Below, piece by piece: positions 1-64,000 of a stretch of 64,000 nucleotides of DNA. The position numbers were made by a program, and so were the translations under genes. Each line of letters opens with the position of its first letter. Within the stretch, counting starts at the first letter, position 1. Source of the stretch: Keguizhuia sedimenti (GTDB lineage: Bacteria; Pseudomonadota; Gammaproteobacteria; Burkholderiales; Burkholderiaceae_D); the NCBI GenBank assembly GCA_030715135.1, contig JAUYVH010000009.1, positions 1 to 64,000 on the forward strand, in the 5' to 3' direction. The notes under the pieces are model-generated. The model saw nothing but the letters and a program-made list of their open reading frames with translations. It was not told where the DNA came from and did no database searches.

Positions 1-1
1 G

Positions 2-73
2 GTATGCCCGTCGGATTTGCCGGACAAGCTCGCACAGTATTGCCGGCAGATGACTGAAAGCCCGCAAGGCTAG
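2..73 (+). CDS. 3' end of an unidentified gene (partial)
   Basis: The second reading frame is open from the left edge to a TAG ending at 73. It encodes about 23 residues with two Cys separated by eleven residues (CPSDLPDKLAQYC). It lies 31 bases upstream of the cytochrome c gene on the same strand, so the two could be co-transcribed. The fragment is too short to assign a family, and the frame could be open by chance. Confidence 0.3.
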   Translation, partial: VCPSDLPDKLAQYCRQMTESPQG

Positions 74-104
74 TTCACCACACTTGAATCAGTAAAGATA
101 CGGC

Positions 105-581
105 ATGATGAATAAAACCCTAATGATAGGAGCGGTCGGAGGTATTGCTGTGGCGGGCGCCGCGCTTTTTTACAGTGGCGCGGATAAGCCGGGGCAGGGA
201 AAGGCATTCATTGATCCTTCCGACCGGAATCTGGTATCCAAAGGAAAGGCCGTCTATGAAACTCATTGCGCGTCCTGCCATGGTGCGAACCTGCAGGGGC
301 AGCCGGAGTGGCGCAAGCGTTTGCCGAACGGCCGATTGCCGGCTCCGCCGCATGACGAGACCGGTCATACCTGGCATCACCCCGACGCAGTGCTGGTCGA
401 CATCGTAAAATATGGCCTGGTGCCCGGGAAGACCGCTCCGGAAGGATACCAAAGCGATATGCCTGCGTATGACAATGTCCTGCCGGATTCCGATATCGTC
501 GCAGTGCTGGCTTACATTAAAAGCCGCTGGCCGGCAGACGCTCTGAAAGCGCAAAAAGAAGTTACCCTGCAGGCGGAGTAA
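105..581 (+). CDS. Membrane-anchored or periplasmic cytochrome c
   Basis: A 158-residue class I c-type cytochrome that probably carries electrons in the periplasm. A hydrophobic N-terminal segment (about residues 5-24) acts as a signal or anchor; no clear AxA cleavage site is visible. The single haem site is CASCH (C55, C58, H59) and the probable Met ligand is M119 in SDMPAY. The C-terminal helix ends near AYIKSRWP, as is usual for this fold. Two ATGs stand in tandem at 105 and 108, and neither has a strong ribosome-binding site. The partner oxidase or dehydrogenase is not visible, so the redox pathway is unknown. Confidence 0.85.
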   Translation: MMNKTLMIGAVGGIAVAGAALFYSGADKPGQGKAFIDPSDRNLVSKGKAVYETHCASCHGANLQGQPEWRKRLPNGRLPAPPHDETGHTWHHPDAVLVDIVKYGLVPGKTAPEGYQSDMPAYDNVLPDSDIVAVLAYIKSRWPADALKAQKEVTLQAE

Positions 582-1161
582 TTGAAAACCGCCCGGCGGA
601 TATAGCCGGTTTAACCGTGGGGTCGTGTTGCCGTTGCGACAAGGCTCATTCAGCTTGATTCAGTTCAGGTCATCCGCAGTGGTTTGGACGGATCGTATGC
701 AAAATCGACTGCTCCATATCAAGTGATCGTGCAAATCACGCAATTACGCCTCATGTTAACGGACTAATCATGTATAGATATGCGAAGCATGGTAACGGAG
801 GCCTGTTTTTGATTTCGCACGTACAGGGGGGTGAATAGGTTAGAATACGGGTAGCCAACTAATTTTCAGTTTCGACTGGTTCTTGTTAGTTGTTCATCAA
901 TTCATTTTGAATGTCATTTTCATTTGCGCCCGGAATTCTGGCGCGTGACATATCTGACTCGTCTAGAGCAGGCGTACCGGTTGGACGCTTCACAATGCTC
1001 GTTTCTATTGCTGCTTAAGGGGCGGCAAGCTGCGCAAGATCGTAGCTTAGCTTTATCGTGCTTAGGTTTTTCAGTCCTGCGCTGCCGCCGCATCCATCTT
1101 GCAGGCAGCAAATGATAAGCATTCGGCTGTCCTTGCAGCCTCACTCCTCTAGGAAATATAC
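582..1161. other. Intergenic region without a recognised gene
   Basis: This 580-bp stretch lies between cytochrome c and infA. Short open frames on both strands (for example 924-1115) lack ribosome-binding sites and protein-like composition. An AT-rich part around 720-920 could hold the infA promoter. I see no RNA gene or strong hairpin. Confidence 0.5.
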
Positions 1162-1425
1162 ATGGCTAAAGAAGAACTTCTTGAAATGAACGGACAAGTA
1201 TCCGAAGTACTGCCCGACTCGCGTTTTCGTGTTGCGCTGGATAACGGCCATCAGTTGATTGCCTACACTTCGGGAAAAATGCGGCAGAACCATATCAAGA
1301 TTCTGGCGGGCGACAAAGTAACCCTCGAATTGTCACCGTACGACTTGAGCAAGGGACGCATCACTTTCCGGCATATCGAGAACCGGACACCAGGTACAGG
1401 CGGTTACCGACGCAAAAGATTCTGA
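1162..1425 (+). CDS. infA: Translation initiation factor IF-1 (87-residue variant)
   Basis: IF-1 binds the ribosomal A site and helps IF-2 and IF-3 select the initiator tRNA. The single OB-fold is plain: [20 protein letters not shown] at the start, then the conserved [18 protein letters not shown] and [18 protein letters not shown]. It is about 15 residues longer than the usual 72-residue form because of a basic tail ending YRRKRF. Betaproteobacteria often carry such a second infA outside the ribosomal protein operon. It stands alone here, upstream of a cold-shock gene, which hints at a stress-related paralogue; that is inference. Confidence 0.93.
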
Positions 1426-1554
1426 GGCGCTAGTGCGCAATCTTTAACCGATGTCGCTTTCCTGCTTTGAGGGCACTATGTTTCCTTTGAAGTAATGGAA
1501 GGACATCGACAAGAAACGTCAGCGCACATCCTCTGAAAAATAAACGAAATAAGA

Positions 1555-1584
1555 TTAGCCATAGCGGGTTAATACCTGTATATT
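1555..1584 (+). promoter_or_regulatory. Putative sigma70 promoter of the cold-shock gene
   Basis: TTAGCC (1555-1560) and TATATT (1579-1584) are separated by 18 bases. A start near 1592 would give a leader of about 140 nt before the csp ATG. Long structured leaders are typical of cspA-type mRNAs, which use them for temperature-dependent translation. The match is by eye only. Confidence 0.4.
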
Positions 1585-1733
1585 GAGCTCTGCACTTTGC
1601 ATCAAGTCGTTGTTATTGTTGGTCTCTTTCCCGTCTTGCTCCTTCCGAGCCATTCCTGTTTGAATTCCTGCGGTTTCCTCTTGGTCTTAAGTGTGATCGG
1701 GCACAGCCCATTTATTTTTATCAAGGAAAAAGC

Positions 1734-1943
1734 ATGAGTAATCAAACCGGCATAGTAAAGTGGTTCAACGAATCGAAGGGTTTTGGATTTATTACCCCGG
1801 ATAACGGCGGCGGCGACCTGTTCGCGCATTATCAGGACATCCAGGGCAGCGGTTTCAAGAGCCTGGCCGAAAACCAGCGCGTTTCTTTCGAGCGCAGCAA
1901 CGGACCGAAGGGCGAAAAAGCCAGCAATATCCGTCCTATCTAA
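1734..1943 (+). CDS. Cold-shock protein, CspA family
   Basis: A 69-residue single cold-shock domain that binds single-stranded RNA and DNA. RNP1 is KGFGFITP and RNP2 is DLFAHYQDI, both with the aromatic residues needed for nucleic-acid stacking. The start is supported by AAGGAAAAAGC just before the ATG. The length is that of a stand-alone Csp. It has a long leader upstream and a strong terminator downstream, so it is monocistronic. Which paralogue (CspA, CspD or other) cannot be told from sequence alone. Confidence 0.95.
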
Positions 1944-1964
1944 TTGCTTCGGCAACCGGATTCG

Positions 1965-2000
1965 AAATAAAAAAACCCGCTTCGGCGGGTTTTTTATTTT
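1965..2000 (+). terminator. Rho-independent terminator of the csp gene
   Basis: AAAAAACCCGC, a UUCG tetraloop (1981-1984) and GCGGGTTTTTTATTTT form a perfect stem with T-tract, beginning 22 bases after the stop codon. The A-tract on the left makes it potentially bidirectional, so it could also serve the minus-strand gene ending at 2077. Confidence 0.93.
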
Positions 2001-2076
2001 GGAACGGCATTACTAAGCGGCCATAGATCCAAGACAAGGCCGGCTCACCTGCGCAGAGCAGCGGTTTCCCGCATTT

Positions 2077-2856
2077 CTAGTTCTTCGGCAATGGATCGGA
2101 TTTTAACGGGGCACATGCGCCCTGTACGTATTCATAGCCAGGCATAGGAAACGGGTATGTGTTTCTCTGGAAATCCCATGCCCATAGCGGCATGCTTGAC
2201 ATGATTCCGCCATTGACACCGGTGCAACTGCCGATTCCCGCAAACGGTGTATTGTCTACCCGGCACTGACAGCTCAAGGGCTTGTCGGGATTGGATGGAT
2301 TCGGATTTTCCGTGCAGGGAGCAGCGTCGCATATAGCCCAATATGAGTCCCCGGTATAGCCCGGCGCCTGCGGATCACATGCTTTAAAACCTCCCTTCAA
2401 AATATCGCACCATCCACGATATGAATAAGTGGATACCCAATCATACTTGATATGGTCCACTTTATACTGCCCATTCTTGATAGCCTTGCACACGGGGGCC
2501 TGGTCTACATCGCAAGCTTGCCCATTGGTGCAATTGGCCTGCGTCAGGCGTTTGACTGCGGCATCCTGGATTTCGCTCGTCGCAACAATATGGGTTTCAT
2601 TGACCCTCATGCAGTCGCAGTAGGCCTTGTCGCCACTCATTTTGCAGTCGGGAGAGGCACTGCACAGGGCGTGCCACCCAGTACACACGACAAAATCCTG
2701 GGGCGCATCCTTGATATTGTGAGCTCTGCCATCCGCGTTTTTATCAACCTGCGCCATTGGTTGCGTCACCATCTGCACCTCGGCGTTGGCGAAATGCAGA
2801 TGAGCGATCGCCAGGAATAGCAACGATTTAAGTACGAGCCCTCCAATCCTTTTCAT
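2077..2856 (-). CDS. Secreted Cys-rich protein of unknown function
   Basis: About 259 residues. The ATG at 2856 was chosen because GGAGG lies just upstream of it on the minus strand; an in-frame start at 2886 has no such site. The N-terminus MKRIGGLVLKSLLFLAIAHL has a Lys/Arg start and a hydrophobic core ending near HFANA, a Sec signal peptide. The mature part has more than a dozen Cys, several in short CxC or CxxC spacing, suggesting a disulfide-bonded extracytoplasmic protein. It follows the lipoprotein gene by 78 bases on the same strand, so the two probably form an operon. I do not recognise a family. Confidence 0.7.
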   Translation of the reverse strand: MKRIGGLVLKSLLFLAIAHLHFANAEVQMVTQPMAQVDKNADGRAHNIKDAPQDFVVCTGWHALCSASPDCKMSGDKAYCDCMRVNETHIVATSEIQDAAVKRLTQANCTNGQACDVDQAPVCKAIKNGQYKVDHIKYDWVSTYSYRGWCDILKGGFKACDPQAPGYTGDSYWAICDAAPCTENPNPSNPDKPLSCQCRVDNTPFAGIGSCTGVNGGIMSSMPLWAWDFQRNTYPFPMPGYEYVQGACAPLKSDPLPKN

Positions 2857-2934
2857 TCTTCCACCTCCATGGAGAGGCACTCTCACTGTGATGCCGAGAT
2901 ATATTTGCTGCCTTCATGCGCAACTCAATGAAAC

Positions 2935-4476
2935 TCAGCGACTCGCTGGCCGTGCAGTTCCATCCAGGACGATGGCCACCGGGTTCAAAAGCTGATTGGG
3001 GTCCGGACCTCGCGTTGTTTCCGGAACAATGTAGTTTCGTTGAAGGATTTTGATGAGCCCGCCCCGGGGAACCATTTCCTCTGTGATTTCCTGGCAATCC
3101 GGGAGACCTGTGCAGTCGCGCGCAAAGTAATGGACATAGAATTTGTCGGTATTGGCGACCGTTCCGGAGAACCGGGAAGCGCTTCCCTGCAGATCTTCGT
3201 CAGAAAGGTTCGCGACGCCTTGGAGGACGTCGAACCAATTGACCGAGAGGCTCACATAAGTAGCGTTGCCCGTGGCCGTACCCAGTGTCCCGGCGACCGC
3301 AATTACTTCGCCATTATCGACGTTTACTGTTGGACTGATCTGATAGTCGGAGTCTTGAGTATCGCCCAGGCAGTTCATGGGACGGGGAAGGCAATGTTGC
3401 CCGATGAGGTCTACGAAAAGTTGCAGACTTTGCGACTGTCCGGTAGAGGCGGATGGTTGCCCCCACTCTTGCTTGACCGCTGCCACCAGGGCGGTGAGGT
3501 CGCTTTCAAGCCCGAGTTCAGAGCGAGCAGTCTTAGGATCGTAGGCCGGAGTCGGCCAAGGCTCGGTTGCACTGGCATTCTTGTTCCTGACCCGCAGCAC
3601 CGCGAGCGGGATCTGCTGGCGCCATTGCTCGCCGGCCTCCTTATCTAATGGTTGCGCGTAGCGAATGAGGGTCATGAAATCATCCGCCTCGGCGCCGAGT
3701 CCGACCCGGGCGACTTCCGGCGACACAGGTTCGGTAAACACCTGATTAGGATCGGAAACGCGCGCACGCACGAGCGCCTCGGTCATCTCGCGCGCCATGG
3801 CAGCGTCGGTTGAGATGACAAAGGAGCGCCGCTGGCCGAAAGCGGCACCTGCCTGGCGCTCAATGACGACGTTGTTGTTGCTGTTGCCGAGGCTCGAGAA
3901 CATCAGCACGCGGGAGGGATCCGGTGCCTCAGAGAAGAGTATTTCATTTATTTTTGGATCAGACAGAGTGCGCTGGAAAACGGGATCAGTCGGGTCGATA
4001 GCATCTTCACGTGTGAAGACATACGTCTGCAGCCCGAAATACTTGCCGGGTGGGGGAAGCAGCCCGAAAATGAGCAGGGCTTCACGCTTGTCAAAGCGGA
4101 AGGTTGCCGATGCATTATCCGGTAACGGTCCTAGCAGATTCCTCATGGATTCATCCACGAACTCATCCGGCCACAAGGGCACTGCGGAAATGATATACGG
4201 CGCCGCCGGGTTGTTTCCGAAGCAGTTACCGACCACCGGGATAGGATATTTGCAGTCCTCGATGGTGAACAGCTTGAACGAGCCGCGGGCGACTTCGTAT
4301 CCCCCGGCCTCGAGCTCGGCCTGGAGGCGGTCGGCTTGTTGCCCGACACTTCCCGTAGTAGGCTGGTTATTCTCGGTAGGGGGCTGGTTACCGTTGTCGT
4401 CGCCATCGCCGCCGCCGCCGTTGCATGCCGATATGAACATCATGGCGAGTACAAACCAAATCGTGCGGAATTTCAT
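2935..4476 (-). CDS. Large lipoprotein of unknown function
   Basis: About 513 residues starting at the second of two tandem ATGs, with GGAGGA immediately upstream. The signal peptide ends in the lipobox ISAC, so the mature protein starts at Cys18. A low-complexity Gly/Asp/Asn/Gln linker follows (GGGGDGDDNGNQPPTENN). The rest looks globular and soluble, with few Cys, and has no catalytic motif I recognise. It is probably co-transcribed with the secreted Cys-rich protein downstream, so the pair may work together at the cell surface or in the periplasm; that is inference from context only. Confidence 0.72.
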   Translation of the reverse strand: MKFRTIWFVLAMMFISACNGGGGDGDDNGNQPPTENNQPTTGSVGQQADRLQAELEAGGYEVARGSFKLFTIEDCKYPIPVVGNCFGNNPAAPYIISAVPLWPDEFVDESMRNLLGPLPDNASATFRFDKREALLIFGLLPPPGKYFGLQTYVFTREDAIDPTDPVFQRTLSDPKINEILFSEAPDPSRVLMFSSLGNSNNNVVIERQAGAAFGQRRSFVISTDAAMAREMTEALVRARVSDPNQVFTEPVSPEVARVGLGAEADDFMTLIRYAQPLDKEAGEQWRQQIPLAVLRVRNKNASATEPWPTPAYDPKTARSELGLESDLTALVAAVKQEWGQPSASTGQSQSLQLFVDLIGQHCLPRPMNCLGDTQDSDYQISPTVNVDNGEVIAVAGTLGTATGNATYVSLSVNWFDVLQGVANLSDEDLQGSASRFSGTVANTDKFYVHYFARDCTGLPDCQEITEEMVPRGGLIKILQRNYIVPETTRGPDPNQLLNPVAIVLDGTARPASR

Positions 4477-4479
4477 CAT

Positions 4480-5571
4480 TCCTCCGGATCGACCTTAACG
4501 GTCATGCCTGGCATACCAGCGTAATACCAGTTTGCTGAAAAACACGAAACAGCTTTGCTGTTCAGTGACGGGCGAGTCAATAAGATCAATTTAGGTTGAA
4601 ACCGGAGACGCGCCTGGTTATGTCATATCACTTTGAATTAGATCAAGGTGGAGGTGGATCGATGTAGCGACCGAACAGGACGCCAGGCAGGTCCTGGCGC
4701 GATGAAATCCCTTTAGGAAAGCGCCGCGTCGAGATTTGCCATATCAGGATGTTCCAGTTTAGCGATCCCGTTATGCCTAAGAGCCTATTCCGGTAGGCCG
4801 GGTTAGTCGCGGCGGAGGCGAGTTGCGTTCGGAACAAGGGTGTAGCAGGGGTTTCGCGAGGCATGCTTCGCGCCTGCGCAACGGCAATGGCTTGCAAGCC
4901 CATTGCCCGCCCTGCAAGGGTGGCGACGCGCAATAGCGAGCTATTGCAAGGAGTCGCAACGCCGTGCCGGATGCAAATCGTCCCGCCACGGCAAGCTGGC
5001 CTACCGGGATAGGCTGCTAAATAGCAAAGGCATGAAAATGGACAAGTAAATGCAATGAAGTCGATACCGGAAGAACGGACAGAACTGGAGAATTTACTGA
5101 ATCGCTGATGGTTTTGTGGACAGTAGCTCACCTGGAAGCTTGAACGGGCACATGCCTTGCTCAAATGGATTACGGATCATGCGGGCAGGAATGGGCCGAT
5201 GAAGGGATTGCCGAAGTGTGTGGCATAACTGCGTCCGCGCACGAATTGTCTAAGCAAGCCATGGAGAAACAAGCCATAGGGAAAAATCCCAGGTTGTTAT
5301 TCGCGCATAAGCGATTTGAACCACAACCGATTTCATTCAAACTGACATCAGGTTGGGGCTGCCAATAAGCTGCGTGTAGTGACATGACAGGCAAATCTAT
5401 GCTGAAAGATTTCAAATTGCTGCCGGAAGCAACTACCCGTTACCAAGGCAGAAGCTAAGCTCAGAAACAATAAGTTCTTGTCTTTATATGTATGCTCTCG
5501 GGCCTGTTTATGGCGCAGGCCATAAATGCCCATGCTTTAGCAGCCGGGCATCAACAAGAGTGGCTATCCGC
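4480..5571. other. Gene-poor region holding a structured repeat
   Basis: More than 1 kb without a credible gene. Its main content is the inverted-end element at 4782-5015. Open frames here (4643-5164 minus, 5170-5415 minus) run through repeat sequence or lack ribosome-binding sites. A short hairpin near 5505-5531 (TTTATGG / CCATAAA) could be a weak terminator for the small minus-strand gene ending at 5572. Confidence 0.55.
4782..5015. repeat. 234-bp MITE-like element with 18-bp terminal inverted repeats
   Basis: The left end AGCCTATTCCGGTAGGCC (4782-4799) matches the reverse complement of the right end (4998-5015) at 17 of 18 positions. The interior has further hairpins, notably GGCAATGGCTTG / CAAGCCCATTGCC near 4880-4905 and GCAATAGC / GCTATTGC near 4930-4948. 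No transposase is encoded. A clear target duplication is not visible, although CTAA occurs near both ends. It could be a non-autonomous mobile element or a large REP-type palindromic unit. Confidence 0.6.
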
Positions 5572-5829
5572 TCAGGAATCCTCATGATCTCTTGCCGAGC
5601 GCTGCATGATATCGCTGACATTCTGACGGGCATTGAACTGGTCGAGTCCTGTTTTATACAATGCTCCGCCGAGGCGCACGAGTGCGTCGAAATTTTCTTT
5701 CGACAGCTTGCCTCGCGACTCGGATAGGAGCAAGGACAATTCCTGGATCAGATCGTTTTGCGTAGGCGCTTGCTTTTGCATATCGGCAGCTTGTTGCCGA
5801 AACAGCTCAAGTACTTCGTCTGGGGTCAT
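5572..5829 (-). CDS. Small hypothetical protein
   Basis: About 85 residues from the ATG at 5829; a TTG at 5904 would add 25 residues. The sequence is mainly helical and charged (PDEVLELFRQQAADMQKQAP and LLLSESRGKLSKENFDALVR). It has no signal peptide or membrane segment, so it is probably cytoplasmic. The regular amphipathic pattern makes chance unlikely, but the ribosome-binding site is weak. Family unknown. Confidence 0.5.
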   Translation of the reverse strand: MTPDEVLELFRQQAADMQKQAPTQNDLIQELSLLLSESRGKLSKENFDALVRLGGALYKTGLDQFNARQNVSDIMQRSARDHEDS

Positions 5830-6032
5830 CTTGGGCTCACAGGCGTCATGGCAGCATTGGATTATGGTTTGAATAAAGTCGACTTTAGCCGAAGACTTTA
5901 ACAATACGGAATTGGCACCAATCTATTTGGCGCCAATTCATACAGCTACCGATCCGCAAAGATGAAATAAAGGTGAAATAAAGAGCGGCGATTTACTGTC
6001 AGAGATGAACAGCTTGCCTGTGCATCTTCATG

Positions 6033-6311
6033 CTAGGGCGAAGGCGCATTGCCGACCAGCGAATTTGCATTTAACCGAAGCGGAGTTCCTTGCACTCCGG
6101 CTGCTATGAGACGGCGTGCGATGCCGTTGATTTTGGCTTCGTACGCGCGGAATATCTTCATGCTGTCGATTTCTGATCCTTCTGCATTTCCGAGTACGGA
6201 CAGTTTTTTCAATGCATCTTCGGTAATCAGGCATTCGTGGTTGACGTAATCCACGCTCACCGTGAAGGCGATGCCTTCAGATGTGACGTGAGGCTGGGAA
6301 AGTACATTCAT
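6033..6311 (-). CDS. DUF1488-like small protein
   Basis: About 92 residues, starting at the ATG at 6311 with AAGGA six bases upstream (a TTG two codons earlier is less likely). The pattern of a hydrophobic beta strand with VNHECLITEDALKKL, then FRAYEAKINGIARRLIAAG, resembles the DUF1488 family of short proteins of unknown function. It is probably cytoplasmic and stands alone between gene-poor regions. The family call is from memory of the motif pattern and is moderate. Confidence 0.6.
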   Translation of the reverse strand: MNVLSQPHVTSEGIAFTVSVDYVNHECLITEDALKKLSVLGNAEGSEIDSMKIFRAYEAKINGIARRLIAAGVQGTPLRLNANSLVGNAPSP

Positions 6312-6741
6312 ATCCAATCCTTATGGAAATAATTCCATTAATGAAAATTTAGTGTGCCGGAAATGACGGTGTGGAAATCACAAGCGCACAATTGTTGCTG
6401 ATTAATGATGTTATTAGACAGATCCAAGGAGCAATGTGTCGCACTGAAGGTGGATTGGCCTTAAAAATAAGCAGTAACCACTATATAGACAATTGAGAAC
6501 TTATCAAGTTCCGTCTGGTAATTATTTATCTTTGCGCAATGCCAATGCTTTTAATGTGCCGTCACGCAAGTTGTAATCAGAAATACAGGCGCGTCTCCGG
6601 CTTTTTCTTTCGCAAGCGCCTAATCGCAACATGGAAAATTACGTATATACAGCTGTGACAGGACAAGGTTTCAAGGACCGACATATTGTTTGCAGGTAAT
6701 TTTGCAGGCCTATCCGAATTTCGGGACAACTTGGATCGAGG
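6312..6741. other. AT-rich intergenic region
   Basis: About 430 bp with no credible gene. It is more AT-rich than its surroundings and probably carries the promoter of the DUF1488-like gene near its left end. A minus-strand open frame at 6577-6864 is antisense to the start of the nitrilase remnant and has no support. Confidence 0.45.
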
Positions 6742-7186
6742 CTGCATATTCCATCGTTTAAAAAATTTGCGGCCGTACAGATGAAGAGTGAATTCACCGA
6801 AGTAACGCGCAACCTCAGTCAGGCCGCCGTCTTTATCGAGCAGGCGGTACAGTGCGGCGCACAAGTAATCCTGCTTCCCGAATTCATGTCCAGCGGGTAT
6901 GCCGCAACAGAAGAAATCTGGAAATATGGCGAATTCCTCTCAGGGCCATCGGTTGCATGGTTGCTGAGTACCGCAAAACGCCATCGCATTTATCTCGCTC
7001 CACTTTCGTGGAATCGGGCGGGCTGGATTTTTATAATACCTTCGTTCTTTCCGGTCCTAACGGGACGCTTCTTGGCCAGGTCCGGAAGAATCCGCCCTGT
7101 TCGACAGAATCGTATTATTTCAAGGCCGGTTCGGACGAGCATTTCATCGACACCGATCTGGGGCGCATCGGTATCGGCATCTGCTA

Positions 7187-7299
7187 AGAGCTTCTAACAA
7201 AATAAAGCGAAGCGGTTCTGAGTAGGCGCGGCGCCGCAGACAGTACGGATAGTACGGCAAGGTGCCGCAACACCCTCAGAATCATTTTGTTAGACGCTC
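7187..7299. mobile_element. ~113-bp palindromic (MITE/REP-like) insertion
   Basis: The left end AGAGCTTCTAACAAAAT (7187-7203) and the right end ATTTTGTTAGACGCTCT (7284-7300) are inverted repeats matching at 16 of 17 positions. Inner arms also pair (GGTTCTGAG against CTCAGAATC, and GCGGCGCC against GGTGCCGC). TA flanks both sides (7185-7186 and 7300-7301), suggesting a TA target duplication. The element encodes nothing. Its insertion into the nitrilase gene at a conserved motif fixes its boundaries well. Confidence 0.75.
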
Positions 7300-7551
7300 T
7301 AAGAAAACCTTCTGTTCAAGCGGATGTGTTCAATGCATGAAGCGGACGTAGCCTTCATCCTTTCACCTGCAGCCGCTGGCAGCCCCATATCGCCCGGGCC
7401 GGCGAAGAACAGCAAAGCAAAGCCTGACGCCCGCTCGGTTTTTGTCCTGTCGCTGGGCGTGCCGGTCATCGTCGCGAATATTGCGGGCGACGTGGATACC
7501 GCGCTTCCGGAAAATCTCCGGCAGCTCAGGATCGATTTCCCCAGTTCCTCG

Positions 7552-7577
7552 TCGATTGTCGATTGTCGATTGTCGAT
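7552..7577. repeat. 7-bp tandem repeat, 3.7 copies
   Basis: The unit TCGATTG is repeated three times and followed by TCGAT. The reading frame upstream (ending in SSSSIVD) and the frame downstream (DGIIKAEGG) would be joined if two units were removed. Slipped-strand expansion is therefore a likely cause of this frameshift in the nitrilase remnant. Confidence 0.75.
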
Positions 7578-8003
7578 GGGATCATCAAGGCCGAAGGAGG
7601 CAGCGGTGAGGGGATAATCGTCGGCGCCATAAGATTGAAAGGCGCATCAGACCGGTGCGCCAGGCCAAAACGATTTGGCTTGATGTGGGCTGTGCCGGTA
7701 CCGCCGCATGCCCTCATGTGGTGGCTGAACCAGAAAATGGGCGAACACAGTTATAGCAGGAATTCACGGCGCAAAGCCTGTGCCAGATCCTTATGCGGCG
7801 ATGCGGATGCCCTGCAGAGCATTGAAGAGGATTAGCAATCGCAATCCATCTGCAAAACACAGAATGACAATAATCAGAGACTCGTCCCTCGGCCGGAAAA
7901 CGCTCGGAATTCTGCAGGTGCGGACGTTTTGAATCATGGCATGTACAAAGTGGAATTCTGTAAATCATTAAACTTGTACTTTTACGGATTCATGCGATTC
8001 CAT

Positions 8004-8477
8004 TCACCGGTCCCGGTAAAGTATCTTGCTGCCTGTTTTCTTGAACCTGAACTCGTGATTGCGAACCATCCGGGTGGATTTGATGAGGCTGCTCAGGCCC
8101 AGTATCAGCTGGGTTAATTTTTCCACCGGCAGGGTCCATATCCGGGATGCAGAGGCTTCTTCCTGCGTAACGGCCGCAAGCAGGGGAGATACCCATTCCG
8201 CATCGGGCGTCACATCGATCAGCACGATTCCCTCGGGCGTCGTGTGCAGATAAATCTCGCCGCCTTCCTCCAGCATGAAGCAAATTCCATAGCCGGATGC
8301 TCTGGGATCCTTGATGATTTTCTGCATGTCCCGGTTATAGGTATCGATCCACGCTTCGATCTCGTAGGTGGATTCCCACTTTATCCATGGGCGTTCCTGG
8401 AATGGCTCGTTTTCGTCAAATATGAATTCATCCATAATGCTGTCAAGTTGTGATTTGAAAATTCGCTGATGGAACAT
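8004..8477 (-). CDS. Hypothetical cytoplasmic protein
   Basis: About 158 residues from the ATG at 8477; ATG at 8435 and TTG at 8525 are alternatives, and none has a strong ribosome-binding site. The sequence is acidic at the N-terminus (DEFIFDENEPFQERPW) with mixed alpha/beta character and ends with a basic tail (FRFKKTGSKILYRDR). There is no signal peptide or membrane segment. It stands alone and convergent with the decayed nitrilase gene. I do not recognise a family. Confidence 0.55.
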   Translation of the reverse strand: MFHQRIFKSQLDSIMDEFIFDENEPFQERPWIKWESTYEIEAWIDTYNRDMQKIIKDPRASGYGICFMLEEGGEIYLHTTPEGIVLIDVTPDAEWVSPLLAAVTQEEASASRIWTLPVEKLTQLILGLSSLIKSTRMVRNHEFRFKKTGSKILYRDR

Positions 8478-8699
8478 GGCTTCGCAATGCCCGGATTTTT
8501 TCTCCAAGCCGCTGCTCCATGCCAATTATCGGCTAGTTTTTAAAAATCATGCTGTTTGCGTGCCGCTTTCTGGAGGCGTGTCAGGCCGCATTAAACTATT
8601 TGCCGATAATCTATGTCATGTCGTATTCGTACTAACCGGCTGGCATAATGCCCAAATCTGCCGCTGCAGTGCGGAATGGTCCAAATCAAGAGGTAATAA

Positions 8700-9143
8700 A
8701 TGCTTTATTTATATATTTTCCTTGCTGTCATAGCAGGTGTAGCGGTCACTCTTCAAGTGGGCGTCAACAGTTCTCTGCGTTTCAGTCTCAACAGCCCGGT
8801 ATATGCAGCGTTCTTTTCTTTTGCAATCGGAACGGTCGGACTGCTCGCCTATGCTCTCGTGACAAGGGCTCCATGGCCGACAATGCAAAATATCGTGAAG
8901 GTGCCGGCCTGGGCATGGCTAGGGGGCTTGCTGGGAGCATATTATGTTGTGACGACTATCGTTGCCGCTCCGAAGTTGGGCGCGGCAAGCCTGATCAGCC
9001 TGGTCGTTACTACCCAGCTGTGCACATCCTTAATTCTTGATCACTATGGCTTGATCGGATTTGCTCAACACAGTATCAACATGTGGCGAGTGCTCGGCGC
9101 ATTGCTGCTGATCGCCGGCGTCGTGCTGATCGTCAGAAACTAG
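8700..9143 (+). CDS. DMT-superfamily membrane protein, YdcZ (DUF606) type
   Basis: 147 residues with about five predicted transmembrane helices. The conserved opening AVIAGVAVTLQVGVNSSLR and the central WLGGLLGAYYV followed by LGAASLISLVVTTQL are typical of the YdcZ/DUF606 half-size members of the drug/metabolite transporter superfamily. They probably act as dimers in the inner membrane; substrates are mostly unknown. AGAGG lies five bases before the ATG. No neighbouring gene suggests the substrate. Confidence 0.85.
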   Translation: MLYLYIFLAVIAGVAVTLQVGVNSSLRFSLNSPVYAAFFSFAIGTVGLLAYALVTRAPWPTMQNIVKVPAWAWLGGLLGAYYVVTTIVAAPKLGAASLISLVVTTQLCTSLILDHYGLIGFAQHSINMWRVLGALLLIAGVVLIVRN

Positions 9144-9213
9144 TGCGATTAATCTTCCGGCCTGGGCGAGACCGAATTGCTGGATCCGTTTTGCGGAGAT
9201 TAAGCGGTCCGTG

Positions 9214-10389
9214 CTAAGCGTCGTCGGCTGCAGCCAGGGAAACCATATTTCTTCCTGCAGCCTTTGCCTGATAGAGCGCGCGATCCGCTCTGTTCAGCAG
9301 TTCGGAAATGGATTCCTCCGGATTTGCCATGGCTGCGCCGATGCTGACGGATACCGGGAGCATGCTGTCCGTATTGAGGTTGGCAGCTTGAATATCGATG
9401 TCCTCGTTCAAGGATTTTCTTAAGCGCTCGGCAACGGCAAGCGCCGCCGAAGTATCCGCTTCAGGCAGCAACACTGCAAATTCCTCGCCGCCTATTCTGG
9501 CAAGGTAGTCGATCGACCGGATTTCACCGGCGGCGTGCTGGGCAATAGCGAGCAGTACCTGGTCGCCTGCTGCATGGCCGTAGGTGTCATTGAGTTTCTT
9601 GAAGTGATCGACATCAAAAACAAGCAGGGAAAGCGTCCGGTTCGCCCGTCTGGCACGCATGAGCTCACGCTCGGCAATATCGAAGAAGGCGCGCCGGGAC
9701 CAAACGCCGGTAAGGAAGTCACGGTTTGCGTCGTCCAGCGCCTTGGACATCATCTTATCATGCACCATCATGACTGCTCCCATTGTGTAAACCGGAAGCA
9801 CAAGCGTTCCGATGGACAGGAACAGGAGGTTCCAGGAAGAAGCCTGCAATGAAGACGTCAGAGGATCGTAATCCGAGGCATATATCAGTCCGCGGACAAA
9901 ATGACCCATTGCAAAAAGGAACGCGATGCATCCCGTGAATCCATAGGGATAACGTCTGCGCAAGGATTTGTCAGCGCTGAAAATAGTCAGGCCGATCCCC
10001 GCGCTCACCGACCCGTGGAATATGGAAACCACGACGATCCGTGCAGAAATGGAATTCTGTCCATAGTGGAAAAAGGCTACGCCCATGACGGTCAGCACAA
10101 GGCCTGCCGTCAGGAGCCTGGCCGGAATACGCAAGGCGAAGAATTTCCTGAACCCGATGTAGATGCTTGCAATCGCCGCCGCCAGCAAGCCGTTGGCAAC
10201 TTCGATCGAGAGAAAATCCGGCGCGATGCCGCGTGTGGCATATAAGAGCAGCGCCACAAATGCCACGATGTTCGCCAGCATCCACTCCTTCATGCCGGCG
10301 ATTCCGCTGCGTGTAAGAGAAGCCAGGACAAGAAGCATGACTACGCAAAGGATGGCCGTAATCAACAGAAGATTGAGTGGACTCAACAT
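9214..10389 (-). CDS. Membrane-bound diguanylate cyclase (GGDEF)
   Basis: 391 residues. The first ~205 residues form about six transmembrane helices, a membrane sensor region without a named family that I can recognise. The C-terminal GGDEF domain (about 215-385) has the active-site GGEEF at 300-304 and the metal-binding LLVFDVDHFKKLND. An inhibitory RxxD site (RSID, 291-294) stands five residues before it, so cyclic-di-GMP synthesis with product inhibition is expected. There is no EAL domain. It is monocistronic. Confidence 0.92.
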   Translation of the reverse strand: MLSPLNLLLITAILCVVMLLVLASLTRSGIAGMKEWMLANIVAFVALLLYATRGIAPDFLSIEVANGLLAAAIASIYIGFRKFFALRIPARLLTAGLVLTVMGVAFFHYGQNSISARIVVVSIFHGSVSAGIGLTIFSADKSLRRRYPYGFTGCIAFLFAMGHFVRGLIYASDYDPLTSSLQASSWNLLFLSIGTLVLPVYTMGAVMMVHDKMMSKALDDANRDFLTGVWSRRAFFDIAERELMRARRANRTLSLLVFDVDHFKKLNDTYGHAAGDQVLLAIAQHAAGEIRSIDYLARIGGEEFAVLLPEADTSAALAVAERLRKSLNEDIDIQAANLNTDSMLPVSVSIGAAMANPEESISELLNRADRALYQAKAAGRNMVSLAAADDA

Positions 10390-11010
10390 AATATTGTTAT
10401 TTGTGATGGAAGCAGCTAAACGCCGTGGGGATTTTTAAGTAATAGGAAGAGGCCGTCAATAATTTTTGCAGGCATGGTGAGATATCATTTTTTCAGCCTC
10501 GAATTGCTTCTGCTTGGTCGTACAGAAAATTCAAGTTGAAAGGCTGCGAAGGCGGAGCAAAGTGCCGGCACTATATAGGTTTCATTGCAGCAGGTCCGCC
10601 TTGTTTCCGCATACGAGATGCCCGGTTCGTGTGCAGAGCTACTGCAGCTCGCCATGCGATTTTCGGTTAATTACATATTTTAAAAATCAGTAAATAATAT
10701 GAACTGATTGCTGGCTGAATATGCGATCCGGCCACATTTCGGACAATGAAATCATCTAATTGGTTTTTCAGCCAGCCGGTTGCGATGGCGTTCATTATCG
10801 ACATTCTTGCGAAGCGCAAAGAGCGAAAGTTTTGTTGCTAGTCCTGCACCAGGCATGAGCGCGACTGTTCGATTCCCCCTTAAACAATTGTGAACAACAT
10901 TGTTCTCCACACTATCAGGAACAGAAAGATGTTGCTGTATAGAAAATATCGAATTATCCTGAGTCGGCATGTTTTATCTACTTTTGCTTACAGAGGGAAA
11001 ACAGCTTCCT
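10390..11010. other. Long AT-rich intergenic region between divergent genes
   Basis: About 620 bp between the starts of the diguanylate cyclase (minus) and the periplasmic binding protein (plus). It must contain both promoters. I see no gene, RNA or strong inverted repeat in it. Confidence 0.5.
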
Positions 11011-12156
11011 ATGCACGCCATATTCCGTTTTTTGTTCCTGCTTTTTTTTGCATTTGGCGCGAGTGCGCATTCTTCTGAAGCAGTAAGGATAGGTGCGACG
11101 CTCAGCCTGACCGGCAAATATGCCGAATTGGGCGCCATGAACGAAAAGGCCTACAGGTTATGGGAGCGTGATGTCAATCAGAAGGGAGGCCTGGCGGGCC
11201 GTCCGGTGAAAGTCACGCTCCTTGACGATAAAAGCGACCCTGAATATGCCAAGATTCTTTACCGCCAACTGATCACTCAAGACAGGGTGGATCTCGTATT
11301 GGGGCCTTATTCAAGCGAGATTACCGAAGCGGTCTCTACCGTGACGGAAGAGTTTCGTTATCCTCTGCTGGCTTCGGGGGCTTCAGCGGTATCAATCTGG
11401 AGTCATGGCCGTAAATATGTCTTCGGCGTCTATATCACCGCTGATAAATACACTGTGGGCTTCCTCGAATTGCTGGTCAAGTCAGGCTTGACCAAGGTGG
11501 CCATCGTTTCTGCCGATGACATATTCTCCAAAAGCATCGAAGCGGGAACAAAGTCATGGGCCAGGCGTTATGGGTTGGACATCGTGTTTTCGGAAACCTT
11601 CAAGAAAGGTTCGGCGCAGATCGATCAAAGCATCGAGTCTGCCAGACGGTCCGGCGCTGAAGCCGTGATGGTCGCCGGATATTTCGACGATGCGGTCAAT
11701 GGCAGAAAGGCGCTCAAGAAGATCAACTGGACCCCGAAAGCGTACTACGCCACGGTCGGACCGGCGATTCAAAAATATTACGATGTGCTCAAGGAGGACG
11801 CCGAACTGACTTACTCCTCTTCGCAATGGGAACCCGATCTTCCGTTCCCGGGAGGCAGGACATTTACCCATGAGTTCAAAGATGCATATGGCGTGGCCCC
11901 TTCCTATCATGCGGCCAGTGCATACGCGGCAGGCCAGATTCTGGAAGCTGCGGTGCGCAAGGCGAAAAGTCTCGATAGGATCAAGCTGCGCGCCACGCTT
12001 TCCACGCTGGATACGATTACTGTCCTGGGTCGCTACGGCGTCGATCCGGACGGCCGCCAGGTGCGCCACTTCACCACCACTGTCCAGTGGCAGAAGGGAA
12101 AAAAAGAGATCGTTTCTCCTTCGGAGTTGACAATTGCAAAAGCGGTATGGCGCTGA
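11011..12156 (+). CDS. Branched-chain amino-acid-type ABC transporter substrate-binding protein
   Basis: About 381 residues. The ATG at 11011 is preferred over one at 10969 because it gives a compact Sec signal peptide (MHAIFRFLFLLFFAFGASA). The mature protein starts with VRIGATLSLTGKYAELG, the hallmark of the Peripla_BP_6 / LivK family, and continues with LLDDKSDPEYAKILYRQLI and LGPYSSEITEAVS. It binds a small solute in the periplasm and presents it to an ABC permease. No permease or ATPase genes are adjacent, so it is an orphan and may serve a distant transporter or act as a sensor. The ligand is unknown. Confidence 0.88.
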   Translation: MHAIFRFLFLLFFAFGASAHSSEAVRIGATLSLTGKYAELGAMNEKAYRLWERDVNQKGGLAGRPVKVTLLDDKSDPEYAKILYRQLITQDRVDLVLGPYSSEITEAVSTVTEEFRYPLLASGASAVSIWSHGRKYVFGVYITADKYTVGFLELLVKSGLTKVAIVSADDIFSKSIEAGTKSWARRYGLDIVFSETFKKGSAQIDQSIESARRSGAEAVMVAGYFDDAVNGRKALKKINWTPKAYYATVGPAIQKYYDVLKEDAELTYSSSQWEPDLPFPGGRTFTHEFKDAYGVAPSYHAASAYAAGQILEAAVRKAKSLDRIKLRATLSTLDTITVLGRYGVDPDGRQVRHFTTTVQWQKGKKEIVSPSELTIAKAVWR

Positions 12157-12250
12157 AAGAAGAAGCCGGAGCTTATTTCATCCATGCTGGTGTGCGGCGG
12201 CTGGCTATTTCAAAGTTAAGCGGTCGCAAGGCGGAACAGAAAATCGCACA

Positions 12251-12276
12251 GCATGCCGTACTGCAGTACGGCATGC
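12251..12276. repeat. Perfect 26-bp palindrome
   Basis: GCATGCCGTACTG is followed directly by its reverse complement. It lies in the 186-bp space between the convergent binding-protein gene and the antiporter gene. It could be a cruciform-forming part of a bidirectional terminator or the core of a REP-type element. Its GCCGTACT/AGTACGGC arms resemble the AGTACGG motif inside the palindromic element at 7187-7299. Confidence 0.8.
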
Positions 12277-12342
12277 GCCTGCCGGTCCCAACTTCAAACG
12301 GGAGCTTCGGGCCGGGGCTGACAAACAGTTATTTCCAAATAC

Positions 12343-13593
12343 CTAAATAAGAAAAAATACCGCGGCCACGGCCGTCGGCAAAATTGCTGCCGCCAGCAAA
12401 CCGCCGATGCCGATCGTTCCATCATTGAATCCTTCACGCAACAAGGCGACGCCTGCCGGATTAGGCGCGTTCGCGATCACCGTCAGTCCGCCTCCTGCGA
12501 CCGCGCCTGCGACCAGCATGTATTTCGCTGCATCGGAAATGCCTTCGATCAGCGAACCGAGATAGGTCAGCGCCGCATTATCGGTGATTGCAGTCAGCGC
12601 CAACGCGCCGAAAAAGAGCGTAGTCGGTTCCAGGCTGGATACGATAGGCTGCAGCCACCATTGCTGCATGCCGCCCAGTACGACCAGGCCTGCGAGAAAG
12701 AACCCGACCAGTAATCCTTCCTTGAGGATAAGAGGGCTCTGGTACTGGGAATACGCGGCCGTATAGCCAAGGAAGAACAGGAAAAGCCCCATGAAAATCA
12801 CAGGATGGTGCGCGAAGACCACCACGCCGGCAAGGAAGATCAGGTGAATGAAGCTGACAGTCAGCGGTACGGCGACTACGGCTGCCCCGGCGGACGATTG
12901 CGTCGAATCGCCGAGATGCTTTCGCAGCATCCATGAAATCGCCGTGGCATTGATCAGCACTGCGATCATTGCCTTCCAGCCGAAGTTGGCGACCATGAAT
13001 GCATTATCCCAATTCCATTTTGCGGCCACCATTAACACAGGAGGTGCCGCGAACGATGTCAAGGTGCCGCCAATCGATATATTGACGAACAGCACGCCCA
13101 ACGCTCCGTACTTGAGCCACTCCGGAATACCCTGCCGGAATACCATGGGCGCCAGCAAAAGCGCTGCCAGCGTCATGGCGGCAGGTTCGGTGATGAGCGA
13201 TCCGAACATCGGAACCAGCGCAAGGCAAAGCCAGACTTTTGCCAGCGTCGTATTGATCGGCAGGATCGCTGCGAGGCCGAAGACCAGACTTCTTACGAGG
13301 TCCAGTACAGGACGCGACGCGGCGATCACCATGATCACGAATACGAACAGGGGCTCGGTGTAATGCCTCGATTCGGCATATTCGATCGCGGATTGGCCTC
13401 CGAGCGTAAATGCCATGATGATCAGCAATACCATTGCCCACAAACCGAATACCACTTCGATCTCGCCGAGCAGATGGAACAGTCCGGCATGTCTTTCGCT
13501 CCGGTCGCCCATGCGTTCTATGGTCTTGGCGGCGAAGGTGTGAATGAGGGCAAGTGCAAAAATGATTGCGGCAATGACGTTGATATCGTTCAT
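12343..13593 (-). CDS. Putative Na+/H+ antiporter, multi-spanning membrane protein
   Basis: 416 residues with about eleven or twelve predicted transmembrane helices. Conserved-looking segments are LITEPAAMTLAALLLAPMVF and ISIGGTLTSFAAPPVLMVAA, as in the family annotated as putative Na+/H+ antiporters (Na_H_antiport_3 type). Such proteins exchange cytoplasmic Na+ for protons. It follows the sodium/calcium exchanger gene by 33 bases on the same strand, so the two are probably co-transcribed and both concern cation balance. The family name is from memory. Confidence 0.75.
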   Translation of the reverse strand: MNDINVIAAIIFALALIHTFAAKTIERMGDRSERHAGLFHLLGEIEVVFGLWAMVLLIIMAFTLGGQSAIEYAESRHYTEPLFVFVIMVIAASRPVLDLVRSLVFGLAAILPINTTLAKVWLCLALVPMFGSLITEPAAMTLAALLLAPMVFRQGIPEWLKYGALGVLFVNISIGGTLTSFAAPPVLMVAAKWNWDNAFMVANFGWKAMIAVLINATAISWMLRKHLGDSTQSSAGAAVVAVPLTVSFIHLIFLAGVVVFAHHPVIFMGLFLFFLGYTAAYSQYQSPLILKEGLLVGFFLAGLVVLGGMQQWWLQPIVSSLEPTTLFFGALALTAITDNAALTYLGSLIEGISDAAKYMLVAGAVAGGGLTVIANAPNPAGVALLREGFNDGTIGIGGLLAAAILPTAVAAVFFLI

Positions 13594-13626
13594 GTATTGA
13601 ATATTCTTTTTGAAGAAGCTGATGTC

Positions 13627-14634
13627 TCATTGTGCATGATAAAAAAGAACATAGGCATTCAGGATGTAAATCGAGAGCATGCCGATGCTTACCCATCCCA
13701 TGCTGCGCATGAGCCGCTTTGCCGGCGGCGAAGCGAGACCGATGACGGCAAGGCCGGTCATTGCTGCGGCAGACAATGCGGAAAACGCATGGGCCGGCGA
13801 CACATTGGAGTAGATGGGGCCGTTCAAGTAAAACAGATCATCCACTGCAAGAATCGTCGTGTTAAACAGATTGCTGCCCAGCAGATTGGCTATTGCCATG
13901 TCCAGCGCACCGATTCGTATCGACGATATGGTAACAGCAAGCTCGGGCAGCGTGGTCGCTCCGGCAATCAGAAGTGCGCCGACAAATGAGCCGTTCCATC
14001 CCATGACTTCGGCCAGGCGCGTTCCGACAAACGGCAGCCAGATACCGGCCGCCACCACGACTGAAGCGGCCAGCGAATAGCCGATCAGCGCTCCAGATAA
14101 GGTCAGGTGAGGATAGCGGTCCGCCACCGCCTCGGAAAAATCCTTTCGCTGCTCGCGTTCATGGACTAGAACCGTGCGGATGGCGAATGCGTAAAGCATT
14201 ACGATAATGAACGATTGGATTCCCACGTGGCCTATAGCCAGTTCCGCTGTCATCGAGCCGAACAGGATACTGATGCCGATAAAGCTGACAAGAAGAACGC
14301 CAAAGCCTGCCGAAAGAATATGGTTTCGGCTGGCACGCCGGTAAAAGGACTCGCGATTGTGCAGGAAGTCGATCACCACGAGCATAGCCAGGTTCACCAG
14401 ACAGCTTCCCAGCACATTGCCGGCAGCGATATTCGGCGCATTGGCGAGCGCCGACGCACTGATGCCGGTAATCAGTTCGGGAAGCGAGGTGACGGAAGCA
14501 AGCAAGATCATGCCGATCCAGTTGCCGGACAGGCCGGTTTTGTCGGCAATGACATCGCCATAGAAAGATAGCCTGCTGCCCGCAATGGCGATCACGGATG
14601 CGCAGAAAGCAAGCTGGAGCCAGATGATGAGCAT
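13627..14634 (-). CDS. Sodium/calcium exchanger family (CaCA) membrane protein
   Basis: About 335 residues from the ATG at 14634, which places the first helix at the N-terminus; an ATG at 14706 would add 24 residues. Two inverted alpha-repeats are visible: GMILLASVTSLPELITGISA, and GALLIAGATTLPELAVTISS followed by IANLLGSNLFN. Each carries the acidic residue of the T-S/T-LPEL motif that binds the cation in NCX-type exchangers. About ten transmembrane helices are predicted. It is the first gene of a likely two-gene operon with the Na+/H+ antiporter-like gene. The exported ion (Ca2+ or other) is not certain. Confidence 0.85.
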   Translation of the reverse strand: MLIIWLQLAFCASVIAIAGSRLSFYGDVIADKTGLSGNWIGMILLASVTSLPELITGISASALANAPNIAAGNVLGSCLVNLAMLVVIDFLHNRESFYRRASRNHILSAGFGVLLVSFIGISILFGSMTAELAIGHVGIQSFIIVMLYAFAIRTVLVHEREQRKDFSEAVADRYPHLTLSGALIGYSLAASVVVAAGIWLPFVGTRLAEVMGWNGSFVGALLIAGATTLPELAVTISSIRIGALDMAIANLLGSNLFNTTILAVDDLFYLNGPIYSNVSPAHAFSALSAAAMTGLAVIGLASPPAKRLMRSMGWVSIGMLSIYILNAYVLFYHAQ

Positions 14635-14782
14635 GTCGCCGTTGATCGAAACTTTACCTGCAATCGGAAACGCCAGTTTAGCCCAGGTTAAACAGACGGT
14701 GCGCATAATCAGGCATCGCGGGTTCCCATTTGTCGGCAGATAGGACCGGGTTAATCCGCTTCAGGAAAATCATGTACAAGGA

Positions 14783-15748
14783 TTAATCTAGCCTTGACAA
14801 AATGCCTTTCTTGTCCAGTGCATACCGGTCCAGATCGTTGGCCATGAAGAGCCGGCCCTTGTAAACCGATTTGGCTTCTTTTTCCAGTTCCATCAGTAAA
14901 GCCTTTCCTTCATTGTGCCCATGGTAGCGAGGACTGAAGTGTGTAAGGACGAGATTGCGGATTTTCGCTTCATGCGCGAACAAGGCCACGCGCCAGGCCG
15001 AACTGTGCTGCGGAGCGGGGCCGGCCTTGAGCAAGCCTTCCTCCGTGTAGGTTGCCTCATGAATCAGCACGTCCGCATCTTGCGCCTCGGCCGTCAACAA
15101 GCCAGGCTGATCGTTGTCTCCGCCGACGATGATTTTGCGCGCCTTGCGCCGCGGGAGAAGGTAATCGGCTGCACTGACGGCGCGCCCGTCGGGCAATGTG
15201 AGGTCCCTGCCTTGCTGAATGCTGCTCCAGGCTGGACCGGTCGGAATGCCGCTCGATTTCAGCTTTGCGACATCGAGCTTGCCTTCAACCGCTTTCTCCG
15301 TGAAGCTGTAAGCGAAGGAGGGAACCCTGTGCGACAGGGGCGTCGCCTGCACCTGGACGTCGTCAAATGAATCGATAGCGGCAGAATTTTCTATCTCGAT
15401 ATAGTCGATAGGATAGGGCAGGCGAAGCTCTGTGGTGTCGATGACGCCTTCGACGAAGCGCCTCACCGAGGGCGGACCGACGATGTGCATGCGTGCAGTG
15501 CGGTTCAGCATGCCCGCGCTTGCCAACAGTCCCGGAAGTCCGTAGCAATGGTCGCCGTGGATATGCGTGATGAAAATCCCTGACAGGTGAAAGAGCGAAA
15601 AGTTGGTGTGCAGGATCCTGTGCTGCGTACCTTCTCCGCAGTCGACCAGGTACCACTGTTTGGCGCCGGTCGAGCGAATGCTGAGCGCCGACATATTCCT
15701 GGATTTTGTAGGCGCTCCCGAAGACGTTCCCAAGAACAGGATTTCCAT
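14783..15748 (-). CDS. rnz: Ribonuclease Z (tRNA 3' endonuclease)
   Basis: About 321 residues from the ATG at 15748, which gives the usual N-terminus MEILFLGTSSGAPTKSRN. RNase Z removes 3' trailers from tRNA precursors. The metallo-beta-lactamase signature THIHGDHCYGLPGLL is present, with further metal ligands in LIHEATY and in LVLTHFSPRY near the C-terminus, plus the SSGIPTGPAW region of the substrate-binding part. Length and motif order match the short bacterial form. It lies downstream of the GGDEF-EAL gene on the same strand with a 219-bp gap. Confidence 0.93.
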   Translation of the reverse strand: MEILFLGTSSGAPTKSRNMSALSIRSTGAKQWYLVDCGEGTQHRILHTNFSLFHLSGIFITHIHGDHCYGLPGLLASAGMLNRTARMHIVGPPSVRRFVEGVIDTTELRLPYPIDYIEIENSAAIDSFDDVQVQATPLSHRVPSFAYSFTEKAVEGKLDVAKLKSSGIPTGPAWSSIQQGRDLTLPDGRAVSAADYLLPRRKARKIIVGGDNDQPGLLTAEAQDADVLIHEATYTEEGLLKAGPAPQHSSAWRVALFAHEAKIRNLVLTHFSPRYHGHNEGKALLMELEKEAKSVYKGRLFMANDLDRYALDKKGILSRLD

Positions 15749-15967
15749 TGTGTTCGCTTTTGGGGCACGCGCAAACATGCGGGCCGCTGGTTTGTAGAAG
15801 GAATTGGAAAGAATGATGATATCCCGAGCCGGGAAAACCGGCTGACGGACGAATGAGAGCTATTTTCCAAAAGGCGCGGGGTTGCCGCAGCAATTGAAGC
15901 TTCAATTCATCCTTGTCCAACAGGGTTGATATGGCGGAGCCGCGCGGAGCTTGCGCAATGGAATGAT

Positions 15968-18682
15968 TCAGGCCGAGAAAATCATCTTGGGCATGATGGG
16001 CTGCGTGTCGGCCGGCGGAAGCGGCCTGGAGATGTAGAAGCCTTGCATTTCATCGCAGTGCATGGCTTTCAGCACTTTGATCTGCTCCAGCGTCTCGACT
16101 CCTTCCGCGACGACCCGCATGCCGAGGGAATGAGCCATGCTGACAATGGTTTTGAACAGCACATTGCTTTCATTGGACGTATTGAGCCTGGCGGTGAACG
16201 CCTGGTCGATCTTCAGCACGTCGAAGTCCAGGCTCTGCAACTGGGACAGGGACGAATACCCGGTTCCAAAATCGTCCACCAGCAACCGGATTCCCATTTC
16301 CTGTATGGAGTTGATCGATCTGATCACTTCCTCTGTCTTTTCCAGCATGGCGGACTCGGTGATCTCTATTTCGAGCAATCCGGGCTCGATATCGTATCGC
16401 TTCAGGTGGGACTCCAGCAATTTCGAGATATCGGCTTCGTGGAATTGCCGCGCGCAGACATTGATCGATACGGGAACGACCTGTTGTTCATGTCTTTTCC
16501 AATAGGCCAGTTGAGCGCAGACTTTATCGACCACGATTTCGCCGATCCGGCTGATCAGTCCCACTTCCTCGGCAAGCGGAATGAAGTCATTCGGTTCGAT
16601 CATGCCCCTGGTCGGATGCATCCACCGTACCAGTGCTTCCATGCTTGATGTGATGCCAGTCGAAACGTCCACGCGTGGCTGGTAATGCATGACAAGCTGG
16701 TCATGTTCGACCGCATGGCGTAATTCCGCTTCTTTCTGGTGCGCAAGGAGTATGGCCTCGGAATATCGTTGATCGAAAAAGCGGTACCCCATCTTCCCTG
16801 AAGTTTTCACGGCATACATTGCGATGTCCGCGTTCTTGAGCAGAACCGTCGCCTCGTCGCCATCCTCAGGGTACATGCTGATGCCTATCGACAGGCCGAT
16901 TTTGCACAAGCCCTTCTTGATCTTGAACTGGGCCTGAAATACCTTGAGAATGCGCTCGGCAATTTGCGCAACCTCGGTACTTTCATGGACATCTTCCAGG
17001 ATGACGAGAAACTCGTCGCCTCCCAGTCGTACCACGTCATCGTTCGGCCTCACCGCATCCTTCAGCCTGCGCCCGGCAGTCATGAGAATTTCGTCGCCGG
17101 CATCATGTCCCATCGTGTCGTTTACGGTTTTGAAGCCGTCAAGATCGATGAACAGCAAGGCAAGCCGGCAGTCTTTGTCCTTCGCATCCCTGAGCGCATT
17201 GGGAAGATAGCTGTTCAGCCAATGGCGGTTGGGCAAGCCGGTCAGCGCATCCTCGTTGCCGCGTTTTTCCAGTTCCTGGAAATGTGCTTTCAGGCTGCTG
17301 ATGTCACGCATGGTGGCTGCGAGATACTTGTCGTGGCGGACAATGCGCATATGTACCCAGGGCGGCCCCTTGATTCCGATCCGCTTAAGGTCGAATTCGC
17401 CTTCGGTCGAACCGTTCTTGACTGCGTGGGAGAGTGCCAGTCTGATCATCCTCAGGGTTCTCCCGCTGTAACAGTCCGAGATGCGCTTTCCAATCACGCT
17501 TTCCCGGTTTCGCTGAAAGAATCGTGCCCCGTGTTCGTTGCAGTCGTCGATTGTAAAGTCGCTCGGCTGTCCATCAGCATCGAGAATCGGCCGCAGGATA
17601 TAGAAGCCTTCGTTCGCCTCCTCGGTGGCGGCGCGATATGTGGACTGCATTAGTTCGAACTGCTTTTTCCGCCATGAAAGGCGCAGACCGGAATATGTGG
17701 TGACCAAAGTGAATAGCGCCAGGCCGAAAGTCAGCAATATGGCGTTGCGTATGGACTCGCTGCGGTGTTGCCAGTAAGGCGCGAGCATTTCCTCCTGATC
17801 AAGCCCTGCAAGCGTCGTCATCCCGTATTCATGAGTGAGCTGCCATCCGACATAACGTGTGCGTTTGTCGGCAAACCATTTTTCACCGTCCAGGATCTGG
17901 CTCGTCGACGATGCAAATGTGGGGACTTCCCGTAATGGTCCTTCCTTTGACAGGAATATACGATTGCCGATTCTGGACAGGCCGACTGTATTGTCATCGG
18001 CAATTACTGCAAGAAGGCCGTGTTGTTTCAGAGTAATTTCATCGTAGCCCGCAATGAAGTTTGCAGGCAGTACCGAGACCAGAACGACACCAGCGAAATT
18101 TCCCGACTCGTCTGACAATCTGCGCGAGAACGGAATCACATATTCATGAGAGAAATTTCCGATGCGTGTCATGCCGATGTAAAACAGGTTCGAGGAATTA
18201 AGATGAGCCTTGAAATATGGCTGGTCAGCGACATTCGTTTTAGCAGGTTTGGGAATATTGCTGGTAACAAGATCACCATCCTTGTCGATGATGCTGACAT
18301 AAAACCCGTTATCGAGAGGAAAGTTCCGGATCTGCTCCATGTCCTCCAGCTTGAAGAAACCGCCGGTCAGCTCCCACCCGTTTTTGACATAGAGGCTGAT
18401 ATGATCTACCGCTTCGATGGACCTGGATAAATGTTCTGCATATGCCCTGGCGAGGATTTCGGCTTCCCTAAGGGCAATTATTTCGACCTGGCGCTTTTCT
18501 GCCGCAAGATCTTTGAGCAGCAGGCTCCAGCCTATTGTTCCTACCAGCAGGCCGATTACGGGCCATAAGAAAAGTCGATGCAGATTTCCGCGAATAAAAT
18601 CAATAGGTTCCTGAAACCGGCCTAGATGCCGGAAAGCTGTTCGTCGCTTTAAAAGGCGGGAGCTTGTGCGGGGAATTGTCAT
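15968..18682 (-). CDS. Membrane sensor PAS-GGDEF-EAL protein
   Basis: About 904 residues from the ATG at 18682. An N-terminal transmembrane helix (WPVIGLLVGTIGWSLLL), a periplasmic sensor of roughly 250 residues resembling a Cache/PDC domain, and a second helix (AILLTFGLALFTLVTTYSG) precede a PAS-like region. GGDEF follows with an intact RLGGDEF and an RPND inhibitory site five residues before it. The EAL domain has MEALVRWMHP, the metal-site DDFGTGYSSLSQL and the later EGVET motif, so both halves look catalytically competent. It probably adjusts cyclic-di-GMP in response to a periplasmic ligand. Confidence 0.92.
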   Translation of the reverse strand: MTIPRTSSRLLKRRTAFRHLGRFQEPIDFIRGNLHRLFLWPVIGLLVGTIGWSLLLKDLAAEKRQVEIIALREAEILARAYAEHLSRSIEAVDHISLYVKNGWELTGGFFKLEDMEQIRNFPLDNGFYVSIIDKDGDLVTSNIPKPAKTNVADQPYFKAHLNSSNLFYIGMTRIGNFSHEYVIPFSRRLSDESGNFAGVVLVSVLPANFIAGYDEITLKQHGLLAVIADDNTVGLSRIGNRIFLSKEGPLREVPTFASSTSQILDGEKWFADKRTRYVGWQLTHEYGMTTLAGLDQEEMLAPYWQHRSESIRNAILLTFGLALFTLVTTYSGLRLSWRKKQFELMQSTYRAATEEANEGFYILRPILDADGQPSDFTIDDCNEHGARFFQRNRESVIGKRISDCYSGRTLRMIRLALSHAVKNGSTEGEFDLKRIGIKGPPWVHMRIVRHDKYLAATMRDISSLKAHFQELEKRGNEDALTGLPNRHWLNSYLPNALRDAKDKDCRLALLFIDLDGFKTVNDTMGHDAGDEILMTAGRRLKDAVRPNDDVVRLGGDEFLVILEDVHESTEVAQIAERILKVFQAQFKIKKGLCKIGLSIGISMYPEDGDEATVLLKNADIAMYAVKTSGKMGYRFFDQRYSEAILLAHQKEAELRHAVEHDQLVMHYQPRVDVSTGITSSMEALVRWMHPTRGMIEPNDFIPLAEEVGLISRIGEIVVDKVCAQLAYWKRHEQQVVPVSINVCARQFHEADISKLLESHLKRYDIEPGLLEIEITESAMLEKTEEVIRSINSIQEMGIRLLVDDFGTGYSSLSQLQSLDFDVLKIDQAFTARLNTSNESNVLFKTIVSMAHSLGMRVVAEGVETLEQIKVLKAMHCDEMQGFYISRPLPPADTQPIMPKMIFSA

Positions 18683-18920
18683 TATTCGTGCCCATCCACT
18701 CAGGAAATATTGCAGGGCGTGGAACTGTAGACTGTGAATTGCCAATTTTGTTCATGGAAACATGCATAGTAAATATGAAAGTTTCGAAGAGCGGGCAATC
18801 TTTGAATATCAGGCTGCGGTCAAGACGAGCGGGGCTTTGGCTTCCTGCCGCTTAATTAAGTGCATGCAAATATCTGATAGCTAAAAAACATCTACCGGAT
18901 GTCGCAAGGTGAAAATTTAT

Positions 18921-18947
18921 AAAGCTGCCGGAGAGGCCGGCAGCTTT
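18921..18947 (-). terminator. Rho-independent terminator of the CBS gene
   Basis: AAAGCTGCCGG (18921-18931) pairs with CCGGCAGCTTT (18937-18947) around a 5-base loop. It lies about 70 bases downstream of the CBS-domain gene's stop codon. The minus-strand sequence after it is T/A-rich (TTTATAAATTTTC). Confidence 0.85.
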
Positions 18948-19016
18948 ACCGGGTTGTAGCGAATTCCGGTCTCGATTTTGGAATTGCCTGCGCTGCAGAA
19001 AATCACTCCGGCAGGA

Positions 19017-19646
19017 TCATTCCGGCCGGGGAACGTCAGCCGATCCGAAGGGTTCATCGTCCAGGAGTTTCTTCGACGCTTCGCCCCACTCACGAACGCC
19101 GTCTGCCGCCCCGGATGCGCCTTGCTCGCCGCCTGCGCCGGTATTGGGCTCTTTGCCCGCCTGCATACCGGAAGCTGATTGCTTGCCCGACGACCCTGCC
19201 GTGACAGGCGCAGAAGGAGAGGAAACCATTTCCACCAATTGCTCGACATCTTCTTTCTGTGCGCCATCGGGCGTTTTGGTTGCAATATCGCCGAGCGCCA
19301 CAATGCCGACCAGCTTATGCTGCTCATCATGGGATACCACCGGCACGCGGCGAATCTGGCTGTCGGCCATCTGGATCATGACTTCATCCAGCGGCTGATC
19401 TTCGAAGCACCAGCGGATATCCTTGCTCATGATTTCATCGACATGCGCATCGGAAGGTGATTTGCCCGCCGCAGTGGCGCGTACGGTTATGTCGCGGTCC
19501 GTGATCATCCCGACCAGGCGGTCGCCGTCGCATACGGGCAAGGAACCGACATTCAGTTCGTCCATCATCTGGGCCGCACGCTGCAGGCTTTCCTGCGGCG
19601 AAACGAACTGGACATTTTTGCTCATTACTTCAGACACCATTTGCAT
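19017..19646 (-). CDS. CBS-domain pair protein
   Basis: 209 residues. Two tandem CBS modules (about 7-60 and 72-125) carry the repeated GSLPVCDGDRLVGMITDRDI and RRVPVVSHDEQHKLVGIVAL motifs; such pairs bind adenosyl ligands and act as energy or redox sensors. The last ~70 residues are a low-complexity Gly/Ser/Ala-rich tail with no domain. A strong GGAGGAGG site precedes the ATG. It is monocistronic with its own terminator. The regulated partner is unknown. Confidence 0.9.
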   Translation of the reverse strand: MQMVSEVMSKNVQFVSPQESLQRAAQMMDELNVGSLPVCDGDRLVGMITDRDITVRATAAGKSPSDAHVDEIMSKDIRWCFEDQPLDEVMIQMADSQIRRVPVVSHDEQHKLVGIVALGDIATKTPDGAQKEDVEQLVEMVSSPSAPVTAGSSGKQSASGMQAGKEPNTGAGGEQGASGAADGVREWGEASKKLLDDEPFGSADVPRPE

Positions 19647-19823
19647 GATCGCCTCCTCCGGTTGGACATGCCGGTTAGATGAACGGATCCGTACATAGGT
19701 TCGGACATGTCTTCAGCAAGGAGCAAGTTTTCAATTGAAATTTCAGCCTGGCCGGCTACCTGAGAACAGCTTTTCTCATTTGCCCGGATTCAAACATGGG
19801 GCATCGACGACTGCGTAGCCTTC

Positions 19824-20783
19824 TTATTCGGAAAGCCGCGCAGTCTCCGCAGATCCGCAGGAAGGAAGCCCGTAATGGGGAATGTGAACCGGAGCTGCAT
19901 CGGCAGGGGATGGGATGGCAAGGGTCGCTGCATCTACCGGACGCGCCCATACCTGGAATTTCACGGGTTCGACGTTGCCGTAAAAGCTGGCAAACGCGGC
20001 ATCCACCGCGTCGAGACCGTGCGCAATTTTCACCATTCCTTTGAACGAGCGGTTATAGCGCGCATCGAAAATATTCCACTGTCCCGAAAAATAAATTTCC
20101 GCATAGGCATGGAAATCGACGCCTATATCGTTTTCGCCTTCGACTGCATTGTCTTCCGTTCGAGGGATGTAGCCGGCCACATAGCGTGCGGGAATATCCA
20201 GCGCCCGGCAAAGGGCGATCACCACATGTGAGAAATCGCGGCATACGCCATATCCTCGTTGAATCGCTTCAAGCGCCGACAGCGTCGAATCTCCCGAACC
20301 ATAGCGATACTCAAGATTCCGGTGAACCCAGTTGCAGATCGCGTGGGCCTGCTCGCCCGGATGAGGTATGTCGCCGAATTTTTGCGCTGCAAACTGGAGC
20401 AGCTTATCCGAGTCGCAATAACGGCTAGGGAGGGCATAGCGCATTATTTCCAGCGGTAATGCCTGCAAGGAATCAGCATTGGCCGAAAATAGGGGCTGCT
20501 TGGAGCATTCGGCGGCATTTACCAATGCTTCGTAACGAAATTCGTTGTATCCGGCGACGAGGACGGTTTTCAGTATCCGGTTGCCATATAAGTCTGTCAT
20601 GCGATCGACCGGCATATCGACGCTGGAAGTCAGCTTTTCTTCGACTATGGTTTGCCCGGATTGAGAATGCGGCTGAAGCATAAAGAATGCCGGCGTCGGT
20701 TTGGGTGCAACATATCCTAATGTGCATCCGATCTCGATAATGGAGGCAGTAGAGGGTGCTTCAAAAAGCGGCTCGCGTATCAT
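19824..20783 (-). CDS. Transglutaminase-like cysteine peptidase-fold protein
   Basis: About 320 residues from the ATG at 20783. The transglutaminase core shows the Cys in GYGVCRDFSHVVIALCR, the His in VDFHAYAEIYF and the Asp in WNIFDARYN, the full catalytic triad, preceded by the usual N-terminal beta domain. Bacterial members include proteases and amidases of uncertain substrate, often next to alpha-E or circularly permuted ATP-grasp genes; none is seen here. No signal peptide is visible, so it is probably cytoplasmic. Confidence 0.88.
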   Translation of the reverse strand: MIREPLFEAPSTASIIEIGCTLGYVAPKPTPAFFMLQPHSQSGQTIVEEKLTSSVDMPVDRMTDLYGNRILKTVLVAGYNEFRYEALVNAAECSKQPLFSANADSLQALPLEIMRYALPSRYCDSDKLLQFAAQKFGDIPHPGEQAHAICNWVHRNLEYRYGSGDSTLSALEAIQRGYGVCRDFSHVVIALCRALDIPARYVAGYIPRTEDNAVEGENDIGVDFHAYAEIYFSGQWNIFDARYNRSFKGMVKIAHGLDAVDAAFASFYGNVEPVKFQVWARPVDAATLAIPSPADAAPVHIPHYGLPSCGSAETARLSE

Positions 20784-21596
20784 CTTGGACTGGAGGCCTT
20801 CGCGTTGGGCGTGACAGGGCATATGGATCCCGACTGCATGGTGCCCGGTCAGGTATTCACGATCCTCTGGCTGATACTATTCCGTTGGTTCGGATCCGAA
20901 CGAAATAGGAAAATCATCTTGATCAGAAATTCCTGGGCACGCCGGAACCGACCCAGGATGCAATATATTTTGACGATCGCAATGAATCCTGTCCGTACGA
21001 ATGCGAACATATAAAAAATACTAGATCACTTGTTTGCATTAACAAGGGCCTTTGAATAATTTCAGGATGTTCGGAAACGCCGTTGCTCTTGTCAGGTTCA
21101 AATACCAGAGGCGATGCAATAAAACGATGCTTTCTTTTAAAGCGGTTCAACAAAAACCGGCATAAATCTGCATTCATTTCGCATCGACATGCTTCGTCGC
21201 GATCCATAGGACACAGAATTGCAAAGTCGGCTGCGGCGCGCGTTTGCGTAGCGGCGCAGGCTGGGATGACGGTCCCATATTGCGATATATCTGAACTGGC
21301 TGAGCTGGGATCAGTCCGGCGCATGCAATCTTTTATTAGATGGCCCGGACGCCTCTAAAGTTTTTGCATCGAGCTTCCGGTTGCGTCTGAACGGTTCAAC
21401 TGCCTGCATGACCTTGCTGCGGATTCCCGGTTCGGACGGGAAAGGCCGGAATCGGCCGCGATGTGGAGCATGGATCCGGACCATGCCTTGTGCACGGTAT
21501 AAGCCGAAAGGAAAGGGACGATCACATCGTGGCCGCACGCCTGTCATTCAATGCGTTACATGCATGCCGCCGCTTTGTCACCATGGAACATTGGAT
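20784..21596. other. Intergenic region without a recognised gene
   Basis: About 810 bp upstream of the transglutaminase-like gene. Open frames on both strands (20923-21324 minus, 21083-21358 plus, 21311-21547 minus) have no ribosome-binding sites and no family resemblance. An inverted repeat near 21437-21455 (GGCCGGAATCGGCC) is the only structure noted. Confidence 0.45.
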
Positions 21597-21818
21597 TCAA
21601 TGACTTTGTTCATCCAGTTCCGCATCGGCACTCAGATCAGTCTGATGATCCGTGCGGGTCTCATTCGCAACGTCTGCCGAGTCCAGTGCCGCCTGAAGTA
21701 TTTCCTGCATCAACTCCTGGTTGGTTGCGATATCTTCCGGGATGCTGTGGCGCGGAAGTATTGCCAGCTCGGTCGCCTTCTGGACACCGGCTTGCAACAT
21801 TTGATCGGTAATTAGCAT
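21597..21818 (-). CDS. Small acidic hypothetical protein
   Basis: 73 residues starting at the ATG at 21818, with AAGGG upstream; an upstream in-frame start at 21878 is less likely. The protein is helical and strongly acidic at the C-terminus, with a conserved-looking middle (LPRHSIPEDIATNQELMQEI). It has no signal or membrane segment. Family unknown; the good start site and composition support a real gene. Confidence 0.55.
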   Translation of the reverse strand: MLITDQMLQAGVQKATELAILPRHSIPEDIATNQELMQEILQAALDSADVANETRTDHQTDLSADAELDEQSH

Positions 21819-22107
21819 GGCATACCCTTTCCATGGAATACGTTGACGTCCAATCGGGCGTGATGCTTGGTCATCCAAACATAAAATCAGCCTGGCGCGT
21901 CTGACATGTTTGCTATTTTGCGCATTTCATCATTTTTGATCGGTATGACAGCGTACATAGAAGATGAAAATTCAAAATTCTTCGTTTTCTTTTGAGCGCA
22001 AAAAACGAAATTTCCCGCGGACAAATCCATGGGCTGAAAAACGGTTTTATCTTTTCAGTTTCGCGATTTCCGGGAGTACATGGTCAACTGTAATTGCTCG
22101 GCTATAT

Positions 22108-24522
22108 TTATTCGACAGCCTTGCGAATATCCTCGAAGATTTTCTCGATGTCGCGCCGCGTGCGTTCTGCATTACGTTCAAATTCACGCAGATCCTTCAG
22201 TATGTCGCGCATCGTTCGGTCGCCGCCTTGCTGCTTTTCCTTTGGTTCGGGTTGTCTGGCCGGGGGCGGGGGCGACTCGGACGGCTTGTCGCCAAACAGA
22301 TCCTCCAGCCAGTCCACGACCGGACCCCATACCGAGGAGCCGGGCAACTCGTCGCGTGCGCGCGGGAATTGGGCGCGCGTATCGATCAGCCGGGCATTGG
22401 CCGTCCGCTGGAAAAAGTCGCCGACCACGGGAAGGGCATTGTGCGCGCCCTGACCCCAGTAGCTGCTGCGCATCGTGACGCGCGAATCATTGAAGCCGAC
22501 CCATGCGCCGGTCACGAGGCGCGGATGCATCAGCAGGAACCATCCGTCGGTGTTGTCCTGCGTCGTGCCGGTCTTGCCTGCAACATCGGCACGGATGCCG
22601 AACTGGGTGCGGATTGCCTGGCCGGTGCCCTGGTTGACTGCACCGCGCAGCATTTTCACGAGTTCTTCGGAAGTTCTCTTCGAGATTGCCTGTTGTGCCT
22701 TGGTGGAAAATTCGACCAGCACCTTGCCGTTCTTGTCCTCGATACGGGTGACCAGCATCGGCTTGCGGTAGCTGCCGCCGCCCGCCAGCGTGCCGTAGGC
22801 CGCCGCCATTTCGGCGAGCGTCACGGGGCTCGTGCCGAGCGCAAGCGCAGGCACCGCATGCAGGCGGCTGTCGCGCACGCCGGCCCGGCGCGCAAAATCA
22901 GCTGTCTTTTCCGGGCCGATACGTTCCATCACCTGTGCCGTGATCGTATTCTTCGAGTACATCAGCCCTTCGTATGCAGTCATCGGCCTTCCGGTCGGCC
23001 GCGAAATATCTTCCGGACGCCAGACGGTGCCGTCGCGCATCTTGAATTCGCGCACTTCATCGATGAAGGTCTGGTCCGGCGCCATGCCGCCATCCAGCGC
23101 AGCGCCGTACACGAAGGGCTTGAAGGTGGAACCGGGCTGACGCTGCGCGCGTGCCACATGATCATATTGATCGGTATTGAAATCGCGGCTTCCAACCCAT
23201 GCCTTGACATCGCCGGAAGTCGGATCGAGAGCAAGGAAACCGGCTTCCAGCCGGGTCTTTTCATTGCGCAATGCCGTCATGAATTCCTTGTCGGCACGCA
23301 GGCTTGCGAGCACGGCTGCAGGATCTTCGCCGTTCGCGGTCCGGTTGCGGTAGGCGCCGGACTCCCGAACGAAGGCATCGACCAGATTGCTTCGTGTTTT
23401 CCAGAAGTGATCGAATGGCCGTACCCGCTGACGCGTATCAACATACGTCCAGACCGAAGTCGACATCAGCCGCTCCGAAGGGATGCCCCATTCCACATCG
23501 GCCACTGCCTGCAGTGCGTTCATCTGCCGTGCAACAGCCTGGTTGGCGATTGCCTGCATGCGTGAATCGAGCGTAGTGTAGACCTTCAAGCCGTCGGAGT
23601 AGATGTTGTAGTCGTTCTGGTCGGCCCATTCCACCAGCCATTTGCGCACATGTTCCGCAAAGTGCGGCGCAATGCCGCGCGCTTCCTTCTGGCGTTCGAA
23701 ATCCAGCCGTATCGGGCGTCGCTTGAGCGATTCGAAGGATTCCTGGGTCAATGCGCCATGCTTGACCATCTGCGCCAGCACGACATTGCGCCGGCTGGTT
23801 GCGCGTTCGAGATTGAATACCGGGTTGTAGTAACTCGTGCCTTTCAGCATGCCGATCAGCGTGGCGCTTTCCAGCATGTTGAGCTTGACCGCCGGCTTGT
23901 CGAAGTAGGTGCGCGCCGCCATCTCGATGCCGAAAGCATTGTAAAGAAACGGTACGGTGTTCAGATAGGTTTCAAGGATTTCATCCTTGGTATAGGCATG
24001 CTCGATCTTGAGCGCCGTGATGGTTTCCTTGATCTTGCGTGCAATGGACCGGCTGCGCCCGATCTCTTCCGGATAGAGATTGCGCGCAAGCTGCTGGGTG
24101 ATGGTCGAGCCGCCTTCAACCTTTCCGCTCAGCGTGCGCAGGGCTGCACCGCCCAGGCGGTAAAAATCGATGCCGTAATGCTGATAGAAGCGATGATCCT
24201 CGGTTGCAATCAGTGCCTTCACGACGTGCGGTGCAATGCGGTTCAGCGGAACCCATTCCCTGTTGAAACGTTTATAGGTTGCGAGACGTTGTCCGTCCAC
24301 CGAAACCAGGATGCTGGGTTGTTCGACCTTTGCCTTGGACAAATCGGCAATACTGGGCGTTAAGGGAATCAGGGCAAGGACATACAGGCAGAGAATAATA
24401 ACCCCCGCAAGGCCTAGCGAAATCAATGCCTTGAAGCCGGCTCTGATACGGACGGGTAGCGCCTGCTGCGCATCGCGAACGGTGATGAAATAGCCTTTTA
24501 CCCGTTGCAGCGTTCTGCGCAT
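22108..24522 (-). CDS. Bifunctional penicillin-binding protein, PBP1A type
   Basis: About 804 residues from the ATG at 24522 (a TTG at 24552 is also possible). It polymerises and cross-links peptidoglycan. One transmembrane helix (ISLGLAGVIILCLYVLALI) is followed by the GT51 glycosyltransferase, with its catalytic Glu in ATEDHRFYQHYGID and GGSTITQQLARNLYPE. The transpeptidase has the SxxK motif GSTFKPFVYG, SKN in YSKNTITAQV and KTGTT. After the catalytic domain come a Pro-rich linker and a highly charged Arg/Glu/Asp helix of about 45 residues (starting near RTMRDILKDLREFERNAE), unusual for a plain PBP1A. It is monocistronic. Confidence 0.93.
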   Translation of the reverse strand: MRRTLQRVKGYFITVRDAQQALPVRIRAGFKALISLGLAGVIILCLYVLALIPLTPSIADLSKAKVEQPSILVSVDGQRLATYKRFNREWVPLNRIAPHVVKALIATEDHRFYQHYGIDFYRLGGAALRTLSGKVEGGSTITQQLARNLYPEEIGRSRSIARKIKETITALKIEHAYTKDEILETYLNTVPFLYNAFGIEMAARTYFDKPAVKLNMLESATLIGMLKGTSYYNPVFNLERATSRRNVVLAQMVKHGALTQESFESLKRRPIRLDFERQKEARGIAPHFAEHVRKWLVEWADQNDYNIYSDGLKVYTTLDSRMQAIANQAVARQMNALQAVADVEWGIPSERLMSTSVWTYVDTRQRVRPFDHFWKTRSNLVDAFVRESGAYRNRTANGEDPAAVLASLRADKEFMTALRNEKTRLEAGFLALDPTSGDVKAWVGSRDFNTDQYDHVARAQRQPGSTFKPFVYGAALDGGMAPDQTFIDEVREFKMRDGTVWRPEDISRPTGRPMTAYEGLMYSKNTITAQVMERIGPEKTADFARRAGVRDSRLHAVPALALGTSPVTLAEMAAAYGTLAGGGSYRKPMLVTRIEDKNGKVLVEFSTKAQQAISKRTSEELVKMLRGAVNQGTGQAIRTQFGIRADVAGKTGTTQDNTDGWFLLMHPRLVTGAWVGFNDSRVTMRSSYWGQGAHNALPVVGDFFQRTANARLIDTRAQFPRARDELPGSSVWGPVVDWLEDLFGDKPSESPPPPARQPEPKEKQQGGDRTMRDILKDLREFERNAERTRRDIEKIFEDIRKAVE

Positions 24523-24757
24523 TGCCGAGTCGGGGACGGTCTCGTTTTCCAAGATTCTTGTATTCAGAAAGTAACGTTACCCGTAGTTTATCCGAGGCAT
24601 TGCATGGCCGCTTATTAAATATCCGGACAGGACGCCTGGCGAACGGTCAAGGGCATCGGCAACTGCGCTCGCGTGGCAAACTTGGCAAATGAATTTTGGT
24701 CGAACCGGGAAACATCATCTTGTTTGAACGAACGCATGCCAGGATAAGGAGCTGCAG

Positions 24758-25189
24758 ATGGAAATTCCTTTCGGAGGAAAATGTGCTTGCGGTACGGTCA
24801 CGTTTCAATGCGCCACTTACCCCTTGGCTATGTACAACTGCCATTGCCGCGCATGCCAGCAGACGAGCGGTGCTCCCTACGTACCCCTGATCGTGACGAA
24901 TTTGGACAAAGTGGAGATGTCCGGCAATTACCGCCTCCTTAAAAGTTACGTGAGCGACGACCCGCATTCTCAGCGGGCAGTATGCCCGGAATGCAGATCC
25001 GTGTTATTCGCCGCCAACGACACTTTTCCGGAAATACTGCTCATTCATGCCATGGCGCTGGACGATCCCAGCTGCTTCCTTCCCGTTGCCGACATCTGGA
25101 CATCCGATGCCCAACCCTGGGTTGCCATGGACACGCATATACCCAAAGTATTCAAATCGCCGCCGATTCTGGGCGAACAGGTGATATGA
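24758..25189 (+). CDS. GFA-family zinc protein (glutathione-dependent formaldehyde-activating type)
   Basis: 143 residues. The fold is marked by the zinc-binding Cys motifs GKCACGTVTFQC, NCHCRACQQTSGAPYV and AVCPECRSVLF. Members of the GFA (DUF636) family bind two zincs; one was described as speeding S-hydroxymethylglutathione formation, but the role of most members is unproven. AAGGAG stands six bases before the ATG. It is divergent from the PBP gene and alone in its orientation. Confidence 0.9.
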   Translation: MEIPFGGKCACGTVTFQCATYPLAMYNCHCRACQQTSGAPYVPLIVTNLDKVEMSGNYRLLKSYVSDDPHSQRAVCPECRSVLFAANDTFPEILLIHAMALDDPSCFLPVADIWTSDAQPWVAMDTHIPKVFKSPPILGEQVI

Positions 25190-25503
25190 CAAGCCGGAAT
25201 TTTCCGTCCAGACCGGCGGTAAGAACGCGGATGGCATTGCGGGAGAGCAGGTTGAATCTCCTGTCTGCACTGGGCTGTCCGGTCAGGATCAAGCTATGCT
25301 TTCAAATGCGCAAGTCCTGCGAAATTGCCACGATGCTTATGCCTTGCGGCTATCCTCAATGCAAGGCCATTACCCCCTGAGCATGAAGCCGGTCCGGTCT
25401 TTAAGGCTTTGCGCATTCCGCAAAGCTGTTGTGCCTCGCATTGATGTCCGCCACGGCCAGATCGAAGACACCGGCTTCGCACCCCGTAAGCCTTTCCATG
25501 GAG
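25190..25503. other. Intergenic region between convergent genes
   Basis: About 314 bp between the GFA gene and the end of opgH. No gene, clear hairpin or terminator is recognised. Confidence 0.45.
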
Positions 25504-28065
25504 TTATGCGCGAAATGCTGAGAGCTGATGATGGTCTTGCCGGATTGCCTGCGCGGAATCGGCTGCGACCGAATCCGCGCAGGCATCCTGCTTTTGACTC
25601 CACTTTGCCAGCATCTGCTGCGATGACCATGCGTGCAGGTGCAGCTTCGACAGGCAGACCGCATCGTCCAGGATCATGCCCTGCTGCACGGCACTCAGCG
25701 ACTCGGGCGCCTGATGCAGGGTGCGCCTGACCAGGCTTTCGTACAGGCCGCTGTTGCGACGCGCCCGGACGGCCGAGCAGGCCAGGGCGTTCAGTGCCGG
25801 ATCGACGACCATGTCCGCGAAGCGGGGTGCAGGCTTGGCGGTGAGTACGTAATGCGCGGTCGCCAGCAATTCCCTGGGCGTTTGGACTTCTTCCGGTATC
25901 ACGAACAGGCCGCTGCGCGATGCGCTGCGACCGAGCGATACCCTGCTCGTATAAGCCGACACGAGAGGAGAGAGCGCCAGGCCGCCGGCGATCGGCAGAA
26001 TCCACAGCAGCAGCGCCGGGTTGAGCGCATAGATGCCTGCGCCCCAGGCGATGCCGAGCAGTGCATGGAAGCCATGCTTGCCGAGCGCTTCGCGCCAATG
26101 CGTCTCCGAGTCCTCGCGCGGCGGCGATTTCCAGTGGATCGCGATGCCCAGGAAAGCCGCCAGCACGAAGCGGGTATGGAACAGCATGCGTACCGGCGCA
26201 AGCAGCATGGACACCAGCATTTCGATGACCATGCTGGCAATCACGCGCAGCACGCCGCCGTACTGCCGCGCTCCGTGCAGGCAGACCAGCAGCACGCTCA
26301 GGACTTTGGGCAGGAACAGCAGGCCGAGCGTCGCGGAAAAGAGCGCAATGGCTTTTTCCGGATGCCATTGCGGCCAGATCGGGAAGAGCTGGCGCGGTTC
26401 CAGGAAATACTGCGGCTCGATCAGCGTGTGCATGCCCAGCAGGACGGTCGAGAGCATCAGGAACAGCAGCCAGATCGGTGCGGACAGGTAAGCCATGACG
26501 CCGGTGGCGAACACGCCCCGGTGCACCGGGTGCATGCCGCGCGCGGTGATGAGACGGAAATTCATCAGGTTGCCGTGGCACCACCGGCGGTCGCGCTTGA
26601 GCTCATCCAGCAGGTTGGGCGGCACTTCTTCATAGCTGCCTTCCACGTCGTAGGCGATCCAGACTTTCCATCCAGCGCGCCGCATCAGCGCCGCTTCGAC
26701 AAAGTCGTGCGAAAGGATTTCGCCGGCCAGCGAACCACGCCCCGGCAAGGGCGAGAGCACGCAATGCTTCATCAGCGGAGCCATCCGGATGATGGCGTTG
26801 TGGCCCCAGTAGTGCGATTCGCCGAGCTGCCAGTAATGCAGGCCGGCCGTGAACAGCGGACCGTAGACGCGGGTCGAGAACTGCTGGATGCGCGCATACA
26901 GGGTTTCGCGTCCGACTGCAACCGGCGCGGTCTGGATGATGCCCGCGTCCGGATGCGCTTCCATCATGCACACCAGCTTGGTGACGCATTCGCCGGTCAT
27001 CACGCTGTCAGCGTCGAGCACGATCATGTAGCGGTAGTTCTTGCCCCAGCGGCGGCAGAAATCGTCGATGTTGCCGCTCTTGCGCTTCACGCGCCGCTTG
27101 CGATGGCGGTAGAAGATCCGCCCGAAGCCGTCCACCGCCTTGCACAGCTCGGCCCACAGGCCCAGTTCCGCCGCGCGTGCATCGCCCTCGCTGCTGTCGC
27201 TCAGGATAAAGAAATCGAAGCGGTCCAGCTCTCCTGTCGCCCGGATGGATTCATAGGTGGCGCGCAGGCCCGCGATCACCCGCGTCGCGTCTTCGTTGCA
27301 GATGGGCATGACGATAGCCGTGCGCGCATTTGGCGGTATCGGAGCCGGCGCATAATCATTGCCGGAAATCGCATAGCGGTCCTTGCCGCGCAGCAGCACG
27401 AGAAAGCCTGCCATCGCGGTCCAGAACCCTGCCGAGACCCAGCAGAACAGCAACGCGAACAGGGACAGCAGCAGCCATTCGAGATCGCCCTCGCCTTGGT
27501 AGGGCAGGACGCTGCGCATGTAATAGGTCGCAGCGGCGGTCTGCCCCAGCATCAACATCAGGAGCACGGCACGCCGCACGTTGCCGAAGTAAAAATGGCT
27601 GTGGCCAGGCGCGGGTGTTTCCGTGTCTGTTTCCTGCAGGGGCGGCAGGTTAGCGGGCCAGGGGTTGCGCCGGCTTTCCGGCCGACGCACGTTCCAGTCG
27701 GACTTGCGGCGCAGCAGCGTGTCGGCTGCGCGCGTGACCGGGTTGAGGATGCCCCAGCGCACCGGCGCAATCGGTGTACGGTTCACAGGCGGCGCAATAG
27801 GCAGGGAACCGGTCGGGCGCATGGTTTCCTGCTCGTCCTGTGCAAGCGCAGGGGGGCCGTATGCGAGTGCAAGCCTTGTGGCAACTGAAGCGAGCGCAGG
27901 ATTGTCATGGTCCGCCTGCAGTCCGGCCAACGCATGGTGCGTCTGTGTCAGCCCAGGTAGGTCGGTATCGGTGTGCGAGGAAAGCGCGCGGCGCTGTATG
28001 TCATTAAGCGGCAAGCGATCAAGATAGTCCTTGTCCCTCTGGCATGTGTCGTTGTCCTGCATCAT
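25504..28065 (-). CDS. opgH: Glucans biosynthesis glucosyltransferase H
   Basis: 853 residues. OpgH polymerises UDP-glucose into the beta-1,2 backbone of osmoregulated periplasmic glucans and moves the chain across the inner membrane. The GT2 domain shows YMIVLDADSVMTGECVTKLV and the QxxRW-type motif as KRDRRWCHGNLMNFRLI. Several transmembrane helices flank it (VLLMLMLGQTAAATYYMRSV; VMAYLSAPIWLLFLMLSTVL). The start overlaps the opgG stop (ATGA), so translation is coupled. Gene order opgG-opgH is the normal one. Confidence 0.96.
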   Translation of the reverse strand: MMQDNDTCQRDKDYLDRLPLNDIQRRALSSHTDTDLPGLTQTHHALAGLQADHDNPALASVATRLALAYGPPALAQDEQETMRPTGSLPIAPPVNRTPIAPVRWGILNPVTRAADTLLRRKSDWNVRRPESRRNPWPANLPPLQETDTETPAPGHSHFYFGNVRRAVLLMLMLGQTAAATYYMRSVLPYQGEGDLEWLLLSLFALLFCWVSAGFWTAMAGFLVLLRGKDRYAISGNDYAPAPIPPNARTAIVMPICNEDATRVIAGLRATYESIRATGELDRFDFFILSDSSEGDARAAELGLWAELCKAVDGFGRIFYRHRKRRVKRKSGNIDDFCRRWGKNYRYMIVLDADSVMTGECVTKLVCMMEAHPDAGIIQTAPVAVGRETLYARIQQFSTRVYGPLFTAGLHYWQLGESHYWGHNAIIRMAPLMKHCVLSPLPGRGSLAGEILSHDFVEAALMRRAGWKVWIAYDVEGSYEEVPPNLLDELKRDRRWCHGNLMNFRLITARGMHPVHRGVFATGVMAYLSAPIWLLFLMLSTVLLGMHTLIEPQYFLEPRQLFPIWPQWHPEKAIALFSATLGLLFLPKVLSVLLVCLHGARQYGGVLRVIASMVIEMLVSMLLAPVRMLFHTRFVLAAFLGIAIHWKSPPREDSETHWREALGKHGFHALLGIAWGAGIYALNPALLLWILPIAGGLALSPLVSAYTSRVSLGRSASRSGLFVIPEEVQTPRELLATAHYVLTAKPAPRFADMVVDPALNALACSAVRARRNSGLYESLVRRTLHQAPESLSAVQQGMILDDAVCLSKLHLHAWSSQQMLAKWSQKQDACADSVAADSAQAIRQDHHQLSAFRA

Positions 28066-29570
28066 TCCGGCGGTAATATGTAGCTCCAGGTTTCAGAAAT
28101 AGTTTCGTTGTCGTGTTTCAGGAAACCGCGCAGTTCTACGGGTTTCTTGGCGTCGACCTTGCGCAGCTGCACCGTCATGCGCCAGCCGCCGGTCATCATG
28201 TTGCGGATGGCATTGATTTCTTCAATCTTGCCGTTGGCATCGGTGCTGACAATCGCTTCGACCTTGTCATCGGTGCCCAGTTTCTTGAATACCGGTCCTT
28301 CGAAATCGACCGACAAGGCGAGACTGTCATCCTGCGCTTTCCGCCAGCCGTGGCCGCGGCGGGTCTGGGTAACCCAGGACAAAGGCGGACGCCGTTCTGA
28401 GTCTTTCTGCCAGGACAGGCTGTATTCGATATCGAAGGGTGCACCGGGTTTCGGCGGCGTATCCGGGGCCCAGAAGGCCACAATGTTGTCATTGGTTTCA
28501 TCCGGTGTAGGGATCTGGACCAGTTCCACCCGGCCGCTTCCCCACTTGCCTTTCGGTTGGACCCATGCACTGGGCCGGCGTTCATAATGCGCTTCCAAAT
28601 CTTCGTAATTGCCGAACTGCCGGTCGCGCTGCATCAGTCCGAAGCCGGCCGGATTGCTCAGCGCATACGAAGTCACCAGCAGGCGCTTGGGATTCACCAG
28701 CGGCCGCCATATCCATTCGCCCGTCCCGGAATGAACAGACAGGCCGTCGGAGTCGTGCACTTCGGGGCGGTAATCCTCGGTCTGCGAACGCTGGTTCTCG
28801 CCAAAGAAATACATGCTGGTCAGCGGCGCAATGCCGAGCTTGGTGACGTTTTCCCTCAGGAACAGTTGCGCCTTCACATCCATGACCGTGTCGGTGCCAG
28901 GTTTGAGAATGAAACGGTATGCACCGGTTGCCCTGCGCGAATCCAGCAGCGCATAGATCACAAGCTGCTTGTCTTTCTGAGCGGGACGCTGGATCCAGAA
29001 TTCGGTGAACTGGGGAAATTCCTCTCCTGAGCTGATCGCCGTATCGATGGCCAGTCCGCGTGCGGACAAGCCGTACAACTGATTCTTGCCGAGCGCGCGG
29101 AAGTAGCTGGCCCCGAGAAACACCAGCACTTCATCCTTGTATTTCGCGGTATTGAGCGGATAGTGCACGCGGAATCCTGCAAATCCCAGACCGGCATTGG
29201 CAAGCTCTTTGGGCCTGATTGCGTTCTTTCCATAGTCAAACATTTTCGGATCGAAGCGGATCTCATGTACGTTTGCTCCGACCACTTCATGAATTTTCAC
29301 CGGCACGTTGAATAAATTCCCGGGATGAAAAAACGCCAGGTCGAATGCGGATTTGGAATCCCGCCACGGACCCTGATTCGTCTTGTAGCGGATGTCGCGA
29401 TACTGGTCATACGTCAGGTTGGTCAGTGCCTTGGGAAGATCTGTTTCCGGGGCGGAATAGGGTTTGGCTGCCAGCCGCTTTGCTCTGGCGGACACGTCGT
29501 TGAAATCGAAAGCCTGTACGGATACAGGAATGAGAAATAATAAGAGGGAAAGTTGAGCGATATACTTCAT
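28062..29570 (-). CDS. opgG: Periplasmic glucans biosynthesis protein G
   Basis: 502 residues with a Sec signal peptide (MKYIAQLSLLLFLIPVSVQA). OpgG acts in the periplasm on the nascent beta-1,2-glucan, probably shaping and branching the chain made by OpgH. The MdoG domain covers almost the whole mature protein; recognisable parts are KFDFNDV-like FDFNDVSARAKRLA, LAFFHPGNLFNVPV and SMYFFGENQR. It is the first gene of the opgGH operon and overlaps opgH by four bases. The ribosome-binding site is weak. Confidence 0.96.
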   Translation of the reverse strand: MKYIAQLSLLLFLIPVSVQAFDFNDVSARAKRLAAKPYSAPETDLPKALTNLTYDQYRDIRYKTNQGPWRDSKSAFDLAFFHPGNLFNVPVKIHEVVGANVHEIRFDPKMFDYGKNAIRPKELANAGLGFAGFRVHYPLNTAKYKDEVLVFLGASYFRALGKNQLYGLSARGLAIDTAISSGEEFPQFTEFWIQRPAQKDKQLVIYALLDSRRATGAYRFILKPGTDTVMDVKAQLFLRENVTKLGIAPLTSMYFFGENQRSQTEDYRPEVHDSDGLSVHSGTGEWIWRPLVNPKRLLVTSYALSNPAGFGLMQRDRQFGNYEDLEAHYERRPSAWVQPKGKWGSGRVELVQIPTPDETNDNIVAFWAPDTPPKPGAPFDIEYSLSWQKDSERRPPLSWVTQTRRGHGWRKAQDDSLALSVDFEGPVFKKLGTDDKVEAIVSTDANGKIEEINAIRNMMTGGWRMTVQLRKVDAKKPVELRGFLKHDNETISETWSYILPPE

Positions 29571-29813
29571 TTTTTATTAGACCGGCGGATTTGGGCGTGG
29601 CCATGCCGGCATGCGGTAAAGACTTGCGCTATGGTGCCATGCATCACAAGCCACGCGTTGAGGGTAAGCAAGGTTGGCTGCGTTACTATCGGCTTGATCT
29701 GTGCCGGATGATGACACGGCGCAAATCTTGCGCCTGTGAACGTCGCCATGCCCGGCGCTTTAAATTGAATGGTGCCGAGGATGTTTCCGTGCGCAGCGAT
29801 CCGGAAAGCGGGC
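29571..29813. other. Promoter region of opgGH
   Basis: About 240 bp between the decarboxylase terminator and the opgG start. It must contain the opgGH promoter. No gene or regulatory motif is recognised; a plus-strand open frame at 29591-29881 starts with TTG, lacks a ribosome-binding site and runs through the terminator. Confidence 0.4.
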
Positions 29814-29844
29814 AAAAAAAAGCCTGCGTAGTTTGCAGGCTTTT
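29814..29844 (-). terminator. Rho-independent terminator of the decarboxylase gene
   Basis: GCCTGC (29822-29827) pairs with GCAGGC (29835-29840) around a 7-base loop. On the minus strand the stem is followed by eight T. It lies about 100 bases downstream of the decarboxylase stop and separates that gene from opgGH. Confidence 0.92.
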
Positions 29845-29941
29845 CCTTAAGCGAAAATTTGGAATACTTCGATCTTTGTAAGCGGATGTATCAATGTGCC
29901 GATTTCATCCGCTTCGCATCCGGTTTGTTTGATGACGGTTA

Positions 29942-32194
29942 TTATTGCTTCACGCAATCCACGAAGTAACCGCGCTTGCCGTTGATTTCGGCAGTGACCA
30001 GTCCATGCACGTCGGTCTCGAAGCCCGGGAACTTCTCATTGAAGTCGCGTGCAAAGCGCAGATAGTCGACGATAGTCTTGTTGAAGCGCTCGCCCGGGAT
30101 CAGGAGCGGAATGCCCGGCGGGTAAGGCGTCAGCAGGATAGACGTAACGCGACCTTCCAGTTCGTCGATTGGCACACGGTCGATGTCGCGGTGCGCCATC
30201 TTGGCGAAAGCGTCCGATGGCTTCATCGCCGGCTGCATGTCGGACAGGTACATCTCTGTCGTCAGACGTGCCACGTCGTAGGTCTTGTAAAAATCGTGGA
30301 TCTGGTGGCAGAGATCGCGCAGGCCCATGCGCTCGTAACGCAGATTGGCGCCTGCGAACTCCGGCAGAATGCGCCACATCGGCTGGTTCTTGTCGTAGTC
30401 ATCCTTGAACTGCTGCAGCGCGGTCAGCAGCGTGTTCCAGCGGCCCTTGGTGATGCCGATGGTGAACATGATGAAGAAGGAATAAAGCCCTGTCTTCTCC
30501 ACGATGACGCCGTGCTCGGCGAGATACTTGGTCACGATCGATGCCGGGATACCGGTCTCGTCGAACTTGCCGTCCAGCGACAGGCCCGGCGTGATGACGG
30601 TGGACTTGATCGGGTCCAGCATGTTGAAGCCGGGCGCGAGCTTGCCGAAGCCGTGCCAGTCGTCCTCGGCATGGATCATCCAGTTTTCCTGGGTGCCGAT
30701 GCCATGCTCGGAGGTGACGTCCGGTCCCCATACCTTGAACCACCAGTCCTGGCCCCATTCCTCGTCGATCTTCTTCATGGCTCGGCGGAAGTCGAGCGCT
30801 TCAAGGATGCTTTCCTCGACCAGCGCAGTGCCGCCCGGCGGCTCCATCATGGCTGCCGCCACGTCGAGCGAGGCCATGATCGCGTACTGCGGCGAAGTCG
30901 AGGTGTGCATCAGGTAGGCTTCGTTGAAGATGTCCTGATCAAGTTTGACCTTCTCGGAGTCGCGCACGAGGATCTGCGAAGCCTGCGACAGGCCGGCCAG
31001 CAGCTTGTGCGTGGATTGCGTGGAGAAGATCATCGACTCTTTGGCGCGCGGGCGATCCTTGCCGATCGCATGCATGTTCTTGTAAAAATCGTGGAAGGTC
31101 GCATGCGGCAGCCAGGCTTCGTCGAAATGCAGCGTGTCGATCTTGCCGTCCAGGATTTCCTTGAGCGTCTCGACGTTGTACAGCACACCGTCATAAGTCG
31201 ACTGCGTGATCGTCAGGATACGCGGCTTCTTGTTGGCCGCCTCGCGCGCGAAGGGATTCGCCTCGATCTTCTTCATGATGTTTTCCAGCTTGAATTCTTC
31301 AAGCGGAATCGGTCCGATGATGCCGAGGTGGTTACGGGTCGGCATCAGGAATACAGGAATTGCCCCGGTCATGATGATCGAATGCAGGATGGACTTGTGA
31401 CAGTTGCGGTCCACGACAACGATGTCGCCTGGCGCCACCGTCGAATGCCACACCATCTTGTTCGACGTCGAGGTACCGTTGGTGACGAAATAGCAGTGGT
31501 CCGCATTGAAGATGCGCGCTGCGTTGCGCTCGGATGCGGCCACCGGGCCGGTATGGTCGAGCAGCTGGCCGAGTTCTTCCACAGCATTGCACACGTCGGC
31601 TCGCAGCATGTTCTCGCCGAAGAACTGGTGGAACATGTGACCGATCGGCGACTTCAGGAAGGCCACGCCTCCGGAGTGCCCTGGACAGTGCCAGGAATAG
31701 GAACCGTCCTGCGCATAGTGCACCAGCGCACGGAAGAAAGGCGGCGCCAGGCTGTCGAGATAGGACTTCGCTTCGCGGATGATATGGCGCGCGACGAACT
31801 CCGGCGTGTCCTCGAACATGTGAATGAAGCCGTGCAGCTCGCGCAGGATATCGTTGGGGATATGGCGCGAGGTGCGCGTTTCGCCGTAAAGGTAAATCGG
31901 GATGTCGGCATTCTTGTGCCGGATCTCGCCGACGAAGGCGCGCAGCGATTTCAGCGCAACGTCGGTTTCCTCGAACGAGCCCCCGCCGAATTCCTCGTCG
32001 TCGATTGACAGGATGAAGGCCGATGCGCGCGACTGCTGCTGCGCGAACTGGGACAGATCGCCATAGCTGGTGACGCCCAGCACTTCCATGCCTTCCTTCT
32101 CGATGGCGTCCGCCAATGCGCGAATGCCCAAGCCCGAAGTGTTTTCGGAGCGAAAATCTTCATCGATGATGACGATGGGGAAACGAAATTTCAT
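29942..32194 (-). CDS. Orn/Lys/Arg decarboxylase (PLP-dependent, group III)
   Basis: About 750 residues from the ATG at 32194, preceded by AGGAGA. The enzyme decarboxylates a basic amino acid to a polyamine or diamine, consuming a proton. Domains in order are the receiver-like wing (KFRFPIVIIDEDFRSENTSG, 1-120), the PLP core with CPGHSGG, the cofactor Asp-x-Ala motif HFDEAWLPHA and the Schiff-base Lys397 in STHKLLAGL, and the C-terminal domain with TPYPPGIPLLIPGERF. Whether the substrate is arginine, lysine or ornithine cannot be fixed by eye. It is monocistronic with its own terminator and no adjacent antiporter, which is unlike inducible acid-resistance operons and hints at biosynthetic use. 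Confidence 0.93.
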   Translation of the reverse strand: MKFRFPIVIIDEDFRSENTSGLGIRALADAIEKEGMEVLGVTSYGDLSQFAQQQSRASAFILSIDDEEFGGGSFEETDVALKSLRAFVGEIRHKNADIPIYLYGETRTSRHIPNDILRELHGFIHMFEDTPEFVARHIIREAKSYLDSLAPPFFRALVHYAQDGSYSWHCPGHSGGVAFLKSPIGHMFHQFFGENMLRADVCNAVEELGQLLDHTGPVAASERNAARIFNADHCYFVTNGTSTSNKMVWHSTVAPGDIVVVDRNCHKSILHSIIMTGAIPVFLMPTRNHLGIIGPIPLEEFKLENIMKKIEANPFAREAANKKPRILTITQSTYDGVLYNVETLKEILDGKIDTLHFDEAWLPHATFHDFYKNMHAIGKDRPRAKESMIFSTQSTHKLLAGLSQASQILVRDSEKVKLDQDIFNEAYLMHTSTSPQYAIMASLDVAAAMMEPPGGTALVEESILEALDFRRAMKKIDEEWGQDWWFKVWGPDVTSEHGIGTQENWMIHAEDDWHGFGKLAPGFNMLDPIKSTVITPGLSLDGKFDETGIPASIVTKYLAEHGVIVEKTGLYSFFIMFTIGITKGRWNTLLTALQQFKDDYDKNQPMWRILPEFAGANLRYERMGLRDLCHQIHDFYKTYDVARLTTEMYLSDMQPAMKPSDAFAKMAHRDIDRVPIDELEGRVTSILLTPYPPGIPLLIPGERFNKTIVDYLRFARDFNEKFPGFETDVHGLVTAEINGKRGYFVDCVKQ

Positions 32195-32420
32195 TTGGTC
32201 TCCTGATGGCCTTGGCCAGCGGTTGGTATTCAAAACGGGAAAGACGAATTTTCGCAGATATATGCGAAATATGGAGATAAAACCTGGTTTTGGAAAGGCC
32301 GGCGCCTTCTTATTTGTACTTTACGTGGATTCTCTTTCAATCACGCCGGTCTCTCTGCTTGCCGGCTTCGCCATGCTTCTGGCCGGCTGGCAAATTGCGT
32401 TGTTGCGCCGGCAGGCAGGC

Positions 32421-32906
32421 TTATGCGCGTTCATATACCACGAAGGCATAGTCGAATCCGTTCGCATCGGAACGATGCTTCTCCCGCGATATTTCCTTCC
32501 ACACGCGTGGATCGATCTGCGGAAAAAACGCATCGCAATCGAATGCCTTGTCTATTTCGGTGACCACCAGGCGCTGCGTATGCGGCAACGCCTCCGCATA
32601 AATCTGCGCGCCGCCGATCACGAAAACCTCATTGTCGCCCGCCAGCTTTGCCGCGTCGGTGAGCGACGAAGCAGTCTCGACGCCTTCATGCTTCCATTCG
32701 GGATTGCGCGTAATGACGATGTTGCGCCGGTTCGGCAATGGACGGCCAATCGATTCGAAGGTCTTGCGTCCCATGATGATAGGATGGCCGGAAGTCGTGC
32801 GCTTGAAAAATGCCAGGTCTTCCGGCAAGTGCCAGGGCAGCGTGTTGTTGATACCGATGCCGCGGCGGCTATCGGTTGCGACGACGATCGTCAGACGTGA
32901 TGGCAT
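32421..32906 (-). CDS. folA: Dihydrofolate reductase
   Basis: 161 residues from the ATG at 32906, which gives the standard N-terminus [20 protein letters not shown]; longer in-frame starts upstream would add an unrelated leader. It reduces dihydrofolate to tetrahydrofolate with NADPH. Seen motifs are [16 protein letters not shown] with the active-site acidic residue, [18 protein letters not shown] and [16 protein letters not shown]. In related bacteria thyA usually lies immediately upstream on the same strand; here they are about 5.7 kb apart. Confidence 0.96.
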
Positions 32907-33232
32907 GCTCGATTCTTCAGATGACAAAAAGACAAGGAAAGCCGGCGTCGCGATGCAACATGCAAGCACGTCGCAGTTCAATATGCCGGAAAAAATAAAG
33001 ACGCAATGGTAACCGTTTTTCCGGCCTGGTACAGAAAAGCGCAAGCTTCGATGGCCCAAGGCGAATGACGCTTTGCCGGCAAGGCAATTGCAGCCGGCTT
33101 AAAAGCAAAATATTCGTTCAAAACCCATTTAACGATGTTGTTAAAGGGAACTTTCCACGTGACTTGTAATCGGAACGAGTTTTGCCGATTAAATAATAAA
33201 GCGCGGCTTCTGTCCGGATAGTCGTAAAAAAT

Positions 33233-35380
33233 ATGGGGAAGAGCCTATCGATGGATGCACTTTTAAGGCCGGATGCCGGTCGCCTTTCCAGGCAGTGGAT
33301 TCTTGTAGTTTCCCGCAGCGCCGACCATATCGCGCAGCTGGAGGCCATGCTGGAAAATATCCATGTCGGCATTGTGAAGGCGCACTCCGCAGCCGAGGCG
33401 TTCCTGCAGTTGCAGAACCATGAGGTTTCGCTGGTGCTGGTCGATCTCGACAGCCCCGGACAGGACAGTTATGAAATAACCCACCTGATACACGGCAGGC
33501 GCGCTTCCCGAGCGCTTCCCGTCATTTTCATTGGCTCATCAGAAACAAAAGAAGCAAACATTATTCGCGCCTATCGGGCAGGCGCCGTCGATTTCATTTC
33601 CAAACCGATTCATTCTTCGATTCTGCAGAGCAAAATTGCCGTGATGCTGGAACTGGAGCAGAGCCGGCGGCAGTTGCAGCTTGCCTATGCACGCCTCGAT
33701 AGCACAAAGGAGTATTACGAATCCATCCTTAATGCGGCAGGCGAGGGCATGCTGGGGCTGGACGGCACGGGTGCCATACGCTTCGCCAATCCCGCCGCCT
33801 TACGGATGCTCGACTGCGGCGCCGAACAACTCATCGGACACAATTTTTCAGTGTTTTACCCTGAGCATGAGAGCGGAGCGATGCCGTGGAAAAAAACGCC
33901 GTTCTACAGCTGCCTGGCTGCTGGCGGCGAACAACGCATCGATGAAACTTTTTTCCGCAAGCATGACGGAAGCCGGTTCCCGGTAAGCCTGTCCTGCTCA
34001 TCATTGGGAGAGAAGACCGAGGGAATCGTGCTCGTATTCCAGGACATCACTGAACGGAAAAAGCTCGAGGCCAAGCTTTCCTACCAGGCAGTGACCGATC
34101 ATCTGACCGAGCTTACCAACCGCAACGGATTCAAGGCTTCGCTGCAGACCAGCCTGGAACGCGCAAAGCGCAGCGGCAAGGGCGTTGCCGTCATGTTCAT
34201 CGACCTCGATCATTTCAAGCGGATCAACGACACGCTGGGACATGAAACGGGCGACCATCTCCTGCAGTCAGCGGCATTCCGCCTGAAAGAATGCGTGCGC
34301 GCCTATGACGTCATTTCACGCATCGGCGGAGACGAGTTCACCGTTGTACTGGGCGAACTCGAAGACGCGGCCGATGCGGCCGTGATCGCGCGCAAGATAC
34401 TCGCTGAACTCGGCAAGCCATTTACCTTAAAGGGCGGAACGGAGATCACGATCGGCGCGAGCATCGGCATTTCCACGTATCCCGAATGCGGCAATGACGT
34501 CGACGTGCTCATGCAGACTGCAGACGTGGCGATGTACCAGGCGAAAATGGACGGGCGCAACCTGTATCATTTTTATCTGCCCGAGATGAATGCCAAGGCA
34601 AAGCAACGCCTGATACTGGAGCAGGCCCTGCGTATCGCGGTCGAGGATGATGAATTCAATTTGTTCTATCAGCCGCAGGTCGACCTCGTGAGCGGCAAGA
34701 TCGTGGGCTTCGAGGCATTGCTGCGATGGCAGCATGATGACATTGGTATCGTCGCACCGAGCACCTTCGTGCCCGTGCTCGAAGAAACGGGCCTGATTGT
34801 GCCGATCGGGCAATGGGTATTTGCGACCAGCAGCCGCCATCGCCGGAAATGGAGCCAGCTGCTCCCACACAACTGCTCCTTGTCCGTGAACCTGTCCGCC
34901 CGTCAGTTTGCCGACAGGACCCTGGTGCAGCAGATCAAGCGGGTGCTGGAACAGAACAAGCTGCCGCCGCATCAGCTCGAGATCGAACTGACCGAAAGCA
35001 TGCTGATGCAGGACACCGAATACACCCAGAGCGTCCTCCGCTCCCTGAAAGCGCTGGGACTCAAGCTGGCGATCGACGACTTCGGCACCGGCTATTCGTC
35101 GCTCGCCTACCTCAAGCAGTTTTCCCTCGATACGCTCAAGATCGACAAGCAGTTCATCGACCATCTCACTACTTCCGAAAAGGATGCTGCGATCGCCACC
35201 TCGATCATCCAGCTCGCGCACAACCTCGGCCTGCAGGTAATCGCAGAAGGCGTAGAAACCAAAGAGCAGGTCCTTATGCTGCGCAATCTCGGCTGCGACA
35301 TGGTGCAGGGATACTATTTCGGAAGGCCGATTTCGGCGTGGGATGTGGCGAAGCTGCCCAAGGCTATGCTGCTGCATTGA
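33233..35380 (+). CDS. Receiver-PAS-GGDEF-EAL regulator with degenerate receiver
   Basis: 715 residues, or 709 from the second ATG at 33251. Domains: receiver (about 20-140), PAS (160-275), GGDEF (285-445; IGGDEF at 364-369, RAYD inhibitory site five residues earlier), EAL (460-710; FEALLRW at 493-499, DDFGTGYSSLAYL, EGVET). The receiver keeps the probable phospho-Asp71 in LVLVDLDSPG and Lys124 in FISKPI. The acidic pair at the end of strand 1 is replaced by Ser-Arg (ILVVSRSAD), so Mg-dependent phosphorylation is doubtful. No kinase gene is adjacent. Both enzymatic domains look intact. Confidence 0.93.
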   Translation: MGKSLSMDALLRPDAGRLSRQWILVVSRSADHIAQLEAMLENIHVGIVKAHSAAEAFLQLQNHEVSLVLVDLDSPGQDSYEITHLIHGRRASRALPVIFIGSSETKEANIIRAYRAGAVDFISKPIHSSILQSKIAVMLELEQSRRQLQLAYARLDSTKEYYESILNAAGEGMLGLDGTGAIRFANPAALRMLDCGAEQLIGHNFSVFYPEHESGAMPWKKTPFYSCLAAGGEQRIDETFFRKHDGSRFPVSLSCSSLGEKTEGIVLVFQDITERKKLEAKLSYQAVTDHLTELTNRNGFKASLQTSLERAKRSGKGVAVMFIDLDHFKRINDTLGHETGDHLLQSAAFRLKECVRAYDVISRIGGDEFTVVLGELEDAADAAVIARKILAELGKPFTLKGGTEITIGASIGISTYPECGNDVDVLMQTADVAMYQAKMDGRNLYHFYLPEMNAKAKQRLILEQALRIAVEDDEFNLFYQPQVDLVSGKIVGFEALLRWQHDDIGIVAPSTFVPVLEETGLIVPIGQWVFATSSRHRRKWSQLLPHNCSLSVNLSARQFADRTLVQQIKRVLEQNKLPPHQLEIELTESMLMQDTEYTQSVLRSLKALGLKLAIDDFGTGYSSLAYLKQFSLDTLKIDKQFIDHLTTSEKDAAIATSIIQLAHNLGLQVIAEGVETKEQVLMLRNLGCDMVQGYYFGRPISAWDVAKLPKAMLLH

Positions 35381-35673
35381 GTGTCCGCCCAAGCTCGTCC
35401 TATTCTCTTTTCCAAGATCCCTCAGTAAAACGCTGTCTCATCCAGCCGACAATATCGGCCGGCTAAATCATTGCAATATAGACAATGCCGGGGCGGCGGC
35501 ATAGACTTGCGGTCAAATATTTCCGTATGACGTATTTCACGGTTATTTAGGGCCGTATGTAAATGCAGTAGCGTCCTAGAATCGTTGCCAGGCAAAGAAC
35601 TTGGCGGTTTTCTACAGTCCAGTTAGGCGGACAGGCTGCCAAGTTAGACAGAAATTTTTTCTATCTAAATAAA
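35381..35673. other. Left flank of the cassette array, possible attI remnant
   Basis: About 290 bp between the GGDEF-EAL gene and the first cassette boundary. It has three GTTAGRC cores (35622-35628, 35643-35649, and the boundary at 35674-35680). An inverted repeat TTAGACAGAAA / TTTCTATCTAA lies near 35644-35670. The end AATAAAGTTAGGC resembles the end of attI1-type sites. No integrase gene or recognisable integrase remnant is present. This region may be a decayed attI or simply flanking DNA. Confidence 0.4.
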
Positions 35674-35690
35674 GTTAGGCTAGGCTACCC

Positions 35691-36035
35691 ATGACCCATC
35701 GCTGCCCTGGTTGCGGAAGTGAAATATCCCCATCGTTTGTCGAGGGGCTGCGCAAGCCATTCATCTCCCACACCACAACCTTTCAATGCCCAAGCTGCTC
35801 AGCCAACATCAGCATTGACTATTGGTCGTATAAAATTAACGCCTTTAGGTTAGCGTTTGCCTGTGGTGGGGTTGTGTTGTTTTACGTGCTTTCTCTGTTC
35901 GCTGTCTCTTTGCCGTCGGCCTTGGTGGCTGGCGTTACTTATGTTTTCCTTGGGTGGTTTATTCTCAATCGAATTCGCAGCTTGGTGCTAATGAAAAGGC
36001 AACCATTTCAGGGTGGTAGTAATGGCCAAGCCTAA
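35691..36035 (+). CDS. Cassette gene 1: zinc-ribbon membrane protein
   Basis: 114 residues. An N-terminal zinc ribbon (HRCPGCGSEI ... FQCPSCSANI) is followed by two transmembrane helices (about 50-95; FACGGVVLFYVLSLFAVSL and ALVAGVTYVFLGWFIL) and a short basic tail. It starts 10 bases after a GTTAGGC core, and its TAA stop lies inside the R'' core (GCCTAAC) of the following attC site, as is typical for integron cassettes. GC content is lower than in the chromosomal genes around it. The function is unknown; no family beyond the zinc ribbon is recognised. Confidence 0.75.
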   Translation: MTHRCPGCGSEISPSFVEGLRKPFISHTTTFQCPSCSANISIDYWSYKINAFRLAFACGGVVLFYVLSLFAVSLPSALVAGVTYVFLGWFILNRIRSLVLMKRQPFQGGSNGQA

Positions 36036-36098
36036 CCTCTCGGTCAACCGGACCTTGCGCATAAAGCCGCGCAAGTCCGGTTACCTCCAACGTTAGAG
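36030..36098 (+). repeat. attC site 1 (integron cassette recombination site)
   Basis: R'' is GCCTAAC (36030-36036) and R' is GTTAGAG (36092-36098). The inner arms CCGGACCTTGCGC and GCGCAAGTCCGG pair with one extra C on the left arm, the extrahelical-base pattern expected of an attC bottom-strand hairpin. Length is about 69 bp. The cassette boundary falls after the G at 36092. Confidence 0.85.
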
Positions 36099-36106
36099 CG
36101 CAGGCT

Positions 36107-36508
36107 ATGCAATCTCTCCGGCACTTCCAACTTCTCAAACGAGTGGCCTTATTGGTCCTAGTGAGCTTTTTTGGCTCCGCGGTGTTTGTCTACGCTTCCC
36201 TCTATTCGGCTGTTCTAGCCCCATCTTCTTTAGCGTCTCCCATCTTCGTTGACATCTTCAGCGTTTTAATAGCCGCCGCGTTCACTTCTCTGTTCTTTTC
36301 TCATGCACTGGTTGCCCTGGCTGGAAGATATGCCTATTTATCTTGTCTGGTTATACCCGGCGGCTTTGTCTTTTTTATGCGCTGGTTTGAATTACGCTCT
36401 TGGTTTATGTGTGCAGCGCTTGCGTTAACAATGCTGGTTGGTATTCGGCTGGTTAAACAGCGCTCTAACACTGCGGTCAAGCGGCGCGCCCCTTACCTTA
36501 GACGTTAG
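36107..36508 (+). CDS. Cassette gene 2: small membrane protein
   Basis: 133 residues with about four predicted transmembrane helices (for example VALLVLVSFFGSAVFVYASL and the FVDIFSVLIAAAFTSLFF region). The C-terminus SNTAVKRRAPYLRR is encoded by the attC site itself, and the TAG stop lies in the R' core, a familiar signature of cassette-borne proteins. It starts 9 bases after the core of attC 1 with no clear ribosome-binding site. No family is recognised. GC and codon use differ from the flanking chromosome. Confidence 0.7.
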   Translation: MQSLRHFQLLKRVALLVLVSFFGSAVFVYASLYSAVLAPSSLASPIFVDIFSVLIAAAFTSLFFSHALVALAGRYAYLSCLVIPGGFVFFMRWFELRSWFMCAALALTMLVGIRLVKQRSNTAVKRRAPYLRR

Positions 36509-36510
36509 GC
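36462..36510 (+). repeat. attC site 2 (compact)
   Basis: R''-like CTCTAAC (36463-36469) and R' GTTAGGC (36504-36510) flank inner arms GGTCAAG and CTTACC, which pair with one extrahelical C. The loop contains the self-complementary GGCGCGCC. At about 49 bp it is shorter than most attC sites, and R'' departs from the consensus at the first base. Confidence 0.75.
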
Positions 36511-36516
36511 GAGCCT

Positions 36517-36921
36517 ATGAACCCCATTCGCGCTGCCTCACTCGCCAATTCGATGGTTGCTGCTTTGTCAGCTGCAGCTCTTACTGGTTTTTTTCATCTC
36601 AATCGTGGCGTCATCGCTGTACCAATCGTCTTTACCTTTGGCGCGTTTTCGGCGCTAGTTGCTTATCTGCTCGTTTATCTAGTTGCACGCCACCGTGCTG
36701 GAAGTAAAAAACCAGTGTTGGGCGCTATCCGTGGCGCAGCATTGGGGCTTGTTACTTTTCTCATTGCAGCTATTAGCCACACAGCATTTTTTCCTGGGCA
36801 AGGTGGTTTCTTCGCAAGCATTGTTCCCGTTTTGCTTATTGGCCTAGCTATGTTTGGCTGGGGCGTGGCGATAATTGGTGCATGTATGGGGGCGCTCTGT
36901 GAGCGTCGTTACTTCGCCTAA
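36517..36921 (+). CDS. Cassette gene 3: small membrane protein
   Basis: 134 residues with about four predicted transmembrane helices (MVAALSAAALTGFFHLNRG, VFTFGAFSALVAYLLVYLVA, the AALGLVTFLIAAISHTAFF region and VLLIGLAMFGWGVAIIGACM). It starts 6 bases after the attC 2 core, and its TAA stop lies in R'' of attC 3. The middle loop is basic (ARHRAGSKKP). There is no recognised family. It resembles the second cassette product only in size and topology. Confidence 0.7.
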   Translation: MNPIRAASLANSMVAALSAAALTGFFHLNRGVIAVPIVFTFGAFSALVAYLLVYLVARHRAGSKKPVLGAIRGAALGLVTFLIAAISHTAFFPGQGGFFASIVPVLLIGLAMFGWGVAIIGACMGALCERRYFA

Positions 36922-37014
36922 CCTTTCGTTCCAGCGGACCGCCCAACGGCTGGCGCCGTTGGGTTCCCTCTGCGTCTGCGGCGCTTTGGCGGCCGCTTAT
37001 CTCCAACGTAAAAT
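36916..37014 (+). repeat. attC site 3 (long, with decayed R')
   Basis: R'' is GCCTAAC (36916-36922). The arms AGCGGACCGCC and GGCGGCCGCT pair with one extrahelical A, and the variable part holds a second perfect hairpin (CCCAACGGC / GCCGTTGGG). R' reads GTAAAAT at 37008-37014, a single mismatch to GTTRRRY at the third base, which would damage recombination. Length is about 99 bp. It is the last recognisable site of the array. Confidence 0.78.
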
Positions 37015-37235
37015 TTTTTGCAGTTCTATTCCTCCTTGCCGCTATGTATTGCATGACGTGGTTATTTTCCGCGGAAAGTTTGGCGCCATATTGGCATTTC
37101 TGGATATAGAAACATAAAACCCATGTGAATGTCTGCAACGATGCCTGACATTCATCGCGTTTCGATAGTCGACGAAAGTTCAGTAAACAAGTATCGCCAG
37201 TCTGTCTTGTCGTTATTTATAAAGGGAGCGTTCTT

Positions 37236-37406
37236 ATGTGGAGCAAGAAAACGTTCGGTCTCATCGGCATGGCGTTGGGAGCGGCCTGGTTCGTCGCCAA
37301 TGTCCGCCACTTTGCCGAGCAAGGTTTTGTGGCGATCGGTATGCCGATCATTCTTTTCATTCTGGGCGTGATCTATTTCCGTAAAGGCAGTGCGGAGGAA
37401 AATTAA
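37236..37406 (+). CDS. Small membrane protein, 56 residues
   Basis: Starts MWSKKTFGLIGMALGAAWFV and ends YFRKGSAEEN. AAAGGGAG lies nine bases before the ATG. One or two hydrophobic segments (about 6-21 and 34-48) suggest a small inner-membrane protein with charged ends. It is just right of the cassette array and may be a chromosomal gene at the edge of the accessory block. No family is recognised. Confidence 0.6.
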   Translation: MWSKKTFGLIGMALGAAWFVANVRHFAEQGFVAIGMPIILFILGVIYFRKGSAEEN

Positions 37407-37532
37407 TCGAGGCCCGTTTCATACGCGGCACGTGTCACGCAGGCTTGCGGTCAGGCGGAGCGTTGCACCTGCCGGGCGCGTGTGCTGCGCTTAGCGTACC
37501 CATGTAAAAAAATTTTCAAACAGGAGGATGGG

Positions 37533-37969
37533 ATGCAAACGAATGAACGTCCGGTTGCCGCCGGCGAAAAAGATTACCTGACCGATGTGTCACGGCCTTT
37601 TGCGTTGAACGATCAGGTTGTGTTTACGAATTATCCCGGAGGAATGGGCAATGATGTCGAACCTCCTATCACAAGATCACGTATCTCCTGAAGGCGGATT
37701 ATGTGCCGCTCTATTTCGACTACGAGCACGGCGCCGCCGGCAAGCCTGATCATTTCAGGGAGACGTATCGCCTGATGTATATCACCTCGCCGAATTTTGT
37801 GCACAAAGTTGGCGGAGGTGCCATGCCCGTTCCCATTCCGCCTTTCTTCGGGAATTTCGTCGGTCCGGTTTTCGGCGTCGGGGTATGCCTGAACAAGGCG
37901 CGAGCGGCCAAAGCGCCGGCCGTCACGCCCTGGCTCAATCTGCAAGACCTGAAACTCTATACGCAGTGA
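37533..37969 (+). pseudogene. Frameshifted hypothetical gene
   Basis: AGGAGGATGGG precedes an ATG at 37533. The frame reads MQTNERPVAAGEKDYLTDV and then FALNDQVVFTNYPGGMGNDV up to about 37670, where it is soon closed by a stop at 37691. The next frame carries a smooth continuation, KITYLLKADYVPLYFDYEHG, running to a TGA at 37969 (…LNLQDLKLYTQ). A single missing base near 37670-37680 explains the break. There is no slippery heptamer, so programmed frameshifting is unlikely; a sequencing error cannot be ruled out. The intact product would be about 145 residues of unknown function. Confidence 0.65.
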
Positions 37970-38004
37970 ATCCGGCAATGAAAGTCGCTGGAAGGAGCAC
38001 GACA

Positions 38005-38556
38005 GTGAAATACGCGTATTCAAGCCCGCGCAGCCTGCTTGCAAGAATTTCGGCTGCGCTTGTCATGAGCCTGGCATGCATGCCTTCTGCGCAGAGCGCG
38101 GAAGTCAACAAATGCATTGTCAACGGCAAGACGATATATCAGGAAGCGCCTTGCGCCGGCGAAGGCAAAGCACTCAAGCTCAATTCGGAAATTTCGCGGG
38201 AGCAGATGTGGGAAGCCAACCGCCGCGCTTCGGATCAGAGGCGGCAATCGTCGGACCTGGAACTGAAGCGCAGAAACGATCAGTTCCAGGAGCAGGTTCG
38301 CGCCCGGAACGATCAACTGGAAAAAGAGCGGCGGGAAGCGAGGGATTGCACCCGCCTTGCGAAGGAGGTCGAAGCGGCGGAAGCGCAGATGGCCGGCGCA
38401 CGTTTTTCCCCGCAGACGCGGGCCATCCGTTGCGGTACGCTCATGTCCGAAAAAGATGCCAAAGCGGAGTCGGACGCTGTCGACAGGGCAGTCGACGCGG
38501 CCAGTTCCCGCCTTATCACCGCCAGGATGAACCAACAGAATGCCGACTGTAAATAG
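38005..38556 (+). CDS. Secreted DUF4124-domain protein with coiled coil
   Basis: 183 residues from a GTG at 38005 with AAGGAG seven bases upstream; longer ATG starts lack such a site. A Sec signal peptide ends at PSAQSA. A DUF4124-like module follows (VNKCIVNGKTIYQEAPCAG), a short periplasmic domain common in proteobacteria. Next is a long Arg/Glu/Gln-rich helix (about 80-140) likely to form a coiled coil, with two further Cys near the C-terminus. The function of DUF4124 proteins is not established. Confidence 0.78.
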   Translation: MKYAYSSPRSLLARISAALVMSLACMPSAQSAEVNKCIVNGKTIYQEAPCAGEGKALKLNSEISREQMWEANRRASDQRRQSSDLELKRRNDQFQEQVRARNDQLEKERREARDCTRLAKEVEAAEAQMAGARFSPQTRAIRCGTLMSEKDAKAESDAVDRAVDAASSRLITARMNQQNADCK

Positions 38557-38620
38557 TGCGTGCCGGGCTTGAGACCGGACCGGTTGCCATCGCGCCTAAC
38601 AACCGGTCAAAGTGCGCCGC

Positions 38621-39595
38621 TTACACTGCCATCGGCGCGGTCAGAGGCGCATGATGCTGATATTCTTCCAGCCAGAAATCGCCCGGCTCGATTTTCTCCA
38701 GCCACTCCGGCTCGTATTTCCCCGTCTTTGCAAACTCCGGCACGCGGTCTGAAATCACGAAGCGCGGCGCAGGATAGGGCGTGCGCGCGAGCTGTTCCTT
38801 CACCATGTCGAGATGGTTCTCATAAATGTGCGCATCGCCGATGAAGTAGGTGAACCAGCGCGGTGTATAGCCGGTCAGCCTGCCGACCAGGTGCAGCAGT
38901 GCCGCGCCTTCAGCGATATTGAACGGCGTACCCAGGCCGACGTCGTTGCTGCGGATGTACAGGCACAGCGAAATTTCCTTCGTCGTCGCATTGGGGATGA
39001 ACTGGTACAGCAAATGGCAGGCGGGCAGGGCAATCGCATCGAGGTCGGCGCAGTTCCAGCCATGGAACAGTATGCGGCGGCTGCTTGGATTCTTGACGAT
39101 GGTGTCGAGGCATTCCCGCAACTGGTCGATGGCCTTGTACAGCAGGACCTTGTCCTTGCCTTCATCCTTCAATGCGGAAACGACACGGAAACCGCGGCGC
39201 TGCGCATCCTCGATCTGGCGCGTCTGCGCTGCGTCGATCAGCTTATAGGCGGGCCACTGGCGCCATTGCACACCGTACACCGGTCCCAGGTCATCTTCGC
39301 CCTGGCGGTAGGGATTGGCCAGCCAGTCGGCGTTTTCATTGGCATTCTGGTCCCACACCTTGCAGCCCAGCGCGCGGAAATCGGCCGCGCTGCGCGTGGC
39401 GCGGAGGAATCCGACCAGTTCGCCCATCACTGACTTGAACGCAAGGCGCTTGGTGGTCACCGCGGGGAAGCCGTCCTTTTGCAGATCGAAACGCATCATC
39501 GCGCCGGGAATGGATATGGTGCGGATGCCGGTGCGATTTTCTTGCCAGCTTCCCGTGTCGAGGATGGTCTGAATCAGGTCGAGATATTGCTTCAT
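38621..39595 (-). CDS. thyA: Thymidylate synthase
   Basis: 324 residues, the longer ThyA form common in betaproteobacteria. It methylates dUMP to dTMP using methylenetetrahydrofolate, whose dihydrofolate product is the substrate of FolA. Motifs are [29 protein letters not shown], the nucleophile Cys193 in [10 protein letters not shown], and the phosphate-binding [13 protein letters not shown]. The start follows the standard [15 protein letters not shown]. It is downstream of an ABC exporter on the same strand. FolA, its usual neighbour, is displaced by the accessory block to its left. Confidence 0.96.
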
Positions 39596-39726
39596 CGTGT
39601 TTGGCGGCCTTACGCGGCATTCGGGTTGGTGAGCACAGATTTGGTCCCGGTTTATAGCCGGGACTTTCTGAAAGGTACGGTATTTTAACCTTCAAATCCG
39701 CTCCGCAATGCCTCTTAATATGCCCC

Positions 39727-41505
39727 TTAATGCTGAAGCGAGAATTGTAGTTTTGCCAAGCTCGCGTACAAGCCGTTTTGCGCGATCAATGAAGCATGCG
39801 TGCCGGTCTCCACGATGCGGCCGTGTTCCATCACCAGGATACGGTCGGCGCGCTGCACGGTTGCCAGCCGGTGCGCAATGACCAGCGTCGTGCGGTTGAC
39901 CATCGCCGCTTCCAGGGCTGCCTGCACCAGGCGTTCGGATTCGGCATCCAGCGCGCTGGTCGCTTCATCCAGCAGCAGCAAGGGCGGATTCTTAAGCAGT
40001 GCGCGTGCAATTGCGATGCGCTGACGCTGACCGCCGGACAAACGCACGCCACGCTCGCCCAGGAAGGAACGATAGCCTTCGGGAAGCCGTTCGATGAACT
40101 CATGCGCCGCGGCGAGCCTGGCGGCGGCGATCACTTCATCGTCCGTGGCACCGGCGCGTCCGTAACGGATATTTTCCAGCGCATCGGCGGAAAATACCAC
40201 GGTATCCTGCGGCACGATGCCGATGGCGTCGCGCAAGGCATGCAGGTCGAGCCGCCTGATATCGACACCGTCAAGCGTGATGCTTCCCTGCTGCGGGTCG
40301 TAAAAGCGAAGCAGCAATTGAAACAGCGTGGTCTTGCCAGCGCCGGAAGGGCCGACGATGGCGATGGTCTCGCCAGCCCTGATATCGATGCTGATGTCCG
40401 ACAGCGCGGCGGTCTGTAGCCGGGACGGGTAACTGAAGGAGACGTGCCGCAGTGTCAGTTCCGCGCCGTGTTCGGTGCGCGGCGGCAGGGATAGCGGATG
40501 TGCGGGAGGGACGATAGGCGATTGTTCTTTCAGCAGTTCCAGCAGGCGTTCGGTTGCGCCGGCTGCGCGCTGCGCATCGCCCATGACCTCGGACAATGCG
40601 CCGATGGCACCTGCGGTGATCGCCGCATACAGAATGAACTGCCCCAGTTCGCCCGCACTCATCGTTCCGCGCAGCACCGCATGCGCACCCAGCCACAGCA
40701 CGAAAACAATCGTGCCGAACACCAGCAGGATCGCGGTCAGCGTCAGCAGCGCGCGGGCGCGGTTGCGGACGATAGCGGTCGTGAACGCATGTTCCACCGA
40801 TGCGCCGAAGCGCGCGGATTCGATCCCCTCATGTGTATACGCCTGTACGGTCGTCACTGCGTTCAGGATTTCGCCGGCGAGCGCCGATGCATCGGCGATG
40901 CGGTCCTGCGAAGCACGCGAGAGCCTGCGCACACGCCGGCCGAACAGCACGATGGGCAGCACCACGGCCAGCAGCAGGAGCACGATGATGGCGGCGAGCT
41001 TCGCATCGGTCACGAACAGCATTGCCAGTCCGCCGATAAAGAGCAGAAGATTGCGCAGCGCCATAGAAATACTGGTGCCGACCACGGTCTGGATCAGCGT
41101 GGTGTCGGTCGTCAGGCGCGAGAGCACTTCGCCGGTTCGCGTGGTCTCGAAGAATTGCGGGCTTTGCGTCACCACATGGCCATAGACCGCGCTGCGCAGA
41201 TCGGCTGTTACGCGCTCTCCCAGCCACGACACCATGTAAAAGCGAGCAGCCGTCGCCGCAGCCAGCACGCAGGCGACGGCGAAGAGGGCGAGGAAATACC
41301 GGTCGACATGCGCGCTGTTCCCGGAACTGACCGTGCTGAATCCGAGGTCGATCATCTGCCGGAACGCATACGGAATCGCAAGCGTGGACGCCGCAGCCAC
41401 CACCAAGGCAATCCCTGCCAGAAGGAAGCGACCCCGATACGGCGCCATGAAAGGCGTCAGTCCCTTCAGGACGGCAAGACTGGTTTTACTGGATGCTTCT
41501 GCCAA
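39727..41505 (-). CDS. ABC exporter with fused membrane and ATPase domains (MsbA-like)
   Basis: 592 residues, starting at a TTG at 41505 with AAGGA eight bases upstream. About six transmembrane helices form the first 320 residues. The ATPase has Walker A GPSGAGKTT, Q-loop GIVPQDTVVFS, signature LSGGQRQRIAIARAL, Walker B LLLLDEATSALD and the switch His in VIAHRLATV. Half-size exporters of this type homodimerise and move lipids, drugs or peptides outward. It resembles the MsbA/LmrA-type group annotated as ABC transporter ATP-binding/permease; the substrate is unknown. Confidence 0.92.
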   Translation of the reverse strand: MAEASSKTSLAVLKGLTPFMAPYRGRFLLAGIALVVAAASTLAIPYAFRQMIDLGFSTVSSGNSAHVDRYFLALFAVACVLAAATAARFYMVSWLGERVTADLRSAVYGHVVTQSPQFFETTRTGEVLSRLTTDTTLIQTVVGTSISMALRNLLLFIGGLAMLFVTDAKLAAIIVLLLLAVVLPIVLFGRRVRRLSRASQDRIADASALAGEILNAVTTVQAYTHEGIESARFGASVEHAFTTAIVRNRARALLTLTAILLVFGTIVFVLWLGAHAVLRGTMSAGELGQFILYAAITAGAIGALSEVMGDAQRAAGATERLLELLKEQSPIVPPAHPLSLPPRTEHGAELTLRHVSFSYPSRLQTAALSDISIDIRAGETIAIVGPSGAGKTTLFQLLLRFYDPQQGSITLDGVDIRRLDLHALRDAIGIVPQDTVVFSADALENIRYGRAGATDDEVIAAARLAAAHEFIERLPEGYRSFLGERGVRLSGGQRQRIAIARALLKNPPLLLLDEATSALDAESERLVQAALEAAMVNRTTLVIAHRLATVQRADRILVMEHGRIVETGTHASLIAQNGLYASLAKLQFSLQH

Positions 41506-41547
41506 AATCGTTTCCTTATTCTTTGTTGCCGCACCGGTTTGTGTTGC

Positions 41548-42681
41548 CTACAACTTCAGCGGCTTCACATAGCCGGTAAGTTCCAGGTATCCGCGTCCTG
41601 CAGGCTTTCCGTCGCGCATCACGTTGACCGCACCTTCCCAGTACACCGCGCCGGTGGACAGGCGCGAGTCAAGTTCCTGGTCGTCCTGTAAAGGCATCAA
41701 TTGCCATTCGGTCGTGCCGGTACGTATTGTGGTCGAAATCGGATAAACCGCATTGGTGCGCGGCGAGCGCCAAGTCCGCTGTGCGGTGAATTGCACCTGG
41801 TCTGGCCCGAACTGCGTCACGCGTCCCGATGCATCACGCATGGCCGCATGCGCCCATATTTTTCTGCCATCCTTGCCGCGGATCTGAAAGGCCATCAATG
41901 CGCCGCCGTCATTCAGATTAACGCCGGTCCAGTCCCATCCCGCCGCATCTGCATCCAATACGCTGGTAGACCATTCATGGTCCAGCCATGCCGTGCCGTT
42001 GACGGCAACGGGTTTGCCTTCCCGGGTGACCGTACCGGAAACGCGCAAATGCGGTTCGCTGTAGTAATAACTGGCCTGCTCGGGCCTCGGACCCTTGCGC
42101 GAAAAACCGTTCTCGCCTTGCAGCATGGGTTTCTGTGTCGGCACCAGATCCAGTTGTAGCGTAAAGTCGCGTGCTCTTATTTCCGCCTGATATTTTCCGT
42201 CGGGGCCGCGAACGAGCCGCCAGTCATCGATCTTCACATCGGTATTGCCCTTCTTCGCATAAGCCAACCCGAAACCTTCACGCGCGCTGCGCTGGTCATG
42301 CAACAGTTTGCCGACACCCGGATCGGACAATGCCGCATGCGCAATGATCAACTGCTTCGGCGCGAACCTGCTCGGATTGCCCGGATCATGATCGGTCGCG
42401 GAACGGAAAAAAGTAATCTGGAAACCAATCGGCTTCCTATCCGGCATCTCCAGCCACCCGGTCGCGTACCACCACTCGGTGCGGAAGTCGGGATGGGCAC
42501 CGAAGTCGTGGGGGAAGGAGAGGGGTTTGCCGGGAACTACTTGGGAAAGCTGAGGCGGCGCTGCATATGCTCCACTAGATAATAAGAGCAATACCGCAAC
42601 TAACCAGTTCAGCACTGTCAAAAAAGCTGCAGACCTGGTTCTAAAAAAAACCGCTTGAGACGATGCCGGAGAAACGCGCAT
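41548..42681 (-). CDS. AttH/CrtC-like lipocalin-domain protein
   Basis: About 377 residues from the ATG at 42681; a longer open frame upstream overlaps the permease gene and is rejected. A signal sequence (VLNWLVAVLLLLSSGAYA) is followed by two lipocalin-like halves with HPDFRTEWWYATGWLE, FGFQITFFR-type GFQITFFRSATDHD, AWLDHEWSTSVLDADAAGWDW and LTGYVKP at the end. The fold is shared by AttH and hydroxyneurosporene hydratase CrtC, but no carotenoid genes are near. It follows an ATPase and FtsX-type permease on the same strand, the conserved arrangement of AttEFGH-like systems, so it is likely an extracytoplasmic partner binding a hydrophobic ligand. Confidence 0.82.
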   Translation of the reverse strand: MRVSPASSQAVFFRTRSAAFLTVLNWLVAVLLLLSSGAYAAPPQLSQVVPGKPLSFPHDFGAHPDFRTEWWYATGWLEMPDRKPIGFQITFFRSATDHDPGNPSRFAPKQLIIAHAALSDPGVGKLLHDQRSAREGFGLAYAKKGNTDVKIDDWRLVRGPDGKYQAEIRARDFTLQLDLVPTQKPMLQGENGFSRKGPRPEQASYYYSEPHLRVSGTVTREGKPVAVNGTAWLDHEWSTSVLDADAAGWDWTGVNLNDGGALMAFQIRGKDGRKIWAHAAMRDASGRVTQFGPDQVQFTAQRTWRSPRTNAVYPISTTIRTGTTEWQLMPLQDDQELDSRLSTGAVYWEGAVNVMRDGKPAGRGYLELTGYVKPLKL

Positions 42682-42796
42682 GAAAGCGGATAAGAAATGA
42701 AATATGTTTGAGCGAAGCGAGTTGATTTCATTTCCCGATTTCATGCGCGTTTCTTCGGGAACCCGAAGGGCAGCGTCTTGCGGTCGCCTTTTTTGG

Positions 42797-42893
42797 GTTA
42801 CCTTTTTTGGCGAAGCAAAAAAGGTAACAGCGCGGGCAAGGAGCCCGTGCTTGCATGCACGGGCCGTTTCGCAGGCGGACAGCATGCTGTCCG
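42797..42893. repeat. Three palindromes in tandem, likely terminator region
   Basis: A perfect 13-bp stem with a 6-base loop (GTTACCTTTTTTG, 42797-42828), an 8-bp stem (GCCCGTGC, 42843-42864) and an 18-bp perfect palindrome (CGGACAGCATGCTGTCCG, 42876-42893) follow each other just downstream of the FtsX-type permease. The first resembles a bidirectional terminator. Similar composite spacers recur in betaproteobacterial genomes. Confidence 0.7.
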
Positions 42894-42944
42894 AATTCCC
42901 TGCTACACCCCCCGGCAATATCCAAGAGAAGCTAAAAAAGCCCA

Positions 42945-45473
42945 TCACCAATCCTCCCGAACCGCCCGCACCGCATCCCCCGACACCGCAAACCTCCCCG
43001 AAACCAGCGCCGTCAACCCTGCCGAAACAAGCAAGACCGTTGCCACTCCAACCAGCAATCCCCAAGGCATATGCAACCCCATCGTCCAGTGGAAGGACTG
43101 CGGATTGACGACAAACACCAGAATCAGGCTGATGCACCAGCCCAGCACGAAGCCGACCAGAATTCCCATTACGGTCAGCAATCCGCCTTCAGCGGCCAGC
43201 ATGCCGAGAATCTGGCGGCGCGTGACGCCGACATGGCGCAGCATGCCGAATTCCTTGGCGCGCGCAAGGGTCTGCGCGGAAAAGGTTGCGGCAATGCCGA
43301 ACAGGCCTATCACAATGGCGACCGCTTCCAGCAGGTAAGTCACGGCAAAGCTGCGGTCGAAAATGTTCAGGCTGATCGCGCGGATTTCGCCGGGCTCGGA
43401 AATTTCCAGCGTATCGCTGAAGGGGAGGCGGTGCACTGCCTCCGTCACCTGTGCAGGCGATGTTCCTTCCTCCAGCCAGAGCGACACGTCATTGATCGTC
43501 AGGTCGCCTGACAGCCTTTGATAGTCTGGAAGGCGGATCATGATTGCGCCGGCCTGCCGCGCATAGTCGCGCCAGATTCCGGCAACCGTAAAGTCATGCA
43601 ACTTGCCGCCGACAGGCAGCCTGACGCGATTACCCATCCGGTATCCGTACAGGTCGACCATTGCTTCCGATACCCAGACCGGCAGGGAATCCGCCTGCAG
43701 CGAAGAAGCCGGTATTTCCTGGACCATGGGCAAGGTTTTCCCCGGATCGGATGCATCGATGGGTCGCGCCACCAGGGCAACTGTCGGTTTTTCCGGATCG
43801 AGCGTCAATTGGGTCACGCGCAGAAATTCGGCGCGCGCGACGCCGGGGATACCGGCGATGGCTTTCTGCTCTTCCGGTTTGAGCACGCCGGTTTCCGTGC
43901 TGCCCGACGAACGCACATACAGCTCGGCCGACAGGATATGCGACAGCCAGTCATCGACCGACACGCGGAAGCTGGCCACCATGATCGCCATCGCCACCAT
44001 CAGGCTGAAACTCGACAGAACGCCGCCCAGGGCAATGGAAGCCTGGTTGGGCGCATTACCGAGGCGCGACACGACCAGCGTCGGCAATGCGCCCCGCGCC
44101 CATTTGCCCAGCATGGAAAAAAACAGGGCAGCCAGGCGCGGCATCATGGCAATGCCGCCTATGAGCAGTAGCGCCACTGACAGATAGCCAAAGACAGGCA
44201 AGCCGGCCACCGGCGGCAGTTGCGAGAAGATCGCTCCCAGTATCAGGCAGGCCAGCGCCGGCCACGGTGTAGCAAGCCTGGACAAGGCGGCGTCTTCGCT
44301 GCCGGACTTGAGCGCGGGAGCAGGCTTCGCGCGCGCTGCCTGCCAGGCCGGACTTGCCGCGCCCAGTATCGCCACCGTGCTGCCGGCGAGGAAAAATACC
44401 GTTGCAGCCACCGGCGGAAATTGCACGCTGGGCTTGATGCCTGGGAAGTAACCGCCGCCCAAGTCTCCGCCGAACAGGGAAAGCGTCGTCGCGGCAATGC
44501 CGTAGCCGATTGCCAGTCCGGCGGCAGATCCGACCGTCCCAAGCACCGCGCCTTCCAGCAGCACCTGCGACAGCACCTGCCTGCGGGTCCAGCCGATGAC
44601 GCGCAGGAAGGCGAACTGCTGCCTGCGCCGGATGACCGACAGCGCCTGGGTCGAGAACACCAGGAATGCGCCGGTGAACAAGGCAACCAGTGCCAGCACA
44701 TTCAGGTTGACGCGATAGGCGCGCGACATGTTAGATGTGCGGGCTTCCTGGTCTTCGGTTTCGGTCACCAGCAGATGTCCTGCCAGCTCCTGCGACAAGG
44801 CCTTGCGGAAAGCATCCCGGTCGATGCCGTCGGACAATTTCAGTTCGATCCGGGAAAGCTGGCCGACCCTGTCAAAATGCCATTGCGCGGCGCCGATATC
44901 CATGACGGCAAGCCGCTGTCCGGCGCGTACCCGCGTCAGTCCGCCGGCAACGCGCAGGCGAACGGTCCCGCTGCCGGAGCGGAGCTGCAACTGTTCGCCT
45001 GCTTTCACGTTCAGCCATTGCATGGCAGCCGGCGACAGGAAAATGCTGTCATCCATCAGGGCATCGAAGGGGCGTTCTTCCGCCGGCACGCCAATCAGGT
45101 CCGGCGAGATCGCAGCGCCACGGAACACATCGAGCGCGAGAATTTTCAGGGGATCGTCCTGGCCGGGCACGCCCGCATTGATTTCCAGGACCGGGCTGGC
45201 GACCTCCACGCCCTGACGCTGCGCCAGCGACGGATACAAGCTTTCATCGAAGGTCGGTTGCGCACCGCGCAGCTGCAGGTCCGACTGCCCTGACAGGCTC
45301 TTCGCGGCGGCTGAAAACTCGTTGAATGCCGCGGCATTGATCAGGTGGATGGCGAATGCCAGCGCAACGCCGACTGCAATCGCGCCGATTGCCACCAGGG
45401 TACGTATCGGATGCGCACGCCATTCGCCGCCCAGCAGCCACCAGGTCAGGCGACGGGCCGGTGAGGCTTTCAT
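42945..45473 (-). CDS. FtsX-type ABC transporter permease
   Basis: 842 residues. The topology is a duplicated MacB/FtsX arrangement: a first helix (TLVAIGAIAVGVALAFAIHL), a large periplasmic domain, three helices (LVALFTGAFLVFSTQALSVI onward), a central membrane pair, a second periplasmic domain and three C-terminal helices (YLLEAVAIVIGLFGIAATF onward). The VIRRRQQFAFLRVIGWTRRQ and KEFGMLRHVGVTRRQILGML segments are the conserved coupling regions. It overlaps the ATPase gene by four bases (ATGA). Such transporters extract lipids or lipoproteins, or release hydrophobic molecules, from the inner membrane. Confidence 0.9.
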   Translation of the reverse strand: MKASPARRLTWWLLGGEWRAHPIRTLVAIGAIAVGVALAFAIHLINAAAFNEFSAAAKSLSGQSDLQLRGAQPTFDESLYPSLAQRQGVEVASPVLEINAGVPGQDDPLKILALDVFRGAAISPDLIGVPAEERPFDALMDDSIFLSPAAMQWLNVKAGEQLQLRSGSGTVRLRVAGGLTRVRAGQRLAVMDIGAAQWHFDRVGQLSRIELKLSDGIDRDAFRKALSQELAGHLLVTETEDQEARTSNMSRAYRVNLNVLALVALFTGAFLVFSTQALSVIRRRQQFAFLRVIGWTRRQVLSQVLLEGAVLGTVGSAAGLAIGYGIAATTLSLFGGDLGGGYFPGIKPSVQFPPVAATVFFLAGSTVAILGAASPAWQAARAKPAPALKSGSEDAALSRLATPWPALACLILGAIFSQLPPVAGLPVFGYLSVALLLIGGIAMMPRLAALFFSMLGKWARGALPTLVVSRLGNAPNQASIALGGVLSSFSLMVAMAIMVASFRVSVDDWLSHILSAELYVRSSGSTETGVLKPEEQKAIAGIPGVARAEFLRVTQLTLDPEKPTVALVARPIDASDPGKTLPMVQEIPASSLQADSLPVWVSEAMVDLYGYRMGNRVRLPVGGKLHDFTVAGIWRDYARQAGAIMIRLPDYQRLSGDLTINDVSLWLEEGTSPAQVTEAVHRLPFSDTLEISEPGEIRAISLNIFDRSFAVTYLLEAVAIVIGLFGIAATFSAQTLARAKEFGMLRHVGVTRRQILGMLAAEGGLLTVMGILVGFVLGWCISLILVFVVNPQSFHWTMGLHMPWGLLVGVATVLLVSAGLTALVSGRFAVSGDAVRAVREDW

Positions 45474-46132
45474 CCGGCCTTGTCCTCTGCCGGATGCAGT
45501 CCCTGCTTGCTCAGTATCAGTATCCGGTCTGCGGTCGCGGCGGCGGCGTGCGAATGGGTCACCAGAATTGCGGAGGCGCCGTTGCTCTTGATTTCATTGC
45601 GCAGCAGTTGCAAGACTTCATGGGCGGTATCCGGGTCGAGATTGCCGGTCGGCTCGTCTGCCAGGATCAGCCTGGGGCGATGCACCAGCGCCCGCGCAAT
45701 CGCCACGCGCTGCAGTTCGCCGCCCGACAACTGGCGCGGAAAATCCTGCGCGCGCCCATGCAGGCCAACGGCATCCAGTAACTCGGTTGCGCGTCCCATC
45801 GGCAAGCCATTCAGGAGCAAGGGCAGGGCGACGTTCTTTTCCAGGCTGAGATGCGGCAGGATATGAAAGGCCTGGAAGATGAAGCCGAGTTTCTCGCGGC
45901 GGAAGCGCGTGGCCGCGTCGTCGTTGAGTGTGGCGACGTTGACACCGTCGATCAGGATATCGCCGCTGTCGGGCGCATCAAGTCCCGCGATCAGATTCAG
46001 CAAAGTGGATTTGCCCACGCCCGATTCCCCCATCACCGCGACATATTCGCCCGCACCGAGGGTATAGGACAGGCCGTTCAGGACACGGCGTCCTCCCGGG
46101 TACTCCTTGCTGAGATTGCGTAGCTCTAACAT
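45470..46132 (-). CDS. ABC transporter ATPase, LolD/MacB/YbbA type
   Basis: 220 residues with Walker A GESGVGKSTLLNLIAGLD, Q-loop FIFQAFHILPHLS, signature LSGGELQRVAIARAL, Walker B LILADEPTGNLD and the switch His in VTHSHAAA. The ADEPTGNLD string is typical of ATPases paired with FtsX-type permeases. Its stop overlaps the start of that permease. With the AttH-like gene the three form one transcription unit. The phosphonate-type transporter genes lie only 28 bases upstream on the same strand, so read-through is possible. Confidence 0.92.
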   Translation of the reverse strand: MLELRNLSKEYPGGRRVLNGLSYTLGAGEYVAVMGESGVGKSTLLNLIAGLDAPDSGDILIDGVNVATLNDDAATRFRREKLGFIFQAFHILPHLSLEKNVALPLLLNGLPMGRATELLDAVGLHGRAQDFPRQLSGGELQRVAIARALVHRPRLILADEPTGNLDPDTAHEVLQLLRNEIKSNGASAILVTHSHAAAATADRILILSKQGLHPAEDKAG

Positions 46133-46160
46133 TGTTTTATCTGGTCATTTATGCGGTCAT

Positions 46161-46988
46161 TCATCTCGTCATCCAGCGGCGCAGCAGGAAACTGACCGCA
46201 TCCACCAGCGCGACCAGAAGCAGCATGGCGATGATGACGGAAGCGGCCTGCTGCATCTGGAACAGCGACAGATGATATTTCAGCATTTGTCCCAGCCCGC
46301 CGGCGCCGACCACGCCCAGTATGGCAGCGGCGCGGATATTGTTTTCCCAGCGATACAGCGTGTAAGACATGATCTGCGGCAGAACCTGGGGCAGGGTGGC
46401 ATAGAAAAAGGCTACGGTCGGGCGCACGCCGTTGATGCGCAGGGTGCTTTCCGGCAGCGGCGAGGCATTCTCCAGCGCATCGGCAAACAGGCGGCCAAGC
46501 ACGCCTGCTGTATGGACTGCCAATGCCAGCGTGCCGCCGAACGGCCCCAGGCCGGCAGCGATCAACAGGATTGCAGCCCACACCAGTTCCGGTATCGAGC
46601 GCAGGACATTCAGGACCATGCGGGTACCCAGGCGCGCAATACGGCCGAACCTCCCGCCCGCAGGCAGCGCCAGCACAATGCCGGCGAGCGCGGCGATGCC
46701 GGTGCCGAGCGCGGACATGGACAAGGTCTCTGCGGCGCTGAAAGCGATTTTTTCAAGAAATGCCGGCGCTGTCTCCGGCGGCGCAAAGCCGCGCAGGAAT
46801 TCAATGCTGGTGCGCGCTGCATCGGCGGTAAAGAATTCGCTCCATTTCAGCGGCAGCGATGCAAAGCTCGCCGCCACTAGGGCAATCAGGCACAAGAGCA
46901 GGATGAGGCCCGAGCGGCTGATTACCGGCTGCGCAGGCGGAAGCATTGCCGGGATGGATCGAGCGGCCTGAGCGTGCTTTTCCATCAT
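46161..46988 (-). CDS. PhnE-type ABC transporter permease, second copy
   Basis: 275 residues with about six transmembrane helices. The conserved permease loop is AATILGVVGAGGLGQMLKYH-like (ILGVVGAGGLGQMLKYHLSL), typical of PhnE, the inner-membrane channel of phosphonate/phosphite-type importers. It overlaps the preceding permease gene by four bases. Two adjacent permease genes usually form a heterodimer. Context (binding protein of the putative selenate group, sen genes downstream) suggests a selenium oxyanion rather than a phosphonate as substrate; that is inference. Confidence 0.85.
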   Translation of the reverse strand: MMEKHAQAARSIPAMLPPAQPVISRSGLILLLCLIALVAASFASLPLKWSEFFTADAARTSIEFLRGFAPPETAPAFLEKIAFSAAETLSMSALGTGIAALAGIVLALPAGGRFGRIARLGTRMVLNVLRSIPELVWAAILLIAAGLGPFGGTLALAVHTAGVLGRLFADALENASPLPESTLRINGVRPTVAFFYATLPQVLPQIMSYTLYRWENNIRAAAILGVVGAGGLGQMLKYHLSLFQMQQAASVIIAMLLLVALVDAVSFLLRRWMTR

Positions 46989-47827
46989 CCCAGCCGTCCG
47001 CGCAAAAGCTTGCTCACTCCGTCGGCCGCGGCAACCAATGCAATGAATACCATCAGCATCGTGGCGACTTCGCCGCCGGCAAGCATTTTCATCGATTCAT
47101 CCATTCTTTGTCCCAGTCCGCCGGCGCCGACGAATCCCATGATGACGGAGCCGCGGATTGCGCATTCCCAGCGATACACGGTATAGGACACCAGTTCCGA
47201 TGCCGCTTCCGGCAATGCGCCGTAGAACAGGGCTGCCAGGCGTCCGCTGCCGTTCTTCAGCAGTGCATCGGTCGCGTGGGGGTCGGAGGATTCGAGAATT
47301 TCCGCATACACCTTGCCCAGCATGCCGCAATAGGTCAGGGCAATCGCCAATACGCCGGCGGTCGGGCCAAGCCCGACAATGCGTACAAAAAGCAATGCCC
47401 ATACCAGTTCGGGAACACTGCGCAGGAGAATGAGCAGCCAGCGCACGCCCTGGCGGACGAACATGGGAAGGAGCGTCATCCCGCGCATGCCGATGCGCGA
47501 AATCGACAGATGTTCGGTCGCCAGCAAGGTCAGCGGAATGGCGCCGAGCAAGGCCAATGCCATGCCGGCCGTGGCCATGGCAACGGTTTGCCAGGTCGCT
47601 TCAGCCACCAGCAGCAGGAAATCGCCTGAATGCGCAGGCGGGAAAAAGTCCGCAAGAAAGCGCCAGGCCGCCGTCAGACTTTGCCGGTCCAGCAGGCTCC
47701 AGGGCTTGAATTCGCTGGCCACCAGCATCGGCCATAGCAAAACCGCCACAATGACCGCAGCCACTACGCGGGAACGCCATGCCGGATCGTGTTCGGCAGG
47801 CGGGCGGATGGCGTGGGATAGTTGCAT
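46985..47827 (-). CDS. PhnE-type ABC transporter permease, first copy
   Basis: 280 residues, about six transmembrane helices. The loop VIMGFVGAGGLGQRMDESMK is the EAA-like contact with the ATPase, and the middle has RSVPELVWALLFVRIVGLGP, which is nearly repeated in the second copy (RSIPELVWAAILLIAAGLGP). The two permeases therefore come from a duplication. It starts 18 bases after the ATPase gene and overlaps the second permease (ATGA). Confidence 0.85.
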   Translation of the reverse strand: MQLSHAIRPPAEHDPAWRSRVVAAVIVAVLLWPMLVASEFKPWSLLDRQSLTAAWRFLADFFPPAHSGDFLLLVAEATWQTVAMATAGMALALLGAIPLTLLATEHLSISRIGMRGMTLLPMFVRQGVRWLLILLRSVPELVWALLFVRIVGLGPTAGVLAIALTYCGMLGKVYAEILESSDPHATDALLKNGSGRLAALFYGALPEAASELVSYTVYRWECAIRGSVIMGFVGAGGLGQRMDESMKMLAGGEVATMLMVFIALVAAADGVSKLLRGRLG

Positions 47828-47845
47828 GGTCCGGACTGCGGCCGA

Positions 47846-48688
47846 TCAGAAACAGCGCGGAAGGACCGCAGCAGGGGAGGCGATATCGCTGGGGAAACCA
47901 GGCTGAGCGGCCTGTGGCGCAGCAGCTATATCTTCACGCGCATTGCGGTACAGGGCTGCAATCATCTCGTCCGTTACTTTCTCGCGGCGCTCATCGAAAA
48001 CGATCCGTCCGTCGCGCAATCCGACGATGCGCGGGAAGTGGGCGCGTGCCAGTTCAACCTGATGCAGGCTGCAGATCAGTGTGGCCTTGCGCGCTGCCGC
48101 TTCCTGCTGCAGGATCGCTAGGGTTTGCCGCGCCAGCGTCGGGTCGAGCGCGGATAGCGGTTCATCGACCAGCATGGCTTGCGCATTCGATACCAGCAGG
48201 CGCGCCATGCCGCAGCGCTGGCGTTCACCGCCCGACAGCCGGTCAACGCGCGCATAGAGTTTATCTTCCAGATTGAAGCGCGCCAGCGCGTCGAACGCTG
48301 CCTGCGGATCGATGGGCTTGACCAGGGATTTCAGCGCTTGCCACACGCTCCACTGCGGCAGCCGTCCGGCCAGCACAGCGGTGACGACCCGCTGGCGCGG
48401 CGGCATGGGCGGCGTTTGCGGTGCCAGGAAAAACCGCGCACGCATGGCATGCCTTTGCCTGCTGTTAAGCGCCCATGGCTGATCGCCGAAGGCGGTGAAC
48501 GTCCCTCTTTCAGGCCGCAGCGCACAGGCCATTGTGTGCAGCAGACTGGTCTTGCCTGCGCCGGACGGCCCGATCAGGGCAAGCTGTTCTCCCTGCGCAA
48601 TCGACAACGTGATATCCGTCAGGGTGCGCCGGGCGGCGGATGCCGCTGAAGGATGGCGCACCGAGACGGATTGCAATGTAAAACTCAT
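47846..48688 (-). CDS. PhnC-type ABC transporter ATPase
   Basis: 280 residues with Walker A GPSGAGKTSLLHTMACAL, signature LSGGERQRCGMARLLV, Walker B AMLVDEPLSALDP and switch-region His in CSLHQVELAR. The sequence is PhnC-like but lacks some usual spacing in the first half (an APQTPPMPPRQRVVTAVLAG Q-loop region). Its ATG overlaps the stop of the binding-protein gene (TAATG), so the two are translationally coupled. It energises the paired permeases. Confidence 0.87.
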   Translation of the reverse strand: MSFTLQSVSVRHPSAASAARRTLTDITLSIAQGEQLALIGPSGAGKTSLLHTMACALRPERGTFTAFGDQPWALNSRQRHAMRARFFLAPQTPPMPPRQRVVTAVLAGRLPQWSVWQALKSLVKPIDPQAAFDALARFNLEDKLYARVDRLSGGERQRCGMARLLVSNAQAMLVDEPLSALDPTLARQTLAILQQEAAARKATLICSLHQVELARAHFPRIVGLRDGRIVFDERREKVTDEMIAALYRNAREDIAAAPQAAQPGFPSDIASPAAVLPRCF

Positions 48689-49581
48689 TATTTAGGAAGG
48701 CCCGTTTGTGAACCTGTCAGTAATCCCGCACTCTTGGCCGCTGCTTCGATGGCGGCATAGTTTTCCGCTCTGGTCGGAATGAAGCGTGTCGCACGTTGCA
48801 ATTCCAGGATTTCCTTGCCTTGCGGATCGTTCCTGTTCAAGGCCAGAAACGCGTCGGCGATTTTCTTGCGCAGCACCGGGTTCATATCGGCGCGCACGGT
48901 CCAGTTGTAGTCGTAATAGCCGGGCGTGGTGTAGAACACGCGCACGGCATTAGTATCGACCTTGCCTTGCGATACCAGCTTTTCCCATACCGAGATATTC
49001 AGCGCGCCGGCATCGACTTTGCCGCCTGACACCGCCGCCACGGTCGCGTCATGCGCACCGGAGAATGCGACGCGCTTCATGTCGGTATCAGGATTGATCC
49101 GGGCAGAAAGCAGGAAGGAGCGCGGCATCAGGTGGCCCGACGTGGAGGATTCGGACCCAAAACTGAAGGTCTTGCCTTTCAGGTCTTCCAGCTTGTTGAT
49201 TGCCTTGTCGGTCGTGATGAACACCGACCTGAACTTCTCGTCTTCTTCGCGCTGCACCAGCGGGATCACCTTGTTTCCGCTGCGCGCCTTGGCCTGCACG
49301 AAAGTGAAGCCGCCGAACCATACCATGTCCAGCTTATTGTTGATTAGCCCTTCGACCGAAGCGGCGTAGTCGGTTACCGGCGTGAACTCCACTTTCATCC
49401 CGAGTTTTTGTCCGAGGTAATCGCCGAGCGGCTTGAATTTCCGCTGCAGTTCGGTAGGCGCCTCGTCCGGAATTGCGGACACGCGCAGCACCTGCTGGGC
49501 ATAGGCCGAGCCGGAAACCAATAATGCAAAAGTGCATGCAACAAGGGAAAAAGATTTGGTCAAACCGGGAAGTCTCAGCAT
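48688..49581 (-). CDS. PhnD-like substrate-binding protein, putative selenate transporter type
   Basis: About 297 residues from the ATG at 49581, giving a signal peptide (SLVACTFALLVSGSAYA). The mature start LRVSAIPDEAPTELQRKF, then GDYLGQKLGMKVEF, VTDYAASVEGL and DMVWFGGFTFVQA, matches my memory of the family annotated as putative selenate ABC transporter substrate-binding proteins, which was named because it co-occurs with selD. Later motifs SFGSESSTSGHLMPRSFLL are general to the PhnD group. It is the first gene of the D-C-E-E operon and divergent from egtD, sharing a 107-bp control region. The ligand is unproven; phosphonate or phosphite remain alternatives. Confidence 0.8.
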   Translation of the reverse strand: MLRLPGLTKSFSLVACTFALLVSGSAYAQQVLRVSAIPDEAPTELQRKFKPLGDYLGQKLGMKVEFTPVTDYAASVEGLINNKLDMVWFGGFTFVQAKARSGNKVIPLVQREEDEKFRSVFITTDKAINKLEDLKGKTFSFGSESSTSGHLMPRSFLLSARINPDTDMKRVAFSGAHDATVAAVSGGKVDAGALNISVWEKLVSQGKVDTNAVRVFYTTPGYYDYNWTVRADMNPVLRKKIADAFLALNRNDPQGKEILELQRATRFIPTRAENYAAIEAAAKSAGLLTGSQTGLPK

Positions 49582-49688
49582 GGCGCTCAGTAACTCAAAA
49601 TAAAGTGGGGAAATCAGGGAAATCGGGATCGCGCGTGCAATATCAGCAGCCTTGTGAGCGCTCAACCGGGCAAGAAATTTAATAGGCT

Positions 49689-50756
49689 ATGATACCAAAT
49701 CAGCTTGATCTTCCGCTGGACGGACGGAAAGCTCAATCCATTGAAGGAAGGAATCCACAGGCCATGGTGACCGCTCCCATCCAGGCATCCGAACGCGAAG
49801 ATGCCGTACTGACATCTCAAGGCAGTTTGCCTGCCATTGAAGCCGAGCTGAACGCCGGTTTATCCACGCTCCAGGCTACGGTTTCACCGAAATATCTCTA
49901 CGACGCACTGGGATCTCGACTTTTTACGGCAATCTGTGAACTGCAGGAGTATTACCCGACTCGTACGGAGGCAGCGGTCTTTAATGCATGCAGCGATGAA
50001 ATAGCCGCTTCTGTCGGCCGCGGCATGACGCTGATCGACCTGGGTGCGGGTGACTGCAGCAAGGCGGAGCGATTGTTTTCCTCTTTTCAACCCAGGCAAT
50101 ATGTTGCGGTCGATATTTCGGAAGATTTCCTTAAGGAATCCCTGGGGCGTTTGCGCGAGCGCTTCAAGAGGACTGACATGCTGGGATTGAGCATGGATTT
50201 TTCCAGAACGTTGGAATTGCCCGATTCGGTCCATTGCAACAAACGCCTGTTTTTTTATCCCGGCTCGTCCATCGGGAATTTTTCCCCGAGGGAAGCGACT
50301 GCTTTCCTGCAACGCTTGCGCAAGGCATGCGAATGCGGAGGTCGTTCCGAGGGCGGCTTGCTGATAGGCGTGGACCTGGTCAAGGACGAAGCCATACTCA
50401 ATGCCGCCTATGACGACGAGTTGGGCGTCACTGCAGCGTTCAACCTGAACCTGCTGCGCCACTTGAACCGGTTGCTGGGTGCGGATTTCCGAACAGAGGA
50501 CTGGAAGCACAAGGCATTTTTCAATGCGCAGGAAAGCCGGATTGAAATGCATCTTGTCGCGCAGTCCAATGTCACGGTGCGCTGGCGAAGCGGCCGGAGG
50601 AGATTCGAGAAGGGCGAATCCATCCATACCGAAAACAGCTATAAATATACGCAGAAGGGATTTCTTTCCCTCCTGGAACAGGCCGGGTTTGGCAATGCGC
50701 GCATCTGGACCGACCCGCAAAAGTGGTTCATGGTCTGTCATGCGGATGCAGTATGA
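49689..50756 (+). CDS. egtD: L-histidine N-alpha-methyltransferase EgtD
   Basis: 355 residues. EgtD trimethylates histidine with S-adenosylmethionine to hercynine, the precursor of ergothioneine and selenoneine. Family motifs are SPKYLYDALGSRLFTAICEL with QEYYPTRTEAAVF, the SAM-binding LIDLGAGDCSKAERLF, FFYPGSSIGNFSPREA and GVDLVKDEAILNAAYDD. About 40 extra residues stand at the N-terminus compared with the core family. The stop is 72 bases before the egtB start, so the two are probably co-transcribed, and the promoter is shared with the divergent selenium-type transporter. Confidence 0.95.
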   Translation: MIPNQLDLPLDGRKAQSIEGRNPQAMVTAPIQASEREDAVLTSQGSLPAIEAELNAGLSTLQATVSPKYLYDALGSRLFTAICELQEYYPTRTEAAVFNACSDEIAASVGRGMTLIDLGAGDCSKAERLFSSFQPRQYVAVDISEDFLKESLGRLRERFKRTDMLGLSMDFSRTLELPDSVHCNKRLFFYPGSSIGNFSPREATAFLQRLRKACECGGRSEGGLLIGVDLVKDEAILNAAYDDELGVTAAFNLNLLRHLNRLLGADFRTEDWKHKAFFNAQESRIEMHLVAQSNVTVRWRSGRRRFEKGESIHTENSYKYTQKGFLSLLEQAGFGNARIWTDPQKWFMVCHADAV

Positions 50757-50828
50757 GATTCGAAGCGGTATGTTCTCCGTTACATGGCCAGTTCCCGAAG
50801 AAAAAGCCCTGGGCTAAGGAACAGCAAA

Positions 50829-52112
50829 ATGAAATCAAGGAATGCAGAACTGCAGTCGGCCGCGAGAATGCCGCTGGTAGAAAAATTCAATGAGGTGCGC
50901 CGTTACTCTGTCAGGCTTGCGGAGCCGCTTTCGGCGGAAGACTGCGGCGCGCAGTCCATGCCGGACGCGAGTCCGGTCAAATGGCATCTGGCGCACACCA
51001 CCTGGTTCTTCGAAACTTTTATCCTGGAGAAGCTCGAACCGGGCTTTCGGCCGTTCCAGCCGGCGTTTCGCATGCTCTTCAATTCCTATTACAACGGCGT
51101 TGGCGAAAAGCATGTCCGCGCGCATCGCGGCCTCCTGACGCGGCCATCGCTCAGTGAAGTCCTGGATTACCGGCGGGATGTCGATGCCCGCATAAGCCGT
51201 CTGCTCGCCCAGTCCGACCGCTCGGCTTCCGATGAGATTTGCCGACTGGTAACGCTTGGCTTGCATCATGAGCAGCAGCATCAGGAATTGTTGCTGACCG
51301 ATGTGAAACACCTGTTCTGGATGAATCCGCTCAAGCCGGCGATGCTGGACACCGCGTTTCCCGGCGCGGGCGAAGAAATGCCTTTGCGCTGGAAAGCTTT
51401 CGATGCAGGCATCGCCGAGATCGGCGCTCGCGGTGAAGGTTTTTGCTTCGATAACGAAACGCCGCGCCATCGCCGGTTTTTGGAAGCGTTTGAAGTGGCT
51501 TCGCGGCTTGTCACCAATGCCGAATATTTGCGCTTCATGGAGGAGGGCGGCTATCAGGACCCCTCGCTCTGGCTGTCGGAAGGCTGGGACTGGTTATGCG
51601 CAAACCGCCTGACGCATCCGCTGTACTGGCAAGCGCCAGCGAACGATGGTCAGCCATGGCGCGAATTCAGCTTGTATGGCATGCAGGAACTCGATCTGCA
51701 CAGGCCGGTGACGCACCTGTCGTTTTTCGAAGCGGATGCGTATGCACGCTGGGCGGATGCGCGCCTACCTACGGAAGCGGAATGGGAGCATGCTGCGGAA
51801 TTTTCCCGCGGCAGCCGCGATACCGGTGCTTCGCCATTTCATCCGTCTGGCATGTTGGACGACGGCGACGAACTTGCGCAGATGTTTGGTTCATGCTGGC
51901 AATGGACTTCCAGCAGCTATGCAGCCTATCCGGGATATGCGCCGGCGGCAGGAGCCATCGGCGAGTACAACGGCAAATTCATGGTCAACCAGTATGTCCT
52001 GCGCGGTTCTTCCTGCGCGACTCCCCCGAGCCACTCAAGGACAAGCTATCGAAATTTTTTTCCATCGAACGCACGCTGGCAATTCAGCGGCATCCGCCTG
52101 GCCCGCTCCTGA
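50829..52112 (+). CDS. egtB: Ergothioneine biosynthesis sulfoxide synthase EgtB
   Basis: About 427 residues from the ATG at 50829 with AAGGA eight bases upstream. EgtB is a non-haem iron enzyme that joins hercynine to a thiol (cysteine or gamma-glutamylcysteine) with oxygen. The DinB-like N-terminal domain carries H56 in WHLAHTTWFFETF and the iron motif HHEQQHQELL (H147, H151, E153 in this numbering). The C-terminal formylglycine-enzyme-like domain shows RLPTEAEWEHAAEF, WQWTSSSYAAYPGY and VLRGSSCATP. No egtA, egtC or egtE is in the window, so thiol donor and C-S lyase are encoded elsewhere or replaced. Confidence 0.94.
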   Translation: MKSRNAELQSAARMPLVEKFNEVRRYSVRLAEPLSAEDCGAQSMPDASPVKWHLAHTTWFFETFILEKLEPGFRPFQPAFRMLFNSYYNGVGEKHVRAHRGLLTRPSLSEVLDYRRDVDARISRLLAQSDRSASDEICRLVTLGLHHEQQHQELLLTDVKHLFWMNPLKPAMLDTAFPGAGEEMPLRWKAFDAGIAEIGARGEGFCFDNETPRHRRFLEAFEVASRLVTNAEYLRFMEEGGYQDPSLWLSEGWDWLCANRLTHPLYWQAPANDGQPWREFSLYGMQELDLHRPVTHLSFFEADAYARWADARLPTEAEWEHAAEFSRGSRDTGASPFHPSGMLDDGDELAQMFGSCWQWTSSSYAAYPGYAPAAGAIGEYNGKFMVNQYVLRGSSCATPPSHSRTSYRNFFPSNARWQFSGIRLARS

Positions 52113-52496
52113 AATATGGAATTGAAACCGGAACAGGTTTCCGCAGGAAATATTTCCTTGGCCGGCGGGACGCCTGCAGACATTCTCCACTCCACCCGTT
52201 AATTTCCGGAACATAGTGCTGCGAGACAGCGGCCCACGTGCTCTAGCGCCCACGCAGCTTGATATTGCGCTAGAAATCAGGCGCTCGATGAAACTTCTGT
52301 TCATTGAACGTATCGCAATCCGCATTGGGGATGAAGACGCATCGTGCGGCCCGTTCGCCGCTTCGTTCCGCCTTGAGATTCAGGGAGCATGTCTTCTGCT
52401 GCGAAAAACAGATTCTTCTCGTAATTGGCAAGTCTTCCATGACGTCGCGTCCAGGCGGCATCGATTTCCATTGGCAACCTGGTTTTGGAGCATCAC
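52113..52496. other. Intergenic region between egtB and the permease gene
   Basis: About 384 bp, no supported gene. Short frames on both strands overlap one another and lack ribosome-binding sites. No clear terminator or regulatory site was found. Confidence 0.4.
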
Positions 52497-53957
52497 ATGA
52501 CGAGTGAGGCGCGATCTGTGTCCGAAGAAAGCGCGGGTGCCGCAGGAACGGCATTGCCGCGTGAAGTGCTCGGGATGCGGGAAGCGGTTGCACTCATTGT
52601 CGGCGTGGTCATCGGAGCAGGAATTTTCAAGGCGCCCTCGATGGTTGCGCAGATGACCGGCGAGGCAGGCATGATGTTCGGCGCCTGGTTACTGGGCGGT
52701 TTGATGTCTCTGATCGGCGCACTGTGCTATGCGGAACTGACCACCACCTATGCCAGTGCAGGCGGTGATTATTACTTTCTGCGCCGCGCATACGGAAATT
52801 CGGTGTCCTTCCTGTTTGCCTGGGCGCGCTTTTCGGTAATTTCCACAGGCTCCATCGCCTTGCTGGCGTTCGTGTTCGGCGATTATGTGAACCAGATCCT
52901 GCCCTTGGGTGGACTTGCTCCGGCATGGGCGTCGGCGATTTATGGCGCGGCGGTCGTCATTGTGCTGTCGCTGGTTAATATAAAGGGAATCCGGGCTGGG
53001 GCGGCAACGCAGACGTGGCTGACCGCAATCGAAATCGGCGGCCTGCTGCTGATTGTGCTTGCTGCCATTTTCATTGTCGCAAACGGCGGCGCACAAGCCG
53101 CACCGGCTGCCGTGCAGGCGGAGGCTGGCGGCTCGCAGGCTTCCTTCGGCCTTGCCATGGTATTCGTGCTCATGACCTACGGCGGCTGGAACGAAGCCGC
53201 ATATATCAGCGCCGAGCTGAAGGATGGGCGGCGCAACATGGTCAAGGTGCTGGTGTTATCCATATTCATCATTACTGCCCTGTACATGCTGGTGACATGG
53301 GCGTACTGGCGTGGACTCGGCATGCAGGGCATGGCCGGATCGGAAGCGCTGGCCGCCGACTTGCTGAGCAGCGCATTCGGACCCGCCGGACAGAAAATCA
53401 TCTCCGTCATGGTCGCCATTGCGGCGCTAACCTCCATCAATGCCACGATGATCGTCGGAGCGCGCACCAGTTATGCGGCCGGCTGCGACTGGCCAGTGCT
53501 GGCCAGGCTGGGATGCTGGCATGCCGAGCGCGGCACGCCGGTCAATGCCCTGATCGTCCAGTGCATCGCTGCATTGCTGCTGGTCGTCATGGGAGCCTGG
53601 GCCGGCAGCGGATTCAAGGCGATGGTCGAATTCACTGCGCCGGTGTTCTGGCTGTTTTTCCTGTTGTCCGGGATATCCCTGTTCGTGCTGCGATCGCGCG
53701 ATCCGCATATCGAGCGGCCTTACAAGGTTCCGCTGTATCCCGTATTACCTTTGCTGTTCTGCGCGATGTGTGCCTACATGCTGTGGTCCAGCTTGTCGTA
53801 CGTGTATAACCAGTCGCTTGGCGGCTTGAATGCGGCATGGATAGGCGTGACCGTCCTTGCGATCGGAATAATCTTGTTAATTCTGCTTAAGAATGCATCC
53901 TCTTCGTCTCTTCCCCATCCCGTTGTATCCACCGAAGCAATAAGGAGAAATCGATGA
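52497..53957 (+). CDS. APC-superfamily amino acid permease
   Basis: About 486 residues from the ATG at 52497 (a TTG four codons upstream is possible). Twelve transmembrane helices are likely. The first has the hallmark VALIVGVVIGAGIFKAPSMV, the unwound helix-1 motif GAGIF that binds the substrate's alpha-amino and carboxyl groups. AELTTTYASAGGDYYFLRRA is the conserved second-helix region. It lies between the egt and sen genes and could move histidine or a related betaine, but nothing in the sequence proves that. It overlaps the next gene by four bases. Confidence 0.88.
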   Translation: MTSEARSVSEESAGAAGTALPREVLGMREAVALIVGVVIGAGIFKAPSMVAQMTGEAGMMFGAWLLGGLMSLIGALCYAELTTTYASAGGDYYFLRRAYGNSVSFLFAWARFSVISTGSIALLAFVFGDYVNQILPLGGLAPAWASAIYGAAVVIVLSLVNIKGIRAGAATQTWLTAIEIGGLLLIVLAAIFIVANGGAQAAPAAVQAEAGGSQASFGLAMVFVLMTYGGWNEAAYISAELKDGRRNMVKVLVLSIFIITALYMLVTWAYWRGLGMQGMAGSEALAADLLSSAFGPAGQKIISVMVAIAALTSINATMIVGARTSYAAGCDWPVLARLGCWHAERGTPVNALIVQCIAALLLVVMGAWAGSGFKAMVEFTAPVFWLFFLLSGISLFVLRSRDPHIERPYKVPLYPVLPLLFCAMCAYMLWSSLSYVYNQSLGGLNAAWIGVTVLAIGIILLILLKNASSSSLPHPVVSTEAIRRNR

Positions 53958-54592
53958 ATATTTCGTTGCCGAATCAGTCGCAGGCTGGACGTTTTTTGGG
54001 AATCGCCGCGGTTTTCGCGGTACTAGCCTCTTTTTGTGCCGTTTCCCCGGTTCATGCGCAGGCGGTAGAACAGCCTTCGCGTTCGCTGGATGTGCCTTAT
54101 GTGCCGACCCCACAACCAGTCGTCGATAAAATGCTTGACCTCGCAAAGGTCAAAAAGGGCGACGTGGTGTATGACCTGGGATGCGGCGACGGACGAATCG
54201 TCATTACCGCCGTGAAAGAACGCGGCGCGAGTGGTGTGGGAATCGACCTGAACCCGCAGCGCATTGCAGAAGCGAAACTGAATGCAAAGAAGGCTGGTGT
54301 AAGCGACAAGGTGAAATTCATGGTGGGAGACCTGTTCCAGGCCGATTTCAGCGAGGCATCGGTGGTAACCCTGTATCTGCTGCCAAGCGTCAACGCAAAA
54401 CTGCGCCCTCAGTTATGGAAGCAACTCAAGGTCGGCACGCGGGTAGTGTCGCATGCATTCGATATGGGACCGGAATGGCCGCCCGAGAAAACCGAGCAGG
54501 TGGGCGGATCGAGCGTTTATTACTGGACCATCACCAAGGCGCATAAAGATGCTGCCGAAACCCAGACGGCTTCTGCGCCATCGAAAATTTAA
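53954..54592 (+). CDS. Class I SAM methyltransferase-fold protein with a signal peptide
   Basis: 212 residues. An N-terminal Sec-type signal (IAAVFAVLASFCAVSPVHAQ) precedes a Rossmann methyltransferase core: VVYDLGCGDGRIVITAV (motif I), GVGIDLNPQRIAEAK (post-I acidic residue), FMVGDLFQADFSEA, then YLLPSVNAKLRPQLWKQLK. The SAM-binding residues look intact although the protein appears to be exported, where SAM is not expected. It starts with GGAG upstream and overlaps the permease stop (ATGA). Substrate unknown. Confidence 0.85.
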   Translation: MNISLPNQSQAGRFLGIAAVFAVLASFCAVSPVHAQAVEQPSRSLDVPYVPTPQPVVDKMLDLAKVKKGDVVYDLGCGDGRIVITAVKERGASGVGIDLNPQRIAEAKLNAKKAGVSDKVKFMVGDLFQADFSEASVVTLYLLPSVNAKLRPQLWKQLKVGTRVVSHAFDMGPEWPPEKTEQVGGSSVYYWTITKAHKDAAETQTASAPSKI

Positions 54593-54654
54593 AACGACCT
54601 GTTCAAGACGATTGTTGTACGGTCTGGCGGGAAAGGATGTAAATCAACGGGGGA

Positions 54655-54685
54655 AAATCTATAGCCCCGGGCGGGCTATAGATTT
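54655..54685. terminator. Bidirectional terminator hairpin
   Basis: AAATCTATAGCCC (54655-54667) pairs perfectly with GGGCTATAGATTT (54673-54685) around a 5-base loop. It sits between the convergent methyltransferase-fold gene and DUF378 gene. Confidence 0.85.
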
Positions 54686-54699
54686 GTCGTGCAGAATAT

Positions 54700-54984
54700 T
54701 TATGTATGCTTGCTGGACAATCTTGCACTCATATATAAAGAATACAAAGCGGATAGACCGACGGCAACATAGATCACGCGCGAAAGAGCGCTCCCTTCAC
54801 CGAACAGGGTCGCGACCAGGTCGAGGTCAAACAGTCCGACCAATCCCCAGTTCAGTCCGCCGATAATCAAAAGTAACATTGGTATCCATTCTGCTGCGGT
54901 CATTCGTTTTTTATGGACAGTGCTCTTTGAGCGTCTGTCAGCAAGATGACGTCTTTCGGTCATCGGTGAATCCATTGTAGCCAT
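54700..54984 (-). CDS. DUF378 small membrane protein
   Basis: 94 residues from the ATG at 54984 with AAGGAG upstream; an in-frame start at 55077 lacks one. The N-terminal 35 residues are basic and hydrophilic. The two helices carry the DUF378 pattern IGGLNWGLVGLFDLDLVATL and SRVIYVAVGLSALYSL. Function is unknown; members are small inner-membrane proteins, often stress-linked. Confidence 0.85.
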   Translation of the reverse strand: MATMDSPMTERRHLADRRSKSTVHKKRMTAAEWIPMLLLIIGGLNWGLVGLFDLDLVATLFGEGSALSRVIYVAVGLSALYSLYMSARLSSKHT

Positions 54985-55272
54985 GATCTGCTCCTTAAAA
55001 GTGATATTGTTTTCCGGAATGCCTTTCGGAATGCCGGAGTGCCGTTGGGATGCAAACTCTGTGCCGGTATTGCGCATTGAGGCCTGAAAACCGGAATGCG
55101 AGAAAAGTCCGCCTTCCGCGATCTAGCTGTCAAAGCGGGTGCGGATGCGCTATAGCGAACGTATTACCGGACTTGAAACAGGATTTGCAAAATGGCGGGG
55201 CCTTGAGCGCGCACAATATGCTTAAAATCTGGTCCAAGCGAGTAAGGTTTCAATGGTGAACTGGAGAATATG

Positions 55273-55641
55273 ATGCATTACAAGAACCTCAGCCTCGTCG
55301 CATTGTTGTTTACATCGCTGTTCGCATTGCTTTTAAGTGCCAGCGCATTTGGTCATCATGGATGGAGCGAATACGATGCAAACCAACCGCTGCAATTGAG
55401 CGGCACGATCATGGAATCCGGCTATTCCCATCCGCACGGACACATCAGCCTCAAGACGGAAGGCAAGACCTGGAATGTTGTGCTGGCGCCGCCGACACGA
55501 ATGGAAAACAGGGGGCTGAGTAAGGAAATGCTCAGCCCTGGCAAAAAGGCGACGGTAGTTGGCTACCCGAATCGCAACAAGCCGGAAGAAATGCGCGCTG
55601 AGCGCATCACCATTGACGAAAAGACGACGGAACTGCGCTGA
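55273..55641 (+). CDS. DUF6152-like periplasmic protein
   Basis: 122 residues from the second of two tandem ATGs, six bases after GGAG. A Sec signal (VALLFTSLFALLLSASAFG) precedes HHGWSEYDANQPLQLSGTI, the start typical of DUF6152 proteins, then a small beta-rich domain with PPTRMENRGL and GYPNRNKPEEMRAERI. The two His after the signal could bind metal, but that is speculation. Its TGA overlaps the start of the next gene, so the pair is co-translated. Confidence 0.78.
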   Translation: MHYKNLSLVALLFTSLFALLLSASAFGHHGWSEYDANQPLQLSGTIMESGYSHPHGHISLKTEGKTWNVVLAPPTRMENRGLSKEMLSPGKKATVVGYPNRNKPEEMRAERITIDEKTTELR

Positions 55642-56129
55642 TGCAAGGGACAGCGGGATATTTTGGCTGGCTGGAGGCAAGCGCCTTATCCCGCGCAATG
55701 CGCGAGAGCCTGTGGATGTATCCGATCGTCGAGATCGTGCATATCATCGGCTTCGTCCTGCTGGTGGGATCCGTCGCGATGTTCGATTTTCGTATCCTCG
55801 GGCTGTCGAAAGGATTGTCGGTGCAGCGCATGGGACGCCATCTTTTGCGCTGGTCGGTCGCCAGCCTCTTGCTGATCGTGCCTGCAGGGCTCCTGATGTT
55901 TTCTGCCCATCCGCAGGATTTCATCGGCAACAGGATTTTCCTGATCAAGATGCTGCTCATCGTGTCGGCTGCCATCAATGCAGCCATGTTTCATTTGGGA
56001 ACGTACCGCAGAGTCGAGCAGTGGGATACCCAGGTTCCCGCGCCATTTTCTGCAAAGCTGCATGCCGGCTTATCGCTTCTGATATGGGTTTCCGTCATCA
56101 GTTGCGGTCGCTTGCTTGCCTATACTTGA
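55641..56129 (+). CDS. DUF6644-like membrane protein
   Basis: 162 residues with four predicted transmembrane helices (IVEIVHIIGFVLLVGSVAMF; LLRWSVASLLLIVPAGLLMF; NRIFLIKMLLIVSAAINAAM; KLHAGLSLLIWVSVISCGRL). His and Arg residues inside helices (VHIIG) recall small cytochrome b-like or copper-linked membrane proteins, and such genes often pair with DUF6152 genes. The start overlaps the DUF6152 stop (TGATG). Function unknown. Confidence 0.75.
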   Translation: MQGTAGYFGWLEASALSRAMRESLWMYPIVEIVHIIGFVLLVGSVAMFDFRILGLSKGLSVQRMGRHLLRWSVASLLLIVPAGLLMFSAHPQDFIGNRIFLIKMLLIVSAAINAAMFHLGTYRRVEQWDTQVPAPFSAKLHAGLSLLIWVSVISCGRLLAYT

Positions 56130-56141
56130 ACATTTCGCGAG

Positions 56142-56744
56142 ATGAACATGCGTACGCTGGGTATATTCCTGTACCGGTATCGGTTGCTTCAACTGGCAAT
56201 GCTGTTCTTTGCCGGTGTGCCGCACGTCTTTGCCGCTGATCAGGAAGCCATATGGAAATCCCTGCAGTCAGGCGGTCATGTAGTCCTGATCCGGCATGCA
56301 ATCACCGAATCAGGGGTAGGAGACCCGCCGGGATTCAGGCTGGAAGATTGCAGCACCCAGCGCAATCTGTCCGCGCAAGGACGCGCGGATGCAAAACGTA
56401 TCGGAGACGCATTCAGCAAGCGCGGCATTCCGATTGCAGCGGTTCTGTCGAGCCGCTGGTGCCGCTGCCTTGATACCGCGAAGATTGCATTTGGCAGGGC
56501 AACCCCATCCCCGATGCTGAATTCAATATTCAACGACCGGGAAAAGCCAAAGGAGGAAAAGATCCGGGAATTTCGAGAGGCCGTTGCGACCATGCCGGCA
56601 GACGGCAACGTCATCATGGTCACGCACCAGTACAACATCCAGGCGTTTGCCGATGTGTCGCCCACGTCCGGCGAAATGGTTGTTTTGAAGCCTGAATCGG
56701 GCAAGCTCCGGCTGGTCGGGCGCTTGACGGTGCCCGACCTGTAA
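56142..56744 (+). CDS. Secreted histidine phosphatase-superfamily protein
   Basis: 200 residues with a signal or anchor sequence (LLQLAMLFFAGVPHVFA). The phosphoglycerate-mutase-like core has the catalytic RHG-type motif as VVLIRHAITESG, the second Arg in LSSRWCRCLDTAK and the second His in IMVTHQYNIQAF. It probably removes phosphate from a periplasmic substrate; the exact one is unknown. It is the last gene of the run from 55273 and converges on selD with only 7 bases between stops. Confidence 0.88.
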   Translation: MNMRTLGIFLYRYRLLQLAMLFFAGVPHVFAADQEAIWKSLQSGGHVVLIRHAITESGVGDPPGFRLEDCSTQRNLSAQGRADAKRIGDAFSKRGIPIAAVLSSRWCRCLDTAKIAFGRATPSPMLNSIFNDREKPKEEKIREFREAVATMPADGNVIMVTHQYNIQAFADVSPTSGEMVVLKPESGKLRLVGRLTVPDL

Positions 56745-56751
56745 CGGCAGC

Positions 56752-57810
56752 TTAGGCTGCGACTTCAACGCCGGCCGGGCCGGCCTGCATTTCCCCGATC
56801 ACGGCCGCATGCGGGAAGCCTCCACGCCTGAAGACGGCAAGCACTTCGTCCACCGATTCCGGCGCGCAGGAAACCAGCAAGCCGCCGGAGGTTTGCGGGT
56901 CGGTCAGGAGCGCCTGCTGCGTTGCCGTGACGGCATCGGAAAATTTGACTTCATGGCCGTAGCCGGCCCAGTTGCGGCCCGAGGCTCCGGTGATATAGCC
57001 CTGCGAAGCAAGGTCGAGCACGCCGTGTAATAGCGGAATCTTTGCCATGTCAAGCTTGGCGGCAAGTTTCGCGCCGCGTGCCAATTCCAGCAGGTGTCCT
57101 AGCAGGCCGAAGCCGGTCACATCGGTCAGCGCATGCACGCCGGCCAGTTCCGAAAGCGCCTTGCCGGGCTTGTTGAGCTTGGTGGTGCTGGCAATCATCG
57201 CCTCGTAGCCCGCGGTGTCGAGCGCATTCTTTTTCAGCGCCGCCGACAACACGCCTACGCCCAGCGGCTTGCCGAGGATGAGCTTGTCGCCCGCTTTGGC
57301 GTCCGCGTTGCGTTTCACTCTGGACGGATGCACCAGGCCCATCACGACCAGGCCGTAGATCGGCTCGACCGAATCGATGGTATGGCCGCCGGCAATCGGA
57401 ATTCCGGCTTCGGCGCATACCGTTTCGCCGCCCTGTATGATCTTGCCGATGACATCCAGCGGCAATTTGTCGATCGGCATGCCGACCAGCGCCAGCGCCA
57501 TGATCGGCGTGCCGCCCATTGCATACACGTCCGAAATTGCGTTGGTTGCTGCGATACGCCCGAAGTCGAAGGGGTCGTCCACGATGGGCATGAAAAAATC
57601 CGTGGTCGCAATCAGCGCCTGCTCGTCATTAAGTTTATAGACTGCAGCATCGTCGGCGGTCTCGATGCCGACCATCAGCTCTTTCGGGACAGGAAAGCCG
57701 CTCGATTTTTTCAGGATTTCGGCCAGCACTCCGGGCGCGATCTTGCAGCCGCAGCCACCGCCGTGCGAAAAGGAAGTCAGTTTGATCGGGAGTTCAGTCG
57801 GTGCATTCAT
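56752..57810 (-). CDS. selD: Selenophosphate synthase (SelD/SenC)
   Basis: 352 residues. The enzyme makes selenophosphate from selenide and ATP. The catalytic loop SHGGGCGCKIAPGVLAEI has Cys20, Cys22 and Lys23, matching the Cys17/Lys20 of E. coli SelD. The ATP and metal residues are in GIETADDAAVYKL, IATTDFFMPIVDDPFDFGRI and GGHTIDSVEPIYGLVVMG, with TDPQTSGGLLVSC at the C-terminal signature. It is a normal Cys-type SelD, not a selenocysteine one. AAGGAT in the 3' end of senB serves as its ribosome-binding site, with 3 bases between the genes. In this context its product feeds SenB, so it corresponds to SenC. Confidence 0.95.
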   Translation of the reverse strand: MNAPTELPIKLTSFSHGGGCGCKIAPGVLAEILKKSSGFPVPKELMVGIETADDAAVYKLNDEQALIATTDFFMPIVDDPFDFGRIAATNAISDVYAMGGTPIMALALVGMPIDKLPLDVIGKIIQGGETVCAEAGIPIAGGHTIDSVEPIYGLVVMGLVHPSRVKRNADAKAGDKLILGKPLGVGVLSAALKKNALDTAGYEAMIASTTKLNKPGKALSELAGVHALTDVTGFGLLGHLLELARGAKLAAKLDMAKIPLLHGVLDLASQGYITGASGRNWAGYGHEVKFSDAVTATQQALLTDPQTSGGLLVSCAPESVDEVLAVFRRGGFPHAAVIGEMQAGPAGVEVAA

Positions 57811-57813
57811 GAG

Positions 57814-58782
57814 CTAATCCTTAGGTTTGAGTGCATTATCCATCAATTGTAAAAGCGCCGTCTTTTCGCGCTCCACGGAAAAAAGCGGGGCACGCGCCGC
57901 GCACTGTCGCCATAGAAGCAAACGAAATTCCGCATCCGTCGCTGCACGGTCGATCAGGGCAGCCAGGGCCTGGCTGTCGCCCACCGGAAAGTAGCCGGGA
58001 TAATCCTCGCCGAGCATGCCGCGATTGCCGGAAATATTACTGGCCAGGACAGGAACGCCGCTGGTGATTGCTTCCGCAATAACATTTGCCCCGCCTTCCA
58101 TTCTGGAGGCGATAACGGTCAAATCGCTGTGCTTGAGTTTGCGGCGGGTTTCACCGTGCGCAAGGTTGCCGAGCCATTTGTAGCGCGCATGCCGCGCCTG
58201 CAGAAAATGCGCTTCCTGTTCCAGTCCTGTATCCAGTGCGCCTCCGATATGGATGAAGCGCAGCATGGGATAATGGGCGCGTTCGGCTGCACGCATGAAT
58301 GTCAGCGGATCTTTTTCATCGCGGAGATGGCCAATCATGGACACGGTGAAATTCCGTTTATTATTGGCTGGAGCCACGGCCTTTAGCGGCGTGGCGGATT
58401 GATAAATCACGGTGGTTTTTTCGCGCATGGCCGACGGAAGTTCTTCCAGTCCCGCAGCTTGCAGGACGACAAGGCGGCTGGCCAGCCGGAGCGAACGCTG
58501 GGCGTCCGGATCGCTGTGGATATCCCGATACAGGTCGGTGCCGGTCAGCACCACAATCAGCGGCTTTGCGGGGAAAGCCTGTGAAAATGCGGCAATCGCG
58601 GGGGCCGAACGGCGTGCATGCAGGGCGATCATGGCATCGGCAGGCAGCGCGATCTCTCCGGATGAAATGGAGACACGGTATGCCGGTTGCAGAAAACGTT
58701 TCCAGCGCAACGCGGTACGCCAATTTCCGTTGTTGGCTTTTGCCGATGCCGGGCTGATAATGATGATATGTCGCTTGCTCAA
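57814..58782 (-). CDS. senB: Selenosugar synthase SenB (GT4-like glycosyltransferase)
   Basis: About 322 residues. In the characterised selenoneine pathway SenB couples selenophosphate with a UDP-sugar to make a 1-selenosugar. The N-terminus KRHIIIISPASAKANNGNWR carries the selenoneine-type start, and the C-terminal half has the GT4 pattern HLRDEKDPLTFMRAAERAHY, RMEGGANVIAEAITSGVPVL and SNISGNRGMLGEDYPGYF (the E-x7-E motif). The only start is TTG at 58782 with a weak binding site. It is transcribed as one unit with selD and is divergent from senA. A glycosyltransferase beside selD and an EgtB-like gene has no better explanation. Confidence 0.9.
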   Translation of the reverse strand: MSKRHIIIISPASAKANNGNWRTALRWKRFLQPAYRVSISSGEIALPADAMIALHARRSAPAIAAFSQAFPAKPLIVVLTGTDLYRDIHSDPDAQRSLRLASRLVVLQAAGLEELPSAMREKTTVIYQSATPLKAVAPANNKRNFTVSMIGHLRDEKDPLTFMRAAERAHYPMLRFIHIGGALDTGLEQEAHFLQARHARYKWLGNLAHGETRRKLKHSDLTVIASRMEGGANVIAEAITSGVPVLASNISGNRGMLGEDYPGYFPVGDSQALAALIDRAATDAEFRLLLWRQCAARAPLFSVEREKTALLQLMDNALKPKD

Positions 58783-58817
58783 GAACTGCGCTTTAAGATG
58801 AAAAGTTCAAATCGCCG

Positions 58818-60005
58818 ATGAATGCTTCTTTTCGGAACGCACAACCGCATGAACTGGCCGGTGCGCTACAGGATGCGCGAGATTATACGCTGGCCCTGTT
58901 CGATTGCTTCGCAGCGGCGGAGCTTGACCAGGTGCATAACGTTCCGATACTCGCCATTGTCAATCCGCCGCTTTGGGAGCTTGGACATATCGCCTGGTTT
59001 GCCGAATGGTACATCCTGCGCGAAGCGGAATCCAGCGCGCCGGACGCGGCAAAATTCCCATGCCTGTTGACCAAGGGCGACGACTGGTTTGATTCCAATA
59101 CCGTGCCGCACCGGGCGCGCTGGAACCTGGATCTGCCGGGAAGCGGGGCGCTCAAGACTTACTGCCGAGAGGTGCTTGACCGGGCTCTCGACAGGCTCAC
59201 CAAGGCAGGTAATGAGGATGTGTCGCTTTATCCCTACCGTCTGGCCCTTGCGCATGAAGACATGCACGGCGAGGCATTTGCGTACACCATGCAGACGCTC
59301 GGCGTAACGCCGCCGCAGGCTTTATCCGGACATCAACCCAAACCCTGGGCACAGGGAGAAATCCGCTTTGCGGGCGGCACCATTGAACTGGGCAGTCAGC
59401 CCGGACGCGGCTTTGTGTTCGATAATGAAAAATGGGCTCATGCCTTGTATGTACCGCCGTTCTTGATGGACTCCACCCTGGTGACGAACGAACAGTTCAC
59501 CGATTTTGTCGAGGATGGCGGCTATCAGGATTTGCAATGGTGGACGGGGGCGGGACGTGCCTGGCTGAGGCAGCATGAAAAAAATGCGCCGAAGAACTGG
59601 TATCGGGATGGCAAGAACTGGTTCTGCGTGCGTTTCGGCCGGCGCCTGATGCTGCAGCCGCGCGAACCGGTGCGGCATGTGAGCTTGTTTGAAGCCCAGG
59701 CCTATTGCATGTGGGCCGGGCGCAGGCTTCCGACCGAAGCGGAGTGGGAATTTGCCTGCATGTCGGGACATCCGGCTTTGCGCTGGGGTGACTTGTGGGA
59801 ATGGACGTGTTCGCCGTTTGAACCATATCCCGGCTTTTCGCCGGATGCATACCGTGAATATTCGCAGCCGTGGTTTTCGACCCATCAGGCATTGCGCGGC
59901 GCATCATTCGCGACGAAAGCACGCATGCGTTCGCCCAAATTCAGGAATTTCTATCTGCCGGAACGCAATGACATTTTTGTCGGGTTCCGCACCTGCGCCT
60001 TGTAA
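58818..60005 (+). CDS. senA: Selenoneine synthase SenA (EgtB-like)
   Basis: 395 residues. SenA is a non-haem iron enzyme, related to EgtB, that forms the carbon-selenium bond between hercynine and a selenosugar. The DinB-like domain has H57 in WELGHIAWFAEWYIL and the iron motif AHEDMHGEAFAYT (H146, H150, E152). The C-terminal formylglycine-enzyme-like domain has RRLPTEAEWEFACMSG and LWEWTCSPFEPYPGFSPD. It differs strongly from the EgtB at 50829 (about 427 residues) and groups with SenA by its place beside senB and selD. It is divergent from senB with only 35 bases between the two starts. Confidence 0.9.
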   Translation: MNASFRNAQPHELAGALQDARDYTLALFDCFAAAELDQVHNVPILAIVNPPLWELGHIAWFAEWYILREAESSAPDAAKFPCLLTKGDDWFDSNTVPHRARWNLDLPGSGALKTYCREVLDRALDRLTKAGNEDVSLYPYRLALAHEDMHGEAFAYTMQTLGVTPPQALSGHQPKPWAQGEIRFAGGTIELGSQPGRGFVFDNEKWAHALYVPPFLMDSTLVTNEQFTDFVEDGGYQDLQWWTGAGRAWLRQHEKNAPKNWYRDGKNWFCVRFGRRLMLQPREPVRHVSLFEAQAYCMWAGRRLPTEAEWEFACMSGHPALRWGDLWEWTCSPFEPYPGFSPDAYREYSQPWFSTHQALRGASFATKARMRSPKFRNFYLPERNDIFVGFRTCAL

Positions 60006-60043
60006 TGAAGGCCTTGCCAGACATGCCTTTCTGGAGCGGTAAT

Positions 60044-60077
60044 AAAAAAAGCCGCTCCAGGAAAACTGAAGCGGCTT
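60044..60077 (-). terminator. Rho-independent terminator of the DEAD-box gene
   Basis: AAGCCGCT (60049-60056) pairs with AGCGGCTT (60070-60077), and the minus strand continues with TTTTT. A competing stem GGAGCGG / CCGCTCC (60033-60058) overlaps it and could serve senA on the plus strand. Confidence 0.85.
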
Positions 60078-60116
60078 CAAAACTGAAGATTAATTACTGA
60101 TTAATCTCTGGCCTGA

Positions 60117-61535
60117 TCAACGATCATTGTAGGAACGGCGAGCACCATCGCCACCGGTACGCGGACCCTTGGAAAAGCTGCCTTCCTTACGTGGGGCGCT
60201 CGAATTGCTGAAGCTACGTTGACCTGGCTTGGCAGAAGTGCCATGGCCTGTGCCACTGCCGCTGCGGCGACCTTCGCCCGGCTTCCAGCCGCCTGGCTTG
60301 CGGGTGCTGGAGCGCGGTGCCGATGCTGTTTTCTTAGGCTCGAAACCTTCGACGATGTCCACTGGAATCGGTTGCTTGGTGAAGCGCTCAATCTTTTTCA
60401 CATGCATGCCTTCCGCATGATTGACCAGCGATATCGCGATTCCGTTGCGGCCGGCGCGACCCGTACGGCCGATGCGATGAACGTAATCTTCCGCGAATTT
60501 CGGCAGATCGTAGTTCACCACGTGCGTGATGCCCGGCACGTCGATGCCGCGTGCGGCAACGTCGGTAGCCACGAGTACGCGAACCTGGCCGCGGCGCATG
60601 CCGTCCAGCGTACGGTTACGCGCACCCTGGTGCATGTCGCCATGCAGCGCGGCAGCCGAGAAGCCGGCAATGTTCAGACGGTCGGCAATGGTATCGGCAT
60701 CGCGCTTGGTAGCGGTAAAGACGACAGCCTGATCCAGCGTTGCATCGCGCAGCAGATGGTCGAGCAGACGATTCTTGTGCGACAGATCGTCCACGAAGTG
60801 CACGCGCTGCTGGATGTTTTCATGCTTGGTCGCCGAGCCCGCAACCTGGATCACCAGCGGGTTCTTCGTGATGCGCTTGGCCATGTTGCCCACTACGCCG
60901 TCGAGCGTTGCGGAGAACAGCATGGTCTGGCGCGATTCTGGCGTAGCTGCGACGATTTTTTCGATGTCTTCGATAAAACCCATGTCAAGCATGCGGTCGG
61001 CTTCATCCAGCACCAGGAATTGGAGCTGTGAGAAATCGATCTTTCCGGAGTCCATGTGGTCGATCAGACGGCCAGGCGTCGCGACCAGGATTTCCGGATT
61101 TTTCGCCAGCAGTTGCATCTGCTTCGGGTAAGGCATGCCTCCCAGAATCGATACGGCTTTGACACGGCGCATGAATGCACCGTACTTGTCGGTTGCGGTC
61201 GTGACCTGCAGCGCGAGTTCGCGGGTCGGGGTCAACACCAGCATCTTCGGCTGTGCAGCCTTGAAGCGAGGACGCTCGCCGCGCGAACGGTCCGATTGCG
61301 CTTGCTGATTCGGGGTCTTGGCATTGATGCTGAGTTCAGCAGATGCGAAATTATGCAGGGCAGGCAGCATGAATGCAGCTGTCTTGCCGGAACCGGTTTG
61401 TGATGAAACCATCAAGTCGCGGCCTTCCAGGGCGGCGGGGATGGATTGTGCCTGTACGGCCGTCGGCTGGGTATAGCCGGACTCGGTCAGGGCTTTGAGA
61501 ATGGACGTGTGTAAGCCTAATGCTTCAAAAGTCAT
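60117..61535 (-). CDS. DEAD-box RNA helicase, RhlE-like
   Basis: About 472 residues from the ATG at 61535, preceded by AAAGAAA. The N-terminal MTFEALGLHTSILKALTESG and Q-motif GYTQPTAVQAQSIP lead into Walker A SSQTGSGKTAAF, PTRELALQV, VLDEADRMLDMGF, SATLD, then ARGIDVPGI and HRIGRTGRAGR. The C-terminal ~80 residues are a basic, Gly/Ser/Arg-rich unstructured tail (KPGGWKPGEGRRSGSGTGHG), as in RhlE-type helicases, likely for non-specific RNA contact. Such enzymes act in ribosome assembly and RNA decay, often needed in the cold. Confidence 0.93.
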   Translation of the reverse strand: MTFEALGLHTSILKALTESGYTQPTAVQAQSIPAALEGRDLMVSSQTGSGKTAAFMLPALHNFASAELSINAKTPNQQAQSDRSRGERPRFKAAQPKMLVLTPTRELALQVTTATDKYGAFMRRVKAVSILGGMPYPKQMQLLAKNPEILVATPGRLIDHMDSGKIDFSQLQFLVLDEADRMLDMGFIEDIEKIVAATPESRQTMLFSATLDGVVGNMAKRITKNPLVIQVAGSATKHENIQQRVHFVDDLSHKNRLLDHLLRDATLDQAVVFTATKRDADTIADRLNIAGFSAAALHGDMHQGARNRTLDGMRRGQVRVLVATDVAARGIDVPGITHVVNYDLPKFAEDYVHRIGRTGRAGRNGIAISLVNHAEGMHVKKIERFTKQPIPVDIVEGFEPKKTASAPRSSTRKPGGWKPGEGRRSGSGTGHGTSAKPGQRSFSNSSAPRKEGSFSKGPRTGGDGARRSYNDR

Positions 61536-61895
61536 TACGTTTCTTTCGTGAAAATCAGTGCGGCGCTTTATCCAACGAGACAAAGCGATAAAACAAAAAA
61601 TGCAAAGCTAACCAACGAAACAGCCAAGCGAAACAGCTAAAACTACTTAGGAAGATTTCGGCACAAAAGCTTTGCGCCAGGACGGTGTTTGAATGTCAAC
61701 ACCAAGGGGCGGGGTGGCTTTTATCGTTAATGCAAAGGGTTTGCAATGCTACGGAACAGGTTGCCAATCAAGTGCAACGCATGACCAGCATTATACAGAG
61801 GAATGCGATTCCCTGCAGGATTAATTCAGTGCGGGCACGCATGCATCCACGCGTGCCCGGTATTTTTGCAGATACTTGCTTTTATGTTTACTGAA
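61536..61895. other. Leader region of the helicase gene and hairpin downstream of fabI
   Basis: About 360 bp. A GC-rich hairpin GGGCACGC / GCGTGCCC (61833-61840 and 61851-61858, 10-base loop) followed on the plus strand by TATTTTT lies 38 bases downstream of fabI and is probably its terminator, although the T-tract is on the plus side. The long A-rich leader (about 61540-61680) precedes the helicase and may hold its promoter. No gene is seen. Confidence 0.5.
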
Positions 61896-62684
61896 TTATT
61901 GATCTTCGCGCATGCCGGGAACGACCTGTGAAAAACCGCCGTCGACATACGTAATTTCGCCGGTGATTCCGCTCGACAGGCCGGAAAGCAGGAAGGCAGC
62001 CGTATTGCCCACTTCTTCGATCGTGACATTGCGGCGCAATGGCGCATTGTCCTTCACGAAGTTGAGGATCTTGCCGAAATCCTTGATGCCGCTGGCTGCC
62101 AGCGTCTTGATCGGGCCGGCGGAAATGCCGTTCACGCGTATGCCCTTGGGGCCTAGCGATTCCGCCATGTAGCGCACGCTGGCTTCGAGCGACGCTTTTG
62201 CCAATCCCATCGTATTGTAATTAGGCAGGGCGCGAATCGCACCCAGATAGCTCAAGGTCAGCAAAGCGGAATCGGAGCGCAGCATCGGCAGTGCCGCTTT
62301 TGCCATGGCCGGGAAACTGTATGCAGAAATATCGTGCGCAATGCGGAACCCTTCGCGCGATAAACCGTCTAGGAAGTCGCCGGAGATTGCTTCGCGCGGC
62401 GCGAAACCGATTGCATGAACCAGTCCGTCGAGACGGTCCCAGGATTTGCCCAGATCGGCGAACAAGGCATCGATCTGTTCATCGCTGCCGGCGTCGCAGT
62501 CGAAGATGAGCGAGCTATCGAATTCCTTGGCGAATTCCGTGATGCGATCCTTGAAACGCTCGCCGACATAGGTAAATGCCAGTTCGGCGCCTTCGCGTTT
62601 ACAGGCGGCGGCGATACCGTAGGCGATTGAACGGTTCGACAATAAGCCGGTGATTAATATTTTTTTTCCTTGCAGAAACGCCAT
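61896..62684 (-). CDS. fabI: Enoyl-[acyl-carrier-protein] reductase (NADH)
   Basis: 262 residues from the ATG at 62684 with GGAG five bases upstream; longer in-frame starts lack a site. FabI reduces enoyl-ACP in each cycle of fatty acid elongation. The short-chain dehydrogenase fold is shown by [20 protein letters not shown] (cofactor loop), [16 protein letters not shown], the catalytic Tyr-x6-Lys in [15 protein letters not shown], and [18 protein letters not shown]. Length and motifs fit FabI closely. It is divergent from the solute-binding gene at the right edge. Confidence 0.96.
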
Positions 62685-63001
62685 GTTAGCTCCAGTGTAC
62701 GCCGCCGTTTTGATACGCATATAAGGCCATAAAACGGCAGTTATATGCGGCAAGACGCGATTTAAATAAATTACTAAGTTGAATGACCGGGTAGTTTAGC
62801 CGCATTTGCAGGCTTGATCGGGCAAGATTGTAGGATGTCCTTAAGGGATCGGCAAGGATTGGCATGCTTGCCATTTATATCCGTCGCGTCAAACAATGAG
62901 CAAATCGCCGAAGTTCATGCTGTCACAAGGCTTGTTTCTGTAAAATAAGCCAAACTTACGTCAGGCGGCGTGTTGCATCCAGAATCGACTTCCTATCACG
63001 A
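62685..63001. other. Divergent promoter region between fabI and the solute-binding gene
   Basis: About 317 bp. It must carry promoters for both genes. No operator motif is recognised. Confidence 0.4.
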
Positions 63002-64000
63002 ATGATTAAATTCTTTTTCACCGTTTTGCTGATTGCAAGCCTAATCCATGGCAATAGTGCATACGCGGCACATGCATTCGCCCTCTATGACGATCCCAAA
63101 TATCCTCCTGACTTCAAGCATTTCGATTACGTCAATCCGGATGCGCCGAAAGGCGGTGAACTCTTTCTTGCCAATCCGGATCGCCGCACCAGTTTCGACA
63201 AGTTCAATCCGTTTTCCCTGAAAGGCGTCGCGGCGGCGGGGGTGTCCAACCTGATGTTCGAAACGCTCACGGTCGGTTCGGCTGATGAAGTGGCGACTAT
63301 GTACGGCCTGCTGGCCGAAGACATGCAGCTTGCTCCTGACCGTATGTCGATTACCTTTCGCCTCAATCCCAAGGCTCGCTTCAATAATGGAGATCTTGTG
63401 ACGGCTGCGGACGTCAAGCATTCCTTCGACACCCTGATTGCCAAGGGCGCCCCTCAGTTCAAGTCGATCTATGCCGACGTCAAGCAATGCGTGGTGCTGG
63501 ACAAGCGCACGGTACGTTTCGATTTCAAGGCATTCAACCGCGAGCTGCCGCTTATCGTAGGCGGGACTCCGGTTTTCTCGCGTAAGTGGGGAGCCAATAC
63601 GTCTTTCGACAAGATCCAGCTTGAGCCGCCGATTTCAACGGGGCCTTACCTGATCGACCGTTACGATGTAGGCCGCTCCATCAGTTATAAGCGAGACCCG
63701 AATTACTGGGGCAACGATATTCCGTCGCGCAAGGGCATGTTCAATTTTGGGCGAATCCTGTACCGCTTTTACAAGGACGATGTGGCTAAGCTTGAAGCAT
63801 TTAAAGCAGGCGAATTTGATCTTGTCGTGGAATACAGCGCCAAGAACTGGGCGCGCAGCTACATTGGTCCGAAGTTCGAAAGCGGCGAAATCGTCAAGCG
63901 CACGCTGACTCATTCCAATGGCGCTGGCATGCAGGGCTTCGTGATGAACCTGCGCCGTCCGCAGTTCCAGGATGTTCGCGTGCGTAAGGCGCTGACTCTG
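63002..64000 (+). CDS. Oligopeptide-type ABC transporter substrate-binding protein (5' part, continues past window)
   Basis: At least 333 residues, open to the right edge. A Sec signal (MIKFFFTVLLIASLIHGNSA) precedes AFALYDDPKYPPDFKHFDYV, the start typical of the YejA-like branch of family 5 solute-binding proteins. Further motifs are NPDAPKGGELFLANPD, FNPFSLKG, LMFETLTVGSADE, FRLNPKARFNNGDLVTAADV and GPYLIDRYDVGRSISYKRDP, all of the SBP_bac_5 family, which bind peptides in the periplasm. The permease and ATPase genes should lie just to the right. The likely partner set is yejB-yejE-yejF. Confidence 0.9.
   Translation, partial: MIKFFFTVLLIASLIHGNSAYAAHAFALYDDPKYPPDFKHFDYVNPDAPKGGELFLANPDRRTSFDKFNPFSLKGVAAAGVSNLMFETLTVGSADEVATMYGLLAEDMQLAPDRMSITFRLNPKARFNNGDLVTAADVKHSFDTLIAKGAPQFKSIYADVKQCVVLDKRTVRFDFKAFNRELPLIVGGTPVFSRKWGANTSFDKIQLEPPISTGPYLIDRYDVGRSISYKRDPNYWGNDIPSRKGMFNFGRILYRFYKDDVAKLEAFKAGEFDLVVEYSAKNWARSYIGPKFESGEIVKRTLTHSNGAGMQGFVMNLRRPQFQDVRVRKALTL

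Follow-up and report, generated by a model that had tools for sequence, protein, structure and literature searches.

A selenoneine gene set in Keguizhuia sedimenti and broken SenA active sites in relatives without SenB

The window, a stretch of 64,000 nucleotides of Keguizhuia sedimenti DNA (contig JAUYVH010000009.1, positions 1 to 64,000), contains three intact open reading frames, selD, senB and senA, at 56752–60005, where the first-pass annotation had placed a selenoneine cluster. The selD (senC) gene (56752–57810, minus strand) encodes a selenide, water dikinase of 352 aa. The senB gene (57814–58782, minus strand) starts with TTG and encodes a selenosugar synthase of 322 aa, a GT-B Se-glycosyltransferase. 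The ORF coordinates confirmed that just 3 bases (57811–57813, minus strand) separate the senB stop from the selD start, as had been noted, and this gap suggests that the two genes form one operon with coupled translation. The senA gene (58818–60005, plus strand) encodes a selenoneine synthase of 395 aa, an iron-dependent selenoxide synthase, and is divergent from senB. The intergenic region between them (58783–58817) has 35 bases, so that a senA promoter, if there is one, would have to extend into senB. A promoter scan resulted in 3 sites versus 1.4 ± 1.4 expected, which is not clearly over chance, and none was convincing. The number of terminator-like sites was not significant either (4 found, 4.7 expected); the sole stem of more than 6 pairs was a stem-loop of 13 pairs with a T tail at 60048–60078 (minus strand), between the convergent senA and rhlE, and it would be the terminator of rhlE and perhaps of both genes. 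Within about 7 kb of the cluster we found egtD (49689–50756, plus strand; histidine N-alpha-methyltransferase, TIGR03438 385 bits, cut-off 291) and a true egtB (50784–52112, plus strand; canonical sulfoxide synthase of ergothioneine, TIGR03440 564 bits, cut-off 360). Between egtB and selD lie genes for an APC permease and a methyltransferase, the ORF at 54700–55077, and genes for DUF6152, DUF6644 and a histidine phosphatase, all of them rejected as cluster members, having no match in the fetched flanks of 80 SenA loci at E <= 1e-10 and 40% coverage.

SelD belonged to the SelD equivalog (TIGR00476 442 bits, PRK00943 549 bits) and contained the motif SHGGGCGCK with Cys20 and Lys23, which was identical in all 68 relatives with a usable SelD. 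The window selD was the only selD over the cut-off in the genome. A search of the genome for selenium users, which covered selU and selA, detected selU and no selA. Since this single selD occurs together with selU, SelD is probably shared and not a SenC dedicated to selenoneine. The third gene had been annotated as senC/selD; its identity as SelD stood, and its reading as a dedicated SenC appears improbable.

SenA passed the NF041186 equivalog with 527.3 bits (cut-off 420) and scored 281 bits with the EgtB model TIGR03440, under the cut-off of 360; the local EgtB reached 374 bits with the SenA model, under 420. In two trees with midpoint roots the SenA rows, including SenA of V. paradoxus, were split from the EgtB rows with support of 100/98 and 100/100. 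The AlphaFold model of SenA (pLDDT 92) had V. paradoxus SenA as its best match (8ryz, TMq 0.94) and OvsA as the next one, and PDB sequence matches supported the identities of both SenA and SenB. Alignment with 8ryz, 4x8b and 8ux5 placed the iron ligands at H57, H146 and H150 and the catalytic tyrosine at Tyr345. The motif H146xxxH150xE152, the hercynine-site residues Y348, N377 and F378, and S93, a position where OvsA also has Ser, were present. The role of Tyr345 is taken from Tyr377 of MthEgtB as given in PMC10903977, with a chain numbering that we infer to be offset by one. According to the title of PDB 8ux5, the Y/N/F set turns OvsA into a hercynine-binding variant.

These results bear on a reading in which senA encodes another EgtB for ergothioneine, senB encodes a common polysaccharide glycosyltransferase and the two are neighbours by accident. 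SenA and EgtB do share the DinB_2 and FGE-sulfatase architecture (Pfam), 281 bits were obtained with the EgtB model, and the EgtB of M. thermoresistibile, which has a long branch, attached closer to SenA than did the local EgtBs. However, SenA fell below the EgtB cut-off and above its own, the split was fully supported, SenB passed TIGR04348 and the clustering recurred in relatives, and we count this reading, which is extremely improbable, as refuted by the model scores and trees. The first-pass annotation, which described SenA as a divergent second EgtB-like enzyme, had named two findings that would speak against it, SenA inside canonical EgtB and SenB among ordinary glycosyltransferases. The opposite was found in both cases, SenB also keeping the counterparts of K158, N20, T23 and E231. 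Likewise, we rejected a recent origin of SenA by duplication of the local EgtB, as the two stand apart in the trees and differ in their catalytic tyrosines. That the cluster product is ovoselenol, with histidine as the acceptor, is hardly credible. OvsA, second in the fold comparison, is a selenoxide synthase too, and the second tree left OvsA, the V. paradoxus pair and the remaining SenAs in a fork without settled order, but the window has the hercynine-binding Y348/N377/F378 where wild-type OvsA has M/Q/A, the window protein was 41–43% identical to SenA versus 30–31% to OvsA in the fold alignments, and egtD lies nearby.

SenB scored 421.2 bits with the selenosugar-synthase family TIGR04348 (cut-off 300), and its best PDB sequence matches were the SenB structures 8jjq, 8fbx, 8jjn and 8k5u. 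The TTG start aligned to Met1 of V. paradoxus SenB, with 152 of 315 aligned residues identical. The catalytic K157 (K158 in V. paradoxus), N20, T23 and E229 (E231) were kept, and the E229-x7-E237 motif was present. The EGGAHV motif was replaced by EGGANV, and the sugar-contacting V157 and H235 of V. paradoxus correspond to E156 and N233 in the window. In the first set of relatives, 62 of 63 SenBs share the window's Asn at the H235 position, and all 63 have Glu at that of V157; a second set, which partly overlaps the first, showed the Glu/Asn pair in 63 of 70 and Glu with His at 235 in 4. In PMC10891094, EGGAHV is called highly conserved, a remark on conservation that does not show the motif as a whole to be required; H235 contacts the sugar C4' and V157 the N-acetyl group, H235 mutants are impaired only partly, K158 is catalytic, and N20, T23 and E231 decide donor choice. 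Because the residues shown to be essential are kept and H235 mutants are only partly impaired, we treated EGGANV as subtype variation. It is unlikely, although less so than the readings above, that the window SenB takes another UDP-sugar than V. paradoxus SenB, in which case the selenosugar intermediate would differ and the end product would be the same. Two sugar-contacting replacements recurrent in relatives and the described conservation of EGGAHV favour this, whereas the donor-determining residues are retained, some SenBs combine Glu at 157 with His at 235, and characterised SenBs are promiscuous anyway.

Judged by its gene content, the family assignments, the fold predicted for SenA, the catalytic residues, the split from EgtB in the trees and a single selD alongside selU, the locus very likely holds a complete and probably functional selenoneine pathway. 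The residues first reported for it, Cys20 and Lys23 of SelD, HxxxHxE of SenA and E-x7-E of SenB, were all seen in the sequence. Following the chemistry in PMC9814287 and PMC10702425, SelD would form selenophosphate from selenide and ATP, and SenB would cleave the Se–P bond and place the selenium on the anomeric carbon of a UDP-sugar. Using non-haem iron and O2, SenA would then join the selenosugar to hercynine, and the selenoxide would undergo spontaneous elimination and then reduction to selenoneine. The nearby EgtD would be the hercynine source for both EgtB and SenA, EgtB making ergothioneine from the pool on which SenA also draws. The cluster would be expressed and selenoneine made in Keguizhuia sedimenti.

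The grouping of the genes was not due to chance, as the clustering recurred in the loci of relatives. SenA exceeded the cut-off in 194 genomes, with places given for 174 (147 + 27); SenB was adjacent at 114 listed places, 44 of which were fetched and read. Of 80 SenA loci retrieved from named genomes, several stop at contig edges; senB was present in 63 and selD in 70, and rhlE lay in the fetched stretch of 39. The divergent senA–senB gap in 62 relatives ranged from 12 to 126 bases (median 43.5). Ten SenB-bearing genomes of one genus (g19) had no SenA over the cut-off; their best hits with the SenA model were in or under the EgtB score range, and both sequences read (L235 and L236) were EgtB. 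In one genome (G389, that of L139), the SenB counted as present was a fragment at a contig end.

The main set comprised 168 SenA rows, 132 of them distinct. The active site was intact in all 105 distinct rows from SenB-bearing genomes, the window included, and broken in all 21 from SenB-less genomes and in 6 of 6 extra copies. A later set of 28, possibly duplicated and kept outside the tree, had intact SenA in 4 of 4 with SenB and broken SenA in 22 of 24 without. The two exceptions, L218 (G356, 600 contigs) and L232 (G364, 83% complete), may reflect a SenB missed in fragmented assemblies, or the rule may have exceptions. We extended the criterion for 'broken' to Tyr345 after inspecting L162 and L164, which retain the three His but carry Asp/Glu at 345; counting the His triad only, 19 of 21 SenB-less sequences of the main set and 20 of 24 of the later one were broken. 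In group g6 the third His was Cys in 15 of 16, and this Cys could still bind metal. Six changes between intact and broken, reversals possibly among them, mapped to the tree, five on well-supported branches, and an independent-pairs test gave 5 of 5 (p = 0.06).

Assembly artefacts or pseudogenes were rejected as the source of the broken SenAs, given that their ORFs were full length, their dN/dS was low and the 17 SenB-less genomes checked were at least 90% complete. Median pairwise dN/dS in two lineages was 0.13 and 0.12 for broken and 0.145 and 0.15 for working SenAs, the second lineage being rough with a median dS >1; in these two lineages purifying selection on the broken SenAs is as strong as on working ones. 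The AlphaFold model of one broken SenA (L069) shared the fold but was weaker, with a pLDDT of 76 and values <50 at residues 333–378, which may reflect real disorder or merely a less diverse alignment. In all, 27 distinct proteins over the NCBI SenA cut-off, and 22 more that are possibly duplicated, were missing active-site residues; they look like conserved pseudoenzymes that the NCBI model still names "selenoneine synthase". A pass of NF041186 is by itself insufficient as proof of a SenA, broken ones also being over its cut-off. A selU search of 18 genomes, the window's and 17 without SenB, was positive in every one, and the presence of selU can account for a SelD beside a broken SenA, which was rejected as a sign of selenoneine. 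SenA may have a second, non-catalytic role that outlasts selenoneine synthesis, the broken copies being conserved pseudo-selenoneine synthases, an idea that we take seriously while leaning slightly against it. Such proteins would perhaps be partners or regulators of neighbouring ergothioneine or selenophosphate genes, and a working SenA such as that of the window would perform both jobs. Literature searches returned no link of selenoneine to Duganella or Oxalobacteraceae and, by title, no paper on SenA pseudoenzymes; the founding papers may mention SenB-less loci.

Clusters of this kind were reportedly described in 2022. The window holds the complete sen set of an already well-known pathway, and the novelty is not in the cluster itself, which contributes one more clean selenoneine locus, from a genome close to Noviherbaspirillum and Herminiimonas. 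The unexpected result was the breakage of the SenA active site in relatives without SenB. It provides a practical rule, that a SenA match by itself is no predictor of selenoneine, and raises the question for what purpose a dead selenoneine synthase is retained.

The sen cluster of V. paradoxus DSM 30034 (SenA 8ryz/8k5i, SenB 8fbx/8jjq, SenC) shares its three genes with the window and the catalytic residues of SenA and SenB, with 43% identity of SenA in the structural alignment. OvsA of Halomonas utahensis, the selenoxide synthase of ovoselenol, has the same fold as SenA. The type II-like EgtB of the same genome has the Pfam domains and three His in common with SenA, but it lacks the Tyr345 of SenA and has Tyr102-Tyr103 where SenA has W90-F91, a pair that we take as the putative counterpart of Tyr93-Tyr94 of C. 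thermophilum EgtB, as numbered in PMC10903977. In the Oxalobacteraceae (Noviherbaspirillum, Herminiimonas, Massilia and Duganella), 62 relatives have senA divergent from senB-selD as in the window; several Oxalobacteraceae relatives without senB carry SenA with a broken active site, whereas that of the window is intact.

Three intact open reading frames were found at 56752-60005, where the first-pass annotation had placed selD, a GT4-like glycosyltransferase gene and a second egtB-like gene. The genes selD (56752-57810, minus strand) and senB (57814-58782, minus strand) both run leftward with a spacing of 3 bases, and senA (58818-60005, plus strand) runs rightward, 35 bases from the start of senB, whose TTG start codon aligned to Met1 of V. 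paradoxus SenB. Convergent neighbours flank the cluster: a histidine phosphatase gene meets selD at 56744/56752, and rhlE faces senA across a 13-pair stem-loop. The interval between the egt and sen loci contains genes for DUF6152, DUF6644 and histidine-phosphatase-like proteins (55270-56744, plus strand). On the other side of egtD, 23 bases away and divergent from it, is a gene for a PhnD-type phosphonate-binding protein (48688-49665, minus strand); two ABC permease genes lie beyond it, the whole group occupying 46161-49665 (minus strand).

The reading of these genes as a selenoneine cluster, also made in that annotation, was backed by model scores, trees and kept residues. The window SenA scored 527 bits with NF041186, above the cut-off of 420, and fell short of the EgtB model's cut-off of 360 (281 bits), while the true EgtB (50784-52112), preceded by egtD, showed the reverse pattern (564 bits with the EgtB model, 374 with the SenA model). 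SenB reached 421 bits with TIGR04348 (cut-off 300) and SelD 442 bits with TIGR00476 (cut-off 125). Two midpoint-rooted trees of 36 rows were built, 24 of them SenA including those of V. paradoxus and the window; because OvsA and M. thermoresistibile EgtB are both long branches, the former was left out of one tree and the latter out of the other. The placement of SenA relative to EgtB, proposed earlier as a check, came out as a split of SenA rows from EgtB rows with support of 100/98 and 100/100. M. thermoresistibile EgtB attached closer to SenA than the local EgtBs did, and OvsA and the SenA groups formed a fork without resolved order. The sequences closest to the window SenA came from Noviherbaspirillum and Herminiimonas, which points to a probable Oxalobacteraceae-type betaproteobacterium as the host. 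Its AlphaFold model (pLDDT 92) matched V. paradoxus SenA as the top PDB fold (TMq 0.94, 43% identity), followed by OvsA and EgtB in that order. The iron-binding His 57, 146 and 150 are all kept, as is Tyr345, which corresponds to the catalytic residue Tyr377 in MthEgtB (PMC10903977). Alignments also showed Tyr348, Asn377 and Phe378, the same Tyr/Asn/Phe set as in the OvsA variant of PDB entry 8ux5, which is hercynine-binding and has selenoneine-forming activity according to the entry's title.

We compared 80 SenA loci from named genomes, counting genes within the fetched stretch. The genes senB, selD, rhlE, egtD and egtB were present in 63, 70, 39, 29 and 29 of them, respectively, and senB was divergent from senA in 62 loci and co-directional in one (L071). 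No match to the genes between egtB and selD, among them the DUF6152, DUF6644 and histidine-phosphatase-like genes, was found in the fetched flanks of these loci. The 17 loci lacking senB (selD kept in 11, neither gene in 6) all had a broken SenA iron site (HYR, RHL, QYR etc. at the three His positions), and all 68 senB-linked rows, window and V. paradoxus included, had HHH (85 rows in all). Here 'broken' means that a His of the triad or Tyr345 is missing by sequence, and is not a demonstrated loss of activity.

A wider sample from the same family group, 392 genomes in all, was searched for SenA and SenB, which exceeded the cut-off in 194 and 144 genomes, respectively. The SenA places first listed, from 147 of the 194, numbered 150: 114 with SenB within 4 kb, 19 with SenB elsewhere in the genome and 17 in SenB-less genomes; the later set described below brought the coverage to 174 of the 194. 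Every one of the 36 places in the last two classes was read, as were 44 of the 114. Since the sets overlap by assembly, they were merged and duplicates removed, leaving 132 distinct SenAs. The site was intact in 105/105 from SenB-bearing genomes and broken in 21/21 from SenB-less genomes, and likewise in 6/6 second copies from genomes also holding an intact SenA. The SenA tree requires six intact/broken changes, five of them forced by well-supported branches; independent pairs agreed in 5/5 cases (p = 0.06), too few for significance alone, and the weight of the pattern rests on the contrast of counts and the repeated origins.

After this rule was formed, the best loci of 38 genomes absent from the first listing were read, with duplicates left in. 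SenA was broken in 22 of 24 SenB-less genomes; 16 of these belonged to one genus (code g6), with the third His replaced by Cys in 15 and RHR in one. The two intact SenAs without SenB, L218 (genome G356, 600 contigs) and L232 (G364, 83% complete), are either exceptions or assembly gaps. Among 14 SenB-bearing genomes SenA was found in four and intact in all four, one being a truncated sequence (416 bits, just below the cut-off) read without residues 377-378. The other ten (G239, G248, G386, G267, G114, G393, G165, G408, G355 and G399; genus code g19) had no SenA over the cut-off, and the SenB stretches read from six of them (L179-L182, L192, L193) carried senB with selD and no senA. Selenosugar is perhaps an end product there. 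Given 22/24 and 4/4, with two exceptions and ten SenA-less genomes, the rule is strong and not absolute, and SenB also occurs without SenA.

Physical separation of the genes can leave the SenA site unharmed, as 15 SenAs with SenB elsewhere in the genome were intact. In a number of family genomes senB-selD lies far from senA, often by an rhlE-like gene (L131-L144, L146; L167-L178, L183, L184), and the distant SenA is still intact in these genomes. L187 (genome G021) has sen and hercynine genes in a single cluster at 3995-7020, made up of senB, egtD and a divergent senA whose product (43% identical) keeps its triad; no selD lies within this stretch of 8.9 kb.

Nothing in the broken SenAs resembles gene decay: their open reading frames are full length, and in the two lineages covered their median pairwise dN/dS was 0.13 in Duganella (n = 10, 45 pairs) versus 0.145 in working relatives, and 0.12 in the Noviherbaspirillum type (n = 6, 15 pairs) versus 0.15. 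One kind, from SenB-less genomes, stands beside selD without senB (L039, L055-L057, L063, L068, L069, L076-L079, L150-L153, L155, L157, L158, L160-L166, L207-L211), has lost the His triad or the catalytic Tyr and still matches NF041186, named selenoneine synthase. A second kind was seen with neither gene alongside (L011, L012, L015, L020, L029, L059, L147, L149, L154, L156, L229), several being downstream of egtD-egtB; the genomes of L012, L015, L029, L059, L147 and L149 also hold an intact-site SenA. A second, non-catalytic role of SenA that outlives selenoneine synthesis is a tentative reading, whose likelihood is left unchanged by the two intact SenAs among the 24 SenB-less genomes. Because EgtB (with SelU) exceeded the cut-off in all 17 SenB-less genomes of the wider sample, and L156 has egtD, egtB and broken senA in a row on one strand with about 60 bases between egtB and senA, a role alongside ergothioneine synthesis is a reasonable guess, no more. 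No publication on a SenA that is inactive or stands without SenB turned up in a literature search, whose scope did not take in the founding articles in Nature and Nature Chemistry; this is not proof that the matter is unpublished.

A single SelD over the cut-off and a SelU are encoded in the 4.05-Mb genome (100% complete, in 45 contigs), which gave no match to SelA. Selenophosphate would thus go into selenoneine and, most likely, also into tRNA 2-selenouridine, and the missing SelA speaks against selenocysteine.

Compared with V. paradoxus SenB, the window SenB keeps N20, T23, E231 and K158, for which roles have been described (Se-P cleavage for K158; PMC10891094), and differs at two sugar-contacting positions, V157 being Glu and H235 Asn. 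SenBs of relatives had Glu at 157 in 63/63 and Asn at 235 in 62/63, and the pair occurred in 63/70 of a second, partly overlapping set. Since this Asn is common to the window and its relatives, conservation of the 'EGGAHV' motif, called highly conserved (PMC10891094), fails for this group. The Ser93 position of SenA was Ser in 105/105 intact and Ala, Pro or Leu in 27/27 broken SenAs; Ser is also found in OvsA, while Gly occupies this position in local EgtBs and Ala in MthEgtB. As Ser is shared by working SenAs and OvsA and not by EgtBs, it may belong to selenosugar use, which makes Ser93 a candidate selenosugar-site residue. Judged by its sequence, the window system is a further case of the selenoneine pathway, which is already known together with its enzymes from descriptions of 2022-2024 (PMC9814287; PMC10702425; PMC10891094).
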